Source of the DNA: a virus
Reading direction: 5' to 3' (one strand)
Length of the DNA stretch: 64,000 nucleotides
IMG/VR virus record: IMGVR_UViG_3300040856_003274
Span: 104,267 to 168,266 of that record
Made by a program: the position numbers and the translations under genes
Part shown: positions 1 through 64,000 of the stretch, one piece after another
Layout: every line of letters starts with the position of its first letter
Numbering within the stretch: position 1 is the stretch's first letter
The notes under the pieces: model-generated
Told to the model about the DNA's origin: nothing
The model's input: the letters and a program-made list of their open reading frames with translations, nothing else
The model's database searches: none

Positions 1-3000
1 CACTTAGAGTTTCATTAGAAGCCTCTAAGATATCCTTAACGGGCTGGTTACCCGAACCCTCCCAACCGTGAGCCCTCAAACCCCACCTTGCGCTGGTAGC
101 GTCATAGATGCCTACACCGAGGTGGTCAAGTGTCCTTCTCTTAAAGGTAAGAGGGTCGCCTCCGTTAATCTCTAGGGCAGAGTTTACTGAGCTATCAGGG
201 TTTCCTGTAAGCCCTGTCTCAACTTGCTCTACATCAAGCGTTGCTTCTAAAGAAAGACCGCTTATAGAGTGCATACGCCCGCGCTCGCCCGCGTGAGAGA
301 GAGGGTACACCTCTGTAAAGGTGAGTCTGTCTTCTTCAATATTAGCGGTACGGGAGCTAGCTCTAATGTTAACGCTGAAGTCTAAGTGACCTTCGCTGTC
401 GTTAGGATTAGAGACGAAGAAGTTAGCGCCCGAAGTCACTTTATGGAAGTAATGACTAGGGTCAATAAGAGGAGAGCCCAAAGTAGTGGTGGTAATGACA
501 AGGTTTGTTTGAAACGAGAAGCTACCAAACAACAGTGCGAAACTCGCACTGACTGTTCCGTCTGCGCTTATTCTTTGTACACTGCCTGTGACACTGCCTG
601 ACGGTGTAGTTTTAGTGAGCCTAATCGTATCAACGACCTCGCCCTCGTTTACCGCTACGAAAGGGTCTATGTCTCGTTTATAGAGATTAATCTCGATAAT
701 CGTACCGAACTCTGCGTTAAACCATAAGTCTTCAAACGGCGTAAGGTCTAAGCCTCCTATAGACTCGACTTTGAAGGTATACACATAAATATTCAACACA
801 GCGTCATAGACGCGACGTACCGCTACCCCTGAGAAGTGGCCTGGGTCTTCGTAAGCAAGCGCGTTATTTAAAACGTAAGAAATCTTATTGCCGATCTCTG
901 TGTGGCTTACATATCTAGGCGGCTCAACGCTATTAGAGTCTACTCTGCCTACCGAAAGGAAGCCTCTACTACCTAACGTAGAACCCTCTAATGTCTCTGA
1001 GAGCATTAGATCATAAGGCTCTGCGTCTGCGACACCGCTTTTAGGCGTGTAAGCCCCTGCGTCCGTCACAGGGAGCAATGATCTTGAAAAATCTAAGATA
1101 CCCATGTCGTCAGGTACAGCGGAACGCTCAACGATCTCGTCAGGGTAATCTGACTGAGTAACCGTAGCGTTATCTTGGTCTAAAACCGTTTGGAGCTTCT
1201 TTTGGAGTGCTCTCAACCTAATCTTCTCTACAGAAGGACTTGAGAGGTAAGGTACGGGGTAGTCCCCACTATCAGACTTATCTTCACTAAAGAGCGCAGG
1301 TAATCTTAAGGGCTCGATATCGCTATACGAAAAAGAGATATCCGCGTCATAGAACATTCCAGGTGTAGGAGGAGTTTGACCTAACATTTCTTTTAGAGGA
1401 AAAGGCACTGTGTCTTCTAGGCTTGGTAAAGATCGGTCTGCGATCTCCCCGTTAGAGCGGAGCGTGAAGTCAGAACCTGCTCTGTAAGTATCCGAGAAAG
1501 AGGAGACGAGAACCATCTCTTCTATCGTAGGGCTAATACCTGCATCGCTAGAAGGCTGTGTTGCTTCCGCGAAGAGGGTATCGCCCTCGGAGATGACAGC
1601 CCCCTCTCTAAGGCTAGAGATGTCTTGAACGCGCCTAACGGGGTCTGACTCGTCGCTCTTTAAGTCGATTACGCATCCAGCATAGATATTTCTTACCGAT
1701 ACTTTGGCGTATACGGGCTCGTCTTGTATCTCGACGTATTTAACATCTCTAAGGTTAATGATTTGCCCGTTCGCATACCCTACGTTTAGAGTATCGCCTA
1801 CCTTAAACGCTGGAGTAGATAGTTCTACATCCCCTGTCGTCAAATCACTTAAAGAGCCTCCGTTAGAGATGAGTTTGGTAAGGTCAGGTAGCTCGTTCTC
1901 GTCTAGGGGGAAGTCTTTGATTAGGAGAGGAGTGGCTAAGATTGCAGGTCTAGGAGTCACTGAGAAAGACTCCGCGCCGACAAGCCCTAATGATGTGTCT
2001 AACTCAGGAAACCCGTGAGGTGAGTAACTTACAACACGCGCTCTCGGAAACCGCTTTCTTAGAGTAGCGTCTGTAACCGCGCTCACTTCTCCTATTACGT
2101 TGTTTTGAAGCTGACCGATTACATTCCCATTTGTATCTGCCCACCCATAATCAAAAACACCGCGCCCTGTCTCAACGACTCGACCTGCGGTAAAGATACC
2201 ATCGTTAGGGTACTCGTCTGAAACGTGGCCTTTGTAGATTTGACCGTATCCTTGAGCTCTTTGAGGGAAGAGTCTTGAGAGCTTATGGAGCTCACCTAGC
2301 CTCTTATAGACTCCCCTAAGAGTGTTTTTCTTATCGCCGTTGATTTTTATTGTTTTTTTACGAGTGCCTACAAGCACAATGTCATCAACATCGTTCTCTA
2401 CGTAACGCTTCTGATCATTCGTAAGTCTTTTAATCTCGCTAGAGGTCATGTCTTGGTCGTCAAACACAACACCATCAATCAGAGAGGGTGTAATGTGCGG
2501 GCGCAAGAGCGGGTCACTGCTAATAGGAATGTAAGGCGAGTTAGACACCGCTGAGAAAGCCTCTCGGAAGAGTATTCTTGGCGTGTAAGAGCCCTCGATC
2601 AGGTTCTCGAAGCCAGGTGTCTCGGTTACGCGGTCTTCTCGCCTAATATTAAACTTGAGCTTACCGTCTCGGTCACCAATGAAGACACCCTCTGAAGTCT
2701 CTACCATCTGCTCAAGAGAACACACTACATTATGGTAGAAGCTCAGGAAAGATCGAGCTACGCGCTCCTTATTTTTAATCCTTGTGCGGGTCGAGAGTAT
2801 GCCTGATACACCTTTATCGTTACTCTCGTCAGGCGCTGAGGCGAGAAAAGAGCCGAAGGTGTTAAGGTTCTTTTCTCGGTCTTCGCTTAAGACCTCTTTC
2901 GCAAACTCCTTGAGCGGTAAAGCGCGGAAATAAAACCCGTCAGGGTCTACGTACTCGTACTTGCCTTTTAAGATGAACCCATTGTTCTCTTCAGGAGATA

Positions 3001-6000
3001 CGAGTTTAATGTAAGAGATGCCTAGTAAGGGGCTTACAAGCACTCCGTCTCGGAAATACGGAGAGGGCGCTTTGATTAAGCTGAACGCTCCGAATAGCTC
3101 GTCTCCAGCATCGAAGCCTTTAAAGTGGTTAGAGTCAAAAGCCATATCCCCTGTGGAGGGATTTATGGTGAAGTCGAGGTCTTGGCGCAGAGCTTCACCG
3201 ATACCCTCACTGTTTAAGCGTATGAGGGTGTAAGGGTTTGATGTTAGATAAGCACCCTTGCCTACAACGATGGGGGTATTCTTTTGGTATATAGGTGTCT
3301 TGCTAATCTTAAGGGAGTCCGAGCTGGAGTACCCTTTCTGAAAGATGTCCGTCAACTCTATCGTGGTTTGGTTGCCGTCTTCAGAAACAGTTGCTGAAGC
3401 GATGATAAAGGAGTCTCCGCCTACCTCAAGTACATTCCCCGTAATCGCGTACTCTAGGAAGTTACCGAAAAGAGTAAGGTTCTTCGCGCCCCTAGACACG
3501 GGCGCGAACACGGGAGGGTTGCTGAGGTTGAAGGCTTCCTCAAAAGGCACTAGGAAAGACTCTGTGACGGAACGGTCTGTGATGAGCATCAACTCAGGGT
3601 TACTTGCAGAGCGGGAGCCGAGCTCTTTTGTAGGAGTAGGGGTGATCTCAACGGAAGTCTCATTTGCGTCAGCGTCGTAAACGCTAGAAGTCACATAAAG
3701 AGTAGACGCTCCTAATCTTAAGAGCTTACCTGCGCTAATCTCAGTCCTATCTCCCTTGAGCTTAAAGAGCCTTTGATCAACCGCTAAGAAGAAAGGCTCA
3801 TGATAGTAAGGCTCTCCTAGCGTGAATATAATCTCTCCACCCTGAGCTGAGAAAACCGCATATGTGACGGTTACAGGTCTGCCGTCTGTTATAGAGCGGT
3901 TGAAGTCTAGCCTCCCCTCGCTAATCGTAACCGTCTGAGCGCCTCTATAGTTTTCGAGATTAGCCTCTACGTAAACGACAGGCTCAAAGCTCGTATCTAG
4001 AGGCAAGCCGTTAAGATTAAACTCATAAGTGTACTGAGAGCTTCTTTGGGCGCTTTCGCTTTTAATGAAGAAGGGGAGCTTCTTAGTAATCCGATCTTCC
4101 GAAGTGGCTCTACCGTCTATATCACCAGGTTGATACGTAACCTCTATCTCTTGGTCTTTCACAAGAGGCTTTGAGAGCTGGAAGCTCCCTGCGAGAGAGT
4201 TAGCTTTAAAGTCTGCACCCTCAATCAGCACCTCAACAAGGTAAGCAGAGGTCGCCTGCGTATTAACCACACCGTTGTGAGGGTCTAGCTCTAAGACATC
4301 AGCAGAGAAAGACTCGCTGTAATATACCACGCTGTCAGCGAGGCTTGTTACGATCTCTAAGCCTACTCTCAACTCTCCTGTGGGTAGATACTCAATGATC
4401 GCTTCGTTATCTGTGAACGCTTCAACTCGAATAAGAGTGCCTAAAAACTTATTAAACTCCCTACTTCCGATATTCAAGATGAAGTCTGAGAGGGTTTCTT
4501 TATCCGCGTTCAAGCCAGGTAGGGCGAGGTTGTCTGCTACATCACCAAGAGCCACACCTTTATTGAGGATATACGGAGTCTGATCCGCTTCATCTATACG
4601 GATGAATATCTGCCTACCCTTCGTAAGGGACTCGAAAGGTGACGTGATCTTATCTTCAGGTATGGGTGTCAGTTTTCTGACAATGAGAGGCTCTTCATTA
4701 AGATGGTTGAAGGGCTCGTAAAAGACCTCCGCGAACAAGCTATCGCGGTTAGTGTCATCCTTAAGGATCGTGCAGAAGACATTATCTTCTTCAACCTTAA
4801 GGTTAGTCTCTACGATCCCGTTTTGCCTATTATAGTTGACGCGCACATAACGAATACCTGAGCTGAGGGCGAGCTTTAGGACTTGACCCTCTACAACATC
4901 TGCAAAGAAACTAACAGACGTGCTCTCTATGTTTCCAAAAGAGTCGCAAGACACAAGACCCGTAGCCAGCGAGTTGCGGAAAGACTCGATGAGAGTGACC
5001 TGTCCTTGAGGCTCACTGACCACGTAATCTAACCCTAATGTCAAATATTCATAGTCGTTAACACCGTCTGAATATTTGACGAAGCCTCTAAGCTCAGGTG
5101 CGGTGCTCCCGCTCAGTATTTGAGTGTCACCCAAAGAGATATTGACGGTAGGTCTTTGGATAGGGATCGTCTTCGCGACCCTCTCAACCCACTTAAACTG
5201 ATTGTCCTCGAAGTTGTAGGCGATATCTTCAAACGGATAGAGTATCTTTTGCCGTATCCCGCTGTCGTATTTAAAAAATGCGCTCTCGGTATAGCCGAGG
5301 CCGTCTTCTAGGGGATTAAAGTCTAAGAAATGGAAAGGACTCCGAGAGATTGTTCCGATAGGTATATCGTTAATGATTGACGTAGACTTAAAGTCAGAAA
5401 CTTGCCTAGACAGGTCTAAGTTAACGGGGGATCGGTACACTCCAAGCGCGACACCTGACTCAATACTCCATGTGTGGTCGGAGTGGTAAAAGACAGGTAA
5501 TCCGAAGGCTTCAATCGCAGAGGTGTCTTTGTTGCCATTATCGTCGTAAGGGCTTAACTCTAAGATTGTCCCCACCTCTACTCTAATGACAAGGTATCGG
5601 TTAATCAGACTTACGCTGACACCTTGTCCTAAAACGCTATTAAGGCTACCTATAAGATTACTGCCTACATAGCGCCAGCGCACATAAGCGCCGTCTTTAT
5701 GGAAGTGGAGGCTGTCTCCCTCTTTAAGCTCAAATAGGGATCTTTTCTTAGAGACAAGCTCTCTTCCTCCAACGTAACGGCTCGGCACTAGCTCGCTCTG
5801 TCTAAATAAAATGCGCCCACCTTGATTAGACTTTTGCCATGTCGAAGGGGCATGAGTAGGCAGACCTACACCGTCTGCCTCTAGCGCAACAAAAGCAGAG
5901 CTTTCTTTTATCTCCTTACGCTTAGGAAGATCGCTTACTCTATCGACCACCTTAACTCGCTCTAAACAAGCATTCTCCGTGTAAATAAAGAAGTCTCCTA

Positions 6001-7585
6001 CACCTTGAGCAGATGTTACGAGCCCGCACCCGTTAGGTCTAAAGGTAGGTGTGTCAGAGCTGTTAGGTTTTGTACCTGTTTTATCGGGATCACCGAGATA
6101 CCCGCTTGTGAGGTAACCGTCTTCAGACAGTGTTGAGGGAGGTATTCTTAGTTTTGTGCTCTTGGCAAGGTTGTTGACCTCTTGCCCGTTTTCGTTCCTT
6201 AACGTCACAGGGTATTTTACGGGCAAAGGCTCTTTATTCAGGGCGATGCCGTTATAGAGGACTTGAGCGCCTACATACAACCTATTAAAGGAGTTGCTAG
6301 TGATGTCAACCTTGGCTAGATCAATCTCGCTAAACTTGAGCTTTCCCGTAGAGAGCGCGACTCCTACGTGACCCTCTAACAGAGTAAGCCCGCTTAAAAG
6401 AGTCTCTGTATCTACTAGAGTAACGGAGAGAGGTCTGCGGTTGCCGATGTGGAGCATAGGTCGGCTTTGAGGGGGAGGGGGAGGGCTGATATAAAGGTCT
6501 TCACCGAACGTGCCGACAACACCATCGTTTTCTTCATTAAGGTTTAAGGTTGAGTACCAAAGGGTTGAACCGTAATAAGCCTCTACGAAAGTCGGATTGA
6601 ATAGAATTTGACCACTCTCGACAGACAACAACCCTGAGAGAGGTGGGTTGTAGTCATCGAAGGCGATTTCTTTGTTATCGAGCTGTGTTTGAGATACTGC
6701 AAGGACACCTGAATACTCCTTGCCCATAGAAGCTACGGGTACGGACGCTTCATTAGGGACATCCCCTAATCTTAATGTAGCATAGAGATCATTTGACTCG
6801 CCATCGAGAAACTCACCTTGTCTTATCCATGTTGGCAGGGGGCTCAGTGTAAAGGACTCTGAGGTGAGCTGTCCTAGATTGACAGGCTTGGAACCTTTAA
6901 TGAGAGTCCAGTTACGAGTTGCACCATCCCATTTAAAGCGCGACTGATTAGGATCATTCTTAGTCCACCAAAAGCGAGCGTCTTCTACGGTATAGGTAGC
7001 GCCCGTGATCGTGTCTCCCCTATCTTGTGAGAGAGCGGCTTGGTTCGCACCGCTCTCAGTAAGGTTTCTCGTCTCGGTAGTGTTCTTTAGCGTAACCTTA
7101 CCGCTGGTCGAGTTAAAGTCGAAATGGAGACTAGTAAACTCTACAGGGTCGCCATTGATTAAGACAGTGAGGGACAGGAGCGTATCTACTTTGAGCCCTT
7201 GCAAATCGTGGACAAGAAACTCGTTAGTTGCGTCATAGTAAGGATCGGCTAGTCCCTGTCTAATCGTAAGATTAAGATACCTGAAGGTTACTTCAGCGTT
7301 GTCTAACACTTTTGTGGGGTCAAGGGCGAGGTTGGAAGAGTTAGCCGCCCATACAAAGTATTCTTCTAGTTGCTCCTCAGAGAGGTTTGCGCTTCGGTAA
7401 ATCTCAGCACGCAGGTCAATAAAGTCGGGCAGTGTGTTAAGGAAGTTTGCGGAAAACCCGCTGAATAAATCGCCCTTCTGCTTAAAGTCTCTAACGACTT
7501 TAATCTCCGCCTCGTTTGTGGTGCTCGCGTTCGAGTCTGCGCTCTTTACGCCTTCTAATACAACACCTTTGAAAAGCTCACTCAT
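1..7585 (-). CDS. Giant beta-rich tail/adsorption structural protein (3' end off window)
   Basis: One frame on the minus strand stays open from an ATG at 7585 to the left edge, giving at least 2,528 codons with no stop. I translated most of it by hand and checked the frame at several points. The product starts MSELFKGVVLEG, is rich in Thr, Ser, Val, Asp and short beta-like stretches, has a five-proline run near residue 370, and has no signal peptide or obvious membrane segment. It is the last visible gene of the minus-strand tail operon, 9 bases after the preceding stop, which suggests a very large baseplate, fibre or adsorption protein. Only that placement is supported; I recognise no enzymatic motif. 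Stretches resemble the small beta domains in the plus-strand fibre genes. The C-terminus is outside the window. Confidence 0.85.
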   Translation of the reverse strand, partial: MSELFKGVVLEGVKSADSNASTTNEAEIKVVRDFKQKGDLFSGFSANFLNTLPDFIDLRAEIYRSANLSEEQLEEYFVWAANSSNLALDPTKVLDNAEVTFRYLNLTIRQGLADPYYDATNEFLVHDLQGLKVDTLLSLTVLINGDPVEFTSLHFDFNSTSGKVTLKNTTETRNLTESGANQAALSQDRGDTITGATYTVEDARFWWTKNDPNQSRFKWDGATRNWTLIKGSKPVNLGQLTSESFTLSPLPTWIRQGEFLDGESNDLYATLRLGDVPNEASVPVASMGKEYSGVLAVSQTQLDNKEIAFDDYNPPLSGLLSVESGQILFNPTFVEAYYGSTLWYSTLNLNEENDGVVGTFGEDLYISPPPPPQSRPMLHIGNRRPLSVTLVDTETLLSGLTLLEGHVGVALSTGKLKFSEIDLAKVDITSNSFNRLYVGAQVLYNGIALNKEPLPVKYPVTLRNENGQEVNNLAKSTKLRIPPSTLSEDGYLTSGYLGDPDKTGTKPNSSDTPTFRPNGCGLVTSAQGVGDFFIYTENACLERVKVVDRVSDLPKRKEIKESSAFVALEADGVGLPTHAPSTWQKSNQGGRILFRQSELVPSRYVGGRELVSKKRSLFELKEGDSLHFHKDGAYVRWRYVGSNLIGSLNSVLGQGVSVSLINRYLVIRVEVGTILELSPYDDNGNKDTSAIEAFGLPVFYHSDHTWSIESGVALGVYRSPVNLDLSRQVSDFKSTSIINDIPIGTISRSPFHFLDFNPLEDGLGYTESAFFKYDSGIRQKILYPFEDIAYNFEDNQFKWVERVAKTIPIQRPTVNISLGDTQILSGSTAPELRGFVKYSDGVNDYEYLTLGLDYVVSEPQGQVTLIESFRNSLATGLVSCDSFGNIESTSVSFFADVVEGQVLKLALSSGIRYVRVNYNRQNGIVETNLKVEEDNVFCTILKDDTNRDSLFAEVFYEPFNHLNEEPLIVRKLTPIPEDKITSPFESLTKGRQIFIRIDEADQTPYILNKGVALGDVADNLALPGLNADKETLSDFILNIGSREFNKFLGTLIRVEAFTDNEAIIEYLPTGELRVGLEIVTSLADSVVYYSESFSADVLELDPHNGVVNTQATSAYLVEVLIEGADFKANSLAGSFQLSKPLVKDQEIEVTYQPGDIDGRATSEDRITKKLPFFIKSESAQRSSQYTYEFNLNGLPLDTSFEPVVYVEANLENYRGAQTVTISEGRLDFNRSITDGRPVTVTYAVFSAQGGEIIFTLGEPYYHEPFFLAVDQRLFKLKGDRTEISAGKLLRLGASTLYVTSSVYDADANETSVEITPTPTKELGSRSASNPELMLITDRSVTESFLVPFEEAFNLSNPPVFAPVSRGAKNLTLFGNFLEYAITGNVLEVGGDSFIIASATVSEDGNQTTIELTDIFQKGYSSSDSLKISKTPIYQKNTPIVVGKGAYLTSNPYTLIRLNSEGIGEALRQDLDFTINPSTGDMAFDSNHFKGFDAGDELFGAFSLIKAPSPYFRDGVLVSPLLGISYIKLVSPEENNGFILKGKYEYVDPDGFYFRALPLKEFAKEVLSEDREKNLNTFGSFLASAPDESNDKGVSGILSTRTRIKNKERVARSFLSFYHNVVCSLEQMVETSEGVFIGDRDGKLKFNIRREDRVTETPGFENLIEGSYTPRILFREAFSAVSNSPYIPISSDPLLRPHITPSLIDGVVFDDQDMTSSEIKRLTNDQKRYVENDVDDIVLVGTRKKTIKINGDKKNTLRGVYKRLGELHKLSRLFPQRAQGYGQIYKGHVSDEYPNDGIFTAGRVVETGRGVFDYGWADTNGNVIGQLQNNVIGEVSAVTDATLRKRFPRARVVSYSPHGFPELDTSLGLVGAESFSVTPRPAILATPLLIKDFPLDENELPDLTKLISNGGSLSDLTTGDVELSTPAFKVGDTLNVGYANGQIINLRDVKYVEIQDEPVYAKVSVRNIYAGCVIDLKSDESDPVRRVQDISSLREGAVISEGDTLFAEATQPSSDAGISPTIEEMVLVSSFSDTYRAGSDFTLRSNGEIADRSLPSLEDTVPFPLKEMLGQTPPTPGMFYDADISFSYSDIEPLRLPALFSEDKSDSGDYPVPYLSSPSVEKIRLRALQKKLQTVLDQDNATVTQSDYPDEIVERSAVPDDMGILDFSRSLLPVTDAGAYTPKSGVADAEPYDLMLSETLEGSTLGSRGFLSVGRVDSNSVEPPRYVSHTEIGNKISYVLNNALAYEDPGHFSGVAVRRVYDAVLNIYVYTFKVESIGGLDLTPFEDLWFNAEFGTIIEINLYKRDIDPFVAVNEGEVVDTIRLTKTTPSGSVTGSVQRISADGTVSASFALLFGSFSFQTNLVITTTTLGSPLIDPSHYFHKVTSGANFFVSNPNDSEGHLDFSVNIRASSRTANIEEDRLTFTEVYPLSHAGERGRMHSISGLSLEATLDVEQVETGLTGNPDSSVNSALEINGGDPLTFKRRTLDHLGVGIYDATSARWGLRAHGWEGSGNQPVKDILEASNETLS

Positions 7586-7594
7586 GTCTTAACC

Positions 7595-8197
7595 TTATCC
7601 GATTATGCTAAAAGTAGGCGCAGAGCCGATTAAAACGGACACGGCGGCTGGCGGGACGGGGGTTACTGCACCAACGCCAAATCCTAATAGGGTTTGTTGC
7701 CCTAAAGCTACACTAATACCTTTAGATAATAAAGATTGATTAAGCTGAGGAGAGCCTCCACTTGAAACAAAAGCTGACTTGATCGCGCTAAGCAAAGAAG
7801 CCTCTAATGTAGGCACGTTAGCGGCGATTACTTTTGTGGAGTCAACCCCTGCGACAACACCTGACGACTGTCCTTTGTATACGATGCCACTCATAGAAGA
7901 AGCGCACGCGAGCCCTACTGCTTTATAGAGCTCTAAAGCGATAGGCCCCTTTAGATCGCTCGCTTTAGTGGCGGTGGCGACAAAGCTCGGAGAAGGAGGG
8001 AACGTAGTCACTCCGTTAACTTCCCCTTTTCCTCCCACAGAGCCTGTTGCAGTACCTTGGAATGTAATATTAGAGGGCGTGTTTACCCATGTTGCGATCC
8101 CTGTCGAAATGGCGGAAGCTAGGATGCTCCAGCTTAATCCTTTGAAAGTGCTATTAGAGAGGATTTCTTGATTTAGTGTGGCGGGTGTCAGTTTCAT
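7595..8197 (-). CDS. Small baseplate-associated structural protein, unknown family
   Basis: 200 residues, ATG start, 10 bases after the spike gene. The sequence is low in charge and rich in Gly, Ser, Ala, Val and Pro. It has a central Gly-rich block (GSVGGKGEV), recurrent small hydrophobic helices (residues about 75-100 and 120-150) and a Pro/Val-rich end. There is no signal peptide and no catalytic motif. Its place between the spike and the giant terminal protein, in the same orientation and with tight spacing, implies a virion part assembled with the baseplate hub. It could be a spike-tip, plug or adaptor protein. The family is not recognised, so function is inferred from position only. Confidence 0.7.
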   Translation of the reverse strand: MKLTPATLNQEILSNSTFKGLSWSILASAISTGIATWVNTPSNITFQGTATGSVGGKGEVNGVTTFPPSPSFVATATKASDLKGPIALELYKAVGLACASSMSGIVYKGQSSGVVAGVDSTKVIAANVPTLEASLLSAIKSAFVSSGGSPQLNQSLLSKGISVALGQQTLLGFGVGAVTPVPPAAVSVLIGSAPTFSIIG

Positions 8198-8207
8198 TAA
8201 ACTTTTC

Positions 8208-10529
8208 TTATGGAGAGAGTCTTACAGTCGAGCTTCCCATATTATAAGTTGATAATGGCTTGCCTGACAACGGGTCTAAATCCGTTGAGCTGACTACTCC
8301 TCCGCCTAGAGCCCCCGTGACGAGACTGATTGAGTTAGCGGATACGGTTGCTTTGGCAGAGGAGGTAATGTTAACAGCACCCCCTGCCGTCATAGAGAGG
8401 GTAGCTGTGACATTAACCGCCATCTTTTGAGGTGTGTTAACCGTTATCCCTGTAGCGGAGTCAAAGGAAGCTGAAGAGAGCCCTGCTCCAAGCTCAGATT
8501 GGCCTAAAGTTGTTGTGTAAATCTGTCTCCCTACCTCAACCGTTGTACTGTGTTCTCCAGCAACGAGCGTTTCTTCGCGGTTACCAAAAGTGTTGAGGTA
8601 GCTGTCAGCCTTCGGGTTTGTCGGAAGGTTCGTAATGTTAACCTGACGGCTCGCACCACTCGTAGGTAGGTTGGAGCTAATATTAAGAGAGTGTCCGTTC
8701 GTGTAGTTTTCAGACCCGTTCTCCGCAGAGATCGCGTATCCTCCAGCAGAAGAAACCTGATATGCGCCCCCCGTATTGATCTCAATATTCTGAGTGTCAG
8801 ATAGATCAAATGTCTGCGCCGAGATTTTAACCTTGTTAGCGGCTTTAAGCTGTATAAGACCTCTGCCTTCAATCAGCACATCAGGTGCGTTCTCGACAGC
8901 TTGGGCAGTGGTTACTTTACCTCCACCGAAGATGCTTACCGCGCCTCCCTCAGATCTAATGTTAACGCCAACATTACCTGTTAAGCCACCCTCTTTAGAG
9001 ATGAGCTCGATTTCTTTGTCTGCCGTGAGCTTATAGCCTTCACCTGTACCAAGCCTCATGCCCCCTAAGGAGTAAAGCTCGAAAGCGTTGTCTGCTCTGC
9101 TACCAACAAAGCTCGCTAAAAACTTACCTTCCTTTGTGACGGTGATGAAAGAGCTTTCCCTAAACGCTCCTCTACCTCTCACATCAACAGGAGGTGTCAC
9201 GATTAAGCTAAAAGCAGACTGATCGTTGAGCGGGCGGTCTGTGCCTATTACGAAATCCTTAACGAGGTTATCTCCGTCAAAGACAATCGGCACAAGAGGC
9301 GCTCCGTACTTTTCTTTGCCTGCTTCTGTGAACGGGTCATTACCGACAAGCGTGCCTAACACCATCTCTACAAAGTTGGGGGTAGGGTCTGACTCGCCGT
9401 TGTCAGGATAGTTATCAGCATCAAACCCGTCAGTTTGCTCCGTAACAGGGAGTGTTCCGTTAGAGGTGTGCTTTAGCTCTATGCGGTATTCTGTCAGGGA
9501 GTTTTCACTTAAGGGGCTTGAGGTATAGCTGTTTTCGTAGTTAACAGAGCTATCTCCAACTCTATAGAAGACTTTACCTCCGTAAGAGGAATAGTCTTCA
9601 AGGTTTTCGTCTAACCTGAAGCCGTCTGAGTCGATGAAGAGCCCCCACTGTAAAAACTCATAAGGGTTTAAGTCCTTCGCAAACGTAATACCGCCTGATC
9701 TCTCAAACGCTGTTTCACCGCTGTAGTTTTCTTCTTCTCCTATGGGAGGATAGAAGAGGTAGGACGGTGTGAGGAAGTCGTCGTCAAACAACCCTTCCTC
9801 TATGTTTTCATAAGAGTGACCCCAATCAAGCCCATCAGAGAACATTTGAGTCGGTAAGAGCCTAGCGTCTCGTTGCACCATGCCTGCGTACACGCGTGCG
9901 CCCGCGAGACTATGGAACTGTTGCAATGAGCGCGTGACCAAAGCCTGATCTTGATCTCTAAGAATAATCTCGTTAGCTCTACGGTTCGTGATCGTCACGC
10001 TCTCGTCTAGATGGAGGTCAGCGCCTTGCCTTGAAGAGATAAGAGCCTCACCTTCTTCAAGGTGGCGCATCTTAAAACGTATACGAGAAGCAAACCCTTT
10101 GAGATCGTCCCGATCAGCCCCTGTTTCCATTTGACCTTCTTCAGGAGAGAAGTCTTGCCCTACAACCCAATCTCTCGCGAGCCATGATGGAGGCGGGAAA
10201 TAAGAGACGATGACAGGCTGTCGAGCTGAAGCTCTACCATCACTTTCTTTAGGGGCAAAGGCGACGACAGCGTAATCTCCGCTACAAGGCATCATCCCAA
10301 AGAAACTACGGCGACCGCCTCCAGGGAATGTTATTGGCGCTTTAAACTCAAAAGTTTCGGACTCTTTAGTCTTCGAGTGTAAATGGACATACCCTTCTTC
10401 AAAGTTGACGTGGGTAATCTTAAAGATTGCCAAACCCCACTGACCCCAACCTCGGCTACCACTTTCATTGGCGATGTTAAGAGGGGTAGTGCTGTTGATG
10501 TAAGTTGTTTCTGCGCCTTGTGGTATCAT
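8208..10529 (-). CDS. Central spike / baseplate V-like protein (OB fold plus beta-helix)
   Basis: 773 residues. Residues about 25-115 read like the OB-fold of gpV/gp5/VgrG-type spike proteins (GWGQWGLAIFKITHVNF and, further on, SGDYAVVAFAP), the domain that sits on the trimeric hub. The C-terminal third (about 470-770) is Gly/Asn/Ser/Thr-rich with short alternating beta repeats (for example IEINTGGAYQVSSAGGYAIS), as expected for a trimeric beta-helix needle that pierces the cell envelope. No lysozyme motif is visible. It overlaps the hub gene by ATGA, consistent with coupled translation of hub and spike in fixed ratio. The middle third has low similarity to anything I know and may be an inserted domain. 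The call rests on order (tape measure, adaptors, hub, spike) plus the fold-like pattern. Confidence 0.7.
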   Translation of the reverse strand: MIPQGAETTYINSTTPLNIANESGSRGWGQWGLAIFKITHVNFEEGYVHLHSKTKESETFEFKAPITFPGGGRRSFFGMMPCSGDYAVVAFAPKESDGRASARQPVIVSYFPPPSWLARDWVVGQDFSPEEGQMETGADRDDLKGFASRIRFKMRHLEEGEALISSRQGADLHLDESVTITNRRANEIILRDQDQALVTRSLQQFHSLAGARVYAGMVQRDARLLPTQMFSDGLDWGHSYENIEEGLFDDDFLTPSYLFYPPIGEEENYSGETAFERSGGITFAKDLNPYEFLQWGLFIDSDGFRLDENLEDYSSYGGKVFYRVGDSSVNYENSYTSSPLSENSLTEYRIELKHTSNGTLPVTEQTDGFDADNYPDNGESDPTPNFVEMVLGTLVGNDPFTEAGKEKYGAPLVPIVFDGDNLVKDFVIGTDRPLNDQSAFSLIVTPPVDVRGRGAFRESSFITVTKEGKFLASFVGSRADNAFELYSLGGMRLGTGEGYKLTADKEIELISKEGGLTGNVGVNIRSEGGAVSIFGGGKVTTAQAVENAPDVLIEGRGLIQLKAANKVKISAQTFDLSDTQNIEINTGGAYQVSSAGGYAISAENGSENYTNGHSLNISSNLPTSGASRQVNITNLPTNPKADSYLNTFGNREETLVAGEHSTTVEVGRQIYTTTLGQSELGAGLSSASFDSATGITVNTPQKMAVNVTATLSMTAGGAVNITSSAKATVSANSISLVTGALGGGVVSSTDLDPLSGKPLSTYNMGSSTVRLSP

Positions 10530-13500
10530 TCGTCCTCCCCGAAAAGGTCAGAGATATTATCAGCTCGGTTATTCGCGTTATCGACAGCTTGATTAAAGCC
10601 ATTGATGACAGCCTGTATTGGGTTTTCTTTATCAGGCCGATTACCACCTATTGAAGTCCCCCTAAGGAGGTCTTGACGCTCCTTCCAACGGCCTGATACT
10701 TGAGCGACTTGATCCTTAGACCATGCCGTGATTTGATCGACACCCTCAATGGCGATGAAGTTTTCTCCGTTAAAAGCCTCGATCTCAAACAACTCTTCAG
10801 CGGCTCGGAAAGAGCTCGGAGCTCTCAAGTCATGTAAAGGCTGTATATCTGTTAACCTCAACGCGTTGTTGGCAGGGCTAATCTTTGTCGGAGCATTGCG
10901 TCGATCTACGACTAAGTTTCTTAAGCCCTGAACGATTTGCTCGTCTCTAGTAAGACTGCCGTCTGTGCGGGAGCCTAACTCTGCGAGAAAGTCTGAGACT
11001 TTAGATGCCTTTGTGCCTGCTTCAGCACTCGTAAGACCGCTTTTCAAGCGCACCTCTAAGTCTGACTGAGCATCGCCTTTGGAGGAAGTATAGACGGCTT
11101 TGATTAAGCCATCTACAATCTCAGGGTCTGCGTTACTGAGAGGGTCATAGTCATAGCCCCCCGCGAGCTTAGACCAGTTAGCCCCAGGCTCTATGGAGAG
11201 CCCTCTACCGTAAGGGAAAGAGCCTATAACCTCATAACCCCCATTGTCGGATACAGGAAAAACAGGAGTTTGTACGTCCACCTTTTCCGTCTCCTCAGTT
11301 TTTTCTTTTCGGGTTAAAGTTTTGAAGAGGGTGTTTAAAATCTTCCCGCTTGTAATGTTAAACACTGCTGCGCCTTTTCTGATAATATGTATATGGGTTG
11401 AGTTTCGTTTCAACCTCTGTTCCTTAGTTAGAGTTTGGCCCTCATTAGGAGCGAACTCAACAAGGTTAGGGTTTTCTATCGTCTCTATTATCCAAACTTG
11501 AGCCCACTTTGCGCTGTAATACTTTGCCATGTACTTCGCAAGGTAACTCAGGAATGAGCGGAAGTGCTTTAAGCCTGTTGCTTTGAAAGCCTCTCCCACA
11601 GTGAGGCTAGTCAAGTCTACCCCCTTGCGGAACACTTCTATCTCTTCTTCAGTACCGATTAGAGCATCTCTGTCATAGTTATCGGTGTTATTTTCGAGGT
11701 TTGATAAGCTGGAGGTATCTTCGTAATCTTCTAGTAACTCTTCATCAAAAACCCCTAACAGAGCGGTGCTTAGAGGCTCCTCGCTATCTTTCCTCAGCTT
11801 TTTCCTGTAGAGCGCCGTCAAAGACCGCGTTAAGGCGCTTTGAGCCCGAACGCTGTCAAAGACCCTCTTATTTTTTATACTTATCTGCTTAGACTTGTAG
11901 CTCATATTGTGATCTTGGAAAGAGATCGCTCTTATGTCGTGAGTCGGTGTCTCTTCCTTTTTCTTACCTGCCTTTAAGATTACGAGCCCTCTCTTCACGG
12001 AGCTACCTGCGAGCTCGATCTCACCATAGTTTTTAGTGTCGATCCCAACGCTCTCGAAAGGGTTAATGAGGTTTGGAGTGGACTTAAACTGCTTCGGCGC
12101 AACAACACCAATAAGATTAGCCTCTTTGACGAAACCTTCTCTAATGTCTACACCATCAGAACTTGTCTCTCCTTCCATGCCCATTCCTGGCGTGTTACGA
12201 ACAGGGGAGACTCCTTGTTGCTCAGGGTTAGGGTGCGCAGAGGAGTAATATCGGTAAGAGCCAGCTATAGAGTCGTTTGTAAACTGAGATTTCATATCCG
12301 AGAGCACTTCAAGCAGAGTCGCAGAGCGGTCTACATCTTCACCGCCTCTAACTTGAGAGGACACTTGCTCAAACAGCTCAAAGAAGCCGAACCCTTGACT
12401 CGCCTGTGAGCCCTGTCTCTGTTGCTTTAGCTCTGTGTCAAGGCTGAGGATTTTCTCGTCTATTCGTGCGAGCTTAGCTTTGAGCTTTGTTAGCTTCGCG
12501 CTCGCTTTTCTAATTTTAGCCTGTTCCTTACTAGAGTCTAGGCTGTCTATGTTAGCCTGCTCCCTAAAGATTTGACCCTCAAGCGTAGCCTTTTGCTCTA
12601 CAAGACCTTCTTTCCTTCGCTTGCGCCTTTTGCTTTTAGGTATCCCATAAAGCTCTTGGTCGGTTCGCTCTAAGGTTGTTCCGTACTCTTTCGCCTGAGT
12701 AACGATTTCTTGGACATTAAACATAACATCCTGCTCATCGTCATAAGAGACTTTATAGTAGTTGTAGATGTCTTTGTCGTAGATGCCTGATGGCACTACA
12801 GGGCTGATAATATTAAGGCTCTCCGCTTTCCTTATAAGATTAAGGACAACATTACGGTCTTTATAATCTGTCCCGTCATCGGTAACGTAAAACAAAGGAT
12901 TAACAAGAGTCGGGTCGAGCGCCATTACTACGTTCGGGAAGCCTACTTCTTTAGGGTGGTTATCCTTTGAGGTGATGATAGGCGTTGGGGGAAGGTCTAA
13001 TCTCGACAAGTCCACAGTATCTACCGCAGAGGCTCCTCGCGAAGCCTCTCTCGTATTTCGAGGTGCGTGAAACTTTCTTCTCCGCGCTGTGAGTTGTAAG
13101 GAGGTCGTACATTGACCTCCATAAGAGAAGCTGTGGCTGAGGCTCTCTACGTAATAAAAAGTGTCTATGTGTGAAATATAAACAGGGTAGCCAGCTCTAA
13201 GCTCAGGTCTAAAAGGTATTGTGAGGCTCGCGGTATTCATCTTCGAGTTAGCAACAGCCATTTTCGCAACTGCCGCGAAGAAAGCTGACTTAGGAGTGTT
13301 GTAATAGTGAGTCTCAAAGTCGCCCTGTCGCCAGCCATATTGGGCGACAAGTCGGTAGTCTACATAGCGCCCTGAGACACCCCATTCGCCTTCCATCCCT
13401 AAGCCCTGTATCTGTTGCCAATGTCCTGCCCTCACTACGTAGTAAGTCGCTTCGGGCTCGTTTTCGGTGAAGCTGAGGTTAATGATGTCTTCAGGCTCTA

Positions 13501-14704
13501 TGCGATATACTCTACTCGCTGAGGTGTCTAAGTTGTAAAACGGAGGTTTGAATACTAAGTCTCCGTCCATATCTTGATAAAACTCGAAGTCCGTCATCTC
13601 CTTAATCTTATTCGCCATGTCCATCTTAGACTCGTAAGTGGACTCAAAGAAGTTAACACTACCCCATGCGCTCACGTCATCTACATAAGCTGAGATTTCA
13701 ACAGGTGACACAGTAAAGCTAGGTAGCACCGCCGCGATTTGATCAGCGCCTCCTACAATCTTACCTGTCTCAGGGTTTACTCTAATCAAACCCAAGTCGT
13801 AAGCGGCTCGGAGCACAGAGCTGGCTTCCATATATTTAAACTCTGTGCCTACGCGAGAGTTTTTAATAAGGTTCTTAGCTTGGCTTCGGTTAAGCCCTGA
13901 GAGGAAGGCTTGTTGGGTCGCGGAGTAGAGCTGACCCGACGCGCCGTACATCCTTAAGCCGTAAAGCCGAGTAGAGAACCTGCGTTTCCAATACTCTAAG
14001 TTGATTGAGTAAAGGTCTTGGTTTTGGAATGTCGCGTTAATGTTAGTCTTTTGAGAGAAAGTCCAAGAGACACCGTGTGCCGCGCCTTGGAAATCGCGAT
14101 ACAGGGTATACAAAACCTCGTAGGCATTCTTGTTAGCGAAGTTATGCCCTCTCAAGGTAGTGCGGATACCTGAGTTTGTAGGCCGAGCGCCGAAGACCGA
14201 CCCGCTCGTAGAGATATATTGATAGCTCCAAAAGTGTAGCATAGAGCTACAGCTTAGAGACGCGGAGTAGTTACCTCCGCTGTAGTCAAAAGAAACGCTC
14301 GTCACCACACCGTGGAAGATGTGGTAGTAGGGATACTGAGGTAACTCTTCGCTCTGTTTTAGCCCTTCTACTTTAACGAGCCCTTTTGTGGGGAAATAGC
14401 CTCTAGCATAGATATGTACCTCCATGCCTGTATGAAAGATGATCCCTCCGTCTTTGTATATCTTAGCACTCTCAAAGCGCGGGATTGAGAGCGTAAGGGA
14501 AGCTGAGGTCGCACCGCTCTCTACTCCGCCGTCTACACTGATTTGGGTGACATACTTTTGAATGTCGAACCTAATATTACCGCCGTCTGCTCCAGGTAGC
14601 TCTGCCATACCGTTAAGGTAAACTAGAGCGTCAGGGGTGTAGCTGACTATTTTCTTGCTGTTGGGTCGCCATGTACCCGAATACGGCCTATTAGCGTTAG
14701 ACAT
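10526..14704 (-). CDS. Baseplate hub protein (gp27/XkdQ-like) with long extension
   Basis: 1,392 residues. The first 550 or so look like a baseplate hub of the gp27/gpD/XkdQ group. They are beta-rich and include a typical late-hub stretch (EPEDIINLSFTENEPEATYY) and a membrane-like domain after it ending near RRRKFHAP. Hubs of this group are usually 350-550 residues, so about 800 residues are extra. Within the extension, residues about 690-765 are strongly Lys/Glu/Leu-rich and form a predicted coiled coil. The last 400 contain no motif I can name; a peptidoglycan hydrolase is possible but no catalytic pattern is visible. It follows the two adaptor-type genes and overlaps the spike by four bases, the normal hub-spike order in contractile tails. 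Confidence 0.68.
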   Translation of the reverse strand: MSNANRPYSGTWRPNSKKIVSYTPDALVYLNGMAELPGADGGNIRFDIQKYVTQISVDGGVESGATSASLTLSIPRFESAKIYKDGGIIFHTGMEVHIYARGYFPTKGLVKVEGLKQSEELPQYPYYHIFHGVVTSVSFDYSGGNYSASLSCSSMLHFWSYQYISTSGSVFGARPTNSGIRTTLRGHNFANKNAYEVLYTLYRDFQGAAHGVSWTFSQKTNINATFQNQDLYSINLEYWKRRFSTRLYGLRMYGASGQLYSATQQAFLSGLNRSQAKNLIKNSRVGTEFKYMEASSVLRAAYDLGLIRVNPETGKIVGGADQIAAVLPSFTVSPVEISAYVDDVSAWGSVNFFESTYESKMDMANKIKEMTDFEFYQDMDGDLVFKPPFYNLDTSASRVYRIEPEDIINLSFTENEPEATYYVVRAGHWQQIQGLGMEGEWGVSGRYVDYRLVAQYGWRQGDFETHYYNTPKSAFFAAVAKMAVANSKMNTASLTIPFRPELRAGYPVYISHIDTFYYVESLSHSFSYGGQCTTSLQLTARRRKFHAPRNTREASRGASAVDTVDLSRLDLPPTPIITSKDNHPKEVGFPNVVMALDPTLVNPLFYVTDDGTDYKDRNVVLNLIRKAESLNIISPVVPSGIYDKDIYNYYKVSYDDEQDVMFNVQEIVTQAKEYGTTLERTDQELYGIPKSKRRKRRKEGLVEQKATLEGQIFREQANIDSLDSSKEQAKIRKASAKLTKLKAKLARIDEKILSLDTELKQQRQGSQASQGFGFFELFEQVSSQVRGGEDVDRSATLLEVLSDMKSQFTNDSIAGSYRYYSSAHPNPEQQGVSPVRNTPGMGMEGETSSDGVDIREGFVKEANLIGVVAPKQFKSTPNLINPFESVGIDTKNYGEIELAGSSVKRGLVILKAGKKKEETPTHDIRAISFQDHNMSYKSKQISIKNKRVFDSVRAQSALTRSLTALYRKKLRKDSEEPLSTALLGVFDEELLEDYEDTSSLSNLENNTDNYDRDALIGTEEEIEVFRKGVDLTSLTVGEAFKATGLKHFRSFLSYLAKYMAKYYSAKWAQVWIIETIENPNLVEFAPNEGQTLTKEQRLKRNSTHIHIIRKGAAVFNITSGKILNTLFKTLTRKEKTEETEKVDVQTPVFPVSDNGGYEVIGSFPYGRGLSIEPGANWSKLAGGYDYDPLSNADPEIVDGLIKAVYTSSKGDAQSDLEVRLKSGLTSAEAGTKASKVSDFLAELGSRTDGSLTRDEQIVQGLRNLVVDRRNAPTKISPANNALRLTDIQPLHDLRAPSSFRAAEELFEIEAFNGENFIAIEGVDQITAWSKDQVAQVSGRWKERQDLLRGTSIGGNRPDKENPIQAVINGFNQAVDNANNRADNISDLFGEDE

Positions 14705-14717
14705 TTGTTAAGCTCTC

Positions 14718-16001
14718 TTAAGTGTTAAGGACGAAACCCGTACCGCCAGGTACATCTTCTTCTTCCTCTTCAGCAGGTGCAGAGGTGAAGAGCGCCCCTG
14801 ATGTTTGGAAACCACTGTCAACGACAGGATTAGGAGGCGGAGTAGCTGAAACAGGGTTACTTAAAATCCTCTTCGCCTGTGCTGACTTATACCTAGAGAC
14901 TGAAGCGGTGTCTGAAGAGAAGTCCAGCATTTTTTTCACCTCAAACTCAAAGCTAAACTCTAAGCCTCCCATTTGCTTCTCTTCGGAAAACCCGTAAGAA
15001 AAGCTCTTCATTGTCCCTAGATAAGCGATCTGATCGTACTCAAGCACGACTTTGCCTGCCATAAGATTAGCCTTGGAGCGCCCTATCGTGTCTCTTATCA
15101 GAGCCCCGTTGTTGTAAATATTAAGCAACGTGATGAGTTGCTGGTAAGCCGCTGAGTGGTTGCGAGAAGCATACTGAACACCTGACGGCACGCGAGTTTC
15201 TGTTTCTCTAACACCGCTTCCTAAAGACGTAAGATTAGGCGGTAAGATTGCCACCTCGTCTGCGGTAATCCCTTGAGTAGTGTTTCTTACTCCTGACGCA
15301 AAAGCTCCAATCACACCTGAGATAGATAGCGTCGGCAACCCTTCTCCCCATGCTTGATAAACAAAACCTGTTCTCGTAGCTTCGGAGTAGTTTTGTATGC
15401 GCTGATATTGAAGCTGAAAGCTGTTAGGGTTGATTAACATTAATAACGGAGGTGTATCCGCCATTTTTTTAATTTGACGGAGAGTCTCTATCACCATCCT
15501 TTGATCTATAAAACCTGCTTGCTTCGAGGCGAGCCCCGTAGACTCGCGCTGGTAGCTCTCTTCAACTGAAGAAACTCTACGGTAAGCATTAGAGGCGATC
15601 CCCGACATTACGGTAGCATCGGCCTGCTCAAGAGCATAGTAGGTCAAGTCACTTGTAATAGAGCCTTGTCCCCTACCTGAGTTTAGGTAATCGTTTTTTG
15701 CGACTTTAGTCACTGAGCTGAAAGCGACACCTGAAGACCTAAATGAAGGGCTACCTCCAAAGTCGTAATCTTCTACTAATCTTAAGTTTTCTTGTAGATA
15801 CCCATCATCAAGACCTCCCGAAGCGACTACACCGTCTAGTATTGTAGGGAGAGCCAAAGAAACCGTGAAGGGTGAATACTTCCTCAGTCTCTCAATGGAG
15901 CTGTCTATGGGCATTGAGTTAGGGTCTGACTCGTAAACTTGTCGGTATGAGGGGTCTTGCGCTAGCCCTTCAAATAAGCCCATATGTTGTACGCTGTTCA
16001 T
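14718..16001 (-). CDS. Tail tube-baseplate adaptor-type protein, paralogue 1
   Basis: 427 residues, overlapping the upstream gene by ATGA. Its middle and C-terminal parts align by eye with the neighbouring 213-residue protein. Residues about 190-235 (NPNSFQLQYQRIQNY and, further on, LPTLSISGVIGAF) match NPSSLSISYTRQSEA and the following IDIQGSTGGF of the neighbour, and the final beta block (SFSYGFSEEKQMGGLEFSFEF) matches FSVTESADKPYSFEYSMSF. The first 180 residues and a Glu-rich acidic tail (EEEEED) are unique to this copy. Position after the tape measure and before the hub is where XkdP/gp53-type LysM adaptors or tube-initiator proteins lie. No clear LysM motif is visible, so the adaptor role is inferred from synteny. 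Confidence 0.6.
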   Translation of the reverse strand: MNSVQHMGLFEGLAQDPSYRQVYESDPNSMPIDSSIERLRKYSPFTVSLALPTILDGVVASGGLDDGYLQENLRLVEDYDFGGSPSFRSSGVAFSSVTKVAKNDYLNSGRGQGSITSDLTYYALEQADATVMSGIASNAYRRVSSVEESYQRESTGLASKQAGFIDQRMVIETLRQIKKMADTPPLLMLINPNSFQLQYQRIQNYSEATRTGFVYQAWGEGLPTLSISGVIGAFASGVRNTTQGITADEVAILPPNLTSLGSGVRETETRVPSGVQYASRNHSAAYQQLITLLNIYNNGALIRDTIGRSKANLMAGKVVLEYDQIAYLGTMKSFSYGFSEEKQMGGLEFSFEFEVKKMLDFSSDTASVSRYKSAQAKRILSNPVSATPPPNPVVDSGFQTSGALFTSAPAEEEEEDVPGGTGFVLNT

Positions 16002-16639
16002 CGACCTTGCCCCCCTACATTAAGCGTGCGTCTGTGCTCTTCTCTGTAGACTTGAAAAGACATGCTGTACTCGAAGCTGTAAGGTTTATCCGCGCTCTCG
16101 GTAACGCTAAAGTTTTCAAACCAGCCGTAATAGTCAGACCCGTCAAATGACAGCTTGACATACCCTTGAAAAGCGATTTGACCATTCTTAGAGTAGATCG
16201 CTCCGTTGTTATGGAACAGTGCTAAGAGGTCTAAAAACTTGTCGTAGGCGATGGTGTCTCTTCTTGAGCCCCCTAAATCAATCCCTTTTATAGAATCGGG
16301 AAGCCTCGCGTTGCTAGGCCCTAATCCTGTAACAGAAGTGATCCCTGTGTAGGCTCTCATAAAGCCTCCCGTAGAGCCTTGTATGTCTATTGAGGCAGGC
16401 TGGTTGCCCCAGTGTTGTTCTATGAAGCCTCCAAGGGTCTGTATCGCTTCAGATTGTCTTGTGTAGCTAATACTGAGGCTACTAGGGTTGACGTGGAGGA
16501 CGAGCTTAAGATTATCAGGTAATAAGCTCGTCAAGCCGTCAGGCGATATGAGGTCAAAGATGACGGGACGTATGCCTCTACCTGAGTATTGATCAGAAGG
16601 GCTATTAAAAGCACTCTTGATTGCGTAAGACTCAGCCAT
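15998..16639 (-). CDS. Tail tube-baseplate adaptor-type protein, paralogue 2
   Basis: 213 residues, beta-rich, with a good Shine-Dalgarno (AGGGAG) before the ATG at 16639. It is the short form of the paralogous pair and shares the core NPSSLSISYTRQ / FIEQHWGNQPASIDIQG and the YSFEYSMSF ending with the downstream 427-residue protein, but lacks that protein's long N-terminal region. Pairs of related proteins between tape measure and hub are common in contractile tails, where they form rings joining tube to baseplate. Tight coupling by ATGA suggests equal synthesis of the two rings. Exact identity is unproven. Confidence 0.6.
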   Translation of the reverse strand: MAESYAIKSAFNSPSDQYSGRGIRPVIFDLISPDGLTSLLPDNLKLVLHVNPSSLSISYTRQSEAIQTLGGFIEQHWGNQPASIDIQGSTGGFMRAYTGITSVTGLGPSNARLPDSIKGIDLGGSRRDTIAYDKFLDLLALFHNNGAIYSKNGQIAFQGYVKLSFDGSDYYGWFENFSVTESADKPYSFEYSMSFQVYREEHRRTLNVGGQGR

Positions 16640-16658
16640 AGGTTACTCCCTTTGTTAT

Positions 16659-19600
16659 TTATGAGTAGAGTGAAGAGGTTCGACCGCCTCCACCAAGACC
16701 TCTCGATTTCTCAGCCGCGAGGACTTTTCTTACGGTACGGGTAACCGTAATAGGGTCACCCATAATATTTATTATAACATTAGAGTTTCCACCCCTACCG
16801 CCAGCGCCACCGAAACGACCTGCCCTATCAAACACACCGTTAGGCTTACCGTACACGACACCCATAGCGCGGTCGAACGAGTTAATCGGAGTAACAACAC
16901 CGTTACCATAGCCGTCACCTTGGTAAACAAAATCACCTGCGCTTGGCTTTACTTTAGGATCTCCTACATTGGAGGCTGTGGGTAATGTACTACCTGGGGT
17001 AGCCAAGTTAGTGAAACGCTTAGCCGCTTCTCGGTGTTCATAGTAATGGTCAAATCCTTGACCAAAACCTTTTGTTTCTTTTACGCGCTTCAATATTTTC
17101 ATCGCTTCTTCCCCGCTATAGCCTTCACTAACTAACCTTTCAAACGCCCTCTCTACTTGTTCGTCATCTTTAATGTCTTTTAAAAGCTCCTTCATCTCTT
17201 TGTTAACAGTTAATCCTTCCTTTGCTACCTTCCCCTGTTTTTCCGCTTCCTTTACTTGGTTGTTTATTTGTGTTTCTAAATATGGGATGTTAGTCTCTAT
17301 CGTATTACCCCAACCTTGGTTTAAATCTTCTATTGTCGCCTCATGTTTAGTCGCGATCTTTTCTCTGAGGTCATCTTTACCCGCCCTGACTTTTGCGAGC
17401 CCCTCATCAAGTTTTTCTCGTTTCCCCCTAATCGCGGCTATCCTTTTTTCCCTCTCTTCAGGGTGTAAGTCCTTGTCTTTTGCGACCTCGGACTCTTCTT
17501 TCCGAGTCTCCTCAATCTGCTTCTCTAAAGTTTTAATAGCTCTGTCGTAAGCACCGTAAAGCTCTTGCGCTCTCTTTTTCCCTGTACTATCGAGATTACC
17601 TCCAACAAAGAAATTTAAGATTGAGTCAAGGGTGCTGTATATCCCCTGTAGGAAATATGTGACTCCCATCTCAATACGTTGAGCGATATCTACTGTATTG
17701 TTGGCGATCTGCTCAGAGAGCTCTAAGTTTCTGTCTCTTTGCTCAGTAGCTTTAGTTAACACTCCTTCATTAAGGCGCATGAAAGCATCGAAGCTGGCTT
17801 TACCTAAATCTTTCTCCCCCACTATTTTGCCCGTATCTTTATTATATTGGGCTTGTATCAGTTTCCCTTGTTTATCTATGTAAGCGCCATACTTTTCTAT
17901 TTGAGCTATTTTTTTGTCAGTAGTGTCGGCTTTGCCCTCTCTTTGGAGGAGGTCAAAGTCTCCCCTTAAGCCGTCAATAGCCGCAATAAAAGAGTCCGTC
18001 TGTTCTCCGCTATATCCCATCTGCTCTTCTAAGAAAGATCGGTACACGATAGATGCTTGGCTGTCTGTGTTGAGCTGTCTTACATCAGTAAGCCCGAACC
18101 GCTTCATCATCGCTTGCTGTGCTTTGAGGAAACCTGTCATACCGAGAGCACCTGCCGACACCGCCCCACCTGATCTACCCTGCGTACCCACATGAAGCTG
18201 TAAGATTTGACCGATCTCCTTAGCTAAACCGACAGCCATGTCGCTCCCTCCGTCTTGTTGACGGATCGCGGCTAAGAGTCTAGAGCGTTCTTCGACGCTT
18301 ACGCTCCTGAGAGCTTTTGACAGAGCCTTTTCATTAGAGGTGTCAACTTCACCTAAACCTGCGGTTTTGAAAGCCTCTGCTAAAAGTTTGCCTTGATCCT
18401 TAGAGCGGCTAACATTACCGACCCTCGCCCCATACTCTTGAGAGAAGATTTCTTTACGAGCTTTATCTCCCATCATCATCATCGCTTTGTAGTTTTCCTT
18501 AACTCCCTGACCCTTGAAGCCCTGAGCTAGCTTCTTGAGCAAGCCACTCTCTTCAAGACCACGCGCCCCTAATATCTTTCCTAATCTCGTCGCAAAGAAA
18601 GCGGCTTCCTCGATGCGAGTGTTATAAACTCCCATACCAGTAGTCGCTTGTAAGACCATAGAGTAGAAGCGTTTAACTCCAAAACCGCTTTGCATAGCCT
18701 GATCGGTAATCGCGGCAAATCTTACGGCAATATCTTCGAGGCTGTAACCATAACGCTCTGTAATAGAAGCAACGTCTTCTACAGAAGCACCTAGTATACG
18801 TTGCTGGGCGGTCATGTGTTGGATAACTTTAACGTAAGCCGCTTCTGAGTCTTTAGCGTCGGTCATCGCCCCTTTCATTTCTTTAAGGGTAATACCTGCC
18901 GCCTGGAACTCTGCTACCATACCCATAGCCGCCTCTGCGGTAACCCCTAAGCCTTGGCTAAGGTAGAGGTCATTAACTCCCTCTCTAATGTCACGGAGGC
19001 TAGCATTAAGGCTTACAGACTCATCCCCTAAAGTATTAACGAGAGCATCAGCACCGCTCGCTGATTCTAAGAAAGCCTTGTTGAGTTGCTTCCCTGCTGA
19101 CTCGATATCTATAATGAAAGAGATAACATTAGCGAAGCCTTTAGCGAGTGCTCCGAATATTCTTAAGGCAGGGCCGAAAGACTTGAGCAACTTACCTATC
19201 ATGCCGAAAACCTTAGCACTCGCTCCTGCACCCTTTTGAGTACCTCTGCCCTCTAATGTTCTGCCGAAGTCTCCAGCTTTGCTCAAGCTCTCCCCTATAC
19301 CTTTTAGGTCACGGTTTTTGAGCTTAGATAGGAAGTCTCCTAAACCTCCCGTCATCATATCAGCGGCAGTGGCTATGTTTTCAGAGGCATCTGCGAGAGG
19401 GTTCTTACCACCTCTTTGATTAAACTGCTTATTGAGCTCCGCAACAGCTTCAGCTTCTTTCTTGTATATCTTTAAGCGGTCATCAACCTCTTGCTTAGCC
19501 TCTTCGGTAATACCCTGCATAAGCTCAAGAGACTTTTTAGCCCTCTCTCTCTCTAATCTCGCTCCGTTCTTATAAAATTCCTGATCTGCTTTATTTTTAG

Positions 19601-20075
19601 CCTTGTTTGACTCCTCTAATAAGAATTCTGCTGACTCAAGGTGTCGATAATAGTTCTGCCTATGATCTTCTGCCATACGCATTTTTCGCTTGTATGCCCA
19701 GCTCAAGTCCACGATCTCATTTCTGTGTAGCTCTTTCGATTTTTCGTAAGCCACTTTCAGACTCGCTAAGTAGTCTCCCCCAAAGTCTACTTTTGAATGA
19801 GCCGCGCTGAGCTCCCTCATCATCCTGCTTTGATATTCTGCAAACTCTCTTAGGTTTGCCCCTGCTTTAGTAAAAGCCTCTTTAAAGGTATCCGAAAATT
19901 GCTTAAGCACTTGTTTATTTTTAAGCGCCCAGTTTTCTTCTGCTCGGCTCATCGTTTTGAGCCTACCGACATAATCCTTATAAAGCGCCTCCATATTACG
20001 CTTAAACTCAGCAGTAGATTTCTTTTGGTGTTCTTCGGTAAATCTCTCGCCTGCTTCAATCACTTGATTTGGCAT
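16659..20075 (-). CDS. Tape measure protein
   Basis: 1,138 residues. The N-terminal 220 are highly charged and helical with heptad-like patterns (coiled coil). Residues about 285-330 form the hydrophobic block usual in tape measures (GMIGKLLKSF and, further on, ALAKGFANVISFIIDI). The middle is Ala/Gly/Lys-rich helix, a second coiled coil lies near 840-930 (EKQIEETRKEESEVAKD), and the end is Gly-rich (GGAGGRGG), often the cleaved or hub-facing end. Length normally sets tail length, so this implies a long tail. Location directly after two assembly chaperones is diagnostic. No peptidase or transglycosylase motif is obvious. Confidence 0.9.
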   Translation of the reverse strand: MPNQVIEAGERFTEEHQKKSTAEFKRNMEALYKDYVGRLKTMSRAEENWALKNKQVLKQFSDTFKEAFTKAGANLREFAEYQSRMMRELSAAHSKVDFGGDYLASLKVAYEKSKELHRNEIVDLSWAYKRKMRMAEDHRQNYYRHLESAEFLLEESNKAKNKADQEFYKNGARLERERAKKSLELMQGITEEAKQEVDDRLKIYKKEAEAVAELNKQFNQRGGKNPLADASENIATAADMMTGGLGDFLSKLKNRDLKGIGESLSKAGDFGRTLEGRGTQKGAGASAKVFGMIGKLLKSFGPALRIFGALAKGFANVISFIIDIESAGKQLNKAFLESASGADALVNTLGDESVSLNASLRDIREGVNDLYLSQGLGVTAEAAMGMVAEFQAAGITLKEMKGAMTDAKDSEAAYVKVIQHMTAQQRILGASVEDVASITERYGYSLEDIAVRFAAITDQAMQSGFGVKRFYSMVLQATTGMGVYNTRIEEAAFFATRLGKILGARGLEESGLLKKLAQGFKGQGVKENYKAMMMMGDKARKEIFSQEYGARVGNVSRSKDQGKLLAEAFKTAGLGEVDTSNEKALSKALRSVSVEERSRLLAAIRQQDGGSDMAVGLAKEIGQILQLHVGTQGRSGGAVSAGALGMTGFLKAQQAMMKRFGLTDVRQLNTDSQASIVYRSFLEEQMGYSGEQTDSFIAAIDGLRGDFDLLQREGKADTTDKKIAQIEKYGAYIDKQGKLIQAQYNKDTGKIVGEKDLGKASFDAFMRLNEGVLTKATEQRDRNLELSEQIANNTVDIAQRIEMGVTYFLQGIYSTLDSILNFFVGGNLDSTGKKRAQELYGAYDRAIKTLEKQIEETRKEESEVAKDKDLHPEEREKRIAAIRGKREKLDEGLAKVRAGKDDLREKIATKHEATIEDLNQGWGNTIETNIPYLETQINNQVKEAEKQGKVAKEGLTVNKEMKELLKDIKDDEQVERAFERLVSEGYSGEEAMKILKRVKETKGFGQGFDHYYEHREAAKRFTNLATPGSTLPTASNVGDPKVKPSAGDFVYQGDGYGNGVVTPINSFDRAMGVVYGKPNGVFDRAGRFGGAGGRGGNSNVIINIMGDPITVTRTVRKVLAAEKSRGLGGGGRTSSLYS

Positions 20076-20086
20076 AAGGATATCCC

Positions 20087-21280
20087 CTAATCATTGTCGT
20101 CTAAGATAACCCGCCTCTCTGACAAGCCCATTAAATCTTGAGAGACGTTTGAAGAGGGCTCACTACCTTCTTTATATAGGCTCTTAAACTCTTTAGGTGC
20201 TTCATACCCTGCGTTGAACCAACGGTCGTAGACAGGGTTGACCGTCTTAGGTGCAGATATCCTATGCACTTTAGAGGTCTTCTTAATCTTAGAGGGGTCA
20301 ACCGCTTCCAGCTTCGTCGCGTAGCTTTGCTCCTCTTCTGCGAGCCTAGCCTCTTCCTGAGCCTTGAGCATTTCTTGATGCCTACGGGCAAACTCCTTAT
20401 CCGCGTTGCTCTTAATCTCTTCCTTGAAGTTACGGACAACCTTATCGTGTAAGTCCTCCTCGCCTGTAACCCAGCGCCTAAACTCTTCTGCTAACTCGTC
20501 AGCAGACTTAGGTTGGAATATCTTCTCCCCGTTGACCTCTAAGACATTACCAATACCACCACTCTTGAGGAAGTCTGACTTATCCGTCTCCCCTATAAAG
20601 CGGTAGTAAGCAATATCATGCGTCCTTTGATGGTTAGCTTCATCCTCGCTAAGTTTCTTCTTATCTGCGTCTGTAATCTTTTGAACCGCTTTAGGGTTTT
20701 GAGACGACATAACCGCCTTAGTTAACTCCCACTCGCCCATGTACTGAACCCTGCTGTCTTCATGTTGATTATAAGACAGCCACACCTCTTGTATTGGGTT
20801 AAGGCTCATCTTTTCAGTGCCAGGCAGTCCTGTCACATGACTAAGATTAGGGTAGCCTTTACCGATATCACTCCACATCTTGCGAGAGATCGTCTCGTAA
20901 AGAAAGCTCTCGATGTAAACAAAGCATTCGTTTTGCTTGGAGAAAAGCTCTAACAGTGCGTGATATATTTTGTTTATAAACGGTTGGGGCATATCCTGTA
21001 GAGTCTTGTATATCTCATAAGAGTGAGACACGCTGTCCTCTAGCAGGTATTGTCCGTCAAATAACCACACGCTATGCGCGATAGCCCACAGATACCAGTT
21101 TGAGGCGCTAGGGCTGTAACGCTCTTGTATGAGAAACAAGTCAGAGTCGTTAAGGGTACGGAGGGAAATCTGTACCCCGTTAACTAGGACTTTCTTAGTG
21201 AGGAACCCTCTCTCGATCATGGGGATGATATCTTCGTAGATCGCCTCACGTTGTTTTGAGGTAGAGGGCTCTATGATCAT
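20087..21280 (-). CDS. Tail assembly chaperone, second gene
   Basis: 397 residues, starting at an ATG that shares one base with the stop of the previous gene (TAATG). Residues about 33-50 (VNGVQISLRTLNDSDLF) match the start of the upstream chaperone (VNGTKITLRVLRPNEE), so the two appear related. A helical middle is followed by a Lys/Glu-rich coiled segment near 290-320 (KEEIKSNADKEFARRHQ). It lies immediately before the tape measure, where the GT-type chaperone of lambda-like and Mu-like tails lies and coats the tape measure during assembly. Here the second protein has its own start rather than obviously depending on frameshifting. Confidence 0.65.
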   Translation of the reverse strand: MIIEPSTSKQREAIYEDIIPMIERGFLTKKVLVNGVQISLRTLNDSDLFLIQERYSPSASNWYLWAIAHSVWLFDGQYLLEDSVSHSYEIYKTLQDMPQPFINKIYHALLELFSKQNECFVYIESFLYETISRKMWSDIGKGYPNLSHVTGLPGTEKMSLNPIQEVWLSYNQHEDSRVQYMGEWELTKAVMSSQNPKAVQKITDADKKKLSEDEANHQRTHDIAYYRFIGETDKSDFLKSGGIGNVLEVNGEKIFQPKSADELAEEFRRWVTGEEDLHDKVVRNFKEEIKSNADKEFARRHQEMLKAQEEARLAEEEQSYATKLEAVDPSKIKKTSKVHRISAPKTVNPVYDRWFNAGYEAPKEFKSLYKEGSEPSSNVSQDLMGLSERRVILDDND

Positions 21281-22269
21281 TAGTTGCTCATCTTAAAGTT
21301 GGGATTAGACGGCGCTGAATGATTAGGGTTAAGGGTAGCATTAGGCTTCGATTTATCGGCGCTAGGGGCGCGGTTATCAAGCGTCTGTGTAGGCATACGG
21401 TATACTTCCACACCGCCGATGGACTCAGGCTTTGCAGGAGGAGGTGGTTGCTGGGCTTCCTGCTCTTGGCGCTCTTTAAGTAGACGGAGGTTTTCTTCGT
21501 TTACTTCTCGCTGATACTCTTCATCAAGGTTAGGGTGGTAGCTCCCATCGCTTGCGCGTGCGGGCGTGGGCGCGGGAGACTCTTCCTTCTTAGGAGGAGG
21601 AGGTGGTGCTACATTAGGGATAGCAGACTCTCTCTTTATGGGGAGTCCTTTCTCTGCGAGCACGTTTTCAGGGGTGATGTCTACCTTCTCGGCTTCTTCA
21701 CTGTTTGCCATATCGAGAGATTTAGAGAACGCGGTGTCTTCTTTCCCGTCTCCGCGTTTTGCCTTAAGCTCTTTCAGGCGCTCTTCAAGTCGCTCAATTT
21801 CTTTATCGAGGACTTCGGGCTCATAAACGATACTCTCTTCGACTTGAGCTTCAACAAACTCTGTTAGCTCACCAAACTTCTTAAATACGGATGAGAGCAT
21901 ATCGCGCCCCCATTCGGAGACTAAGCTCTCTAAGGCTTCGTGTTTAGGGATTTTGATTGAGACACCGTTAGCTAGGGTTTCCCCAGTCTCGATGTGCTTA
22001 ACATTACGGAGATCGAGGCTATCAATAGCGACGATAGCATACGAGAGTGTGGCTATACGGAAGCGTTGCAAGTAATCAGCGGCAGTGACTTGGTTAGTCT
22101 CGCCGTCTTCTGAGAGAGCTTCCATAGCTTTCTTTTGGACTTCAATCTCCTCATTAGGTCTTAAAACCCTTAAGGTGATCTTAGTGCCGTTGACCTCGAA
22201 AGATCGCTCTTGATTACCTAAATCAGCGACCTTAGAGAGCGCCGACTTCAAATCCTTTAAATTGACCAT
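21280..22269 (-). CDS. Tail assembly chaperone, first gene
   Basis: 329 residues. The first 140 are a compact alpha/beta domain beginning with FEVNGTKITLRVLRPNEE. A Glu/Lys/Leu coiled segment follows (about 155-180, KEIERLEERLKELKAKRG). The last 130 residues are low-complexity and Pro-rich (APPPPPKKEESPAPTP and QQPPPPAKP), probably disordered. It is preceded by the tail-tube gene and its terminator, and followed by a related chaperone with TAATG coupling. The family role is to hold the tape measure and recruit tube subunits. Assignment rests on position, paralogy with the next gene and lack of other motifs. Confidence 0.65.
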   Translation of the reverse strand: MVNLKDLKSALSKVADLGNQERSFEVNGTKITLRVLRPNEEIEVQKKAMEALSEDGETNQVTAADYLQRFRIATLSYAIVAIDSLDLRNVKHIETGETLANGVSIKIPKHEALESLVSEWGRDMLSSVFKKFGELTEFVEAQVEESIVYEPEVLDKEIERLEERLKELKAKRGDGKEDTAFSKSLDMANSEEAEKVDITPENVLAEKGLPIKRESAIPNVAPPPPPKKEESPAPTPARASDGSYHPNLDEEYQREVNEENLRLLKERQEQEAQQPPPPAKPESIGGVEVYRMPTQTLDNRAPSADKSKPNATLNPNHSAPSNPNFKMSN

Positions 22270-22281
22270 ATTTACCTCAAG

Positions 22282-22331
22282 AAAAGCCTGTGGGATTGTT
22301 GGCTTAGACTAGCTTATACCCACAGGCTTTT
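22282..22331 (-). terminator. Strong hairpin terminator after tail-tube gene
   Basis: The two arms, AAAAGCCTGTGGG (22282-22294) and CCCACAGGCTTTT (22319-22331), are a perfect 13-base-pair inverted repeat around a 24-base loop. Read on the minus strand the 3' arm ends in TTTT, the form of a Rho-independent terminator. It sits between the tail-tube stop and the first chaperone, so it probably stops most transcripts after the abundant tube protein and lets a fraction read on to the low-abundance chaperones and tape measure. Confidence 0.8.
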
Positions 22332-22341
22332 CAAGAAGCTA

Positions 22342-23094
22342 TTATTGGCTAAAACGGACAGACCCTACCTGACCAATTGTAGGATCATTACCCGTAGCCA
22401 TAAACTCGCCGTAGACACTAGCACCGTCATGGACATCTGAGATCATCGCCTCAGACTCTTCCATAACAATGCCTGTGTCTTTCTCGAAGCTGTTGCTGTA
22501 CGAGGTGAGCCAACAAGCCTCAAAGAAAGTGATCATGGCAGAGTGACCCGCGTTGTCTGCGTGCTGACCTCCGATAGTCACAGGGTTAGGCCCGATGCCA
22601 CCGTCATTAAACTGCATTTGACGGATACCTGCCTGCTCACCCTGACCTGCTAAGCCGACATTAGGCGCGTTTAAGTCATTGTCTACGAGCGTAGAGAATA
22701 CGAGCTGTTGCTCAATGTCAAAAGGCCAACGATGGTGCGCAAGGCTTCTTACGGGGCCATCTACGCCTGCCGCATAACCCATCGCCTGCCAAATATTGCT
22801 CAGATAAAGCATGGTACGGCTAAGGGAAGCTGTGGGTGGTTCGGTGACTGAGGGGACAAGCTCTGCGACCTGATCCCCAAAACCGATACCTCTCACGGGC
22901 TCTACAGAACGTGAGTTAGAGAAACTGATAGAGGCAAGGACACCTACTTGGTTTCTTTGGTTTTGCCCGTAAGCAGGGGTGAGCACACGTAGTTTTTGTG
23001 ATACTACGGTGCGTGTGTTAGGTGTTGTGCCGTATTTATACAGGTACGAGCTACCCTGCGCCCCGCGTACCGCGTTTAAGTCTTGATTAGGCAT
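22342..23094 (-). CDS. Major tail tube protein
   Basis: 250 residues, Shine-Dalgarno AAGGAG eight bases before the ATG. The sequence is beta-rich and nearly neutral. It contains a stretch I associate with tail tubes of large contractile phages (EPVRGIGFGDQVAELVPSV, then YLSNIWQAMGYAAGVDGPVR and HHRWPFDI). Order is the main support: tube, terminator, chaperones, tape measure, adaptors, hub, spike. The terminator directly behind it fits a gene needing hundreds of copies per virion. No sheath gene is adjacent; if the tail is contractile the sheath is outside this window. Confidence 0.78.
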   Translation of the reverse strand: MPNQDLNAVRGAQGSSYLYKYGTTPNTRTVVSQKLRVLTPAYGQNQRNQVGVLASISFSNSRSVEPVRGIGFGDQVAELVPSVTEPPTASLSRTMLYLSNIWQAMGYAAGVDGPVRSLAHHRWPFDIEQQLVFSTLVDNDLNAPNVGLAGQGEQAGIRQMQFNDGGIGPNPVTIGGQHADNAGHSAMITFFEACWLTSYSNSFEKDTGIVMEESEAMISDVHDGASVYGEFMATGNDPTIGQVGSVRFSQ

Positions 23095-23120
23095 GAGAGA
23101 GTCTCCTTAAGGTTAGACGT

Positions 23121-23130
23121 GTTTATATAT
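23121..23130 (-). promoter_or_regulatory. Candidate promoter element before tail-tube gene
   Basis: The 44 bases between the metallophosphoesterase stop and the tube start read, on the minus strand, TGATATATAAACACG, an AT-rich -10-like element about 30 bases from the tube ATG. A dedicated promoter would suit a major virion protein, but no matching -35 element is clear, so this is only a suggestion. Confidence 0.3.
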
Positions 23131-23138
23131 CAGATACA

Positions 23139-24578
23139 TTATTCAATCATTATGAACTCTACACCGCCGACACCATTTTCTTTATCGACTCTGTAGAGTG
23201 CTACTTGCCTACGATTTCCGACATAGCCTTTAAGTCTGTGCCAGCGATCCGTCCCACTTAAACTAGGCATCGTCCACACACGGCAACCGTTAAACTCATC
23301 GGCTCTAACCTTATGACCATGCCAGTGTCCCGTAAACCATTCCCAACCGCCTTTACACTCACCCCAATCCCCTGCGCGGTCTATCGCCATAACTGAAGGT
23401 AGGTCGCTCGCTTTTGTCCCGTCTCCGTGGTGAAAGCCCAAGAGTGAGTTACCGTGGCGAGTGTAAGAAAAGCCGTCCTTCGCGATGTCAATCTCCACGG
23501 AGCTAATGTCATGGTAGCGAGCTTTTAACATTAAGCCGACACTTAAGCCTAAAACCCTATCGTGATTACCTGGGATCGCCACGACTTTTACAGGAGCAAC
23601 TTTCCTGAGCCCTTCGATGATCTGCTCTAGTGCCATAAACGCAGTAGACAGCATATCAATGGGATCGCCGTCTACGTCTTGAGGCGTGCCTTGCGTAGTG
23701 GTGTTTTGGTAGTTGTCGATATGGATCATATCGCTCCCGCAGGGGAGTATCCACATCGAAGGAGCGCCCCACTTGTTGACAGACTGCTCCATAGCCGCGA
23801 GGCAAGTGTTCACTGCCGCTTCCCTAGCTCGCTCAAGATCCCATCCGAAAAGACCTTTCTTACCAACGTGCAAATCTGTGAGCCCTACGATGACTAGGTG
23901 ATCACTTTTTTCTACATTAGAGAGGTCTACTTTAATATTATGGGTAGACGGGCGGTCTTTGAGCCTCTCCTCCAATCTTGGGAAGATGATCCTCTCAAAC
24001 TGATCAAACTGCTCAGCTTGTTTGACAAGCTGTCGGTATCGAATACGCTCCGCTTTTACGAGGACACGTTGCTCTTTTGCTCGAACGAGAGACTCTATAA
24101 GCACTTCTTCATTTGCGGCTGTCATCTCTTCATCAGAGAAAGGCGCGGAGTCATGTGTTTTACCGAGCACTCTAAGGATACGGATAAGTGTAGGTCTAGC
24201 GAGCCCATACTTGCGACAGATTTCGTTGACGCTTAACCCACCTGTTTCATTAGAGTAGTCCCAAATGAGCGCGTCAATCTTTGACTTTTCAACGCACACT
24301 GACCCTTTTTGACCTGGGATCGAGTGGAAGATGTAAACTTCTCTCTTCGAGTCGTAAAAGTAGTCTAAGGTGTCCTCTGAGAAGAAAGATTGAGTTTCAA
24401 CACTCACCTTTTCTTCTTCTTGACTGTCTCCGCTAACCTCTACCTGATAGAGAAAGCCTTGGTTATTAGATTTCAGCTTTCTCGGTATGATAGAGGATCG
24501 AGCGCGTTTTCGTACAGTGCTTTCGGAAACACCTAGAGCCTCACTTGCTTCTCTAATGGTAAGCCATTTTTTAGCCAT
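23139..24578 (-). CDS. HTH-metallophosphoesterase fusion protein
   Basis: 479 residues from ATG at 24578, chosen because AGGAGGAG lies 6 bases upstream (a GTG one codon earlier is possible). Residues 4-29 form an excisionase/MerR-like helix-turn-helix (LTIREASEALGVSESTVRKR). A second HTH-like unit lies at about 115-140 (SVNEICRKYGLARPTLIRIL). Residues 228-435 are a calcineurin-like phosphoesterase with D235-x-H237, D284-region GSD, GNHD (337-340), HH (383-384) and GHWHGH (417-422), i.e. a complete two-metal site. This phage family is known, but its substrate is not. It heads the tail operon, where a DNA-binding nuclease or phosphatase is unexpected; it might cut DNA or nucleotides, or act in regulation. 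Confidence 0.85.
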   Translation of the reverse strand: MAKKWLTIREASEALGVSESTVRKRARSSIIPRKLKSNNQGFLYQVEVSGDSQEEEKVSVETQSFFSEDTLDYFYDSKREVYIFHSIPGQKGSVCVEKSKIDALIWDYSNETGGLSVNEICRKYGLARPTLIRILRVLGKTHDSAPFSDEEMTAANEEVLIESLVRAKEQRVLVKAERIRYRQLVKQAEQFDQFERIIFPRLEERLKDRPSTHNIKVDLSNVEKSDHLVIVGLTDLHVGKKGLFGWDLERAREAAVNTCLAAMEQSVNKWGAPSMWILPCGSDMIHIDNYQNTTTQGTPQDVDGDPIDMLSTAFMALEQIIEGLRKVAPVKVVAIPGNHDRVLGLSVGLMLKARYHDISSVEIDIAKDGFSYTRHGNSLLGFHHGDGTKASDLPSVMAIDRAGDWGECKGGWEWFTGHWHGHKVRADEFNGCRVWTMPSLSGTDRWHRLKGYVGNRRQVALYRVDKENGVGGVEFIMIE

Positions 24579-24581
24579 CAC

Positions 24582-24822
24582 ACTCTCCTCCTCAAGGGTT
24601 CATGGAGTGCGGTCTATAAGGACTATATTCTCAAACGCATCTTGAAGCGACAAGAAGAGATACTGAGAAAAACCCAATAAATAGTATACCTGTCATAGTT
24701 AACTCCTTTCTTTTTTTATGTCTGTCCGTAGCATATAGGCACATAAGCGAGGAGCTCAGTTTCCTTTTATTCTTTACCTGCTGTTAAGCAGACTTCAGGT
24801 TTTTAGAAAGGCGCTGAGAGAT
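24582..24822. promoter_or_regulatory. Divergent control region between the two tail operons
   Basis: These 241 bases separate the leftward tail operon from the rightward baseplate/fibre operon and must hold both promoters. Visible elements are a strong minus-strand Shine-Dalgarno (GAAAGGAG, 24703-24710) serving a 21-codon ORF, AT-rich -10-like blocks (TATAAGGACTATATTC near 24615-24630 and GCATATAGG at 24731-24739), and a small plus-strand hairpin (ACCTG 24776-24780 with CAGGT 24796-24800, followed by T5). No confident -35/-10 pair can be assigned in either direction. Confidence 0.5.
24631..24696 (-). CDS. 21-residue hydrophobic peptide, possible leader
   Basis: A short ORF, MTGILFIGFFSVSLLVASRCV, is preceded by an excellent Shine-Dalgarno (AAAGGAG, 6-7 bases before ATG), stronger than that of many real genes here. 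Residues 3-17 are hydrophobic, enough to insert in a membrane. It lies in the leader of the metallophosphoesterase gene, 52 bases before that start. It could be a leader peptide tuning downstream translation, or a tiny membrane peptide. No homology can be claimed for so short a sequence. Confidence 0.4.
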   Translation of the reverse strand: MTGILFIGFFSVSLLVASRCV

Positions 24823-25905
24823 ATGAGCTACGACTTGCAACTAGCATATAACTGCCCCCACCTCGCGGTAGACGAGAGAGTCAGTCTTGCGGAAGACAAC
24901 AAGACTCTCTTAACGAGGAGACTCGTATCGAACGCAGGTCTAATCAAGATTAAGATTAACGGCTTGACCGTCCCTCCAAGTGGGCTCAAGACTCCAGCAA
25001 GCCTTAAATCTACTTCCCGAAGCTCGTATTACTTCAACTCTGCCCGAACGCTGACCATAACAAGCCAATCTTCTAGTGTTACGTTGAGCTTTAACAAAGG
25101 ACTGCTCACAGCTCAGGACTTTGTAACGAAAGTGACCTTGGAGGCTCAGGGAGTCTGCACAGCTTCCTTAAGCGACGGTTACGTCACGATTAGCGAGTCT
25201 AGGGCTCTCGGTAGGGACTCCAAACTGAAGCTGAGCGGAGATGCTGTTGAGACGCTTGGTTTTTCTTTTCAGCCTCAGTCGAGAGGCACACAAACGTATC
25301 CTGCGTGGACTCTAATCTCAGCGGAAACGAACCCTGAGAGCGGTGAGGTTTACGGGCGAAGGGTGTATTTCTTAGAACCTTTAAACAACCCTAACTTAAT
25401 CGTGCAGGTGACCTACTCAATGATCTCTTCTAGGTGCTTGAGATGTCAGGGGCTCGTCGTAGAGAACGACTACCGCTACAATGAGGTCGGTGATATTAGG
25501 AAGGTTGAGAACGAGAACCTGTTACAGCAGAGGTGCTTAAAGATTTTGCTTACAGACAGGGGCAGTAATGTCTTCCATAGCTGGTACGGCTCTAGCTTGC
25601 GCACACGCGTAGGCGCGAAAGCTATTGGAGCGGTGTCAGGTGCGCTCAAGGTAGATGTTGAGAGGGCTCTTGAGACTCTGAGGGACATACAAGATCAGCA
25701 AGGAGGTTTTCAGACGATGAGTGCCAAAGAAAGACTGATCAGTGTGGTAAGCGTAGAGGTCGCACCTGTTGAGAATGACCCTACTGCTTTTATTATAGAT
25801 GTTGTGGTAAGGAACGGCTCTAATGAGAACGTGAACATTACAGCAGTCTATACGAGCCCAGGTGTGACAGCTTATTTGAACAACAACTTAGTGTTTGGTG
25901 GATAA
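24823..25905 (+). CDS. Baseplate wedge protein, GPW/gp25-like C-terminal domain
   Basis: 360 residues. The C-terminal 130 carry the GPW/gp25-like pattern: SNVFHSWYGSSLRTRVGAKA, a helix with VDVERALETLRDIQDQ, then the closing strand pair ISVVSVEVAPVENDP / FIIDVVVRNGSNE. Before it is a short Cys-containing link (CLRCQGLVVENDYRYN). Residues about 65-150 form a small beta domain (TLTITSQSSSVTLSFNKG, then DGYVTISESRALGRDSKLKL) resembling the insertion domains in the downstream fibre genes. gp25-like proteins join wedge to sheath and trigger contraction, so this supports a contractile tail. It opens the rightward operon and is followed at once by the J-like wedge gene. Confidence 0.8.
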   Translation: MSYDLQLAYNCPHLAVDERVSLAEDNKTLLTRRLVSNAGLIKIKINGLTVPPSGLKTPASLKSTSRSSYYFNSARTLTITSQSSSVTLSFNKGLLTAQDFVTKVTLEAQGVCTASLSDGYVTISESRALGRDSKLKLSGDAVETLGFSFQPQSRGTQTYPAWTLISAETNPESGEVYGRRVYFLEPLNNPNLIVQVTYSMISSRCLRCQGLVVENDYRYNEVGDIRKVENENLLQQRCLKILLTDRGSNVFHSWYGSSLRTRVGAKAIGAVSGALKVDVERALETLRDIQDQQGGFQTMSAKERLISVVSVEVAPVENDPTAFIIDVVVRNGSNENVNITAVYTSPGVTAYLNNNLVFGG

Positions 25906-25906
25906 C

Positions 25907-28900
25907 ATGGCGAATATATACCTACAAAGCCCTAGTCAAGATTACGCAGCCTCTCTTAGCTACACCACGAACAGGGCGCTGTTATCCTTAAACGGCTCTT
26001 TTGACGGGGACATTTCTTCATTCCGAGTCATCGTAAGAGGAGTCTATGATCCTGATGTTCAAGATGAGCTTATTGACGCTACGGACACAACCTTCACTTT
26101 ACCTAACCTTGCGCTCTCTGAGGGTATCGAGCTCGTCGCAGGGGTCAATGAGATTAAGGTTGAGGGCTATAATGACGACTCTAATCTTGTAGCTACAGCG
26201 ATTGCTAACATAGAGCTGGCGGTCGCTAGCGACTTTAATCAAGAGCTGACTCCGCCCACAGGCTTAAGCGCCGAGCAGTTTAGTAATCATGTGGTGATTA
26301 ATGTCGAAGGGCTCAGCTCTTCTAATGTTATAGGTTACAACCTGTATTGCTCAGAGATACAGGGCGGCGGTGTCGAGGGATACCGTCAAATCAATGTCCT
26401 CCCTATTAGGGACGGCGCGACAAAAGAAAACGTCTCTGAGTACGCTACTCTCGAAACCGACTTTCTTGCAGAGGACGCAGACCCTTTAAGGCTTAGAGTC
26501 AAAGGAACACAGATCAATTCTATAAACGAGGCGCTGGTGGTCAACTTTGATGAGGCTGTGCCTATCTCAGAAGAGATTACAAAGCTGAGAGCAGAGGTTA
26601 AGATTAGCACACTCTCAATCTCTAAGACCTTTTCTTTCAAACACGTCCGTACAGCGACCACAACGAGCATACCTGCCACAATACCTTCAGCTAGGTTTTC
26701 TACTGTAGCAAACAGTGAGCCTCTCTTTTACGTGGCTACTGCGATTTATTATAATCCTGTTTCGGGCTCAGAGGTCGAGAGTAGTCTCTCTTCAGAGATA
26801 TCTGCTAAGCCTATACTTCTCAACACTACCTTACCAACCATCCCTGTAGTAGGCCGCCAACAAATATTAGAAGACGCGGTGCTGGGTATTTATAGGAACA
26901 GCCCTCAAGCATCAGTGAGCCCAGGCTCTGCAATACGGGATCTTTTCTTAGACCCTTTTGCATCAGAGGCTGAGCGCATTCGGTTTGTCGTAGATTACGT
27001 CTACCGCTCTGCGTCGTTCTCTACCTTACTAGCGATAGATGATCCTGCGTTCTCAGGCACGTCTGTATCTGTGGACTCCTCAAGCTATAAGTCTTTAATG
27101 AGACAAGCACTCTTCCTGCCCTCAAACGACAGCGTGCAGAACCTCATCGACTTGTCTTTTGACCGTCTCGCTTCTAACTTCGGCGTTATCCGTAATCAAG
27201 GCACAGCCGCTCGCGGAGAGGTGATTTTCTTCACTAGGACTCAACCTACAGCAGATTTAAGGATACCGCTTGGTACGATTGTGTCGAGCGGTAGCGTTGA
27301 GTTTAGGACGACAACACAAGGATTTATCCCTCTTAACGGGTTCGCTTCTTACTATAATCCTCTTAGTAATCGTTATGAGGTGACTATACCTATCAAGGCT
27401 TCTAGCACAGGAGCGATATCTAACGTGACCGCAGGTGAGATCAGCTCGATTATCTCTGACATTAGAGGTCTTGAAGTAACAAACACCGCAGAGACTTTTG
27501 GTGGTTTAGACTTAGAGAGCAACCTCGCCCTTTCGATCAGAGCTCAGCAAGCGATTTCTTCAATCGACACGGGAACGACTCAAGGTTATTACAGCCTTAT
27601 CTCTAATGCTCCTAATGTTATATCGGCTTCCGTAGTGTCAGCAGGCGATCCTTTAATGAACAGGGATGTTGATCCAGCCACAGGGCTACACTCAGGAGGC
27701 AAGGTAGACATTTGGGTGCAAGGTGAGCAAGACACTTACGTGACGGACTCTTTTGCTTTTACTTTTGATGTAAAAGAAAAGGTGGTGTTTGACCTTGTAG
27801 GGAGTTTGACTTTCAGGGCTTCTGATAATGATCTCTCGGTGAATAACCCTATCGTCAACATGCTCGACTTCTCGGCGCTTAACCTCGGTCTTGTTAATGC
27901 CACGACGGGCGCTCGGTTCGATCTTACAGACGTGGAGATTATAAGCTACAATACGATTAGGCTCTCCTCTAGCGTGACTCAGCCAGCTTTTAGTCTGACA
28001 GACATAATATTAGGAGACTTTAGATTAAGGACAGGGACAACACACACCTTCACGCGCCAGCCCGTCAAAGAGATTTCTTCTCTCACAGGCGAGGTGTCGG
28101 GTCAGGTAGGCTTGCTGTCTTATTATCTAAACCACCCTAACAACATCTTAGACCTCGGAGGCTCAACCAAGTCAGGGGATGAGATTGTTATTGAAGACGT
28201 GCGCGGAGAGCTTTCGGCTTTACCGATAGCGGTAGAGGGAGAGAGCCACGTTATCTTAGAGAAGTTTACAGAGCCTCTCAACAAGCTAGGCACAAACCCT
28301 TTTAGTCTAAGGGTGTTTAACGAAGACCGCTCTGTTGAATATTACGGCCCTTATTCAGGTCAGGTAGACCTTGATTATATAATCATCGAAGGAGGCTCAA
28401 CGACTCCTTATGGAATACAGAGGACAGACGGTAGTCGGATTTCTTCAGGGCAAACAGTGTTGTTTGATTACTCGCACGCAGAAAACTTCTCAGTGCGCTA
28501 TAGGACAAACCTAATCTTATCAACTTTACAGAGCATGGTAGAGAAACAGAAGCACGCTACGGCTGATGTTTTAATCAACGAGGCTTTCGAGGTTGAGCTA
28601 GATATATCTGCCGTGGTGGTCTTAAGCTCAGGCTCTTCTTCTGCTTTCGTGGACAGTGAAATCCGATCTAACTTAAGCGCCCTCGTAGGCTCATTGAGGA
28701 TGGGCGACCCTTTAAGAGTCTCAGATATAGTCAATGCTATGGACAAGACTAATGGCGTTTCTTATGTGCAGTTGCCCTTATCTAAGATGACCCTAAGCGT
28801 AGGTTCACAAATCGTAAGAGAGGCAGTAGCGGTAGGGCTCGGTGGCGCTGTTATAATGCCTTCCTTAAGCACACCTTCCGTAAAGGTTTGGCTAGTAGGA

Positions 28901-29347
28901 GACTCTCTAGACTTCATTCCTGAAGAAAACGGGGGTGAGCAAGGGTCATATCGAGGAGTCTTTAAAGGTACTGACCGTATGACTCTCGCCCCTAGTATTT
29001 CGCTCCTGTCAAACTACTCAGACCAAGCGTACATCATAGGGTCTGAAGGCGCTATTATCCAAGGCTACACTGATGATCTTACGCTCAACCCTACAGGTGG
29101 GTTAAGTGACGCGGAAATCCTCGCTGAGAGGAAGCGACTGACGGCGAGCAAAGTCCTCATTTCGCTTCTTACGGGGGATAATCCTTCAGAGTATTCTTAT
29201 GCTGTCACTTACACAATAGGGTTGAGCCCTAATGAAGCGAGAGATATCAGCGTTTCCGACACTCAGTTTATCACTTTAGGTCTTGTTAATATTACCTATG
29301 AGCAAGACCAAGTGAGATCACGCATTAACACTACAGGAGTGCGCTAA
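25907..29347 (+). CDS. Baseplate wedge protein, J/gp6-like, with N-terminal Ig/FN3-like domains
   Basis: 1,146 residues from ATG at 25907, one base after the previous stop; a TTG four codons upstream is less likely. Residues about 310-640 have the baseplate J signature: a helix starting VGRQQILEDAVLGIYRN, PLGTIVSSGSVEFRTT, then GAISNVTAGEISSIISDI and GLEVTNTAETFGGLDLESN. The first 300 residues look like two beta-sandwich repeats (an Ig-like NEIKVEGYNDDSNLVATA unit and a fibronectin-like SNHVVINVEGLSS unit). The C-terminal 450 residues are beta-rich with unknown fold. J/gp6 proteins form the ring that holds the wedges together and opens on contraction. The length is two to three times that of P2 gpJ. 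Confidence 0.85.
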   Translation: MANIYLQSPSQDYAASLSYTTNRALLSLNGSFDGDISSFRVIVRGVYDPDVQDELIDATDTTFTLPNLALSEGIELVAGVNEIKVEGYNDDSNLVATAIANIELAVASDFNQELTPPTGLSAEQFSNHVVINVEGLSSSNVIGYNLYCSEIQGGGVEGYRQINVLPIRDGATKENVSEYATLETDFLAEDADPLRLRVKGTQINSINEALVVNFDEAVPISEEITKLRAEVKISTLSISKTFSFKHVRTATTTSIPATIPSARFSTVANSEPLFYVATAIYYNPVSGSEVESSLSSEISAKPILLNTTLPTIPVVGRQQILEDAVLGIYRNSPQASVSPGSAIRDLFLDPFASEAERIRFVVDYVYRSASFSTLLAIDDPAFSGTSVSVDSSSYKSLMRQALFLPSNDSVQNLIDLSFDRLASNFGVIRNQGTAARGEVIFFTRTQPTADLRIPLGTIVSSGSVEFRTTTQGFIPLNGFASYYNPLSNRYEVTIPIKASSTGAISNVTAGEISSIISDIRGLEVTNTAETFGGLDLESNLALSIRAQQAISSIDTGTTQGYYSLISNAPNVISASVVSAGDPLMNRDVDPATGLHSGGKVDIWVQGEQDTYVTDSFAFTFDVKEKVVFDLVGSLTFRASDNDLSVNNPIVNMLDFSALNLGLVNATTGARFDLTDVEIISYNTIRLSSSVTQPAFSLTDIILGDFRLRTGTTHTFTRQPVKEISSLTGEVSGQVGLLSYYLNHPNNILDLGGSTKSGDEIVIEDVRGELSALPIAVEGESHVILEKFTEPLNKLGTNPFSLRVFNEDRSVEYYGPYSGQVDLDYIIIEGGSTTPYGIQRTDGSRISSGQTVLFDYSHAENFSVRYRTNLILSTLQSMVEKQKHATADVLINEAFEVELDISAVVVLSSGSSSAFVDSEIRSNLSALVGSLRMGDPLRVSDIVNAMDKTNGVSYVQLPLSKMTLSVGSQIVREAVAVGLGGAVIMPSLSTPSVKVWLVGDSLDFIPEENGGEQGSYRGVFKGTDRMTLAPSISLLSNYSDQAYIIGSEGAIIQGYTDDLTLNPTGGLSDAEILAERKRLTASKVLISLLTGDNPSEYSYAVTYTIGLSPNEARDISVSDTQFITLGLVNITYEQDQVRSRINTTGVR

Positions 29348-31815
29348 TGATGCCTATCTTCAACGGCTCGGTTGAGCTTATCGACCCCTCTAGTTTTGAT
29401 TTTGAAGGGCAGGCTTTCCTCAATCGCGTTGAAGAGGTCAAATCCCAACTCTTCGAGAGCTTCTTAGCGTCCTTGCCTTCAAACTACGTAAGCAAGGCGC
29501 TAGGGCCTAACTATACCCTTCAGTATGAAGTGGTTTTAGATCAAGTTGCTCGCTACCACGTAATATTAGAGGTGTTTTACGGGCAAGCCTTTTATGACAC
29601 CATGTCTTCTGAGACGCTACTCTCAGAGCTGGGTCGTGCGGTGTTTCCTGACCTGAGCAGAGAGCCTTTAACAGTAGAGGGCGATGTCACTTATCGAGAC
29701 TTCCTAAAGAATATGCTTAGGCTCTTATTACAAGGGTCTAAGATTGAGGTCTTAAGAGAAGGTGTCAGCTTGCTGACAGAGGCTCAGGTTGATCTCATAG
29801 AAGGGTATCTAATAAACCCTGTCAGCAGTGAACAGTTTAACCTGCTCTTAGAGGTTCACAAAGACGACTACAGCGCCTTCCCTGAAGACCCTGTAGCCAC
29901 GCAAAACAACATTGGCGTTATTCTCAAAGCTCTAAAGCCTGCACACGTCATTTATGAGTATCGCCACGTCTTCAAAGAAATACTTGAGGGTGTCATAAAG
30001 AGCGAGGAAGACAGCTACGTTTTAGAGTCGTACCATTATGAAGATGCTCGCCACAACTTCCAAGCGTACCGAGAGATTGCAGGCACTTCAGGCTGGTTTG
30101 TGCAGGGTAATGTATTCCGCGCTACGACCTCAGACCTCATCAATGTCGAGCCTAATCTGTCACGACTCTCCGTGGACGGTAGAGAGTATTTGATTACAGA
30201 GGCTTTCTCTTTCATAGACGACTCAACACCCAGGGCATACTCTACAAGTCTGTCAGGGCTTGAGGGGACAGGTGTCTTTAAGGACGGTGTGTTTACGGAC
30301 TCTTCCGCAGACTTTAAGGTGCTCCAAGAGGGTGAGACTTTAGAGATTAAAGAGGGCTTAAACTTAGGAGTTTACGAGATCCATGTCATCGTTGCTAATG
30401 GAGTGCTTGGTAGACATGATCCTAACAAAGCAGGGGCTTACCCTTCTCTCAAAGTAGAGCCCCTTTTTCTTCGACTCCGTGAGCAAGCGACAGGAGTGGT
30501 GTTTGGGGAGAGACACGACTATGAGATTATCCTTAACCCAAACGGACGTGCTCAAACGTATAACCGAATAGAGGATGTCGTAGAGTCATTCTCTAATAAT
30601 ATAATCAGGACAACACTGACTCCCGTTGTTTCCCGCCAAGGAGACTCCGCGCTCGCTAAGCCGAGAGATGTTACCGTGTTGGTTGACGGAGAAGAGGTTG
30701 AGGTTGTACGGCTGAGCCCGTTAGAGGGTAAGATTACGATTGCCTTGGTAGAGCCTCTTTTAGAGGACAGCACTATCGTCGTAGATTATTACTATACCCG
30801 TAAAGCGAGCCAGCGTTATCAAATGAAGACGCTGAACAGCGGTGGGTATAACCTTAATCAAGAAAGGTCGCTCAATAAAGGTTTCAGAGCGCCTGTCCAA
30901 AAGCGCGTAGCTCACAGGTATTTAGGTTTTGAGGGTTTGTATTCAAACACACTAGGCGACCTTACCTTAAACAGCGGCTCTAAGCTCAATCAGTTTAATG
31001 TGGTCAGCAGTGGTGAGTATATTGGAGACATCACCCCTGAGTCTGTAATCTTACAGTCAACGGCTAAAGAATACCTCAGCCTTTACGATGCTGACATGAG
31101 GGCAGAACGCATCTACAGAGTTTTGGTTGACGGTGTACCTCAGATTTTCACGTTTGAAGCGCAGACGCAAAGAGTCTACGTACCTAGCTTTACAGGGTCT
31201 GACTTTACTGCTGAGGTAATCTTCCCTCCTGCCAAACCGATTACCCAAACGTATTTACAAAGCCAGCCCTTAGAGAACAGCCCTCATCTATTAGCGGAGG
31301 GGACACCTCCTTTCGAGATTGTCTCTTCGAGAGGAGGTGTGAAAACTCAAATACCTTCTGAGGGGGAGTCTGACATCTTAACGATAGCAGACGATGAAGG
31401 CTCAGTTTCGGTGTTTAGCCTTGAGTTTTCTTTTACGGAAGAGTCAAAGCGGATTAGACCTCAAGGATCTTCTACAGACGGAGGGCTGTTCATACTAGGT
31501 GGCGGTAGCACGACGGGATATTCGACGTTAAGCTCTGAGTTTGAGAAGAGCCCTGTTTTAGGGCCAGTCGATAGGCTTGCTCAAGACCCCTTCTCGATGA
31601 TTACGTTGCGCTCTGTTGTAGTTAATCAAGACGGGGACGAGACACTCCTCAGGGAGGACTCCGCTCTCAACTTGTCAGAGGAGAGCGCCTTTGGAGAGCT
31701 TGTACAGTTAGGCAGTTATCCTAGACTGAATACTTTTAATGAGTTAAATCTGAACTTCATCCTTCAAGGAGGTAGTCCCCTTGAGGGAGACGTTACGACA
31801 CCTTTGAGCTTGTAG
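29347..31815 (+). CDS. Baseplate wedge protein, gp7/tail protein I-like
   Basis: 822 residues, TAATG-coupled to the J-like gene. The N-terminal 220 are helical and resemble the tail protein I/gp7 position and style: a chain of helices (VKSQLFESFLASLPSNYV, LLSELGRAVFPDLS) ending in IGVILKALKPAHVIYEYRH, a form common near the end of that domain. The remaining 600 residues are beta-rich and variable (for example VTVLVDGEEVEVVRLSPLEG), probably arms to which fibres attach. Gene order gp25-like, J-like, I/gp7-like is conserved in P2-, Mu- and T4-like baseplates, and supports the name more than sequence does. Confidence 0.65.
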   Translation: MMPIFNGSVELIDPSSFDFEGQAFLNRVEEVKSQLFESFLASLPSNYVSKALGPNYTLQYEVVLDQVARYHVILEVFYGQAFYDTMSSETLLSELGRAVFPDLSREPLTVEGDVTYRDFLKNMLRLLLQGSKIEVLREGVSLLTEAQVDLIEGYLINPVSSEQFNLLLEVHKDDYSAFPEDPVATQNNIGVILKALKPAHVIYEYRHVFKEILEGVIKSEEDSYVLESYHYEDARHNFQAYREIAGTSGWFVQGNVFRATTSDLINVEPNLSRLSVDGREYLITEAFSFIDDSTPRAYSTSLSGLEGTGVFKDGVFTDSSADFKVLQEGETLEIKEGLNLGVYEIHVIVANGVLGRHDPNKAGAYPSLKVEPLFLRLREQATGVVFGERHDYEIILNPNGRAQTYNRIEDVVESFSNNIIRTTLTPVVSRQGDSALAKPRDVTVLVDGEEVEVVRLSPLEGKITIALVEPLLEDSTIVVDYYYTRKASQRYQMKTLNSGGYNLNQERSLNKGFRAPVQKRVAHRYLGFEGLYSNTLGDLTLNSGSKLNQFNVVSSGEYIGDITPESVILQSTAKEYLSLYDADMRAERIYRVLVDGVPQIFTFEAQTQRVYVPSFTGSDFTAEVIFPPAKPITQTYLQSQPLENSPHLLAEGTPPFEIVSSRGGVKTQIPSEGESDILTIADDEGSVSVFSLEFSFTEESKRIRPQGSSTDGGLFILGGGSTTGYSTLSSEFEKSPVLGPVDRLAQDPFSMITLRSVVVNQDGDETLLREDSALNLSEESAFGELVQLGSYPRLNTFNELNLNFILQGGSPLEGDVTTPLSL

Positions 31816-31870
31816 GAATAAAGCACCTATAAGATTGAGGGTGTAAGAAAACCTTTAGAGGGAGCGATTT

Positions 31871-32500
31871 ATGATTAAGCAAGAGAGCATTAAACGTGGC
31901 AACACGAACCTTTCCATAGGGGCTACATTAGCCGAAAGAGAGACTTTCCAAGCCCCTAGAGGAGACTTTATTTTAGAGCTCCGCGACGTTGAAAGCGGAG
32001 AGCTTCTTGAGCACTTCGAGCGTAAGAACATCATAACTAGAGACGCGGGTGTCCTAGCATCTCTTATGTTCTCTAAGAGAGAGAGCGAGAGAGGCTTATA
32101 TATGCTCTCAATAGGGACAGGGGCGACAGGGGACTTATTAAACCCGACCGCGCCGACAAACACCCAACGTAAGCTCAACAACGAGATTTCAAGAAAGAGC
32201 TTCTCAAGCGTAGTTTACAGAGATAGCAACGGGGCGGTTTCGAGTGTACCGACTAATATTGTAGATTACACTACGACGTTCTCGGAGTCGGAAGCGGTAG
32301 GGCCTCTCAACGAAATGGGAGTTATCAGCCCGATTAGCCTTAACTCTAACATTAAGACACTCAACCCTGACTCTTATCCAAACTACGACACAACCGTAGA
32401 CATTAGAGATTTTGACGTGCTCGTAAACTACCTCACGTTTAGCGTGATCTCTAAACCGAGCACAGCGGTTTTGACCATCACTTGGCGCTTCACGTTTTAA
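31871..32500 (+). CDS. Virion structural protein, probable tail-fibre connector
   Basis: 209 residues, beta-rich. Key stretches are LSIGATLAERETFQAPRGDF, RGLYMLSIGTGATGDLLNP, a central loop region, and an ending of alternating strands (FDVLVNYLTFSVISKPSTAV then LTITWRFTF). Similar small proteins with a YMLSIGTG-type block are common between wedge and fibre genes of large phages. It follows the wedge genes after a 55-base gap that may hold a promoter (TATAAGAT at 31832-31839) and precedes the first large fibre-type protein. No enzymatic motif is present. Confidence 0.6.
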   Translation: MIKQESIKRGNTNLSIGATLAERETFQAPRGDFILELRDVESGELLEHFERKNIITRDAGVLASLMFSKRESERGLYMLSIGTGATGDLLNPTAPTNTQRKLNNEISRKSFSSVVYRDSNGAVSSVPTNIVDYTTTFSESEAVGPLNEMGVISPISLNSNIKTLNPDSYPNYDTTVDIRDFDVLVNYLTFSVISKPSTAVLTITWRFTF

Positions 32501-32519
32501 GAGGTAAAGGGCAAATAGC

Positions 32520-35500
32520 ATGAGTAAGTATTTACAAAACACCTCAGTATCTCGCGATTTGAGTGCTCAGGACACGTCGTGGATTAGCGTTGTCTATCAA
32601 TCAGGAAAGCCTGTTTTAGACTCAGAGCTAAACTTGCAACAAGAGCTTAAGAGCCAGCAAGGGGAGTTTAGCAAGTCAGGTTTCTTACTAAACCGTTCTG
32701 ACATGAACCCTTTGCGCGACTTTACGTTTAACCCTCCGAGATTAAACGGGAGCGCAGACGGTGCTCCGACATACGTTAATAGCTTCGCGATGCGTAACCT
32801 AGATGCGGTTGTAGCAGGGATGCAACTTCGCGTAGCAGACACGGCTTCTACTGACGGGGAGAACCTCATCGAGTTAGAAGATGCTAGTGTTGGAGGGGGT
32901 GGTATTAAGCGAAGTGATTTTGTATTCTTAGAGGTTTGGAAAGCACAGGTAGAGCCAGGGATTAAAGCTAGAGGCTTCATTGACTTCCTTGACGTAAACT
33001 TAATTAATGACGGTGACCGCATTAGAATAGGGTTCGATAACTATACCGCACGATCAACCGCTACAGGTGTAGCAGGGGAGTTTGAGATAGGTTCTAATGT
33101 TGGGGTAGCCGCAGGTAACTTTGCAAATGAGGTGACAGGGCTCACAGGTTACACGGCGACCGCAGTCGGAGGTAGGGTAACCCTCATCGCCAATGAAGCA
33201 GGCACTCTTTATAATAACTACGGGTTGGCATCTACTGTTGACCCCGCAGGAGTCTCTGTTTCCGACGCTACTTTGAGCGGAGGTGAGGATGGTACTAACA
33301 AGCCAAGTCCTGACTCTGTGTATCGCTACGGTAATGTTGAGGTAGACTCTAGTCTTTATCTTACAGACGATATCGCTGATGAGAATGTAGGCGTACAGTC
33401 TACTCAAAGAATACAGGCACAGTACCGTATTCGAGTGACAGGGGAGGCGGAAGCACTCAACTATAAAACTAATCCTGACGGCTTTTCTTCAGCTCAACTT
33501 TTTGCTAGAGGCGTAAATGACGAAGCGGTTGCCGATTATCCTTTTGTACCAGCGGATAGGGCGACTTCTAATCTTAACTCAGATGCCTCTGCCTATCCTC
33601 ACATCGACAGCGGGCTCTATATTGCAGGAGACGGTAGTGAAAACTCTGCCAACGCGCTCGGTACAGTGGACGGCTTTGTATATGCGATACCCATCGGCTG
33701 GGTGTATCGCCGTAATAATAGCCCTACGGGTTTTGACCCTTACAATGATACCAACGGAGCACTCCGTTGGCAGCATACGGGTTTCATTAATCCGATTGTG
33801 GGGACGATACCTCGGAGACGGTCAGACAGACCCGACAACAAGTTTTATGACATAATAGAAGAGACAGATTTCTTAGACTGCCGAAAGCACGTCCTTAAGG
33901 ATTTAGACTCCAAGGTCTTAATAAGACAGAACGCCCACCTCTTAATGGAAGGAGAGCTCTCTTCTTGGGTTATGGACGCAGGCGAGAAAAACCTTCTCGG
34001 TAACGGTACGGGGGATTACTCCTCCGAGATGCTCGTCTGTAATCAAATAGGGCGCGACAATACTTTAGGTGGTCAAGGCGATCTTAATGGCGCGGGGCCG
34101 ATTATAAGAAACTTCGACCATATTAGCCGAAGGTTCTCAGACGCGCCCGTGATTGAGCGTTGTGTGTTTGAGTTTACTCCAGGCGACAGAGCAAACGCGG
34201 TAGACTTTGCGACTGTTCAGTTGGCTCTCTTAGATAAAGGCGAGCTACCTGAGCATAGCCCTCGTATCAACGCAGGTAAATACGTTAATAAAGCCACCTA
34301 TGGCGCTGGCGTTGAAAGTGTCTTTTGGTACGACGGAGATCAGCTAGTCCTAGATTTAGACGAGCTAGATTGCTCTTCGATTTCAGATTGGACAGGCGGT
34401 CAAAACAAGCCGTTTAATCAGCTTGCTCCAAACAGTGTTAAGATTACGGGTGTCGTTGGTGTCCAACATAATGAAGGACGCACAGGCACATCCATAGACA
34501 CTAGTGCTTACGTCAAGAATATAGAAGGGATCGGCACACAAAAGGTCACTATAACATTAGGGTCTAACTTCAAGGACGTAAATGCAGGTGGTCGATACGC
34601 AGACGGTTCTCTCAAAGCCGCTTACAAACTTGTCGGTGGATTAGACAACGGGGGTAATCCTGCCGATATTGGTAGCGATATGCGTATCTTCGTTGAGTTA
34701 GAGATCAGCTACCCTCAAGGCTATGGACTAACTGATACCCCTCACCGCCTATTAGAGATCGGCGCATTTAGGAGAAGTAATAGTGATGAGGTATACCGTG
34801 GTCTAAAAGACCCTTCTGACGTTTACACTACCGTACCTTTTCTTGAATACGATCCGACCGAACGACCGAGCGACAGTCGAGGGATTGCTCGCCTTGGTTT
34901 AAGAGAAGGCTTTAGGGAGGTTATGGTTAATCAAGTTGGCGGTCGAATAGACTCTAATGGAGACTTGGTAAGATACCGTGAAAAGGTTGTTCCTAGCTAC
35001 GACCCTGTAACTAAAGTCTATACCATCAAAACTTCGCGGAGAGTGTTCTTCCATGCAGACAATTATTACGCGGCGGCTATTCTCTTTACGCCTATTGTGA
35101 GCCCTGACGAGGACGCATCAAGCCGTTATTTAGTGACTTTTGATGAGGACTACGGGGGATCAGAGAGGGAGATCAGGTTCATTTACCAGAACTTCCCTGA
35201 TTATTTTTTATCTCGCTCCCTATTTATCCATTACTATTCTTTAGACCCTGTGCCTAATGCTGGGGCTAACGGTTATCAAATCCTGTTCTACTACGGGTCT
35301 AAATCACCTCAAACTTTCGGAGCAAAAGGTGGCTCTATCTTAGAGAGCGGGGGCGGGGCTTTACCCCCTAATGTTTCGCTCACGGTGCTAGATTACGAAG
35401 ACGGCTTGTGGTGCAACACTACAGGTAAGGGAAGCATGGGATTGCCTTCGCCATACCCTAACCCGTTCGACCTTATTCCTATCCGAGACAGCATCTCCGC

Positions 35501-36017
35501 CCCAGTTTTCTACGGAGATTGGCAGTTTGATGGAGACACGCTTATTAGCACTCCAATGGGAGCTTTTGACCTAGGCTTAGTCAAACTACCTCTAGTGAGC
35601 CCCCCTGTCTTTAAAACGGGATACGACTACTCTGAGCGGTACAACCAAAAGCAGTTTCTTATCGAGCTCAACGACCCTCTAACAGACGCTGAGGGTCGGG
35701 TCTATTATGACAACATCTCGATTATCGGAAGAAACCGCTTTGCGGATACTCTCAGGTACTCACTGTTTACGAGCGCGATGCCTCTCACAAAGTACACACC
35801 GCATAGGAATGTGCTTTTCGCCCTCGTAACTCCTAATGAAAACCATGAGTTTATTAAAGCGGGTGAGCTATTCCTTTTGGTTTTATGTCAATGGGGAGAA
35901 GCTATTGAGAACAAGGTGCAGTATCCGCTCGACCCTAGCGACGACAGCAACCGTGTTTCCGCGTCTTTGTATAGAATTCAAGGGTGTCCGATCATTGAGA
36001 AGAGAGAGGTAAACTAA
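32520..36017 (+). CDS. Tail adsorption protein with GKPxLDSELN motif (paralogue A)
   Basis: 1,165 residues. The N-terminus has WISVVYQSGKPVLDSELNL (residues 21-39), the same motif as the 1,799-residue protein downstream (NVIWQEGKPPLDSELNYM). The two keep aligning through DFVFLEVWKA, YRYGNVEVDS and VDGFVYAIPIGWVYRRNN. Residues about 147-258 are an extra domain absent from the paralogue. The rest is beta-rich with no enzyme motif. N-terminal motifs of this type are usual in tail proteins anchored to the baseplate, so the shared part is probably the attachment domain and the diverged part reaches the host. It sits two bases before the next gene. Confidence 0.65.
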   Translation: MSKYLQNTSVSRDLSAQDTSWISVVYQSGKPVLDSELNLQQELKSQQGEFSKSGFLLNRSDMNPLRDFTFNPPRLNGSADGAPTYVNSFAMRNLDAVVAGMQLRVADTASTDGENLIELEDASVGGGGIKRSDFVFLEVWKAQVEPGIKARGFIDFLDVNLINDGDRIRIGFDNYTARSTATGVAGEFEIGSNVGVAAGNFANEVTGLTGYTATAVGGRVTLIANEAGTLYNNYGLASTVDPAGVSVSDATLSGGEDGTNKPSPDSVYRYGNVEVDSSLYLTDDIADENVGVQSTQRIQAQYRIRVTGEAEALNYKTNPDGFSSAQLFARGVNDEAVADYPFVPADRATSNLNSDASAYPHIDSGLYIAGDGSENSANALGTVDGFVYAIPIGWVYRRNNSPTGFDPYNDTNGALRWQHTGFINPIVGTIPRRRSDRPDNKFYDIIEETDFLDCRKHVLKDLDSKVLIRQNAHLLMEGELSSWVMDAGEKNLLGNGTGDYSSEMLVCNQIGRDNTLGGQGDLNGAGPIIRNFDHISRRFSDAPVIERCVFEFTPGDRANAVDFATVQLALLDKGELPEHSPRINAGKYVNKATYGAGVESVFWYDGDQLVLDLDELDCSSISDWTGGQNKPFNQLAPNSVKITGVVGVQHNEGRTGTSIDTSAYVKNIEGIGTQKVTITLGSNFKDVNAGGRYADGSLKAAYKLVGGLDNGGNPADIGSDMRIFVELEISYPQGYGLTDTPHRLLEIGAFRRSNSDEVYRGLKDPSDVYTTVPFLEYDPTERPSDSRGIARLGLREGFREVMVNQVGGRIDSNGDLVRYREKVVPSYDPVTKVYTIKTSRRVFFHADNYYAAAILFTPIVSPDEDASSRYLVTFDEDYGGSEREIRFIYQNFPDYFLSRSLFIHYYSLDPVPNAGANGYQILFYYGSKSPQTFGAKGGSILESGGGALPPNVSLTVLDYEDGLWCNTTGKGSMGLPSPYPNPFDLIPIRDSISAPVFYGDWQFDGDTLISTPMGAFDLGLVKLPLVSPPVFKTGYDYSERYNQKQFLIELNDPLTDAEGRVYYDNISIIGRNRFADTLRYSLFTSAMPLTKYTPHRNVLFALVTPNENHEFIKAGELFLLVLCQWGEAIENKVQYPLDPSDDSNRVSASLYRIQGCPIIEKREVN
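32958..33293 (+). other. Inserted small beta domain within paralogue A
   Basis: Codons about 147-258 encode a domain starting near FIDFLDVNLINDGDRIRIGF and ending near GVSVSDATLSGGEDG. Its pattern (strand, short strand, an alpha helix with ANEVTGLTG, then strands VGGRVTLIANEAG and a final TLSGG) is typical of a small beta module found repeatedly in phage tail proteins. The related 1,799-residue protein passes directly from FLEAWQALVSPNPDS to the flanking sequence, so the domain was gained or lost cleanly. Confidence 0.6.
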
Positions 36018-36018
36018 A

Positions 36019-39000
36019 ATGGCTAAGAACTCTAACGGTGTAACCATTACAGAGAGCGTCCCTGCGAGCAGAGCGCCTAATCTTGGTCTTAACCTGCACC
36101 TTTCTGATAGCAGGGCTCACGACGCTTTAGAGATTATCTTTAACGGCACAGGCACTGTGGCTGAGACATTAGAGCAGATCATTAGAGACTTATATAATGT
36201 GCCTGAAGGCATTGGTTCTTCAGATCAGACTCTCCAGCCCGATTGGGGTGCTCTCAAAGCTGGCGCAGTAGAGTCTAATCAGTATGATTACAACAGCGCG
36301 TTGTTCACAGATCGCTTACATTACACAGACAGCCTTTTAGGTCTTACGACAAAGACAGGCATTCCTGCGGATAATAACTTTCTTGAAGCGATTTACCCTC
36401 GGTATGATATATCCCCTACAGCGGTAGACTCAGGGACGACGGACGCTAACTTTAACCTTAGCGACGGGTCTTACACTGGCGGTGGAGGTGGAGAGGGGCT
36501 TGAAGGCGCTTATCGTATAACAGGTGGTACAGATAACCTGAAGACAAGTGGCATCTACCCTAACAGCCTCTCGCACGCAGTTATCTCAGGCACAGTGCTC
36601 CCCGCAGATAAAGGTGTTTTGGCACTTGTGTCTTTCTTTATCGCCCCGAATGCAGATGACCAAAAGTATTCCCTTGTGCTCCCCCCTAACCTAGAAGAAA
36701 GATGCGTCTCTGCAATCTTACTAGGTGGAGGCATTGCTACGGGAGACGACGGTGAGACAGGAGACAACCTCTTCAAGAGCGGAGAGGGCTTCCCAGGCAC
36801 TAAGTCAGGGCAGTATGACCTTTCCGAAATCCATAACGGAGTTGATAGGCTCACGTCTGATGCGATTGAGGGTGGGGCTAATGAATATGCAGGTCTTGTA
36901 AGATTATTTGCTGACCCACGAAGCTCTGACGTAGAGAGCCCGATCCCCATTTTAGGGGCTACTTCTGTGGCTTTTGGTGGTGGAGACGATAACAACTTCT
37001 TCCGATACCGACTCCCTATGCTCAAAGACTATGAGGGGCTCTCTGACACTCCCACGGATCACAAAGACCGTTTCTTTGATAAGCCCGCGCTTTCACTAGA
37101 TAGCGGTGTAAACTTCACGTTTGCAGGTGGCTACTCTAACTTTGCAGACCAAGACCCACTCTATACTCAGTTAGCGAAGTTTAGACACCGCTTTGAGGTA
37201 AGCTCAGATACTGTCTATGTACTCTTCCACTTCCGAACCGAGAGGGCTTTTGAGAGTCTCGTCAGAGATGGTAACATGCCAACGTCTTCTGACTTGTACG
37301 GGGTATACACGGGAGTATCGAGTGGGAGCTTCGAGGCCACCTTGCCTTCTAGTAGACCTTTTGCGCTCCCCCTCGCAAAAGACGTGAAGAAACTCTCTAG
37401 CACACTCCCTAATACGGTTAATCAGGATATGGGCTATATCTTAAAGCCCGTTGAGAGAGCGAACTCCGCAAGCATTTTGCCTCTTATCGCCACCTACGGA
37501 AATGAGACATATTACTCTTTTTGGGCGCAAGACGGGCAGGCTAATGTTATGTCCTTATCGGGCGCGAAATACATCGTAAGCTCATCAAGATTACACCCTA
37601 ACGACATCACAGGTGGCGCGGGAGACTCTGAGTTTAAAGACTACGGCAACCTCTCTTTAGTCATCGAAGGCTCGCTTAACGAGACTTCCTTCTACAACTT
37701 TACCTTTTACGACACCGTTAAGACGGATTGGTTGAACAGCCGAGGTCAAAGCCCAGGTTTCTTCTCGACAGGAGCTTTCGGACTGCTCGGTATAAACAAC
37801 ACACCTAAGCGCGTAAGCGACCTTGTTAGCGCCACTGAAACGGTTGACCTGCCTAGCTCTTTCGACGGTAGTCAAATAGGCGTTTTTAAAGGTGACGGTG
37901 AAGCACACGGCTCACACCTCATTGTGGAGCAAGGCTCTCTCCTTAGCCATACTGCGGAGCCCACGGATGTAAACACGACATTCACAAACTATAAGCATCT
38001 TTACCTGTCTTCTGATGGTGGTGCGCCTGTAATTTCTTCAGACGCTAAGGTTAAGATAGGTATCCACAGGCATGGGGATAACGTGAGAGTCGGTGAGGAC
38101 ACTGCGATTGACTTAATAGAGCTCAGCCACTCTGACTTACCCTCTTTCACGGTAAGTCAGAGTTTGGTGTTTTCAGGCAAGTTTAAGATCAACTCTGAGA
38201 TCGACCCAGCGGCGATCAACTACGACGTTGACACTCATTACGGCAACTTTGTTGTAGGGTTGACGAGTAGCAGTCGCGTGGCTGATTATACTAAACCTAT
38301 GCTGAGGACTAACATTAGCCCGATAGCTGAAGAAGAGGTTTACACTCTAGGAGCGCCGTTACCTTCGCTCTTCAGCGCGGAAAAGGACTCCGAGGAGCGT
38401 TTTCTTGATGAAACTTACCGCTTACAGTCGAGCCTCGCTAATGATTACGGAGTACAACAAGGTTACCAGACCCTACCTTTCTTCCTAGCAATAGGACAAG
38501 ACCTCGCTGAGAGGCAATCAAGCCTTAACAGCTACGCGATGTCCTTTAATGCGCTAACAGAGGAAGACCCTACTTTTGGTAGGAAACCGTTCTACTTGCC
38601 TGTGCGCCCCTTCTATTACCCTGCTGACAGCGAAGACCCTTACTCAACGTATGAGTTACTAGGGTTAAGCTACCTTCTCTCTCAAGGTTCTTTTGAGTTC
38701 AAACGTCCTGATGCGTACCCTCCTGTCTCATATGTGACTCCAGGCATATTAGACCGTGTAAAAGTCACTTTAACATACACTGATGCTAAGCGGTTAGACC
38801 CGTTCTACATCCACCTTGGGTATGACTTAGATATTACAGCAAATAGGTTAGACTCGGCAGGTAGGGTTGTTGAGGCTTACGGTGAGCTAAACGGGGTAGA
38901 GAGTAGTACAAACCACGCTACTGAAGACGGGTCGAACAAGTACATGGGGCGAATGTTTAAGAGCTTCTTAGACGCGTTTAATGGCTATTTAGCGGTTAGC

Positions 39001-40644
39001 CATAGTAGCTTTGAGGTGTCATATCCCTCAGGGTACGAGACTTCAGTGCCAGGTGATTATCTCTATCAAAAGTTTCAAACGGCACTAAGACCTATTCTAA
39101 ATGGGGGCTCGCATCACCCTGCTTCTGCAACTGTGAGTCACTATTTCGGCGCGACCTTTGAGTATCAAAGACGTATAGACAATGACCCTTTCGCAGATGC
39201 TCAAGCAGAAGGGATTGCTTTCTTTATAGCCGATGCTATCGCGCCAGGGGACTCAATGACTATAAAGTTTGGGCCAGGTGTGCTTTCGATACAGGCGGTA
39301 GCGGGGGCTCCTAACAGGGCAATAGGGGAGTTTCAGACGCATGGTGCAAACATTGAGCTGACGGCATTAGATGTAGTTGAAACCTTAGAGGTTTTGATCA
39401 CATTAAACTCCTACCCCTTAGAAGCTGTGAGAGGAACAGACTTTAAATTTAACTCCCTTTCTGTAGTAGCTCTTACCTCAACAGATCCTAGCGTTAAATT
39501 TCTTGTGAGTGTTGCAGGCACGCTTGTATTGGGAACGGGTAACTTTACAGATTACATTGCAGGTACTCCTAAAACTATCTACCACTTCGGCACTTATGCC
39601 GAAGCCGACTCTACGACTGCCTCGGTCACCAACCCTTCTTTTGCTTGGAAGAAAGATTGGACTCAAGCAGACCACGACTTAGCGGCTGGGACGACAGGCA
39701 TTGAGGTAGGTTACACCACTCCGCGCACTCAGTTGGTAGACTTTGCAGGGTCTATGGGTATTAACTTTATGTCTCGCATAGGTTTCTTAGCCAACGACTC
39801 CCACGTCGAGTTACCTTCTGACGAGCTTCAGGTTGCAGGATTACCTAACCTAAACCCGCACTCAACAGATATGGCGTGCGATCCGACTCTCCAAAGAGGT
39901 CGATTGATATACCCCACAGAAGACCTGTCGAGTGCTCGACCTATCCAAGGATTTGATTACCACAATGATCTCGGAGCTCAGCCTGATTACAGCAGTCGGA
40001 CAGGGCTCCATTCTTATGTGAGAGCTTTTGATGTCGGGTTTACCAACACCGTTGATTGGATAGATTACACCACACAGCAGACCTCAGATTACAGTCCGAC
40101 GTTTGCTCAGTGGTACATTGATAACATTAATGCCTCTGCTACCCTCGCAGACATTCCTAATGTTACGAGCCAGTTACCTCAAGAGCGCATCTTTAGGGTT
40201 TACGGTATCAGTTTAGCTGAGTTACCCGATTACGGGATTTTCTTCAAAGTCCCAGGTCAGACCGCGTGGTTGGACGCTACTTCCACTTTTACGGTCACCT
40301 CTGACAGTGATTTAATGTTTAATTTTATTAAGGATGCGAGCACTCAAAACGGTACAGCTTGTCTTGTTGACTCCGCAGAAGGAATAGAGGTCTTAGACCG
40401 CACCAACTTCCCTGTTAAGTATGTCGATCTTAAAGTGCTCTTACCTGGGCTCTTTATTAATCCTTACATCTTAAGAAGAGTTGGCGCTAAGATTAACTTT
40501 TGGGGAGAGACTCCTGTCCTAATGAAGATCGAGATTGACGAAAGCTCAAAAGCAACAAGTTATGTATTTGAGCAGACGACTTCATCAGTGCTCGACAACG
40601 TTGGTATCGTCGGTGTTAAAGTTTTGAATAAAACTACACTCTAA
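36019..40644 (+). CDS. Large tail fibre/adsorption protein
   Basis: 1,541 residues. The N-terminus is helical and structured (LHLSDSRAHDALEIIFNGTG) and is followed by a long beta-rich body with Gly/Ser/Thr/Asp-rich loops and a GGGGGEGLEGAY linker at about 155-167. A stretch near residues 1,075-1,170 (IAPGDSMTIKFGPGVLSIQA and, further on, SVAGTLVLGTGNF) resembles the small beta domains in other genes here. No signal peptide, protease or lyase motif is visible. Position between the two GKPxLDSELN paralogues suggests all three assemble together. The receptor is unknown. Confidence 0.6.
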   Translation: MAKNSNGVTITESVPASRAPNLGLNLHLSDSRAHDALEIIFNGTGTVAETLEQIIRDLYNVPEGIGSSDQTLQPDWGALKAGAVESNQYDYNSALFTDRLHYTDSLLGLTTKTGIPADNNFLEAIYPRYDISPTAVDSGTTDANFNLSDGSYTGGGGGEGLEGAYRITGGTDNLKTSGIYPNSLSHAVISGTVLPADKGVLALVSFFIAPNADDQKYSLVLPPNLEERCVSAILLGGGIATGDDGETGDNLFKSGEGFPGTKSGQYDLSEIHNGVDRLTSDAIEGGANEYAGLVRLFADPRSSDVESPIPILGATSVAFGGGDDNNFFRYRLPMLKDYEGLSDTPTDHKDRFFDKPALSLDSGVNFTFAGGYSNFADQDPLYTQLAKFRHRFEVSSDTVYVLFHFRTERAFESLVRDGNMPTSSDLYGVYTGVSSGSFEATLPSSRPFALPLAKDVKKLSSTLPNTVNQDMGYILKPVERANSASILPLIATYGNETYYSFWAQDGQANVMSLSGAKYIVSSSRLHPNDITGGAGDSEFKDYGNLSLVIEGSLNETSFYNFTFYDTVKTDWLNSRGQSPGFFSTGAFGLLGINNTPKRVSDLVSATETVDLPSSFDGSQIGVFKGDGEAHGSHLIVEQGSLLSHTAEPTDVNTTFTNYKHLYLSSDGGAPVISSDAKVKIGIHRHGDNVRVGEDTAIDLIELSHSDLPSFTVSQSLVFSGKFKINSEIDPAAINYDVDTHYGNFVVGLTSSSRVADYTKPMLRTNISPIAEEEVYTLGAPLPSLFSAEKDSEERFLDETYRLQSSLANDYGVQQGYQTLPFFLAIGQDLAERQSSLNSYAMSFNALTEEDPTFGRKPFYLPVRPFYYPADSEDPYSTYELLGLSYLLSQGSFEFKRPDAYPPVSYVTPGILDRVKVTLTYTDAKRLDPFYIHLGYDLDITANRLDSAGRVVEAYGELNGVESSTNHATEDGSNKYMGRMFKSFLDAFNGYLAVSHSSFEVSYPSGYETSVPGDYLYQKFQTALRPILNGGSHHPASATVSHYFGATFEYQRRIDNDPFADAQAEGIAFFIADAIAPGDSMTIKFGPGVLSIQAVAGAPNRAIGEFQTHGANIELTALDVVETLEVLITLNSYPLEAVRGTDFKFNSLSVVALTSTDPSVKFLVSVAGTLVLGTGNFTDYIAGTPKTIYHFGTYAEADSTTASVTNPSFAWKKDWTQADHDLAAGTTGIEVGYTTPRTQLVDFAGSMGINFMSRIGFLANDSHVELPSDELQVAGLPNLNPHSTDMACDPTLQRGRLIYPTEDLSSARPIQGFDYHNDLGAQPDYSSRTGLHSYVRAFDVGFTNTVDWIDYTTQQTSDYSPTFAQWYIDNINASATLADIPNVTSQLPQERIFRVYGISLAELPDYGIFFKVPGQTAWLDATSTFTVTSDSDLMFNFIKDASTQNGTACLVDSAEGIEVLDRTNFPVKYVDLKVLLPGLFINPYILRRVGAKINFWGETPVLMKIEIDESSKATSYVFEQTTSSVLDNVGIVGVKVLNKTTL

Positions 40645-40656
40645 GGAGAGTTTAAT

Positions 40657-41388
40657 ATGCAGATTGTCGTAGACGGTATAAGAAACTTTGGTCAGATCGT
40701 ACAAGCCTTTTCAACGAGGCAAGAGGTGGTCGTCAACGGTAAATACGTGATCGAAAGCCCTGAGGGTATCGAAACTGAGATTACGAGCGATAGTTATGTC
40801 TATCCCGTAGACGGAGGGGACTTAAAAAGCCTCATGATGGAGGAGCTTAGGGCTTCTTCAGGGCTCTCGTACAAGTATTTTAACCCTCTCTCCTCTAGCT
40901 CAGACCTTGACGTGGTAGACACTTCTTCTACCGCTCAGGTAGGTGTCTTTCCCGCGATTACCGAATATCAAACACGATGCCAGCAAAGCGAAACTCCGAA
41001 CAATACCAAGCTCTTGAAAGCGATTGATATTACTGCGTGGGGTGGTGCAATAGAGCGCGTCAATGGGGTACTCTTAACAAATGCTATAGACATCTCTGCT
41101 GATGTTCCTCTTGGCGCAGATGTATTCCTTCCTTATTGGGAGGCTCACACATTCGATCTGAGTCATGAGTCAGAGACGAATAATACACCCGTTGTTAAGA
41201 CCTACCAAAGATTAGAGCCTAGCGACCTTCAGGCTTATGCTTCGACGGACGGCGGGGCTTTTTGGCAAGAAATAACGCACCTCAGTGCTTTTACTGCGCC
41301 AGCCGCTAGCACCTCTATTCAATTTCTCTTTATTAACACGTCTACATCGAGAGACGTTTACTTAAACGCCTTCGGCTTCATGTACTAA
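40657..41388 (+). CDS. Small virion-associated protein in fibre cluster
   Basis: 243 residues, 12 bases after the 1,541-residue fibre gene. The N-terminal 55 residues are beta (MQIVVDGIRNFGQIVQAFS, then VVVNGKYVIESPEGIETEI). The C-terminal half looks like a single jelly-roll or carbohydrate-binding-like sandwich (WEAHTFDLSHESETNN, LSAFTAPAASTSIQFLFIN, RDVYLNAFGFMY). It could be a fibre tip, a receptor-binding head or a fibre chaperone; the small size and location behind a long fibre fit all three. There is no catalytic motif. Confidence 0.5.
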   Translation: MQIVVDGIRNFGQIVQAFSTRQEVVVNGKYVIESPEGIETEITSDSYVYPVDGGDLKSLMMEELRASSGLSYKYFNPLSSSSDLDVVDTSSTAQVGVFPAITEYQTRCQQSETPNNTKLLKAIDITAWGGAIERVNGVLLTNAIDISADVPLGADVFLPYWEAHTFDLSHESETNNTPVVKTYQRLEPSDLQAYASTDGGAFWQEITHLSAFTAPAASTSIQFLFINTSTSRDVYLNAFGFMY

Positions 41389-41405
41389 TAAAGGGTGCGC
41401 TTAAA

Positions 41406-44400
41406 ATGATAAACTTCGGCAGTGGTGTTAGCAGAGTCCTCGAAAACTTTAATCGACAGTTCAGTAATGTGATTTGGCAAGAGGGCAAGCCTCCTCTCGA
41501 CTCTGAGCTAAACTACATGGGTCAGGTGAGCTGGGATAATCTTACAAGCCACGTCAGGAGTAGCGCCCCATCGGGTTTCTTCTTAGATCCTACAAATACA
41601 AAAGCAGATTACACCACCAGTGCTCATTACAGTAATCTCTTCCTTTTAGGCCAAGAAGGTAGCCCCCTTACGGCTAATGTCAACGGCTGGATCATCCCTG
41701 TCTGCGGAACGGCAACTGATAACCTCCTAAACGCGATAAAGCTCAACCCCCCTCCTACAAGCGACTCTCGCATAGACTTCGTTTTCTTAGAAGCATGGCA
41801 GGCGCTTGTGTCTCCAAACCCTGACAGTGTAAATAAACCCAGCCAAGACCGTATCTACCGCTACGGTAATGTAGAGTACGGTGGAGATAACCTCACCGAT
41901 GACCTCACTGATCCTAGCGTTGCCTTTGAGACAACAAAGCGCGTCCAAGTCCAATACCGCCTACGCGTTTATGGGTTCGGTCAAGGCGGAGGCTCAGGAG
42001 TAGATTTGGGTGTTTACGTTGACGGACTCGATGACCCTAATATTAGGGCGCAGGGTACTGCTACGAGCGCAGGAGGTTTCACATTCAACAATATGGGCGA
42101 GGAGCTTGGGGATGCTTCGCTTTGGCGTGCAGGTGACGGCGACACCTCTAACGATCTCGGCACTGTAGACGGCTATTCTTACGCGATCCCTGTGTGCGCG
42201 ATTTTTAGACGTAATAGCTCTGCGTTCGTAGCAGTATCTACGAATGGTAGCCCTAACCATAACGGGGCGACTAACCGCAAGCCTAGCGTTTCTGAGTTAG
42301 CTGATCCGAGGACAGGCGCAGGTGAGCTTTATGAGGTGCGTACAATCTCATCTCTTGGTGTCGAGGACACAGGCGCTCTTCAAGTAGGTAGAGTCTCTAA
42401 TGGTGTTTTAGAGCAGTCCGTTGAAGGCACGTTCCTCGCAGACGACAACTTTTTCGACCTCTCAGACTCCCGCTTCCTTAAGATTAACGGTGAGATTATC
42501 GAGATTGATAATGTAGACACCTCAGTCACTCCTCCTACGGTAAACGTGATTAGCAGAGCGCGAGCGGCGACAATTTCTTCTCTCCATAACGGGGAGTCTG
42601 CGTTGGAGCTCTACAACACTCGGCCTGATGGTGTCTATTCTGATCAAATCACTGAGAGAGATATTCTTGATCTCAGACGAGGTGTGAGTTTACGCGGTTG
42701 GGATTACACCCAACTCCTCACACACAACTTGACTAGACTCTTGAAGAATAATCTCACCACTGCTTTCAAGACGAGCGGGTCAGGAGGCGGTACAGAGGGA
42801 GTGTACACGACTGAGGTGTCAGTCCTTGATAATGACTCTAATATTAACATTGAGGGCGCGGATATGCTCGACGGGGCAGATGGTATCCGCACCATCTTCT
42901 CTGATACCGCGCACTTCCAAAGCGATGTAACTCTACTGATCGACAATGACCCTAGCCTCAACGCAGGCGCGGTGTCGGGTCAATATGATACCAACACGGT
43001 TTGGGACATCGGCGCAGACTTCAAGCCTGACGGTTGGTGGAACAACATCAATCAGGGCGCTACACCTGGCTTCAAGAACGGTACACTCATTAACCTCTAC
43101 CTTGGAGGAGAGGACGGTACAGATGGAGCGCGTGGCACATTTAGAGACGGTTCTACCAAAGAGGTGCGTTTTGTAGCGCCTTGGGAGATGGAGAAAGAAA
43201 TCGGACTCTCTCACCCTTTTAAGATCAAGTTTACCTCTGTGGAGTCTACCACCGTAAACAACGTCGAGGGCTCTTCCTATAACGGCTATCTCTACCCTCT
43301 AGCTAAGTACAACTTTGAGTACCCTTTCATTGTCCTCGGCGGGCTTGTCCATAACACTTTGCGAGGTAACGTGGCTTCGGCCTCGTTGACAAACATCCAT
43401 TTAGACCCTCAAACAGGTAGGTTCTCAGTTGATCTCGGTATTGATTTCGACTCTATCCGCGACTTACCTATATTAGGAGGCCGTCAGACTCTCTTTGAGG
43501 CACTCACAAGAAAAGGTGAAGACCTTTCAGGACTAGGCTCGATCTTGTATTTAGTCTTGAAAGGAGACGACGCGGCTGAGGACAATAACGGGGTATTCCG
43601 TATAGTAGGGCTAAGCAACTTTGTTGAGACATACTCTGTGGGCAACACCTTTGCTGAACTAATCCCGCTCTCAACCAACTTCAACTTAAATACAGGGTTC
43701 TCTCCGCTGACAGGTAAGACGCTTACTTTTGAGATCAGAAGCCAATACCTAGGGTTTGATGACGGTGGTGGCTTCAACAGTGGGATTGGTTCAGTGGTCA
43801 TCGGACTGACTGACATTAATGATAAACTCAGTAGGACTTGGTTTACAGACGATAAGATTAGTGGCGGTAACTCTGACCCTTTGACGACTTTCCCTATTAA
43901 CTCAAAGATCGAGCTCACCACCACGCTCATGTACGCGCAGGCGCGTGCGGGCATGGCGCGTAGGCCGAAAGACATATTCGCAGTTAATGTTAAAAATGGA
44001 GGCACAGGGTTTATAAGAAACGTGGCTTCAGACATTGACAGCAGTTTCTCTACCAACGCGCCTGCGCCCACTAACGAACGAGTTTACAGTGCTCATGGTG
44101 TACAGACATGGAACGCCCTGCCCTCATTAGGTCTTGAGACAGTGAGAGCCCCTTCAATGGGCGGTGAGGTATTTGGTTTCACTGAGCAGAGTCGAGACTC
44201 AGAGCTTTTCGTAGATAAGGGTAGTAAGACGATTGTCTTTAAACCTCTCCAAAGAAAGCTCATGAGCTTGAAGGCGCTCTCTTATGATGCTGTGCTCTCT
44301 ACAGCGAGTCTCATAGGTGATCTTAACTATCCTAACGGCAACCCTAAAGACCCTAAGGGTATGTTCACTAACTTGAAGACAATGGGTGTGGATGTTCCTT

Positions 44401-46805
44401 CAGTGTGTATGCCTAAGTTTGGTAGGCAAGACATACCTCTCCACCAGCGCACAGGCGACACAGACCCCGTGTTAGGCGGGCTACACCACCTGTTTTCAGA
44501 TAACACTGACCCTGCTAACGTGGTGTTTAATCTTATTGGCGGAGAGCCTAATGTTGCAGGAGGCGGTAATCTTGTACAACCTATCCTGTTTATTACCAGC
44601 CCTAACTCAGGTCTTTCTTATGGAGAAGCTGGCACAACAGGCGGGCCAGCCCATCCCTGTATTCAAGCACGTAGTTTCTCCTCTTCAAGTGTCCGATCTT
44701 CAGATGTTGGCATCGGGTTAAAGGGTATAGAGCTTCCTCCTCACTATGGGATAGCGAGGCTCTATGGTATTTATGAGCGTTCTGAATACGAGTCTAAGAT
44801 TGGCGACAATACGATTGGCGCATTTGAAGCAGACCGCATCACTCCCAAGACCAACGGCGCTAACGGTGTTGTAAGAAACTTGCTCCGTCTCGATGCTGAC
44901 AAGCAGACACTGTTCATCAAACAGGGCGGGGCTGAAGACTACACAAAAAATGCTGACGACCACACTTATATTATCCCTGCTAATGTAATCGACCATACGA
45001 GAGCTGTAAACTACGACTCCTCAGCCCCTAACTTTGAGGATTACGAGTATGTCGTTGAGTGTGTAGTGTTTGGCTTTGCTCGCGGGTTTATCAACAAGAA
45101 TAACCTTATCCTCGCCCGTAATGTTAACGGCGCAGGAGTGCAAATCCTAGACGTTGATCAGAACGACGCTGTAGACAGCACGCTGATTAATAACACCTTA
45201 GAGTTTGTAAACGTGCCGATGGCTATCCACGCTCCAGCCCCTAACGGGACACAGACGTATGTAGGCTATTCAAGACTTGTTTACCAAGGCGATCCTTACT
45301 TTACTTCAGGGATCACTACGGCACAAAAGAGAGACTTCCCCGTCAAGTACGGCAGACTCAGTGAAGAAAACCACGACTCTCTTAACATCCCTCTAACTCA
45401 GTTTAACGCTGACGGAAGCGATAAGATAGAGACACCTAACCTTAGGGCTTTGAGAGTCCTCGCTTCTGCTGACTTCTACACTACGCTAGGCACAGGCAAA
45501 GTCGGAGGTTCTTTCTACGAGGGTACTGTGCTCGACTGCGCACACAACGTCGGCTCTGCTTATGAGGGCTCGATGACCTCGATGAACGTGTTTAGCCAAA
45601 CGGAGGGCTCTGCTACAGACCTCAAGCCTGCGATAGCGATTAGCTTTGGTGGATTCTTTACAGGTCTACAGCTTTACTTACAGGCTGACCCTGCTAACCG
45701 CATTAATCTTGTGTTTACGGTAGGTTCTCAGACGATGACGGTGATCTTGTCCGAAGACACTATCTTGGATGGTAATCTCGGAGGGTCGGCTCTTGACGAA
45801 GCGTATGCGTGCTCAGTCTTAGCTACTAGGATTAACATTCAGCGCGTAACCGAAGGTTTCCCTGTCCAAGCCGTCGCGCTTGGTAACATTATAAAAGTCA
45901 CCTCAGAAGTTAGAGGTATGTCTGTCTCTTTTGACGTTAAGAGAGCAGCGGATCAGTCAAACGTGCTACCTCTTAGACTACTAGACCCGTTCACTTTTAG
46001 CACTCTAGCTCCACCGACCTTTGGCATTCTTAGAGGAATAGGTGATCTGCTCTCTGCAAGCATTTACCTGACGACCAGCTACGACTTTATCGAACCGAGG
46101 GTTGCGCTTAACGGAGGTAACGGAAACAGCACTCTTTCATTAAGCGGTTGCACTGAGCAGTTGCCGTTAGGTGCGCTTATCTTTGACTCAGATTTCTTAT
46201 CCGAAGACCCTGTTCAAAACGGCGCATCGTCGCTTGTAATAGAGCCCTCTCTCACTAAGTCCGTGTTCGCTAACACACCTCTTACGGGGACAGGCGATGA
46301 GTATACCTCTTTCTTAGGCGAGTCGGGTACAGTGATCGGTATGTGTGATGGTGCAGAGAACCAATACTCTGAGTTGTCTACAGTGTACCGTACCCACCGT
46401 GGAGGGTCAGCGTTCCTGTTGTCAGGCGAAAACCCAGGTGGCCCTATTTCTTGGTCTGCGGGCAACTTCCCTTCTTCCGCGAGCCCTATCCTTAAAGGTA
46501 AGATTATCGCAGGGAAGGCGCTCTTGGTACAAAACTATAAAGAGACTGCGTTTGCCTCAGATCACCCGGGCTCTGAGAGAAGCTACGGAGGCGAGCTCCA
46601 GCTCGTAATCTTAACAGGGGCGGTATTCGGAGGTGCTAATGTTAAGACTGACGGACTTAATCTTAACGGTGTAATCTCCCCTTCAGGGTTCGGTGAGGGC
46701 TTCTCAAGCGCCGAAAGGTATAGAATTCAGGGGCTCCCCATGCTCAAGCAGACTGACGATGAGCAGAAGTATCTAAACACAAAGCCCGCTCCATATTTGC
46801 CCTAA
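41406..46805 (+). CDS. Very large tail adsorption protein with GKPxLDSELN motif (paralogue B)
   Basis: 1,799 residues, the largest complete gene in the window. The N-terminal 330 residues match the 1,165-residue paralogue (GKPPLDSELN at 27-36, FVFLEAWQAL at 125-134, YRYGNVEYGG at 151-160, VDGYSYAIPVCAIFRRN near 255) without its inserted domain. The rest is beta-rich, Gly/Asn/Asp-loop-rich and unrelated to known enzymes. Near residues 1,415-1,500 a small beta domain reappears (RINLVFTVGSQTMTVILSED). It closes the structural operon; the next gene, a helicase, has its own inverted-repeat region and strong Shine-Dalgarno, so the late/early boundary is here. Confidence 0.65.
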   Translation: MINFGSGVSRVLENFNRQFSNVIWQEGKPPLDSELNYMGQVSWDNLTSHVRSSAPSGFFLDPTNTKADYTTSAHYSNLFLLGQEGSPLTANVNGWIIPVCGTATDNLLNAIKLNPPPTSDSRIDFVFLEAWQALVSPNPDSVNKPSQDRIYRYGNVEYGGDNLTDDLTDPSVAFETTKRVQVQYRLRVYGFGQGGGSGVDLGVYVDGLDDPNIRAQGTATSAGGFTFNNMGEELGDASLWRAGDGDTSNDLGTVDGYSYAIPVCAIFRRNSSAFVAVSTNGSPNHNGATNRKPSVSELADPRTGAGELYEVRTISSLGVEDTGALQVGRVSNGVLEQSVEGTFLADDNFFDLSDSRFLKINGEIIEIDNVDTSVTPPTVNVISRARAATISSLHNGESALELYNTRPDGVYSDQITERDILDLRRGVSLRGWDYTQLLTHNLTRLLKNNLTTAFKTSGSGGGTEGVYTTEVSVLDNDSNINIEGADMLDGADGIRTIFSDTAHFQSDVTLLIDNDPSLNAGAVSGQYDTNTVWDIGADFKPDGWWNNINQGATPGFKNGTLINLYLGGEDGTDGARGTFRDGSTKEVRFVAPWEMEKEIGLSHPFKIKFTSVESTTVNNVEGSSYNGYLYPLAKYNFEYPFIVLGGLVHNTLRGNVASASLTNIHLDPQTGRFSVDLGIDFDSIRDLPILGGRQTLFEALTRKGEDLSGLGSILYLVLKGDDAAEDNNGVFRIVGLSNFVETYSVGNTFAELIPLSTNFNLNTGFSPLTGKTLTFEIRSQYLGFDDGGGFNSGIGSVVIGLTDINDKLSRTWFTDDKISGGNSDPLTTFPINSKIELTTTLMYAQARAGMARRPKDIFAVNVKNGGTGFIRNVASDIDSSFSTNAPAPTNERVYSAHGVQTWNALPSLGLETVRAPSMGGEVFGFTEQSRDSELFVDKGSKTIVFKPLQRKLMSLKALSYDAVLSTASLIGDLNYPNGNPKDPKGMFTNLKTMGVDVPSVCMPKFGRQDIPLHQRTGDTDPVLGGLHHLFSDNTDPANVVFNLIGGEPNVAGGGNLVQPILFITSPNSGLSYGEAGTTGGPAHPCIQARSFSSSSVRSSDVGIGLKGIELPPHYGIARLYGIYERSEYESKIGDNTIGAFEADRITPKTNGANGVVRNLLRLDADKQTLFIKQGGAEDYTKNADDHTYIIPANVIDHTRAVNYDSSAPNFEDYEYVVECVVFGFARGFINKNNLILARNVNGAGVQILDVDQNDAVDSTLINNTLEFVNVPMAIHAPAPNGTQTYVGYSRLVYQGDPYFTSGITTAQKRDFPVKYGRLSEENHDSLNIPLTQFNADGSDKIETPNLRALRVLASADFYTTLGTGKVGGSFYEGTVLDCAHNVGSAYEGSMTSMNVFSQTEGSATDLKPAIAISFGGFFTGLQLYLQADPANRINLVFTVGSQTMTVILSEDTILDGNLGGSALDEAYACSVLATRINIQRVTEGFPVQAVALGNIIKVTSEVRGMSVSFDVKRAADQSNVLPLRLLDPFTFSTLAPPTFGILRGIGDLLSASIYLTTSYDFIEPRVALNGGNGNSTLSLSGCTEQLPLGALIFDSDFLSEDPVQNGASSLVIEPSLTKSVFANTPLTGTGDEYTSFLGESGTVIGMCDGAENQYSELSTVYRTHRGGSAFLLSGENPGGPISWSAGNFPSSASPILKGKIIAGKALLVQNYKETAFASDHPGSERSYGGELQLVILTGAVFGGANVKTDGLNLNGVISPSGFGEGFSSAERYRIQGLPMLKQTDDEQKYLNTKPAPYLP

Positions 46806-46815
46806 TCTTTGAGAG

Positions 46816-46844
46816 ATAGTGTATAGGTATAGCCCTATAACACT
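46816..46844 (+). promoter_or_regulatory. Inverted repeat with ATAGTGTATA motif before SNF2 gene
   Basis: AGTGTATAGG (46818-46827) and CCTATAACACT (46834-46844) form an inverted repeat with one bulged A and a six-base centre. The left arm contains ATAGTGTATA (46816-46825), which recurs exactly at 48631-48640 before the next transcription-like gap. It is 41 bases from the helicase ATG. The TATA-rich centre could also serve as a -10 box. It is a candidate operator or promoter for the early/replication genes. Confidence 0.5.
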
Positions 46845-46865
46845 TAACCTCAAGGAGGAGTCGGC

Positions 46866-48476
46866 ATGGCGACTGTAGATGAACATCTATTGCCAACGTA
46901 TGAGAAGCTGAAGAAAATCAGAGAACGTAAAGACCTTAAGAGCCGAAAGCCCGCTTACCTAAGAGACAAGCTGATCTTAGCAAACGGCACTGAGGTAGAC
47001 TTTAATTTACGCTACTATCAAGTACAGGGAGTGCTCCACCTTGTAGCGATGAACCGTTTTCTTCTCGGTGACGATACGGGTCTTGGTAAGACCGCTCAAT
47101 CTATCGCGAGCCTCTGTTTCGTATGGGAGAAGAAGCCTGACACTAAAGTGATTATCCTCACTAATAAGTCTGCTGTGGAGCAGTGGGTAGGTGAGTTTGA
47201 GAAGTTTACGACAGGCATCACAGCGTTCTCTTGTAAGGGTACTCCTAAGAAGCGAGCAAAGGCGCGTGAGCAGTTTTTCAACACAGAAGGCCCTGTGGCT
47301 ATGGTTATGGGCTATCGGAGCGCCATAGGCGATTTTGAGCACTATCAAGACCTGCATGACCACATCATGGTTTTCGATGAGGCGACCGCTTTCAAAAACC
47401 CCTCTACTCAATGCCACCAAGTCTGTGCTCATTTGTCTAAGAACGCGAGCAGGGCATGGGCGCTCACAGCTACCCTAATCAAAAACAACCTTATCGAGGG
47501 TTGGGGTATCTACAAGGTGCTTGTGCCTAATCTATTTGGGAACAAAAACAACTTCCTAAACCACTACTGTATCACTCGTATGCAGAGCCTGCCTGGGTCT
47601 AGGAGACAAATACCTGTCATCGTCGGGTATCGCCCCAAAGACATTCAAGAGTTTAGGGAGAAGATCGACCCCTATTTCTTAGGTCGCCCTAAGTTTGAGG
47701 TCGCATCAGAGCTCCCACCGCTCACTAAGCGCACGATTAAGTGCGGTATGTCTAAGATACAGCAAGAGAAGTACAAAGAGGCTCTAACAGGCATCCTCGA
47801 AGTCGGTAGGGGTGATGAGGCAGAAGAGAAAGAGGTCACAAAGCTCACCGCAGTGACATACTGTCAAGTGATCGCAAACCACCCTGAGTTGATTGACGTG
47901 GATGGGAAGTCGGAAAAGCTCGATACGCTTGTAGAGCTTCTCTGTGAGGGGGATTTTGCAGGCGAAAAGGTTATTGTATTCTCTAGGTTTAGGAAGATGG
48001 TTGATATCATCGAGAGGACATTAGAGAAGAAAAGGGTTAAGACTTGCCGTATTACAGGCGCTGAGTCTGAAGAGGGTCGCGCTAACTCTCAGAAGCTCTT
48101 CCAAAACGTAGACTCTGGAGTTGACGTAATCTTAATCACATCAGCCGCCGCAGAAGCTGTAAACCTGCAAGCGGCTAGAGCGATTGTTTTTTACGATACG
48201 CCTTGGAGCGCAGGTGATTACTTACAGCTCTTGGGGCGCATGATCCGTATTGGATCAACCCAAGACCGCTGTTTCGCTATCCACTTGGTGTGTCGTAACA
48301 CGATTGACGTGAGGGTCATGCAAGTGCTCAACACCAAGATGGGGCTTGTAGAGAGCGTCTTAGGTAAGCGTATAAAGGGTGACGATGATGAGGAGGTGAA
48401 GCAAAATGAGATCATCGAGACGAGCAGTGAGCTTAACGACTTGTTCGATGCTCTGACAGAAGATGCTCTCAAATGA
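46866..48476 (+). CDS. SNF2-family DNA helicase/translocase
   Basis: 536 residues with a full helicase set: motif I GDDTGLGKT (68-76), motif Ia TNKSAVEQW, motif II DEAT (171-174, where DEAH or DEAD is usual), motif III LTAT (200-203), motif V ITSAAAEAVNLQAA (about 424-437) and motif VI QLLGRMIRIGSTQ (454-466) with both arginines. The enzyme should be an ATP-driven double-strand DNA translocase, as in RapA/UvsW-like phage proteins that remodel forks or recombination intermediates. Shine-Dalgarno CAAGGAGG is strong. It leads the replication region. The C-terminus is short, acidic and helical, with no extra nuclease domain. Confidence 0.9.
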   Translation: MATVDEHLLPTYEKLKKIRERKDLKSRKPAYLRDKLILANGTEVDFNLRYYQVQGVLHLVAMNRFLLGDDTGLGKTAQSIASLCFVWEKKPDTKVIILTNKSAVEQWVGEFEKFTTGITAFSCKGTPKKRAKAREQFFNTEGPVAMVMGYRSAIGDFEHYQDLHDHIMVFDEATAFKNPSTQCHQVCAHLSKNASRAWALTATLIKNNLIEGWGIYKVLVPNLFGNKNNFLNHYCITRMQSLPGSRRQIPVIVGYRPKDIQEFREKIDPYFLGRPKFEVASELPPLTKRTIKCGMSKIQQEKYKEALTGILEVGRGDEAEEKEVTKLTAVTYCQVIANHPELIDVDGKSEKLDTLVELLCEGDFAGEKVIVFSRFRKMVDIIERTLEKKRVKTCRITGAESEEGRANSQKLFQNVDSGVDVILITSAAAEAVNLQAARAIVFYDTPWSAGDYLQLLGRMIRIGSTQDRCFAIHLVCRNTIDVRVMQVLNTKMGLVESVLGKRIKGDDDEEVKQNEIIETSSELNDLFDALTEDALK

Positions 48477-48613
48477 ACCCCTGCCTATTCTTAGACTTAG
48501 CATGGGTCATCGCTTGGGTTACCAGCCCTCCCTACGTTCGTTTTTTCGGTAGGGACGGGCTTCCCTGTCATCTAATCATGGTCGGAGGACACGTTATACT
48601 TTGGTTGTGTTGA
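48473..48613 (+). CDS. 46-residue hydrophobic small protein, translationally coupled
   Basis: An ATG overlapping the helicase stop (ATGA) opens a 46-codon frame ending with TGA at 48611-48613. The product begins MNPCLFLDLAWVIAWVTSPP and ends GGHVILWLC. Two hydrophobic stretches (4-17 and 33-45) flank a charged turn, as in small membrane proteins. The gap between the helicase and the loader-like gene would otherwise be 199 bases without a gene in very compact DNA. ATGA overlaps are the rule among genes in this region. No homologue is recognised. Confidence 0.45.
   Translation: MNPCLFLDLAWVIAWVTSPPYVRFFGRDGLPCHLIMVGGHVILWLC
48525..48560 (+). other. Imperfect hairpin after SNF2 gene
   Basis: GCCC-TCCCTAC (48525-48535) pairs with GTAGGGA-C-GGGC (48549-48560) with one bulged base, an 11-pair stem over a 13-base loop that holds a T6 run. 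The stem is not followed by a T-run, so it is not a standard terminator. It lies inside the 46-codon ORF and may be an RNA structure that affects decay or processing. Confidence 0.45.
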
Positions 48614-48624
48614 GCCTCTTTTTA

Positions 48625-48651
48625 GAGCATATAGTGTATATGCTCATACAC
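48625..48651 (+). promoter_or_regulatory. Overlapping palindromes before loader-like gene
   Basis: GAGCATATA and TATATGCTC (48625-48633 and 48637-48645) are a perfect nine-base inverted repeat with centre GTG. Overlapping it, GTGTAT and ATACAC (48634-48639 and 48646-48651) form a second perfect six-base repeat, so the two hairpins exclude each other. The region includes the 10-mer ATAGTGTATA also found before the SNF2 gene and a TATAGT that could act as a -10 box. Probably an operator/promoter for the replication operon. Confidence 0.55.
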
Positions 48652-48675
48652 AAGTAGTGTAAAAGAGAGGACAAT

Positions 48676-49515
48676 ATGATTTACAAAGAGCCTGAATGGT
48701 CAAGAGGCGACGGGCTACCTAACTGCCCTAAATGCGGGGGGAGAGGGTTTTACGACTCCTCAAGCAAAGAAAATCCCGTACCGCAAGTGGTGAGATGCTC
48801 ATGCACACTGAAAAAGGACATCTTAAGGAATGTTGAAAGGGGCTGGAAGGGGCTTACAAAAGCAGACAAGATCAGTGAGTCTAGTCTTCTTGATAAGGTT
48901 GAGGACTACTGCCACATTACGGCAGACGACAATACCCTAAAGGCACACCTTCGGTTTGTCGGTTTAAGACAAGGGCCTGACTGGTCTTTTAAGGTTGTCT
49001 CTGACGCAGACTTAATCGTTGCATGGCTCGCCTCAGCGACGATTAAAGGCGGTGAGATATTCGACCCTGACGCTAATAAGATTTCTACAAAGTTTCTGAC
49101 GCTTGTAGACTTAATCGAGCCACCTGAGTTTCTTGTCATTAAGCTCGGTGTGAAGACCGCAAACAACAGCGCCATGCCAAGGGTGCTCTTAGAGGCGATC
49201 CAACACAGAAGCCACTTAGGTAAGATTACATGGATTGTCGATCAGCCCACCGCAAGACTCAATGAGAGCCACCTTTGCTATTCGATAGAGGTGGATCATG
49301 CGCTCAGAGATTGGGAGAAGATTGACCTAATGTCTAATGTTGTCTCAGCGAAGAAGACTTCTAAGTCTAAGGCATACCGCCCAGGTAAGAGCACCTCCTC
49401 GGTATTCGCTAGAGGGCAATCCTCCTCCCAATCCCACACTAAGTCTGTTGAGATTGGAGATAGGGAGCGTAAGAAAAGTTCAAGCACGTCAGCTAGGGGG
49501 GGATGGAAGCGATGA
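48676..49515 (+). CDS. Helicase loader-like protein lacking a P-loop
   Basis: 279 residues. An N-terminal zinc ribbon (C17-x2-C20 ... C41-x-C43) is like that of DnaC-type loaders and DnaJ-like proteins. Residues about 105-215 look like the second half of an AAA+ loader domain: LTLVDLIEPPEFLVIKLGVK in the Walker B region, then ALLEAIQHRS-type helix and ITWIVDQPTARL, parallel to the IITTNLP sensor strand. No GxxxxGK[ST] P-loop or DD/DE is present, so it is probably not an ATPase. The C-terminal 60 residues are Ser/Lys/Arg-rich and disordered. The gene overlaps the DnaB-like helicase gene, the usual place for a loader, which supports a role in loading or regulating that helicase. Confidence 0.6.
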   Translation: MIYKEPEWSRGDGLPNCPKCGGRGFYDSSSKENPVPQVVRCSCTLKKDILRNVERGWKGLTKADKISESSLLDKVEDYCHITADDNTLKAHLRFVGLRQGPDWSFKVVSDADLIVAWLASATIKGGEIFDPDANKISTKFLTLVDLIEPPEFLVIKLGVKTANNSAMPRVLLEAIQHRSHLGKITWIVDQPTARLNESHLCYSIEVDHALRDWEKIDLMSNVVSAKKTSKSKAYRPGKSTSSVFARGQSSSQSHTKSVEIGDRERKKSSSTSARGGWKR

Positions 49516-51002
49516 ATATCTTACTTAGGTCTTGTATCCCTACTACCCCTTCAGAAGACAGTGAGCTATGCGCCCAAAATGCCCGTATTCTTCATGAGAG
49601 CGAGCTTGATTTCGGTCAGACTTCTGACGGCGCAATCTTTACTTTCATCAAAGACTTTGTGGACATTCACCAACACGCCCCCTCATCTAAGACATTAGAG
49701 GAGCACTTCTTAAGCTCAAACGACACCGCATCTATCGACAGGCTTCGTGTCTTAGAGACGTATACTCCCTTGTACAGAGGGGACTTTGAGGTGCGCCTCA
49801 AGGCTAAAGCTGAAGAGCGCAGAACGAAGCTCTCTTTAGAGCTTCTAGACGAAGCCAAGAAGATCATCACGCAAGGCATAAAAGTCAAAGAGGGGCGCAA
49901 AGAGAAGCTCTTACACGGCGCAGAAGACGCTATCCACTACTTGATGAACCGAAGCCACGACCTTGTAGCACCTGTGCTCGGCACTAAGCTGAGTGGAGAG
50001 GTTACGATGGACGGTCAAGACTTCTATGACAAGTACATGAAGACTAAGAATGACCCTCTAGCAGGGCTTGGTCAGATGACGGGCATCCAGCAAATGGATG
50101 CTACCTTGAGAGGCGCTAAGCCGAAACAGCTATGGACACATGCCGCTTTTACAGGAGGCTTAAAGTCAACCTTCATGTTAAATTGGGCTTACAATCAGGC
50201 AGTATATTACGGTCACGACAGTATCATCTTTTCGTTAGAAATGCCGTATGAGCAAGACCGAGATATCCTGTTCGCCATGCACTCTACAAATGCGAGTCTT
50301 GAGTCACAGCGTAAGAAATATAATATTAAGACGGGGCTCGATTATCAGAAGATCAGAGACGGCGAGCTTATGCCTAATGAGGAAGATTACTTACGGGAAG
50401 TGGTCGCAGACTTTAGCTCAGGAAAATATGGGAAAATCCATGTAGAGGTCGCCCCGCCTTCAGCCGAAAACTACACCGTCGCAGACATTAGGGCTCGCGC
50501 TGAGCTTATCCACAGCTCGTCTCCTTTAAGCCTCCTCTTCGTAGACCACGCGGGGCTCATGTCACCAAGGCATTACTCTAACTCGACAACGGAGCGCCTT
50601 AATGAGGTACTCCGCGACTTTAAGAAGATGAGTATGGGCTTCAATAAAGGAGAGGGGATAGCCGTAGTCTGCCTGTTTCAGATTAGCCGTGAAGGTTTTA
50701 AGTCAGCAGAGAAGAATGGCGGTAACTACAATCTAACTCACCTAAGCTACGCTAATGAGGCAGAACGCTCCAGCGATATTGTCACGACCTCTTACGTAGA
50801 CGATGACTTGAGGAAGCAAAACTTTGTGCGCTTCCAATGCCTAAAGTCTCGCGACAACCCACCTTTTGAGCCTTTCCACAGCTCAGTATATTGGCCTACC
50901 CGCAGGGTTCAAACTTGCACTCAACAGCCTCTAACGGATGCTGAAAAGCAATCTCTAGGTGATCAGATCGACACCGAAGAGATTGACCTTAACGACATCT
51001 GA
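49512..51002 (+). CDS. DnaB-like replicative helicase with variant P-loop
   Basis: 496 residues from ATG at 49512 (overlapping the previous stop as ATGA, with GGGGGGA upstream; ATG at 49503 would leave no spacing). The C-terminal RecA-like domain has the DnaB order: P-loop-like AAFTGGLKST (211-220), FSLEM (about 240-244), Walker B-like LLFVDHAGLM (341-350) and VVCLFQISREG (385-395). The glycine that normally precedes the P-loop lysine is replaced by Leu217, but K218 and S219/T220 are kept. The N-terminal 150 residues are helical, as in the DnaB N-domain. It should form the hexameric helicase at the phage fork, with the preceding loader-like protein and the following primase piece. Confidence 0.85.
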   Translation: MNILLRSCIPTTPSEDSELCAQNARILHESELDFGQTSDGAIFTFIKDFVDIHQHAPSSKTLEEHFLSSNDTASIDRLRVLETYTPLYRGDFEVRLKAKAEERRTKLSLELLDEAKKIITQGIKVKEGRKEKLLHGAEDAIHYLMNRSHDLVAPVLGTKLSGEVTMDGQDFYDKYMKTKNDPLAGLGQMTGIQQMDATLRGAKPKQLWTHAAFTGGLKSTFMLNWAYNQAVYYGHDSIIFSLEMPYEQDRDILFAMHSTNASLESQRKKYNIKTGLDYQKIRDGELMPNEEDYLREVVADFSSGKYGKIHVEVAPPSAENYTVADIRARAELIHSSSPLSLLFVDHAGLMSPRHYSNSTTERLNEVLRDFKKMSMGFNKGEGIAVVCLFQISREGFKSAEKNGGNYNLTHLSYANEAERSSDIVTTSYVDDDLRKQNFVRFQCLKSRDNPPFEPFHSSVYWPTRRVQTCTQQPLTDAEKQSLGDQIDTEEIDLNDI

Positions 51003-51009
51003 GTGTCTT

Positions 51010-51576
51010 ATGAGTAGAGCGAGAAACATTAAAGACAACACTTCTATCGTGGAAGTGCTCTCAGACCTCGGCTATCACGTACACGCGCATGGGGGAGACA
51101 GGGAACAGCAGTTTTCTTGTGACCTTCATGGAGATGGTAGTGACAGCAAGCCTTCTGCGCGTGCCTATCCTGACAGCAATAGCTGGTACTGCTTCGCTTG
51201 CGGTAAAGTTAGGGACGCGATTTCAACGGTACGCGAAAAGTGGGGGTATAGCTTCCCTGAAGCGTGCAAGTACCTAGAAGACAAGTACGGTGTAGATTAT
51301 ACTCCATCAGCATATTCTCAAGGGTCAGAGACAGAGGCTGAAGAAGACCGTACACAAGCGCAGTGGGAACAAGAGGTTAAGAGAACAGAGGCGCTCTTAA
51401 CCAACTTTAGTAGAGACTTCCAAGACCGATCTTGGCTTATCCCTTTGTGGGAGGGTTTCGACTACCTTACGTGGCAAAACCAAAAGAAGGGCTTAACACC
51501 TCTCAAAGGGCTTGAGTCTTTAAGAGAGAAAGCAATCCGATTAGCTAGCATGAAAGTAGCTAGAGGTGACTTATGA
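51010..51576 (+). CDS. CHC2 zinc-finger primase fragment (no TOPRIM)
   Basis: 188 residues from ATG at 51010, which is 7 bases after the helicase stop; an upstream in-frame ATG at 50959 would overlap the helicase by 44 bases and is less likely. C37-x2-H40 and C61-x2-C64 (FSCDLHGDG then WYCFACG) form the CHC2 zinc-binding domain of DnaG-type primases, with the usual KPSARAYPDSN spacer. The chain ends after a helical segment and has no TOPRIM or RNA polymerase domain. If this is a primase, the catalytic part must be a separate gene outside the window; otherwise it is a zinc-binding template-recognition factor. It follows the helicase and overlaps the next gene by ATGA. Confidence 0.8.
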   Translation: MSRARNIKDNTSIVEVLSDLGYHVHAHGGDREQQFSCDLHGDGSDSKPSARAYPDSNSWYCFACGKVRDAISTVREKWGYSFPEACKYLEDKYGVDYTPSAYSQGSETEAEEDRTQAQWEQEVKRTEALLTNFSRDFQDRSWLIPLWEGFDYLTWQNQKKGLTPLKGLESLREKAIRLASMKVARGDL

Positions 51577-51947
51577 TTATTGAGAATGACGTGTTTTACG
51601 GTGTTGTTGAGAGGGGCGACTCCCCTAAAGACGCTTTTAGGAGATTAAAAGCGAGAAACCCTTTCTTCGCCTCGGTGCAGACATACCTAATCAATCAAGA
51701 AGATAAGATTAGTAAAGAAGATGTGCTCCGATGTTTAGGTCTTGAGAAACCTGTCTTCCATGAGAGAAAGTGCAAAGTCTACTTCCTGGGCGATGACACC
51801 TTCTACTTCTTCAGGAATAAGAGCCCTGTATCGCCTATAAAGATTTACGAAGAAGCAGAGAACATTATATCTCGTTGGAAGAGCGGGGACTTAGACGAGA
51901 GTGCCATAGAGCAACTAGAGAAAGCTATGAGGGGATCACATGAGTGA
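51573..51947 (+). CDS. Small protein of replication operon, unknown
   Basis: 124 residues, overlapping the primase piece by ATGA. Compact and alpha/beta: VFYGVVERGDSPKDAFRRLK, then RNPFFASVQTYLINQEDKIS, then VYFLGDDTFYFFRNKSP, ending in a charged helix. No metal-binding or catalytic cluster is visible. Position directly after the CHC2 protein suggests it may contribute to priming or primase regulation, but this is only context. It overlaps the DUF3310 gene by eight bases. Confidence 0.7.
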   Translation: MIIENDVFYGVVERGDSPKDAFRRLKARNPFFASVQTYLINQEDKISKEDVLRCLGLEKPVFHERKCKVYFLGDDTFYFFRNKSPVSPIKIYEEAENIISRWKSGDLDESAIEQLEKAMRGSHE

Positions 51948-52176
51948 GTATGAGAAAGTAAAAGACCCGAAGCATTACCAAGGAGAGGGTGGGCTCTCTG
52001 CGCTCGACGTAATCAATGCTTTCGGTTTCGGTGAAGGCTACGCTTTAGGGTCTGCGATTAAGTATATTTTAAGAGCAGGGAAAAAGCCTGGCGAGAGCGC
52101 CATAACCGATCTCAAAAAAGCAATGTGTTGCTTAGAGTCTGTAATCAAGGAGTACGAGAAGAATGAAGAGCAGTAG
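51940..52176 (+). CDS. DUF3310 protein
   Basis: 78 residues with the DUF3310 pattern from end to end: DPKHYQGEGGLSALDVINAF, then GYALGSAIKYILRAGKK and ITDLKKAMCCLESVI. This family is a frequent small phage protein near nucleotide-metabolism genes; it has been called nucleotide-kinase-like, but activity is not established. A neighbouring dCMP deaminase fits a role in nucleotide supply. Confidence 0.88.
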   Translation: MSEYEKVKDPKHYQGEGGLSALDVINAFGFGEGYALGSAIKYILRAGKKPGESAITDLKKAMCCLESVIKEYEKNEEQ

Positions 52177-52399
52177 CTGTATCGCAGGTGAGCTTTTCGG
52201 AGAGCTTTTCGAGCTCACAGGAGGCAAAGTGGAGATAACCCGAAAGCCCACATTTCTTACTCACACTGTATGGGTCGTTTATTACTTAGAGCTAGATAAA
52301 TGGGCTCAGGTGACCTCTCCACATTTAACAGACGCTCTCAGAGATGCGATCTCTAATATTAAGAGGCACGATCCGTTAGAGGGGGTTGAGGTATTATGA
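52163..52399 (+). CDS. Small unknown protein
   Basis: 78 residues, overlapping DUF3310 by 14 bases and dCMP deaminase by ATGA. Pattern is SSCIAGELFGELFELTGGKV, then two beta strands (TVWVVYYLELDKWAQV) and a helix (DALRDAISNIKRHDP). Resembles small DNA- or nucleotide-related adaptors only in general shape. No function is assigned. Confidence 0.7.
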   Translation: MKSSSCIAGELFGELFELTGGKVEITRKPTFLTHTVWVVYYLELDKWAQVTSPHLTDALRDAISNIKRHDPLEGVEVL

Positions 52400-52863
52400 A
52401 CCCTAAACACCTCAAAGTGCGTGTCGCTCAGTGTGATCTTATTGCCTCTAACTCGCCTTGCCCGCGCAGGAAAGTAGGGGCGTTAATCATTGACCCTGAG
52501 ACTAATGTTATCATTAGCGAGGGTTATAACGGCACTCCTAGAGGCTCAGATCACCTTTACTGCGGAGGCGCTGGCTGTAAGCGTGAAGAGAAAGACATAC
52601 CTAGCGGCACAAGAAATGACGTAGGTTGCCACCACGCGGAAATGAACGCGATCCTCAACGCTAGCCGAGTAGGTCAATCGACGTTGGGGAAGTGGCTTAT
52701 CGTCAACTGCGACCCATGTCTAATGTGCGCTAAAGCAATCCATCATAGTGGTATCGTTAAGGTTTACGCGCCTCTCGATACCTCGTATGATGGTGAGGGA
52801 CTAAGCTATCTTAGGAAAAACGGTATTGAAACATCCTCTCTAAAAGGGGCTACAAGAGAATGA
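52396..52863 (+). CDS. Deoxycytidylate (dCMP) deaminase
   Basis: 155 residues of the cytidine/dCMP deaminase superfamily. Catalytic motif HAE (80-82, in GCHHAEMNAI) with glutamate as proton shuttle, and zinc-binding PCLMC (107-111). An additional Cys-His-rich loop near 56-61 (CGGAGC) is usual in dCMP deaminases, as is GYNGTPRGSDH. The enzyme converts dCMP to dUMP and so feeds dTMP synthesis during phage replication. It is part of a chain of overlapping genes. No sign of an allosteric extension. Confidence 0.93.
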   Translation: MNPKHLKVRVAQCDLIASNSPCPRRKVGALIIDPETNVIISEGYNGTPRGSDHLYCGGAGCKREEKDIPSGTRNDVGCHHAEMNAILNASRVGQSTLGKWLIVNCDPCLMCAKAIHHSGIVKVYAPLDTSYDGEGLSYLRKNGIETSSLKGATRE

Positions 52864-53183
52864 TTAAGCAGATACCCAACAGATACAAAATACCTTTAGA
52901 CGACATAGAAAAGATCGTCATAACCATAGAAGCCTACCAAAAGCTAATCTCCTTTTATGAGGAGTGGCTCGAAAAGCATGGCCCTTACGAGTATGTTGAC
53001 GAGAGGATTTGCGCCCTTACCAGTGAGTATTGTGAATACTTGTTTGCTAAAGAGTATGCGAAAGAGGGGGCTCGAACATTTGGCTCGGATATGAACATCT
53101 ATAGGTCTGTAGAGAAGGACTTTAAGAGGCATTTCCCTCACTTAGAATTTATACCTCCGAGGAAGTCTGATGATAGAGATTAA
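52860..53183 (+). CDS. Small unknown acidic-basic helical protein
   Basis: 107 residues, overlapping the deaminase by ATGA and the methyltransferase N-part by 14 bases. It is largely helical (DDIEKIVITIEAYQKLISFY, then RSVEKDFKRHFPHLEFIP) and charged. No motif is visible. Function unknown; it belongs to the replication/nucleotide operon by position. Confidence 0.7.
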   Translation: MIKQIPNRYKIPLDDIEKIVITIEAYQKLISFYEEWLEKHGPYEYVDERICALTSEYCEYLFAKEYAKEGARTFGSDMNIYRSVEKDFKRHFPHLEFIPPRKSDDRD

Positions 53184-53721
53184 GACAGGAGATTGTGTCG
53201 AGCGCCTAAAAGACCTAGAAGATAACTCAGTTGACGCGGTGATTTGCGACCCACCTTACGGACTTAGGTTTATGTCTAAAGGTTGGGATGATATTGGTGA
53301 CGGCAGTCAGCAAAGAGAGTGGCATAGAGCATGGCTGACAGAAGCTCATAGAGTCTTAAAGCCTAATGGAGTCCTCAAGGCTTTCTCAGGGACTCGAACC
53401 TTCCATCACCTAATCGCGATGATGGAAGAAATAGGCTTCTCAGAGTTACGGATAGAGGCTTGGAGTTATGGATCGGGTTTCCCCAAATCTCACAACGTGG
53501 CTCTTGGTATAGACAAGAAATACGGTTACGGTAACAGAGGTAGGGCAATCCCTACTGCTTCTCGCTTCCAAGCCTCTGACATACAACAAGAAAACAAGCT
53601 CACCTCTAACCCTGTGGAAGCATACGAAGCTAAAACAGAAGCCTCCAAGCCTTTCCAAGGCTACGGTACGGCTCTAAAGCCTTCATGGGAGCCTATCTGT
53701 ATTGGAGTAAAACGATGTTAA
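53170..53721 (+). CDS. DNA methyltransferase fragment 1 (catalytic motif IV half)
   Basis: 183 residues, the N-terminal part of a beta-class N6-adenine/N4-cytosine DNA methyltransferase. Motif IV DPPY is at 27-30, preceded by IKTGDCVERLKDL. Downstream are the LKPNGVLKAFSGTRTFHHL motif, the IEAWSYGSGFPKSHNV stretch and the KPSWEPICI motif. The chain stops there. In known phage homologues the protein continues through a middle region to the AdoMet-binding half. The missing parts are encoded by two further ORFs downstream (53903-54301 and 54741-55400). Alone it lacks AdoMet motif I and cannot be a complete enzyme unless the pieces associate. Confidence 0.85.
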   Translation: MIEIKTGDCVERLKDLEDNSVDAVICDPPYGLRFMSKGWDDIGDGSQQREWHRAWLTEAHRVLKPNGVLKAFSGTRTFHHLIAMMEEIGFSELRIEAWSYGSGFPKSHNVALGIDKKYGYGNRGRAIPTASRFQASDIQQENKLTSNPVEAYEAKTEASKPFQGYGTALKPSWEPICIGVKRC

Positions 53722-53906
53722 CCTGTCGAGTCTGCTTAAACGAGAGTAACCGTTCTTCAATCTGCTCTAAATGTGCAAAACTTACAGCAGAGGGAATAAT
53801 GGATAAACTGGATAAGAAGAATCAGTTAAAACCTCTAGAAGCATATAGAAGAACCAACTCAAAAGATGTCTTTGTAGGTGCTCTTAACGGGAGTCGTTCA
53901 CCATGA
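53715..53906 (+). CDS. Zinc-ribbon small protein inserted between methyltransferase fragments
   Basis: 63 residues from ATG at 53715, overlapping fragment 1 by seven bases and fragment 2 by ATGA. Two CxxC pairs, C4-x2-C7 and C17-x2-C20 (CRVCLNESN then ICSKC), make a small zinc ribbon, followed by a Lys-rich helix (MDKLDKKNQLKPLEAYR). It is not an HNH endonuclease by sequence. It occupies exactly the place where a contiguous methyltransferase would be expected. Confidence 0.6.
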   Translation: MLTCRVCLNESNRSSICSKCAKLTAEGIMDKLDKKNQLKPLEAYRRTNSKDVFVGALNGSRSP

Positions 53907-54301
53907 TTGTCACATTATTAAGAAAGCCCTTAGAGGGAAGCGTAGCCGATAACGTACTGGAACATGGGTGCGGGGCTCTCAACATAGATGCCACTAGGGT
54001 AGGTTATGCAACAAAGGGCAGGTGGCCTGCTAACTTTATCCTTACTCACCTAGACGTTTGTATTCCTCAAGGTGAAGATTGGGCTTGTGTAGAAGGCTGT
54101 CCTGTCAGAGAGCTAGACCGACAAAGTGGTCATCAAAAGAGCGGTATCGCAGGGTCTAAAAGCAGGGCTTGGGGGGTGGCGGGTAAAGGGCAGCTCTCTT
54201 CTACAGAAGATGGAGTAGGATGGAAGGCTTACGGATCAGAGGGTTATGGAGATGAGGGTGGAGCTTCGAGGTTCTTCAAACAATTTAAGGAAACAAAATG
54301 A
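53903..54301 (+). CDS. DNA methyltransferase fragment 2 (middle region)
   Basis: 132 residues that match the middle of the same methyltransferase family: LRKPLEGSVADNVLEHGCGA, then LNIDATRVGY and GRWPANFILTH, and later GCPVRELDRQSG and GGASRFFKQF. In intact proteins this comes after the EPI motif of fragment 1 and before the final part of fragment 3. It contains no motif IV or motif I. The start is an ATG overlapping the zinc-ribbon stop and the end overlaps the next ORF by ATGA, so it appears to be translated as a separate chain. Confidence 0.8.
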   Translation: MIVTLLRKPLEGSVADNVLEHGCGALNIDATRVGYATKGRWPANFILTHLDVCIPQGEDWACVEGCPVRELDRQSGHQKSGIAGSKSRAWGVAGKGQLSSTEDGVGWKAYGSEGYGDEGGASRFFKQFKETK

Positions 54302-54741
54302 AAGATGACTTCATGGATCGGATAGACGACATTCTTAACCCGCCTAATGAAGAGGGCAACACAGGCTTCCCTGCTACCCTCTCAGCACAAGAGCTGCCGA
54401 GTAACATTAAGGTGCTCCTCGAACGCTTCTTATCTGCTTACGAAGCGAACAACTGTATCGACAACAGGGCTTCGGAGAAGCTCTTAGAAGATACCGCAAT
54501 AAGCGTCCTTCTCGAAATAGCTGAGAGGGTAAAGAGCGTCAGCCTTGAAAGCCACATCTTAAGATTAGGTGGTGAGATTATCTCTGCAAGCTACACATTA
54601 GAAGGGAGACTCACAGTATATAAGCTCCCTCCTAACATCATTGAGCCCCTAAAAACAGAGATCAAAATAAGGCTGTATAACCCAATGGTGCATGTTATTT
54701 TCGAGGGTGATACTCTCAAGGTATTAGAAGAGTCTGACTGA
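54298..54741 (+). CDS. Unknown protein inserted between methyltransferase fragments 2 and 3
   Basis: 147 residues, helical and acidic, beginning MKDDFMDRIDDILNPPNEEG and containing LPSNIKVLLERFLSAYEANN and DTAISVLLEIAERVKSVS. No enzymatic motif. Coupled by ATGA to fragment 2 and by TGATG to fragment 3. It is the second ORF that separates the methyltransferase parts. It could be a bridging subunit or a later insertion. Confidence 0.65.
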   Translation: MKDDFMDRIDDILNPPNEEGNTGFPATLSAQELPSNIKVLLERFLSAYEANNCIDNRASEKLLEDTAISVLLEIAERVKSVSLESHILRLGGEIISASYTLEGRLTVYKLPPNIIEPLKTEIKIRLYNPMVHVIFEGDTLKVLEESD

Positions 54742-55400
54742 TGATTGATTACCTTAAAGATATGATCTCACCGCCCTTGGAAGAGGTTGTTATATTAGAG
54801 GGTACGACTTCTGAGCTTAATCTCTCTAAGTTGCCTGACTGCTACGCGCATGGTTTAATCTTAAAGGGAGAGCCTACAGAAGAGGAGTCTTCTGAGATAT
54901 TCAGAGTCCTAAAGCCAGGTGCTCACGTCGCCATAATACCTGAAGGAAGCGGGGTTGGACACAGCGGTGTGATTTCTTTAGAAGATGCAGGCTTCGAGGT
55001 TAGAGACGCGATCTTTGTGGCAGAAGACCCTGACAGCTTTTATTACACCTCTAAAGCCTCACGGAGAGAGAGGGAAGCAGGGCTTAAAGAAGCTGAAAAG
55101 GGTAATAGGTCTAACCCACACCCTACCGTCAAACCTATAGACATCATGGAGTGGTGTGCGAGGGACATTGGAAAGAGTAGTCTCGTCGTAGACCCTTTTA
55201 TGGGTAGCGGTACGACAGGGATAGCTATGGCTAAATCAGGGCATAGCTTCATCGGCATTGAGCTCCAAGAAGAGTACGCAGAAGTCTCTCTTAAACGTAT
55301 ACAGCATTGGAGTCCTAACAGTGAGGCAACTTTTAATGGAGAGCCTGCTAAGAAAGACCTGACAGTATTAGGAGGACTCTTTAGTCTCTTTGGCGATTAA
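54741..55400 (+). CDS. DNA methyltransferase fragment 3 (AdoMet-binding half, decayed motif IV half)
   Basis: 219 residues. The C-terminal part has the AdoMet half: NPHPTVKP (125-132), then motif I DPFMGSGTTG (151-160) and IGIELQEEYAE (171-181), ending in a helix. Residues about 30-105 look like a second but decayed catalytic half: IFRVLKPGAHVAIIPEG, then SLEDAGFEVRDAIFV, then YYTSKASRREREAGL. DPPY is absent. So this chain holds the AdoMet-binding half plus a motif IV remnant, while intact DPPY is on fragment 1. A heteromeric enzyme is possible. Confidence 0.8.
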   Translation: MIDYLKDMISPPLEEVVILEGTTSELNLSKLPDCYAHGLILKGEPTEEESSEIFRVLKPGAHVAIIPEGSGVGHSGVISLEDAGFEVRDAIFVAEDPDSFYYTSKASRREREAGLKEAEKGNRSNPHPTVKPIDIMEWCARDIGKSSLVVDPFMGSGTTGIAMAKSGHSFIGIELQEEYAEVSLKRIQHWSPNSEATFNGEPAKKDLTVLGGLFSLFGD

Positions 55401-55415
55401 GCGTCTATTATTCTG

Positions 55416-55446
55416 TCTCACCAAACACTGGATACAAGAGGTGAGA
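55416..55446 (+). promoter_or_regulatory. Hairpin overlapping Shine-Dalgarno of C39-like peptidase gene
   Basis: TCTCACC (55416-55422) pairs perfectly with GGTGAGA (55440-55446) over a 17-base loop. The 3' arm contains the GAGGTGA Shine-Dalgarno for the ATG at 55451. The stem is moderate (seven pairs), so it may tune rather than block translation. Confidence 0.45.
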
Positions 55447-55450
55447 TGAG

Positions 55451-56005
55451 ATGTTTAGTAAGCAAGCGAAGCGCGAAGCGATCCGCAAAGTGGCGAAGGC
55501 TAATGTTAAGCCTGTGCGCCAACGTACTCAATACAACTGCATGACCACAAGCATGGCGATGTGTTTAGAAGCTCTAGGCATCCCAAAAGCAGAGTGTGAG
55601 ATTAACGTTGTAAACAAGGTGATGGGTGCGATCCCCATGAAAGGTGCTTCATGGGAGCAGGCGCTCGCGTGTGCTCAGCATTACGGCATTCGAGCTACCC
55701 TCACAATGCCGAGCACTGTACGCCAGCTCAAAGAATGGACTGACGCAGGCAAGCCTGTAATGATCGCATGGAATCCTGAGGGTAGAGATTGGTCACACGC
55801 TTCTGTGGTATTTGACGTAGATGAAGACCTCAACGTCTACGTAGCTGACCCTAATATCCCCGACCCTGACGAGACAGTGAGAGTGCTCACTAAGGGAGAG
55901 TTTTATCAGAAGTGGTACGAGAAATGGCCTAACTACTTGGTGCGTAGACCTGCGCTAATGCTGGACTTTGAGATCACCCCTGAAGGCACACAGGCGATGA
56001 GGTAA
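55451..56005 (+). CDS. C39/papain-like cysteine peptidase
   Basis: 184 residues. The peptidase C39-like pattern is visible: Q27-Y-N-C30 with the catalytic Cys followed by MTTSMAMCLEAL, His116 in WSHASVVFDVDE and Asp133 in YVADPN, giving a Gln/Cys/His/Asp set. C39 peptidases cleave leader peptides or precursor proteins. This is a free-standing domain with no ABC transporter and no transmembrane segment, so it acts in the cytoplasm or virion. The N-terminal 25 residues are basic (AKREAIRKVAKANVKPVRQR), with KVA near residue 13. The stop is only six bases before a six-module repeat protein, so the two are co-transcribed. Confidence 0.75.
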   Translation: MFSKQAKREAIRKVAKANVKPVRQRTQYNCMTTSMAMCLEALGIPKAECEINVVNKVMGAIPMKGASWEQALACAQHYGIRATLTMPSTVRQLKEWTDAGKPVMIAWNPEGRDWSHASVVFDVDEDLNVYVADPNIPDPDETVRVLTKGEFYQKWYEKWPNYLVRRPALMLDFEITPEGTQAMR

Positions 56006-56011
56006 GAAGTT

Positions 56012-58354
56012 ATGACAAGCCCGTTAAGATTAAGAAGAGATTACGGTGAAGACAGAGTAGCCACGGAGCTTAACGAAGACTCTTTCGAGTCTCTCTTCAA
56101 CAACCCTCCTGATAGGATTTCTTTGCCTTGGGGGTCACCTGCCAAGCCTAATCTATGGAAGACTAAGCGAGTTATATATCGTGCGCTAAAAATCTTAAGT
56201 TACTCTATTGAAAGCCCTGCCCTGTCAGAGCCCTTACGTCTTTATTTTGTGCCAGGGGAAAATAAGGTTACTAAATCACCAAACGTGAAAATAAAGCTCT
56301 ACGACTCACAGGATATTATCCTTTATAGCAGGGTCTTTGAGCCCTCTAATCTTTACACCGTAAGTAAGACGCTTCAGCTATTTTGGCATTACTTAAACGA
56401 CGACGATGAAAAGTTTAAGAAAGATTACATTACCATCCCTAAGATAGCTTCTTCAGAAGAGCCCTCTGCTTATGAGCATATGAGCACCCGCCCAAGCACA
56501 ATACCTTTACCTTGGGGCAATCCCGCCAAACCCAACATATGGAAAGCTCAGTACCAAGGGGGGTCACGATATGTCGTAACAAGCCCTGTGCTCTCTACGG
56601 CTTACACATATATCTTGATTGTGGATAAAGACGTAGAGAAAGTCTCTCTCATAGCTTTTGATCAAGAGGGTAGAGCAAATGAGGTCTACATATATCCTTT
56701 CTACGATATGTTCAAAGATTTTACTCTCCACGGCATATTGCGCATCTTTTGGAAAAGGATGTGGACTGAGAGAGATCGAATTAGTAGATACCTCACTGTA
56801 CCTAAGGTAGCTTCACCACAAAGAATCCCTGCGGTCATTACGCTGAACAACTTGCCTGAGACTCTTTCTCTTCCTTGGGGCGACCCCTCTAAGCCTAATA
56901 TGTGGAAGACTAAAAAAATAGGGTCTGACCTTTACAAGGTGACCAGCCCTGCGCTCAAGCCTAACTACTTTTATACTTTAAGGCTGTCCCCTCGCTCATT
57001 CGAGTTTTCAGCACTCTCTACACGTATTAACTATAGCATGTATGACTACGAATGGACTCTAGACGAAGTTGAGCAAGACACTTTAGAAGAGCTTCTAGAG
57101 ACGTTTTGGAAATACATGAGGAGCTACTCAAATAGACATGGGGGGTCTAAGGGCATCAATAAATACCTCACTGTGCCAAAAGTAGCTTCCTCACAGGATA
57201 TCCCTGCGGTCACTGCGCTGGACAACTTGCCTGCGATGCTCACTCTTCCTTGGGGCAATCCTCCGAAGCCTAATATGTGGAAAGCGCATCAATGGTTAGG
57301 GGGGAAATATACGGTAGAGAGCCCTGTACTCGACTCTGAGTTTGGCTATCAGCTAAATTTAGGCCGCAATCTTTCTAGTAGGTTTAGGGTAAGTTTTAGC
57401 GCCCTCCTCAACGGCAACAAGCGGGAAATACACAGTATGTATATCCATAAGAGAGTCCTTGAGGGGGTGAGCCTAAATGATGTCTTAAAACAATTTTGGT
57501 TAAATATGTGGAACAGTGAGGAAGGTACGATCAAAAAATACCTTATAGTGCCTAAGGTAGCGTCCTCATCTGCTTTAACCGTCGAAGACCTCTTTAAATT
57601 TACTCCCTATACCTTTGAGCTACCGTGGGGTCATCCGATTAAAAAAAACATATGGTCAGTAAAGAAAATAAGTGAGCTTACCTCTTACGGACTTACTTTG
57701 ATTTACGAGGTAGAGTCTCCTCTACTGAAGCACCCTATCTACTTCCACATGGATGCTCCTGACAACAATGGTAAGGTAACTATCGAGGTTAGAGAGGGTA
57801 GCTCATGGGGGGGCTCGTATTATACTCACTTCTTTAATGTCTCAGACTCTTTCTACTCCATGTCTCTCGAAGTTTACATGCGCGGAGTATGGAACAGTCT
57901 TACGCACACGAAGAAGTTGAAGCCTATACTTTTAAGTAAGGTAGCATCACATAACCCTACGTGTATCAACGACATCATTAAACACAAGCCCAAAACCTTT
58001 AAGCTAGCGTGGGGTATTCCTGCTAAGAAAAACTTGTGGAAAGTTAGCCTTAAGCACTCGGTTTTCCTACCTCGCGGTGAGAATGAGATTGTATACACAA
58101 TCCAATCTCCTGTCTTAAATCCTCACTTATCTATAGAGTTTTTGGTAACTGGTGAGTCCGTAAAGATTACTGTTAGAGTAGGGTATTCGGGAAACATACT
58201 CTTCAATATACTTTTTTACTTCAAGCACAGTAAGTCTCTAAGCCAGCCTCTAGACATTTTCACAGAGGCGGTGTGGCGCTACTTAATGAATAATAATCTA
58301 CTGCAAGAGCACCTCAAGCCTAATATCAAGGTAGCCAATACCCGTAAGCTCTAA
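56012..58354 (+). CDS. Six-module tandem repeat protein, possible polyprotein
   Basis: 780 residues made of six diverged copies of a module of about 125 residues. Each starts with L-[PA]-W-G-x-P-x-K-x-N-x-W (residues 38, 166, 287, 412, 537 and 665), continues through a beta-rich body with the S-P-[AVL]-L motif, then a helix with W-x-x-[LMY], and ends in K-[VI]-A-[SN] (144, 265, 390, 515, 643 and 773). The spacing of 121-128 residues is regular. A seventh tag, RVAT, occurs at residues 16-19 before the first module. No signal peptide, membrane segment or enzyme motif. A related five-module protein is encoded convergently. I know no named family; function unknown. Confidence 0.75.
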   Translation: MTSPLRLRRDYGEDRVATELNEDSFESLFNNPPDRISLPWGSPAKPNLWKTKRVIYRALKILSYSIESPALSEPLRLYFVPGENKVTKSPNVKIKLYDSQDIILYSRVFEPSNLYTVSKTLQLFWHYLNDDDEKFKKDYITIPKIASSEEPSAYEHMSTRPSTIPLPWGNPAKPNIWKAQYQGGSRYVVTSPVLSTAYTYILIVDKDVEKVSLIAFDQEGRANEVYIYPFYDMFKDFTLHGILRIFWKRMWTERDRISRYLTVPKVASPQRIPAVITLNNLPETLSLPWGDPSKPNMWKTKKIGSDLYKVTSPALKPNYFYTLRLSPRSFEFSALSTRINYSMYDYEWTLDEVEQDTLEELLETFWKYMRSYSNRHGGSKGINKYLTVPKVASSQDIPAVTALDNLPAMLTLPWGNPPKPNMWKAHQWLGGKYTVESPVLDSEFGYQLNLGRNLSSRFRVSFSALLNGNKREIHSMYIHKRVLEGVSLNDVLKQFWLNMWNSEEGTIKKYLIVPKVASSSALTVEDLFKFTPYTFELPWGHPIKKNIWSVKKISELTSYGLTLIYEVESPLLKHPIYFHMDAPDNNGKVTIEVREGSSWGGSYYTHFFNVSDSFYSMSLEVYMRGVWNSLTHTKKLKPILLSKVASHNPTCINDIIKHKPKTFKLAWGIPAKKNLWKVSLKHSVFLPRGENEIVYTIQSPVLNPHLSIEFLVTGESVKITVRVGYSGNILFNILFYFKHSKSLSQPLDIFTEAVWRYLMNNNLLQEHLKPNIKVANTRKL
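56123..58336 (+). repeat. Tandem protein modules, LxWGxPxKxNxW ... KVAS (six copies)
   Basis: Module starts on DNA are 56123, 56507, 56870, 57245, 57620 and 58004, counted to the leucine of each L-x-W-G signature, i.e. 363-384 bases apart. The copies are conserved at signature positions (W-G, P, K, N, W, the SP-x-L motif and the closing KVAS) but clearly diverged elsewhere, so the duplications are old. No run of long identical DNA was noticed between copies. Confidence 0.7.
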
Positions 58355-58371
58355 TTCTATACATATTAGAG
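58349..58371. terminator. Hairpin spanning the stops of two convergent genes
   Basis: CTCTAAT (58349-58355) and ATTAGAG (58365-58371) are a perfect seven-base inverted repeat with a nine-base loop. It covers the stop codon of the rightward module gene and that of the leftward one. Without a long T-run it would be a weak bidirectional terminator at best, but its position between convergent genes 11 bases apart fits. Confidence 0.45.
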
Positions 58372-61116
58372 ACAAGAATACAGACAGGTAGACCACACAC
58401 ACCCTGTCTGCTCAATGTGCTCACTGAGATAAGCCTTAATCTTGTCCGAGTCTGAGGTCTTACGCGCTAAGAGCTTGTTGATAAGCATGGCTGAACGGAT
58501 TTGCAAGTCATTAATGTTGCTCAGACAGCGTTTAACGGTTCTCTCATCATATCCGTACATGGAGGACGCGATCTTGCTGAGAGCCTCACTATAGATGTCT
58601 TTATGGCATTGTACGAACGCTTTGACGAACGGGCTACCGCTCTTCTCTGCGTGTGCTCGATAAAACTCTAGGTGCTTATCCCCTTTGCTCTTCTGCTTAG
58701 AGCAAAGAGTCCTACAGTATTTTTTGAGCTGGGATACCGCGAGCTCACAATCCTTTTGGACTTTCTTAGTGTAGCCGTAGCGCCCGCTTGCAGAAGCAAC
58801 CTTAACATTAGGGTTGAGTATGTGTTTTGTGAGCCCCTTACTCACCAAATCATTCCACAGGAAACTTGTGAAAGACTCGAAAGGCTGTTCTAAAATAGGA
58901 TCGTCCTTTCCAAGGTTCCAATACGTCAAGCCCATAACTTTGTCTTTATATTTCCCTATTCCGTAGGGGTTCAAAATGTTAATGTTGACGTAATAACTTT
59001 TAGGGCTACTTTTTATCCTTAGCTCTAAGCTAGTGTTTGGTTTTAGCACAGGGGACTGGATGTGATAAAAATCCGTACTGCCTCCTGATTTTAAATCAGC
59101 CTTCCACAAGTTTTTCTTAGGGGGGTTGCCCCACGCGAGCTCTATTGCTCTCGGTCTACGAGTAAAGACTTCTCTTGTCGTTGCGTAAGGCTCCCTAGAG
59201 GCTACTCTAACTCCAGGCTTAAGTATAGGTGTCCCACCCGTAAGAGGGTGCTGGCTTGCCTCATGTGCTACACCTCGCCATACTTCCTCCATAAAAGTAT
59301 CGAAGGGTAGGTCTAAGTTAGGGTGTTCATCGTCAAGCCGATTAAAATATAAGGTCTTCCCTATCTGATTATTCTTCGTTATGAGACGGACTTCTACTTC
59401 AGAAACAGCTCTGTAAACATGGAACATAATGCTCAAGTCAAGATTTAAGGCAGGAGATTTAACCCTGTAATAAGTCTGGTTTCGAGTCTCATTTTCTTTC
59501 ATTACCTTCCACATATTCTTCTTAGCAGGAGTCCCCCACGCTAACTCGAAAGTCTCAGGTCTTTGCTTAAAGAAGTCTCTTAATGTGTATGAGGGCTGTG
59601 AGGCTACTTTTGTGTTTGGCTTGAATAAGAAGCCGAAAGATTTAACTTTTATCTCTCGGTTAACTACGTCCCACAAATGCTTCATAGCGATATCGAGAGA
59701 CGTATTATAAGTTTCTTTATATAGCTGGGTAGACTTTATATGTCTCCTCGTCATTAAATCATCTCTGTAGCCAACGTATATCCCTATACTGTGCTTATTT
59801 TTGTTTAATGTAATACTGAGAGCAGTAGTTAGTATAGGCGACGTTACTTTATAATCAACTCGGTCTTTACTTCTACCTTCACAAGTAACCTTCCACATAT
59901 TCTTCTTAGCAGGAGTCCCCCAAGCTAACTCAAAAGTGTCAGGTTTGAGCTCCATAAGCTCTCCTAATGTAGAAGGTGACTCTGAAGCTACTCTAACCCC
60001 AGGCTTAAGGACTTTAGTGTGTAAACTGCCTCTAGCCTCCCACAGTATCCTATCCCATGTACCTTCCATCATCTTATCGAAGTCTGCCTCAGGAACGGGA
60101 AAAAATGAGATGAAATGGTCAAAATTATCAGACTTGACGTGAGGTAAGTTTACAGCGACCCTAACGTACTCATTAACCTGCCCAGCCGCATCCTCTTGCT
60201 CGAAGAGAGTGAATGAGATATTTATAGGATTTAAGAGAAAGGGCGAGTTTATAACATACAGTCTCTTATGACCCTGACTTGTATTATTCTCCTTGTATAC
60301 TAGCTCTGTTTTCCACAGGTTAGGCTTAGCAGGTTTACCCCATTTGAGTTTAATCGACCTGTAATCTCTCAAGAACAAGTCTCTTAGCGTAGAAGGAGAC
60401 TCTGAAGCTACCTTAATGTGGCGATCCACTACGTTGAGGGTAGAGGCTTTCTTCTTTGTGCGCTTGCGGCGCTTCTCCTCCATGCTCTTAGCGATGCCTT
60501 TAGCGATGTTAGGGCGCTTAGGGAAGTAAGTGCCTTTATCTTTCTTGCATCGAGGAGAACCTGGGCGCTTAGAGCAGTACCTAGACCACGCAATCGCGTA
60601 AGCCTTACCTTTCTCATTAGAGGGAATATCCTCTGCCGAGCCGTAACCTTTCTGCTCTGCATACTCTTTAACGTAACGGTCTATAGACTTAGGGTTAGGT
60701 TTTCTCTTTTTAGCCTTGGTCTTCTTCTTAGAGGCAACCTTGGTGTTAAAAAACACCGCTTGGTTCGTATTGTTCAAATTAATATTCTCCCACACTCTCA
60801 CCAACGCTTCCTCTAGCGTAACGTATTGAGGTATCTTTAACAATGAAACGAGATTAACACCGTTATCCGTACAGTAAACATCAACTATAACGGGTTGAAC
60901 GCCTGTCCACGCAAACTTCATCATTAAAGACCGATAGCCGTTCTTTACGTTCAGCACAGGGCTTTTGATCTCATAATAGAGAACCCCTCCGTTTAAAGGA
61001 GCGTCTTTCGGAGCTGACGCTAGCTTGCAACTCCACATATTAGGCTTGGGAGGAGTCCCCCAAGGAAGCTCTAGCTTTGGAGGCATTGCCTTTAATATTT
61101 GTGTAATCCCAGCCAT
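58366..61116 (-). CDS. Five-module tandem repeat protein with Lys-rich insert and Cys-rich tail
   Basis: 916 residues, ATG at 61116. Modules of the same type as in the convergent gene start at residues 17, 257, 397, 525 and 660. Junction tags are KVAS 126-129, KVAS 235-238, RVAS 375-378, KVAS 503-506, RVAS 637-640, KVAS 772-775 and KIAS 848-851. Between the first two tags lies an extra region: Lys-rich tracts (KKKTKAKKRK) around a compact domain (GKAYAIAWSRYCSKRPGSPR, 170-189) I have seen in large-phage proteins. The last 140 residues are helical with eight cysteines (C790, C801, C805, C837, C864, C906, C911 and C915). Shine-Dalgarno AGGAG is buried in a hairpin (61120-61163). Function unknown. 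Confidence 0.75.
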   Translation of the reverse strand: MAGITQILKAMPPKLELPWGTPPKPNMWSCKLASAPKDAPLNGGVLYYEIKSPVLNVKNGYRSLMMKFAWTGVQPVIVDVYCTDNGVNLVSLLKIPQYVTLEEALVRVWENINLNNTNQAVFFNTKVASKKKTKAKKRKPNPKSIDRYVKEYAEQKGYGSAEDIPSNEKGKAYAIAWSRYCSKRPGSPRCKKDKGTYFPKRPNIAKGIAKSMEEKRRKRTKKKASTLNVVDRHIKVASESPSTLRDLFLRDYRSIKLKWGKPAKPNLWKTELVYKENNTSQGHKRLYVINSPFLLNPINISFTLFEQEDAAGQVNEYVRVAVNLPHVKSDNFDHFISFFPVPEADFDKMMEGTWDRILWEARGSLHTKVLKPGVRVASESPSTLGELMELKPDTFELAWGTPAKKNMWKVTCEGRSKDRVDYKVTSPILTTALSITLNKNKHSIGIYVGYRDDLMTRRHIKSTQLYKETYNTSLDIAMKHLWDVVNREIKVKSFGFLFKPNTKVASQPSYTLRDFFKQRPETFELAWGTPAKKNMWKVMKENETRNQTYYRVKSPALNLDLSIMFHVYRAVSEVEVRLITKNNQIGKTLYFNRLDDEHPNLDLPFDTFMEEVWRGVAHEASQHPLTGGTPILKPGVRVASREPYATTREVFTRRPRAIELAWGNPPKKNLWKADLKSGGSTDFYHIQSPVLKPNTSLELRIKSSPKSYYVNINILNPYGIGKYKDKVMGLTYWNLGKDDPILEQPFESFTSFLWNDLVSKGLTKHILNPNVKVASASGRYGYTKKVQKDCELAVSQLKKYCRTLCSKQKSKGDKHLEFYRAHAEKSGSPFVKAFVQCHKDIYSEALSKIASSMYGYDERTVKRCLSNINDLQIRSAMLINKLLARKTSDSDKIKAYLSEHIEQTGCVWSTCLYSCL
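58783..61068 (-). repeat. Tandem protein modules, LxWGxPxKxNxW ... K/RVAS (five copies)
   Basis: On DNA the signature leucines lie at 61068, 60348, 59928, 59544 and 59139. The first interval is long (240 residues) because the Lys-rich insert is there; the others are 140, 128 and 135 residues. The linker after each tag is also repeated (SESPSTLRDLF, SESPSTLGELM, SQPSYTLRDFF), suggesting short spacer helices between folded domains. Confidence 0.7.
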
Positions 61117-61119
61117 GTC

Positions 61120-61163
61120 TTATAACTCCTGTCGGCTAATGTGTTTATCGACAGGAGTTATAA
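61120..61163 (-). promoter_or_regulatory. Shine-Dalgarno-sequestering hairpin before five-module gene
   Basis: On the minus strand TTATAACTCCTGTCG (61163-61149) and CGACAGGAGTTATAA (61134-61120) are a perfect 15-base-pair inverted repeat with a 14-base loop, and a further bulged extension adds about three pairs. The AGGAG Shine-Dalgarno, nine bases before the ATG at 61116, is inside the 3' arm and its anti-Shine-Dalgarno CTCCT in the 5' arm. There is no T-run behind it, so it is a translation control element rather than a terminator. Confidence 0.75.
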
Positions 61164-61181
61164 AGACATCACCAAGTGCGC

Positions 61182-61457
61182 TCAGTCCTCTTCAATCGCA
61201 GGGTACATGAGCTGATGGAGTGAAATATCACATCCTGCCTGCTTTGTAGGTACTGCCATACCGAGCTCAAGAAAACGCTCCGCAAACATCATTCGGATAT
61301 TGCGCACCTCATCGTCGCTCTTGCCCTCATTGAGCAGAGTCTCCTCAAACTCAAAAGAGCAAATAGCGCGGCTTTGGGTGACCAAAGCGGGTACATCGAG
61401 AGACTCAATATATGAGTACCATTGTGACGGCGAGTCAGGCTTTTCTACGAGTGCCAT
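61182..61457 (-). CDS. Small protein, unknown
   Basis: 91 residues, ATG preceded by ACAGGAG. Contains SQWYSYIESLDVPALVTQSR, an acidic segment and MMFAERFLELGMAV, ending in acidic EED. Looks helical and compact, with no cofactor-binding motif. It lies between a giant SNF2-type protein (18 bases upstream) and the hairpin before the five-module gene. Possibly an accessory subunit of either; not assigned. Confidence 0.65.
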   Translation of the reverse strand: MALVEKPDSPSQWYSYIESLDVPALVTQSRAICSFEFEETLLNEGKSDDEVRNIRMMFAERFLELGMAVPTKQAGCDISLHQLMYPAIEED

Positions 61458-61475
61458 AATCTTAATCTCCTGTTA

Positions 61476-64000
61476 TTACTTAAACGACTTGTAGGTTACG
61501 AGGTCAATCACCCCATCAAGTATCTCAGAGTTGTACTTTTGAACCGCCAAACTATTAAAGATTTGGTTGTTCTTGTTCTCCTCTGCGTCACTGATGGTAA
61601 AGCAGTCACCCTCATTACTCAACTTAGACACGAAGTCGTTAATGTTAAGAAGCGCCTCTGAAGGCTCAGGAGCCTCCTCGGTAAGCTCCTCGACGTACTG
61701 GTCAATAGAGAGAGACGCGTTCTTAACCCAAGGGAACATACCAGCCCGCGCCTTATCTTCACAGTCCTTATTCTTCGCGAAGTCAGCGAGGTCTGCTTTA
61801 AGCCAACGGCTCGGATCACCTCTATACTCACTAAGACTCTCAACCATCTTAGCCTCAACAGTTTTACGGCTGAGGTTATCCTCTGAGTCCGTAAGGTCGA
61901 AAGACAAGTCATCGAGAGAAATGTCGTGCTTAACCATTGCACCGCTCTCACCCTTAATCGGAGTACGGATGAGATCGACGTAAGCGTCGAAGTAGTTACC
62001 CTTACCGCGCATGATCGCTTTCAAATCCTTAACAGGAGGCACTTGAGCACAGTGGCGGGCGATGACCTCTCGCACCTTCTGATAAGAAATGTCCTCAGGA
62101 GAGAGCACCTGCATAATCTCGCTCTTCGCCTCACCTGTCTTGTTAAGGAAAGCACTCAAGCCTCCTACAGGGTCGTCTTCGTTGCGGTTCATTGCAGTGA
62201 AAACTTCCTTAGCCTTCTCTGCTCCAGCAGAGGATGACCAACTGAGAACCTTATCTTCACCTTTCTTCCCTTTCATCTTAAGCGCAGGAACACCTGTGAG
62301 CTTAACATTAAGGACATCGCGCCTGTTCGTCTTCTTTGCTTGGAAAACGGTGTTGTATTCCTCAACAACCTGCTCGTCGGTAAAGGCTTTAGGGTCATAG
62401 TCGTAACTATTGCCTGAAGCCTCACTAATCTGAGTGAGGAAGTAATCAACAAGCTCTCTTACATCAGCAGGAGGGTTATTTGCGTTAAGAGACTCATCAA
62501 CCTCTGACTTGAGGGCAAACATCATACCCTCTTGAGTGACTCCCTGTTTCTTATAAACAGACTTACGGAAGCTACCGAAGTTAGCTCTACCGATAGTGGC
62601 GACTCTGCCTGACAAGACACAGTACATAATCGCCTCGTAAGCCTGTCTTAAGATATCAGGGTTACCGCCGAGCTTAGTGTAGTCATAGCTCTCTTTACCG
62701 TCTTTACCTACTTTGACGTTACTTGAGCGCATAGCTTGGACACGGCGGAAAGAGTCTTTCCATCCTGAGATAGTATTCTTAGACAACTGTGAAGAGAACC
62801 CGTAAGAGCAGAGAGCCGCTTTAGCCTCCGTCTTAGGATCACAGTCGATCTTAGTGATACCAAACTTCTCCGCGACGTTAATCTGAGAGATCAGCAGGCG
62901 ATCAAGAGCGCCGTCAGGGATACAGTCGTTATCTTGGAAACGCAGTGAGGCGTTATACATGCCGAGCTTAACATTACCCTCAGCATCCTGATAGCGGTAG
63001 AACACTCGCTCCATAGACCCGAACGGTGAGTTGAAGCCCTTAACATTAACAGACATCATGCCTTCTTCAATGAGAGTCGCGCCCTCAGGGAGCTTGGCGT
63101 TTTGGCGCACCGCGTTAACAGAGTCCTCACCAACCTGAAGGTTGACGTTCACGTCCATACCACCCTTTAGACCGTTAAGACCGCTGAAACCTGACATGTC
63201 AATCAGGTCAGCCGCTGTAGGTACTGAAGGCAGTCCGTCAAGCTGAGCACTAATGTCTACGTTAATCTCAGCTTCTGCGTTCATTAAGTCCGTAGCACTC
63301 TTCTTAGACCCTCCGACAGACACGGTAGCCTCATTAAAGCGCCCCAAGTCTTCAGAGATTCTAAGAGATCGGATCGGCTCAGCGTTAATCGCACGCTGTC
63401 TTTGATCATTATCCTTCAAGCCACTGCTGATAGGCGCAAGTGAACCGATAAACGCTTGGTTTTGAAGAGATAGCGCCTTACCGCCAACCTTCTCTTCAGA
63501 TGAGAAATACTCTTTACCAAGAGGAGCTTCTCCGTCTTCATCGGATTCAGTGAGCTGAGTAGACCCTTGAATAACCTGAGCAAACAGATCGCTGTCTGAC
63601 TGCTCAAGGTACTTGCGGATCGTATCAACAGAAGAAAGGAGCCCGCCAGCGTTGCTGTCAAGCGCCTCGTCCATCTTCTCAGCGAGGTGGCCTTTAATCG
63701 CGACCTCAAGACCCATACGCACAGCATAAGCGGTCTTCTTATCTTCACTTGAACCATCAGCCTCACGGACAGCTTTCGGCATCTCTCCGATATTTGGCAT
63801 CGCGTTGGAGATTTCCTCAAGTGTTCCGCCAGCTTTCTCAATGAGCTTATTAGCTAAGCTGAGCAACTCCTCGTCTGAGAGCTTATCAACCTGCTTGTTT
63901 TGCTCTGAAGCGTCAACGTAATCTTTCTCATTCGCGAAAACGAGATCGACGGTGTACTCTTGGACGCGATCAGGCTGACCTGTACGCCAAGCACGCCCAC
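61476..64000 (-). CDS. C-terminal part of a very large SNF2-type protein (5' end off window)
   Basis: The frame is open to the right edge; 841 codons are visible and no start is needed within the window (a TTG at 63866 is internal). The first visible residues, GRAWRTGQPDRVQEY, fit SNF2 helicase motif VI (R-x-W-R-x-G-Q), so the protein is an SNF2-type ATPase whose earlier motifs lie outside. After it come about 790 residues with no motif I can name: acidic and Gln/Ser-rich early, with a beta-like middle (SMERVFYRYQDAEGNVKLG), a helical, basic later part and an acidic end. This is far longer than ordinary SNF2 C-termini and recalls DarB-like or polyvalent injected phage proteins, but that is only a comparison. 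Confidence 0.7.
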   Translation of the reverse strand, partial: GRAWRTGQPDRVQEYTVDLVFANEKDYVDASEQNKQVDKLSDEELLSLANKLIEKAGGTLEEISNAMPNIGEMPKAVREADGSSEDKKTAYAVRMGLEVAIKGHLAEKMDEALDSNAGGLLSSVDTIRKYLEQSDSDLFAQVIQGSTQLTESDEDGEAPLGKEYFSSEEKVGGKALSLQNQAFIGSLAPISSGLKDNDQRQRAINAEPIRSLRISEDLGRFNEATVSVGGSKKSATDLMNAEAEINVDISAQLDGLPSVPTAADLIDMSGFSGLNGLKGGMDVNVNLQVGEDSVNAVRQNAKLPEGATLIEEGMMSVNVKGFNSPFGSMERVFYRYQDAEGNVKLGMYNASLRFQDNDCIPDGALDRLLISQINVAEKFGITKIDCDPKTEAKAALCSYGFSSQLSKNTISGWKDSFRRVQAMRSSNVKVGKDGKESYDYTKLGGNPDILRQAYEAIMYCVLSGRVATIGRANFGSFRKSVYKKQGVTQEGMMFALKSEVDESLNANNPPADVRELVDYFLTQISEASGNSYDYDPKAFTDEQVVEEYNTVFQAKKTNRRDVLNVKLTGVPALKMKGKKGEDKVLSWSSSAGAEKAKEVFTAMNRNEDDPVGGLSAFLNKTGEAKSEIMQVLSPEDISYQKVREVIARHCAQVPPVKDLKAIMRGKGNYFDAYVDLIRTPIKGESGAMVKHDISLDDLSFDLTDSEDNLSRKTVEAKMVESLSEYRGDPSRWLKADLADFAKNKDCEDKARAGMFPWVKNASLSIDQYVEELTEEAPEPSEALLNINDFVSKLSNEGDCFTISDAEENKNNQIFNSLAVQKYNSEILDGVIDLVTYKSFK

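What the first reader, a model, noticed from the sequence alone, without database searches (positions are those of the whole stretch)
56012..61116. Eleven copies of an unnamed protein module in two convergent phage genes
Two genes, convergent and 11 bases apart, encode proteins built from six and five diverged copies of one module of about 125 residues (signature L-x-W-G-x-P-x-K-x-N-x-W, then S-P-x-L, then a W-containing helix). The tandem arrangement, regular spacing and conservation of the signature imply a domain under selection, duplicated many times. I know no phage protein family with this layout. Ideas: a virion-internal cargo protein, a multivalent inhibitor or decoy binding many host targets, or a structural filament.
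Basis: partly seen in the sequence, partly recalled or inferred. Interest (0 to 1): 0.88.

Follow-up and report, generated by a model that had tools for sequence, protein, structure and literature searches.

The report
Jumbo phage tandem-module cargo polyproteins
A very large bacterial virus encodes about forty diverged copies of one small, previously unnamed protein domain, strung together in long genes, and each copy is followed by a four-residue mark (Lys-Val-Ala-Ser) that is also strongly over-represented in the inner-head proteins of this virus and its relatives, so these genes most likely make strings of small cargo proteins that are packed in the virus head, cut apart there and injected into the host.

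Summary
Gene A (56012-58354, +) has six modules and gene B (58366-61116, -) five. The same phage record has 38 signatures, 36 of them complete modules, in eight genes. No Pfam, PHROG, PDB-sequence or fold match was found. Outside the window's genome the family turned up only in two contigs of one near-identical relative.

Matches to [KR]-[VILTM]-A-S are 41-fold over chance in module genes, 9-fold in the head-gene cluster and 1.1-fold in tail genes. In 42 head loci of related jumbo phages [KR]-x-A-S is 3.8-fold over chance (z 31). It peaks in inner core and protease genes and is absent from coat and decoration genes. In one relative, 25 otherwise unrelated proteins share an N-terminal leader containing it.

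Best reading: KxAS is the head-maturation protease or head-entry code, and genes A and B are polyproteins of ~13 kDa basic internal head proteins, released in the head and probably ejected. Cleavage, virion location and host target are inferred, not shown. Works like T4 internal proteins; new domain family, new layout.

The parts
55451..56005 (+). C39-like cysteine peptidase gene (184 aa), same frame and 6 bases upstream of gene A; probably a neighbour rather than the processing enzyme
   Evidence: Pfam PF13529 8e-10; ends TAA here and TAATAA in the sister strain, so no read-through; homologue in LR745208 which has no modules
56012..58354 (+). Gene A: six-module protein, 780 aa
56012..56050 (+). 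N-terminal peptide MTSPLRLRRDYGE of gene A, resembling the N-arm of the phage group's major capsid protein (MTQPLRTRRDYSS)
   Evidence: best 13-mer score 48 against the capsid protein; next best of the other predicted proteins 28; same peptide at the C-terminus of the LR745208 C39 protein
56111..56494 (+). Module A1; KIAS at 56441-56452
56495..56857 (+). Module A2; KVAS at 56804-56815
56858..57232 (+). Module A3; KVAS at 57179-57190
57233..57607 (+). Module A4; KVAS at 57554-57565 (query of first fold prediction)
57608..57991 (+). Module A5; KVAS at 57938-57949
57992..58351 (+). Module A6; KVAN at 58328-58339, four residues from the C-terminus
58366..61116 (-). Gene B: five-module protein, 916 aa
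60697..61080 (-). Module B1; KVAS at 60730-60741
60415..60729 (-). Lysine-rich non-module insert of gene B, ending in KVAS at 60403-60414
   Evidence: conserved in the sister strain
59941..60360 (-). Module B2; RVAS at 59983-59994
59557..59940 (-). Module B3; KVAS at 59599-59610; absent from the sister strain
59152..59556 (-). Module B4; RVAS at 59197-59208
58768..59151 (-). Module B5; KVAS at 58792-58803; absent from the sister strain
58369..58791 (-). C-terminal non-module domain of gene B, strongly conserved (dN/dS 0.05), with an internal KIAS at 58564-58575

Best explanation
Genes A and B are polyproteins of small internal head proteins of a phage-G-like jumbo phage. Each ~110-residue module folds on its own into a five-strand beta meander with two C-terminal helices and is followed by a flexible KVAS mark. 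The precursors enter the prohead. The phage's head-maturation protease, whose recognition motif I propose is K/R-x-A-S (cut next to A or S), then releases about 11 mature ~13 kDa, mostly basic proteins. These are packed with the DNA and probably ejected into the host, as T4 internal proteins and giant-phage ejection proteins are. Shown here: the modules, the KVAS mark after each complete one, the strong and specific enrichment of KxAS in inner-head genes of the group, copy-number change by whole modules, and fast evolution under constraint. Inferred: cleavage, its enzyme, location in the virion, ejection, and a role in host takeover or counter-defence.
For: All 36 complete modules of the record end in [KR][VIL]A[SN], including the last one of each gene, which is followed by only 2-6 residues in five genes and 18-65 in three. 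The motif is kept at peptide level: 36 distinct DNA 12-mers among 40 sites, all four Ala codons used. [KR][VILTM]AS observed/expected: module genes 40/0.97, head cluster 13/1.38, tail genes 3/2.8. In 42 non-redundant head loci of related phages [KR]xAS is 470 versus 124.5 expected; controls [DE]xAS, [ST]xAS, [KR]xAG, [KR]xGS and [KR]xSA are 1.01-1.06x. By gene: inner acidic core protein 10x, protease 7x, coat 0.5x, decoration 0.7x; phage G's solved coat chain (6wkk) matches ours to within four residues of its N-terminus, so shows no N-terminal trimming. KxAS is also enriched at protein ends elsewhere in the genomes (24 versus 6.6; 40 versus 7.7 and 55 versus 9.6), and 25 proteins of one relative share a leader MRRSASEIIRNLEMRIARLERQAS with only 1 of 300 pairs homologous after it. 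In the sister strain two modules are fused to a head-cluster protein. The fold model puts KVAS in a low-confidence tail after the compact domain. Modules are basic (median pI 9.3) and 11-17 kDa. Precedent: SPN3US ejection proteins cut by the prohead protease (PMC10052503), phiKZ inner-body proteins (PMC13282480), T4 internal proteins (PMC9026906).
Against: No cleavage, virion proteomics or ejection data exist for this group in the papers I could read. KxAS near the protease C-terminus is present in only 34 of 48 proteases and its position varies, so self-cleavage at the motif is not supported as a rule. The motif could equally be a binding peptide for the scaffold that is never cut. The module genes do not carry the N-terminal leader seen in G011. 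The module family is missing from all other group members searched, so the function is not core.
Confidence: 0.58

Rival explanations
1. Head-associated but uncut: KVAS is a docking peptide for scaffold or core, and genes A and B are multivalent inner-head organisers whose tandem modules pack the core or condense DNA.
For: KxAS enrichment links the genes to the head without proving cleavage; modules are basic; gene A starts with a coat-arm-like peptide that could dock on the shell.
Against: The last module of each gene also ends in KxAS, in five genes with only 2-6 residues after it. Module number varies freely between strains. The specific AS requirement (AG, AT, GS, VS and SA all near 1x) resembles a protease site.
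Confidence: 0.2
2. Intracellular multivalent inhibitor or decoy made during infection, not packaged; tandem modules bind many copies or variants of a host defence target.
For: Many diverged paralogues, pairwise identity about 25%; dN/dS higher than neighbours; absent from relatives.
Against: Does not explain the KVAS mark shared with inner-head genes, nor the fusion of modules to a head-cluster protein.
Confidence: 0.12
3. Processing by the adjacent C39-like cysteine peptidase instead of the head protease (a maturation operon).
For: C39 gene lies 6 bases upstream of gene A in the same frame; Pfam C39 match.
Against: The C39 homologue is kept in LR745208, which has no modules. No C39 homologue was found in phage G or Tunturi_5, although KxAS is enriched in the phage G head region (9 versus 1.3 expected; Tunturi_5 only weakly, 4 versus 1.8).
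Confidence: 0.05
4. Tail, adhesin or filament protein built from repeated domains.
For: Tandem domains are common in tail and surface proteins (general knowledge).
Against: Module genes lie outside the tail cluster; tail genes show no KxAS enrichment (3 versus 2.8); no tail-domain match.
Confidence: 0.05

Closest known systems
T4 internal proteins IPI, IPII, IPIII with capsid targeting sequence
   Same: Small basic proteins with head-entry and protease signals, fast evolving, ejected into the host; IPI is a small alpha/beta fold that inhibits a type IV restriction enzyme (PMC9026906)
   Different: T4 makes each as a separate gene with an N-terminal signal; here many homologous units sit in one chain with a C-terminal mark per unit; motif and sequence are not T4's
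SPN3US and phiKZ ejection / inner-body proteins (Pfam PF12699 family and paralogue family B)
   Same: Expanded paralogue families of internal head proteins, several cut by the prohead protease, numbers varying between related phages (PMC5694885, PMC10052503)
   Different: Those are single-unit proteins whose propeptides are removed at S/A/G-x-E; here tandem units and K/R-x-A-S; no sequence match to any Pfam family
Bacillus phage G and Tunturiibacter phage Tunturi_5 (relatives by coat protein and protease)
   Same: Coat protein 38-48% identical; KxAS-rich phage G head genes
   Different: No module proteins found in either genome
Nematode polyprotein allergens
   Same: Tandem homologous units released by cleavage as small proteins (PMC3079579 abstract)
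   Different: Unrelated organism and fold; layout analogy only

Membership tests
Prohead-protease-processed internal head proteins (T4 / giant-phage type) | Encoded by a tailed phage that has a head-maturation protease | tested here: met
   Protease gene with phrog_18299 7e-12 in the sister strain's head cluster
Prohead-protease-processed internal head proteins (T4 / giant-phage type) | Carries the protease recognition motif of its own phage at unit borders | tested here: inconclusive
   KxAS is at every unit border and enriched in inner-head genes, but that KxAS is the cleavage motif is itself inferred
Prohead-protease-processed internal head proteins (T4 / giant-phage type) | Present inside mature heads, cleaved | not testable with these tools
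   Needs virion proteomics; none found for this group
Prohead-protease-processed internal head proteins (T4 / giant-phage type) | Ejected into the host with DNA | not testable with these tools
   Needs infection experiments
Giant-phage ejection family PF12699 (phiKZ gp93/95, SPN3US gp53/54) | Sequence match to the Pfam family | tested here: not met
   No Pfam match for gene A, gene B or any of 42 modules beyond scattered single weak hits
Known phage protein families (PHROGs) | Profile match | tested here: not met
   No family matched by more than 2 of 42 modules, best E 0.011; none for the whole proteins
Known folds | Significant Foldseek match of a confident model | tested here: not met
   Model pLDDT 82.5, pTM 0.74; no match at E<=0.001 in PDB (best 0.29) or viral models (best 0.095)
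C39 bacteriocin-type leader processing | Double-glycine (GG/GA) leader ahead of the cargo (defining feature from general knowledge) | tested here: not met
   Unit borders are [KR][VIL]A[SN], no GG/GA

The most novel reading that the evidence does not exclude
A jumbo phage encodes dozens of injectable effectors as polyproteins whose units are cut apart inside the head by the capsid protease at K-x-A-S. The same K-x-A-S code, alone or in a portable N-terminal leader (MRR-S/T-ASEIIRxLExRIARLERQAS), marks head cargo across a large, widespread group of phage-G-like jumbo phages, so their injected proteomes could be read directly from sequence.
Probability: 0.45. Interest if true: 0.82.

Novelty: new variant of a known kind. 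Interest (0 to 1): 0.68.

Why it matters
If right, it gives a sequence rule for recognising which of the hundreds of unknown genes in phage-G-like jumbo phages make head cargo, most of it probably host-takeover or counter-defence proteins. It also shows a cargo strategy that I know from no tailed phage: strings of homologous effectors cut apart by the capsid protease. The group is large: a capped IMG/VR scan returned 586 contigs that encode a relative of the coat protein, on records up to 618 kb for the best 80.

Tried and rejected
1. Known family by profile: none. 2. Two bacterial genome hits (L019, L020) were chance: wrong frame, and one WG-P-K-N-W stretch in an unrelated protein. 3. Fold neighbours (Fbxo7 FP domain, levivirus coats, PsiB, KhtT, phage G gp30) all had E>0.09 and low TM; phage G gp30 and its small neighbours show no module profile match. 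4. Stop-codon read-through joining the C39 gene to gene A: rejected, because the sister strain has two consecutive stops. 5. Coat-protein cleavage at KLAAS: not supported; phage G's solved coat chain aligns almost to the N-terminus and coat genes are not KxAS-enriched. 6. Conserved autocleavage of the protease at a fixed KxAS: not supported (34 of 48, variable position). 7. Equivalent KxAS-punctuated module polyproteins in two large relatives (312 and 376 kb): none found. 8. A DNA-level cause of KVAS conservation (recombination site): rejected by codon diversity.

Full report
Check of the observation. Gene A has six signatures L-x-WG-x-P-x-K-x-N-x-W and gene B five. The 11 modules share 13 invariant columns. 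Homology beyond the signature was tested by cutting away the signature and the KVAS mark and training the profile on other genes only: 33 of 42 module bodies beat all 50 of their own shuffles and 28 reach E<0.01. Gene B is clear; five of six gene A modules are too diverged to pass. The proteins are real: dN/dS between two strains is 0.27-0.75 in module segments, against 0.02-0.17 in most neighbours.

The family is larger than reported. The window is bases 104267-168266 of a 168,266-base virus record. That record holds 38 signatures, 36 of them complete modules, in eight genes in four places, with spacings of 97-140 aa apart from one 240-aa and one 156-aa gap. Two genes end in cut-off modules and gene B has lost two whole modules in the sister strain (916 versus 653 aa), so units are gained and lost as blocks. 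Outside this record only two contigs in IMG/VR carry the module. They are two pieces of one relative, with a median protein identity of 95.7% to this phage. They also supply the head genes missing from the window's record: terminase, portal, head-maturation protease and major capsid protein.

What kind of phage. The coat protein is 89% identical to that of a 485-kb uncultured phage (LR745208), 48% to Tunturiibacter phage Tunturi_5 and 38% to Bacillus phage G. An IMG/VR scan with these coat proteins was capped at 600 stretches, 586 of which encode a relative; the best 80 lie on records up to 618 kb. The module family was not found in LR745208, Tunturi_5, phage G or 20 further group records. It is a lineage-specific novelty in a widespread group.

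The second conserved element. Every complete module ends in [KR]-[VIL]-A-[SN]. The last module of a gene ends in it too, followed by only 2-6 residues in five of the eight genes and by 18-65 in the other three; a plain linker would not be needed there. The mark is conserved as peptide, not as DNA: 36 distinct 12-mers in 40 sites. Across the phage, [KR][VILTM]AS is 41-fold over shuffles in module genes, 9.4-fold in head genes, 1.1-fold in tail genes. Outside head and module genes KxAS clusters within 25 residues of protein ends (24 versus 6.6).

The mark is a group-wide head motif. In 42 non-redundant head loci (493 proteins) [KR]xAS occurs 470 times against 124.5 expected (z 31), while changing any fixed position (D/E or S/T for K/R; G for S; G for A; swapping AS) brings the ratio to 1.01-1.06. 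Counted by gene order around the coat gene, the excess is 10-fold in the acidic core protein and 7-fold in the protease, and absent in the coat (0.5x) and decoration protein (0.7x). This is the pattern expected of a maturation protease that acts on the inner core and not on the shell. Phage G's coat chain in 6wkk aligns to ours almost from its first residue. In a 376-kb relative, 25 proteins start with the same leader, MRRSASEIIRNLEMRIARLERQAS, and share nothing after it (1 of 300 pairs), as expected of a portable targeting tag.

Structure. The first prediction (gene A module 4) reached pLDDT 75, the second (another paralogue, better alignment) pLDDT 82.5 and pTM 0.74: five strands, then two helices, then a low-confidence tail that holds KVAS. 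No fold in PDB or the viral library matches significantly. Units are 11-17 kDa with median pI 9.3.

Ties to the head. In the sister strain two modules are fused to the N-terminus of a head-cluster protein whose homologue in LR745208 lacks them (61% identity over 151 aa outside the modules). Gene A begins with MTSPLRLRRDYGE, a near copy of the N-arm of the group's coat protein (MTQPLRTRRDYSS). The match scores 48, the next best of the other predicted proteins 28. The same peptide sits at the C-terminus of the LR745208 homologue of the C39 protein encoded just upstream of gene A. Its meaning is open; docking to the shell is one reading.

Mechanism. I propose: precursor enters the prohead, head protease cuts at KxAS, single modules stay with the DNA and are ejected. 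Precedents are SPN3US ejection proteins cut by gp245 (PMC10052503), expanded internal paralogue families (PMC5694885), phiKZ inner-body proteins (PMC13282480) and T4 internal proteins with targeting sequences, one of which blocks a type IV restriction enzyme (PMC9026906). What is shown is anatomy, motif statistics and evolution. Cleavage, enzyme, location, ejection and target are inferred.

Weak points. The KxAS motif may be a scaffold-binding peptide and not a cut site; protease self-cleavage at KxAS is not regular. No proteomics of this group could be read. The gene sets used for the statistics are mechanical ORF calls, which would dilute and not create the enrichment. The C39 peptidase next to gene A is an unlikely processor, because phage G has KxAS-rich head genes with no C39 homologue found, and LR745208 keeps C39 without modules.

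Verdict. A new domain family in a new layout of a known kind of thing (internal head cargo). The broader observation, a KxAS head code in phage-G-like jumbo phages, is the part most likely to be useful beyond this one genome.

Noticed in passing
IMG/VR 3300033182_000980 (G011; loci L140-L159): 25 proteins of 108-300 aa share an N-terminal leader MRR[ST]ASE[IV]IRxLExR[IV]ARLERQAS and are otherwise unrelated (1 of 300 pairs): a candidate capsid-targeting tag. Two proteins of the window's phage start similarly (MRRTASEILNDLNDLEMRVARLKRTAS and MRRTASEILSDIKDLKIRVANL).
   Followed up: partly
window 56012-56050; L042 C39 protein C-terminus; L031 coat protein: A coat-protein N-arm-like peptide ([ST]xPL[RM]xRRDYG) appears at the start of gene A and at the end of the LR745208 C39-like protein, nowhere else in the loci searched.
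   Followed up: partly
G000 2566-3792, 35024-36406, 56356-57123, 96526-98274, 279-2522 (record coordinates): The phage carries a nucleotide-sugar set: UDP-sugar dehydrogenase, phosphoglucosamine-mutase-like, NTP transferase, GlmS-like SIS/glutamine amidotransferase, and a family-2 glycosyltransferase.
   Followed up: partly
G000 92064-93065 (record coordinates): DndB-like protein (PF14072, 5.5e-10) in a phage.
   Followed up: no
G000 38488-39612 and 49629-52166 (record coordinates): Both module genes end in a truncated module just after the signature, as if recently cut by deletion or recombination.
   Followed up: no
window 53170-55400: Methyltransferase-like reading frames interrupted by other small frames (53170-53721, 53903-54301, 54741-55400), possibly a split or invaded DNA methyltransferase gene.
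   Followed up: no
G000 77000-85000 (record coordinates): Repeat-rich stretch with few convincing genes, just before one of the module-gene clusters.
   Followed up: no
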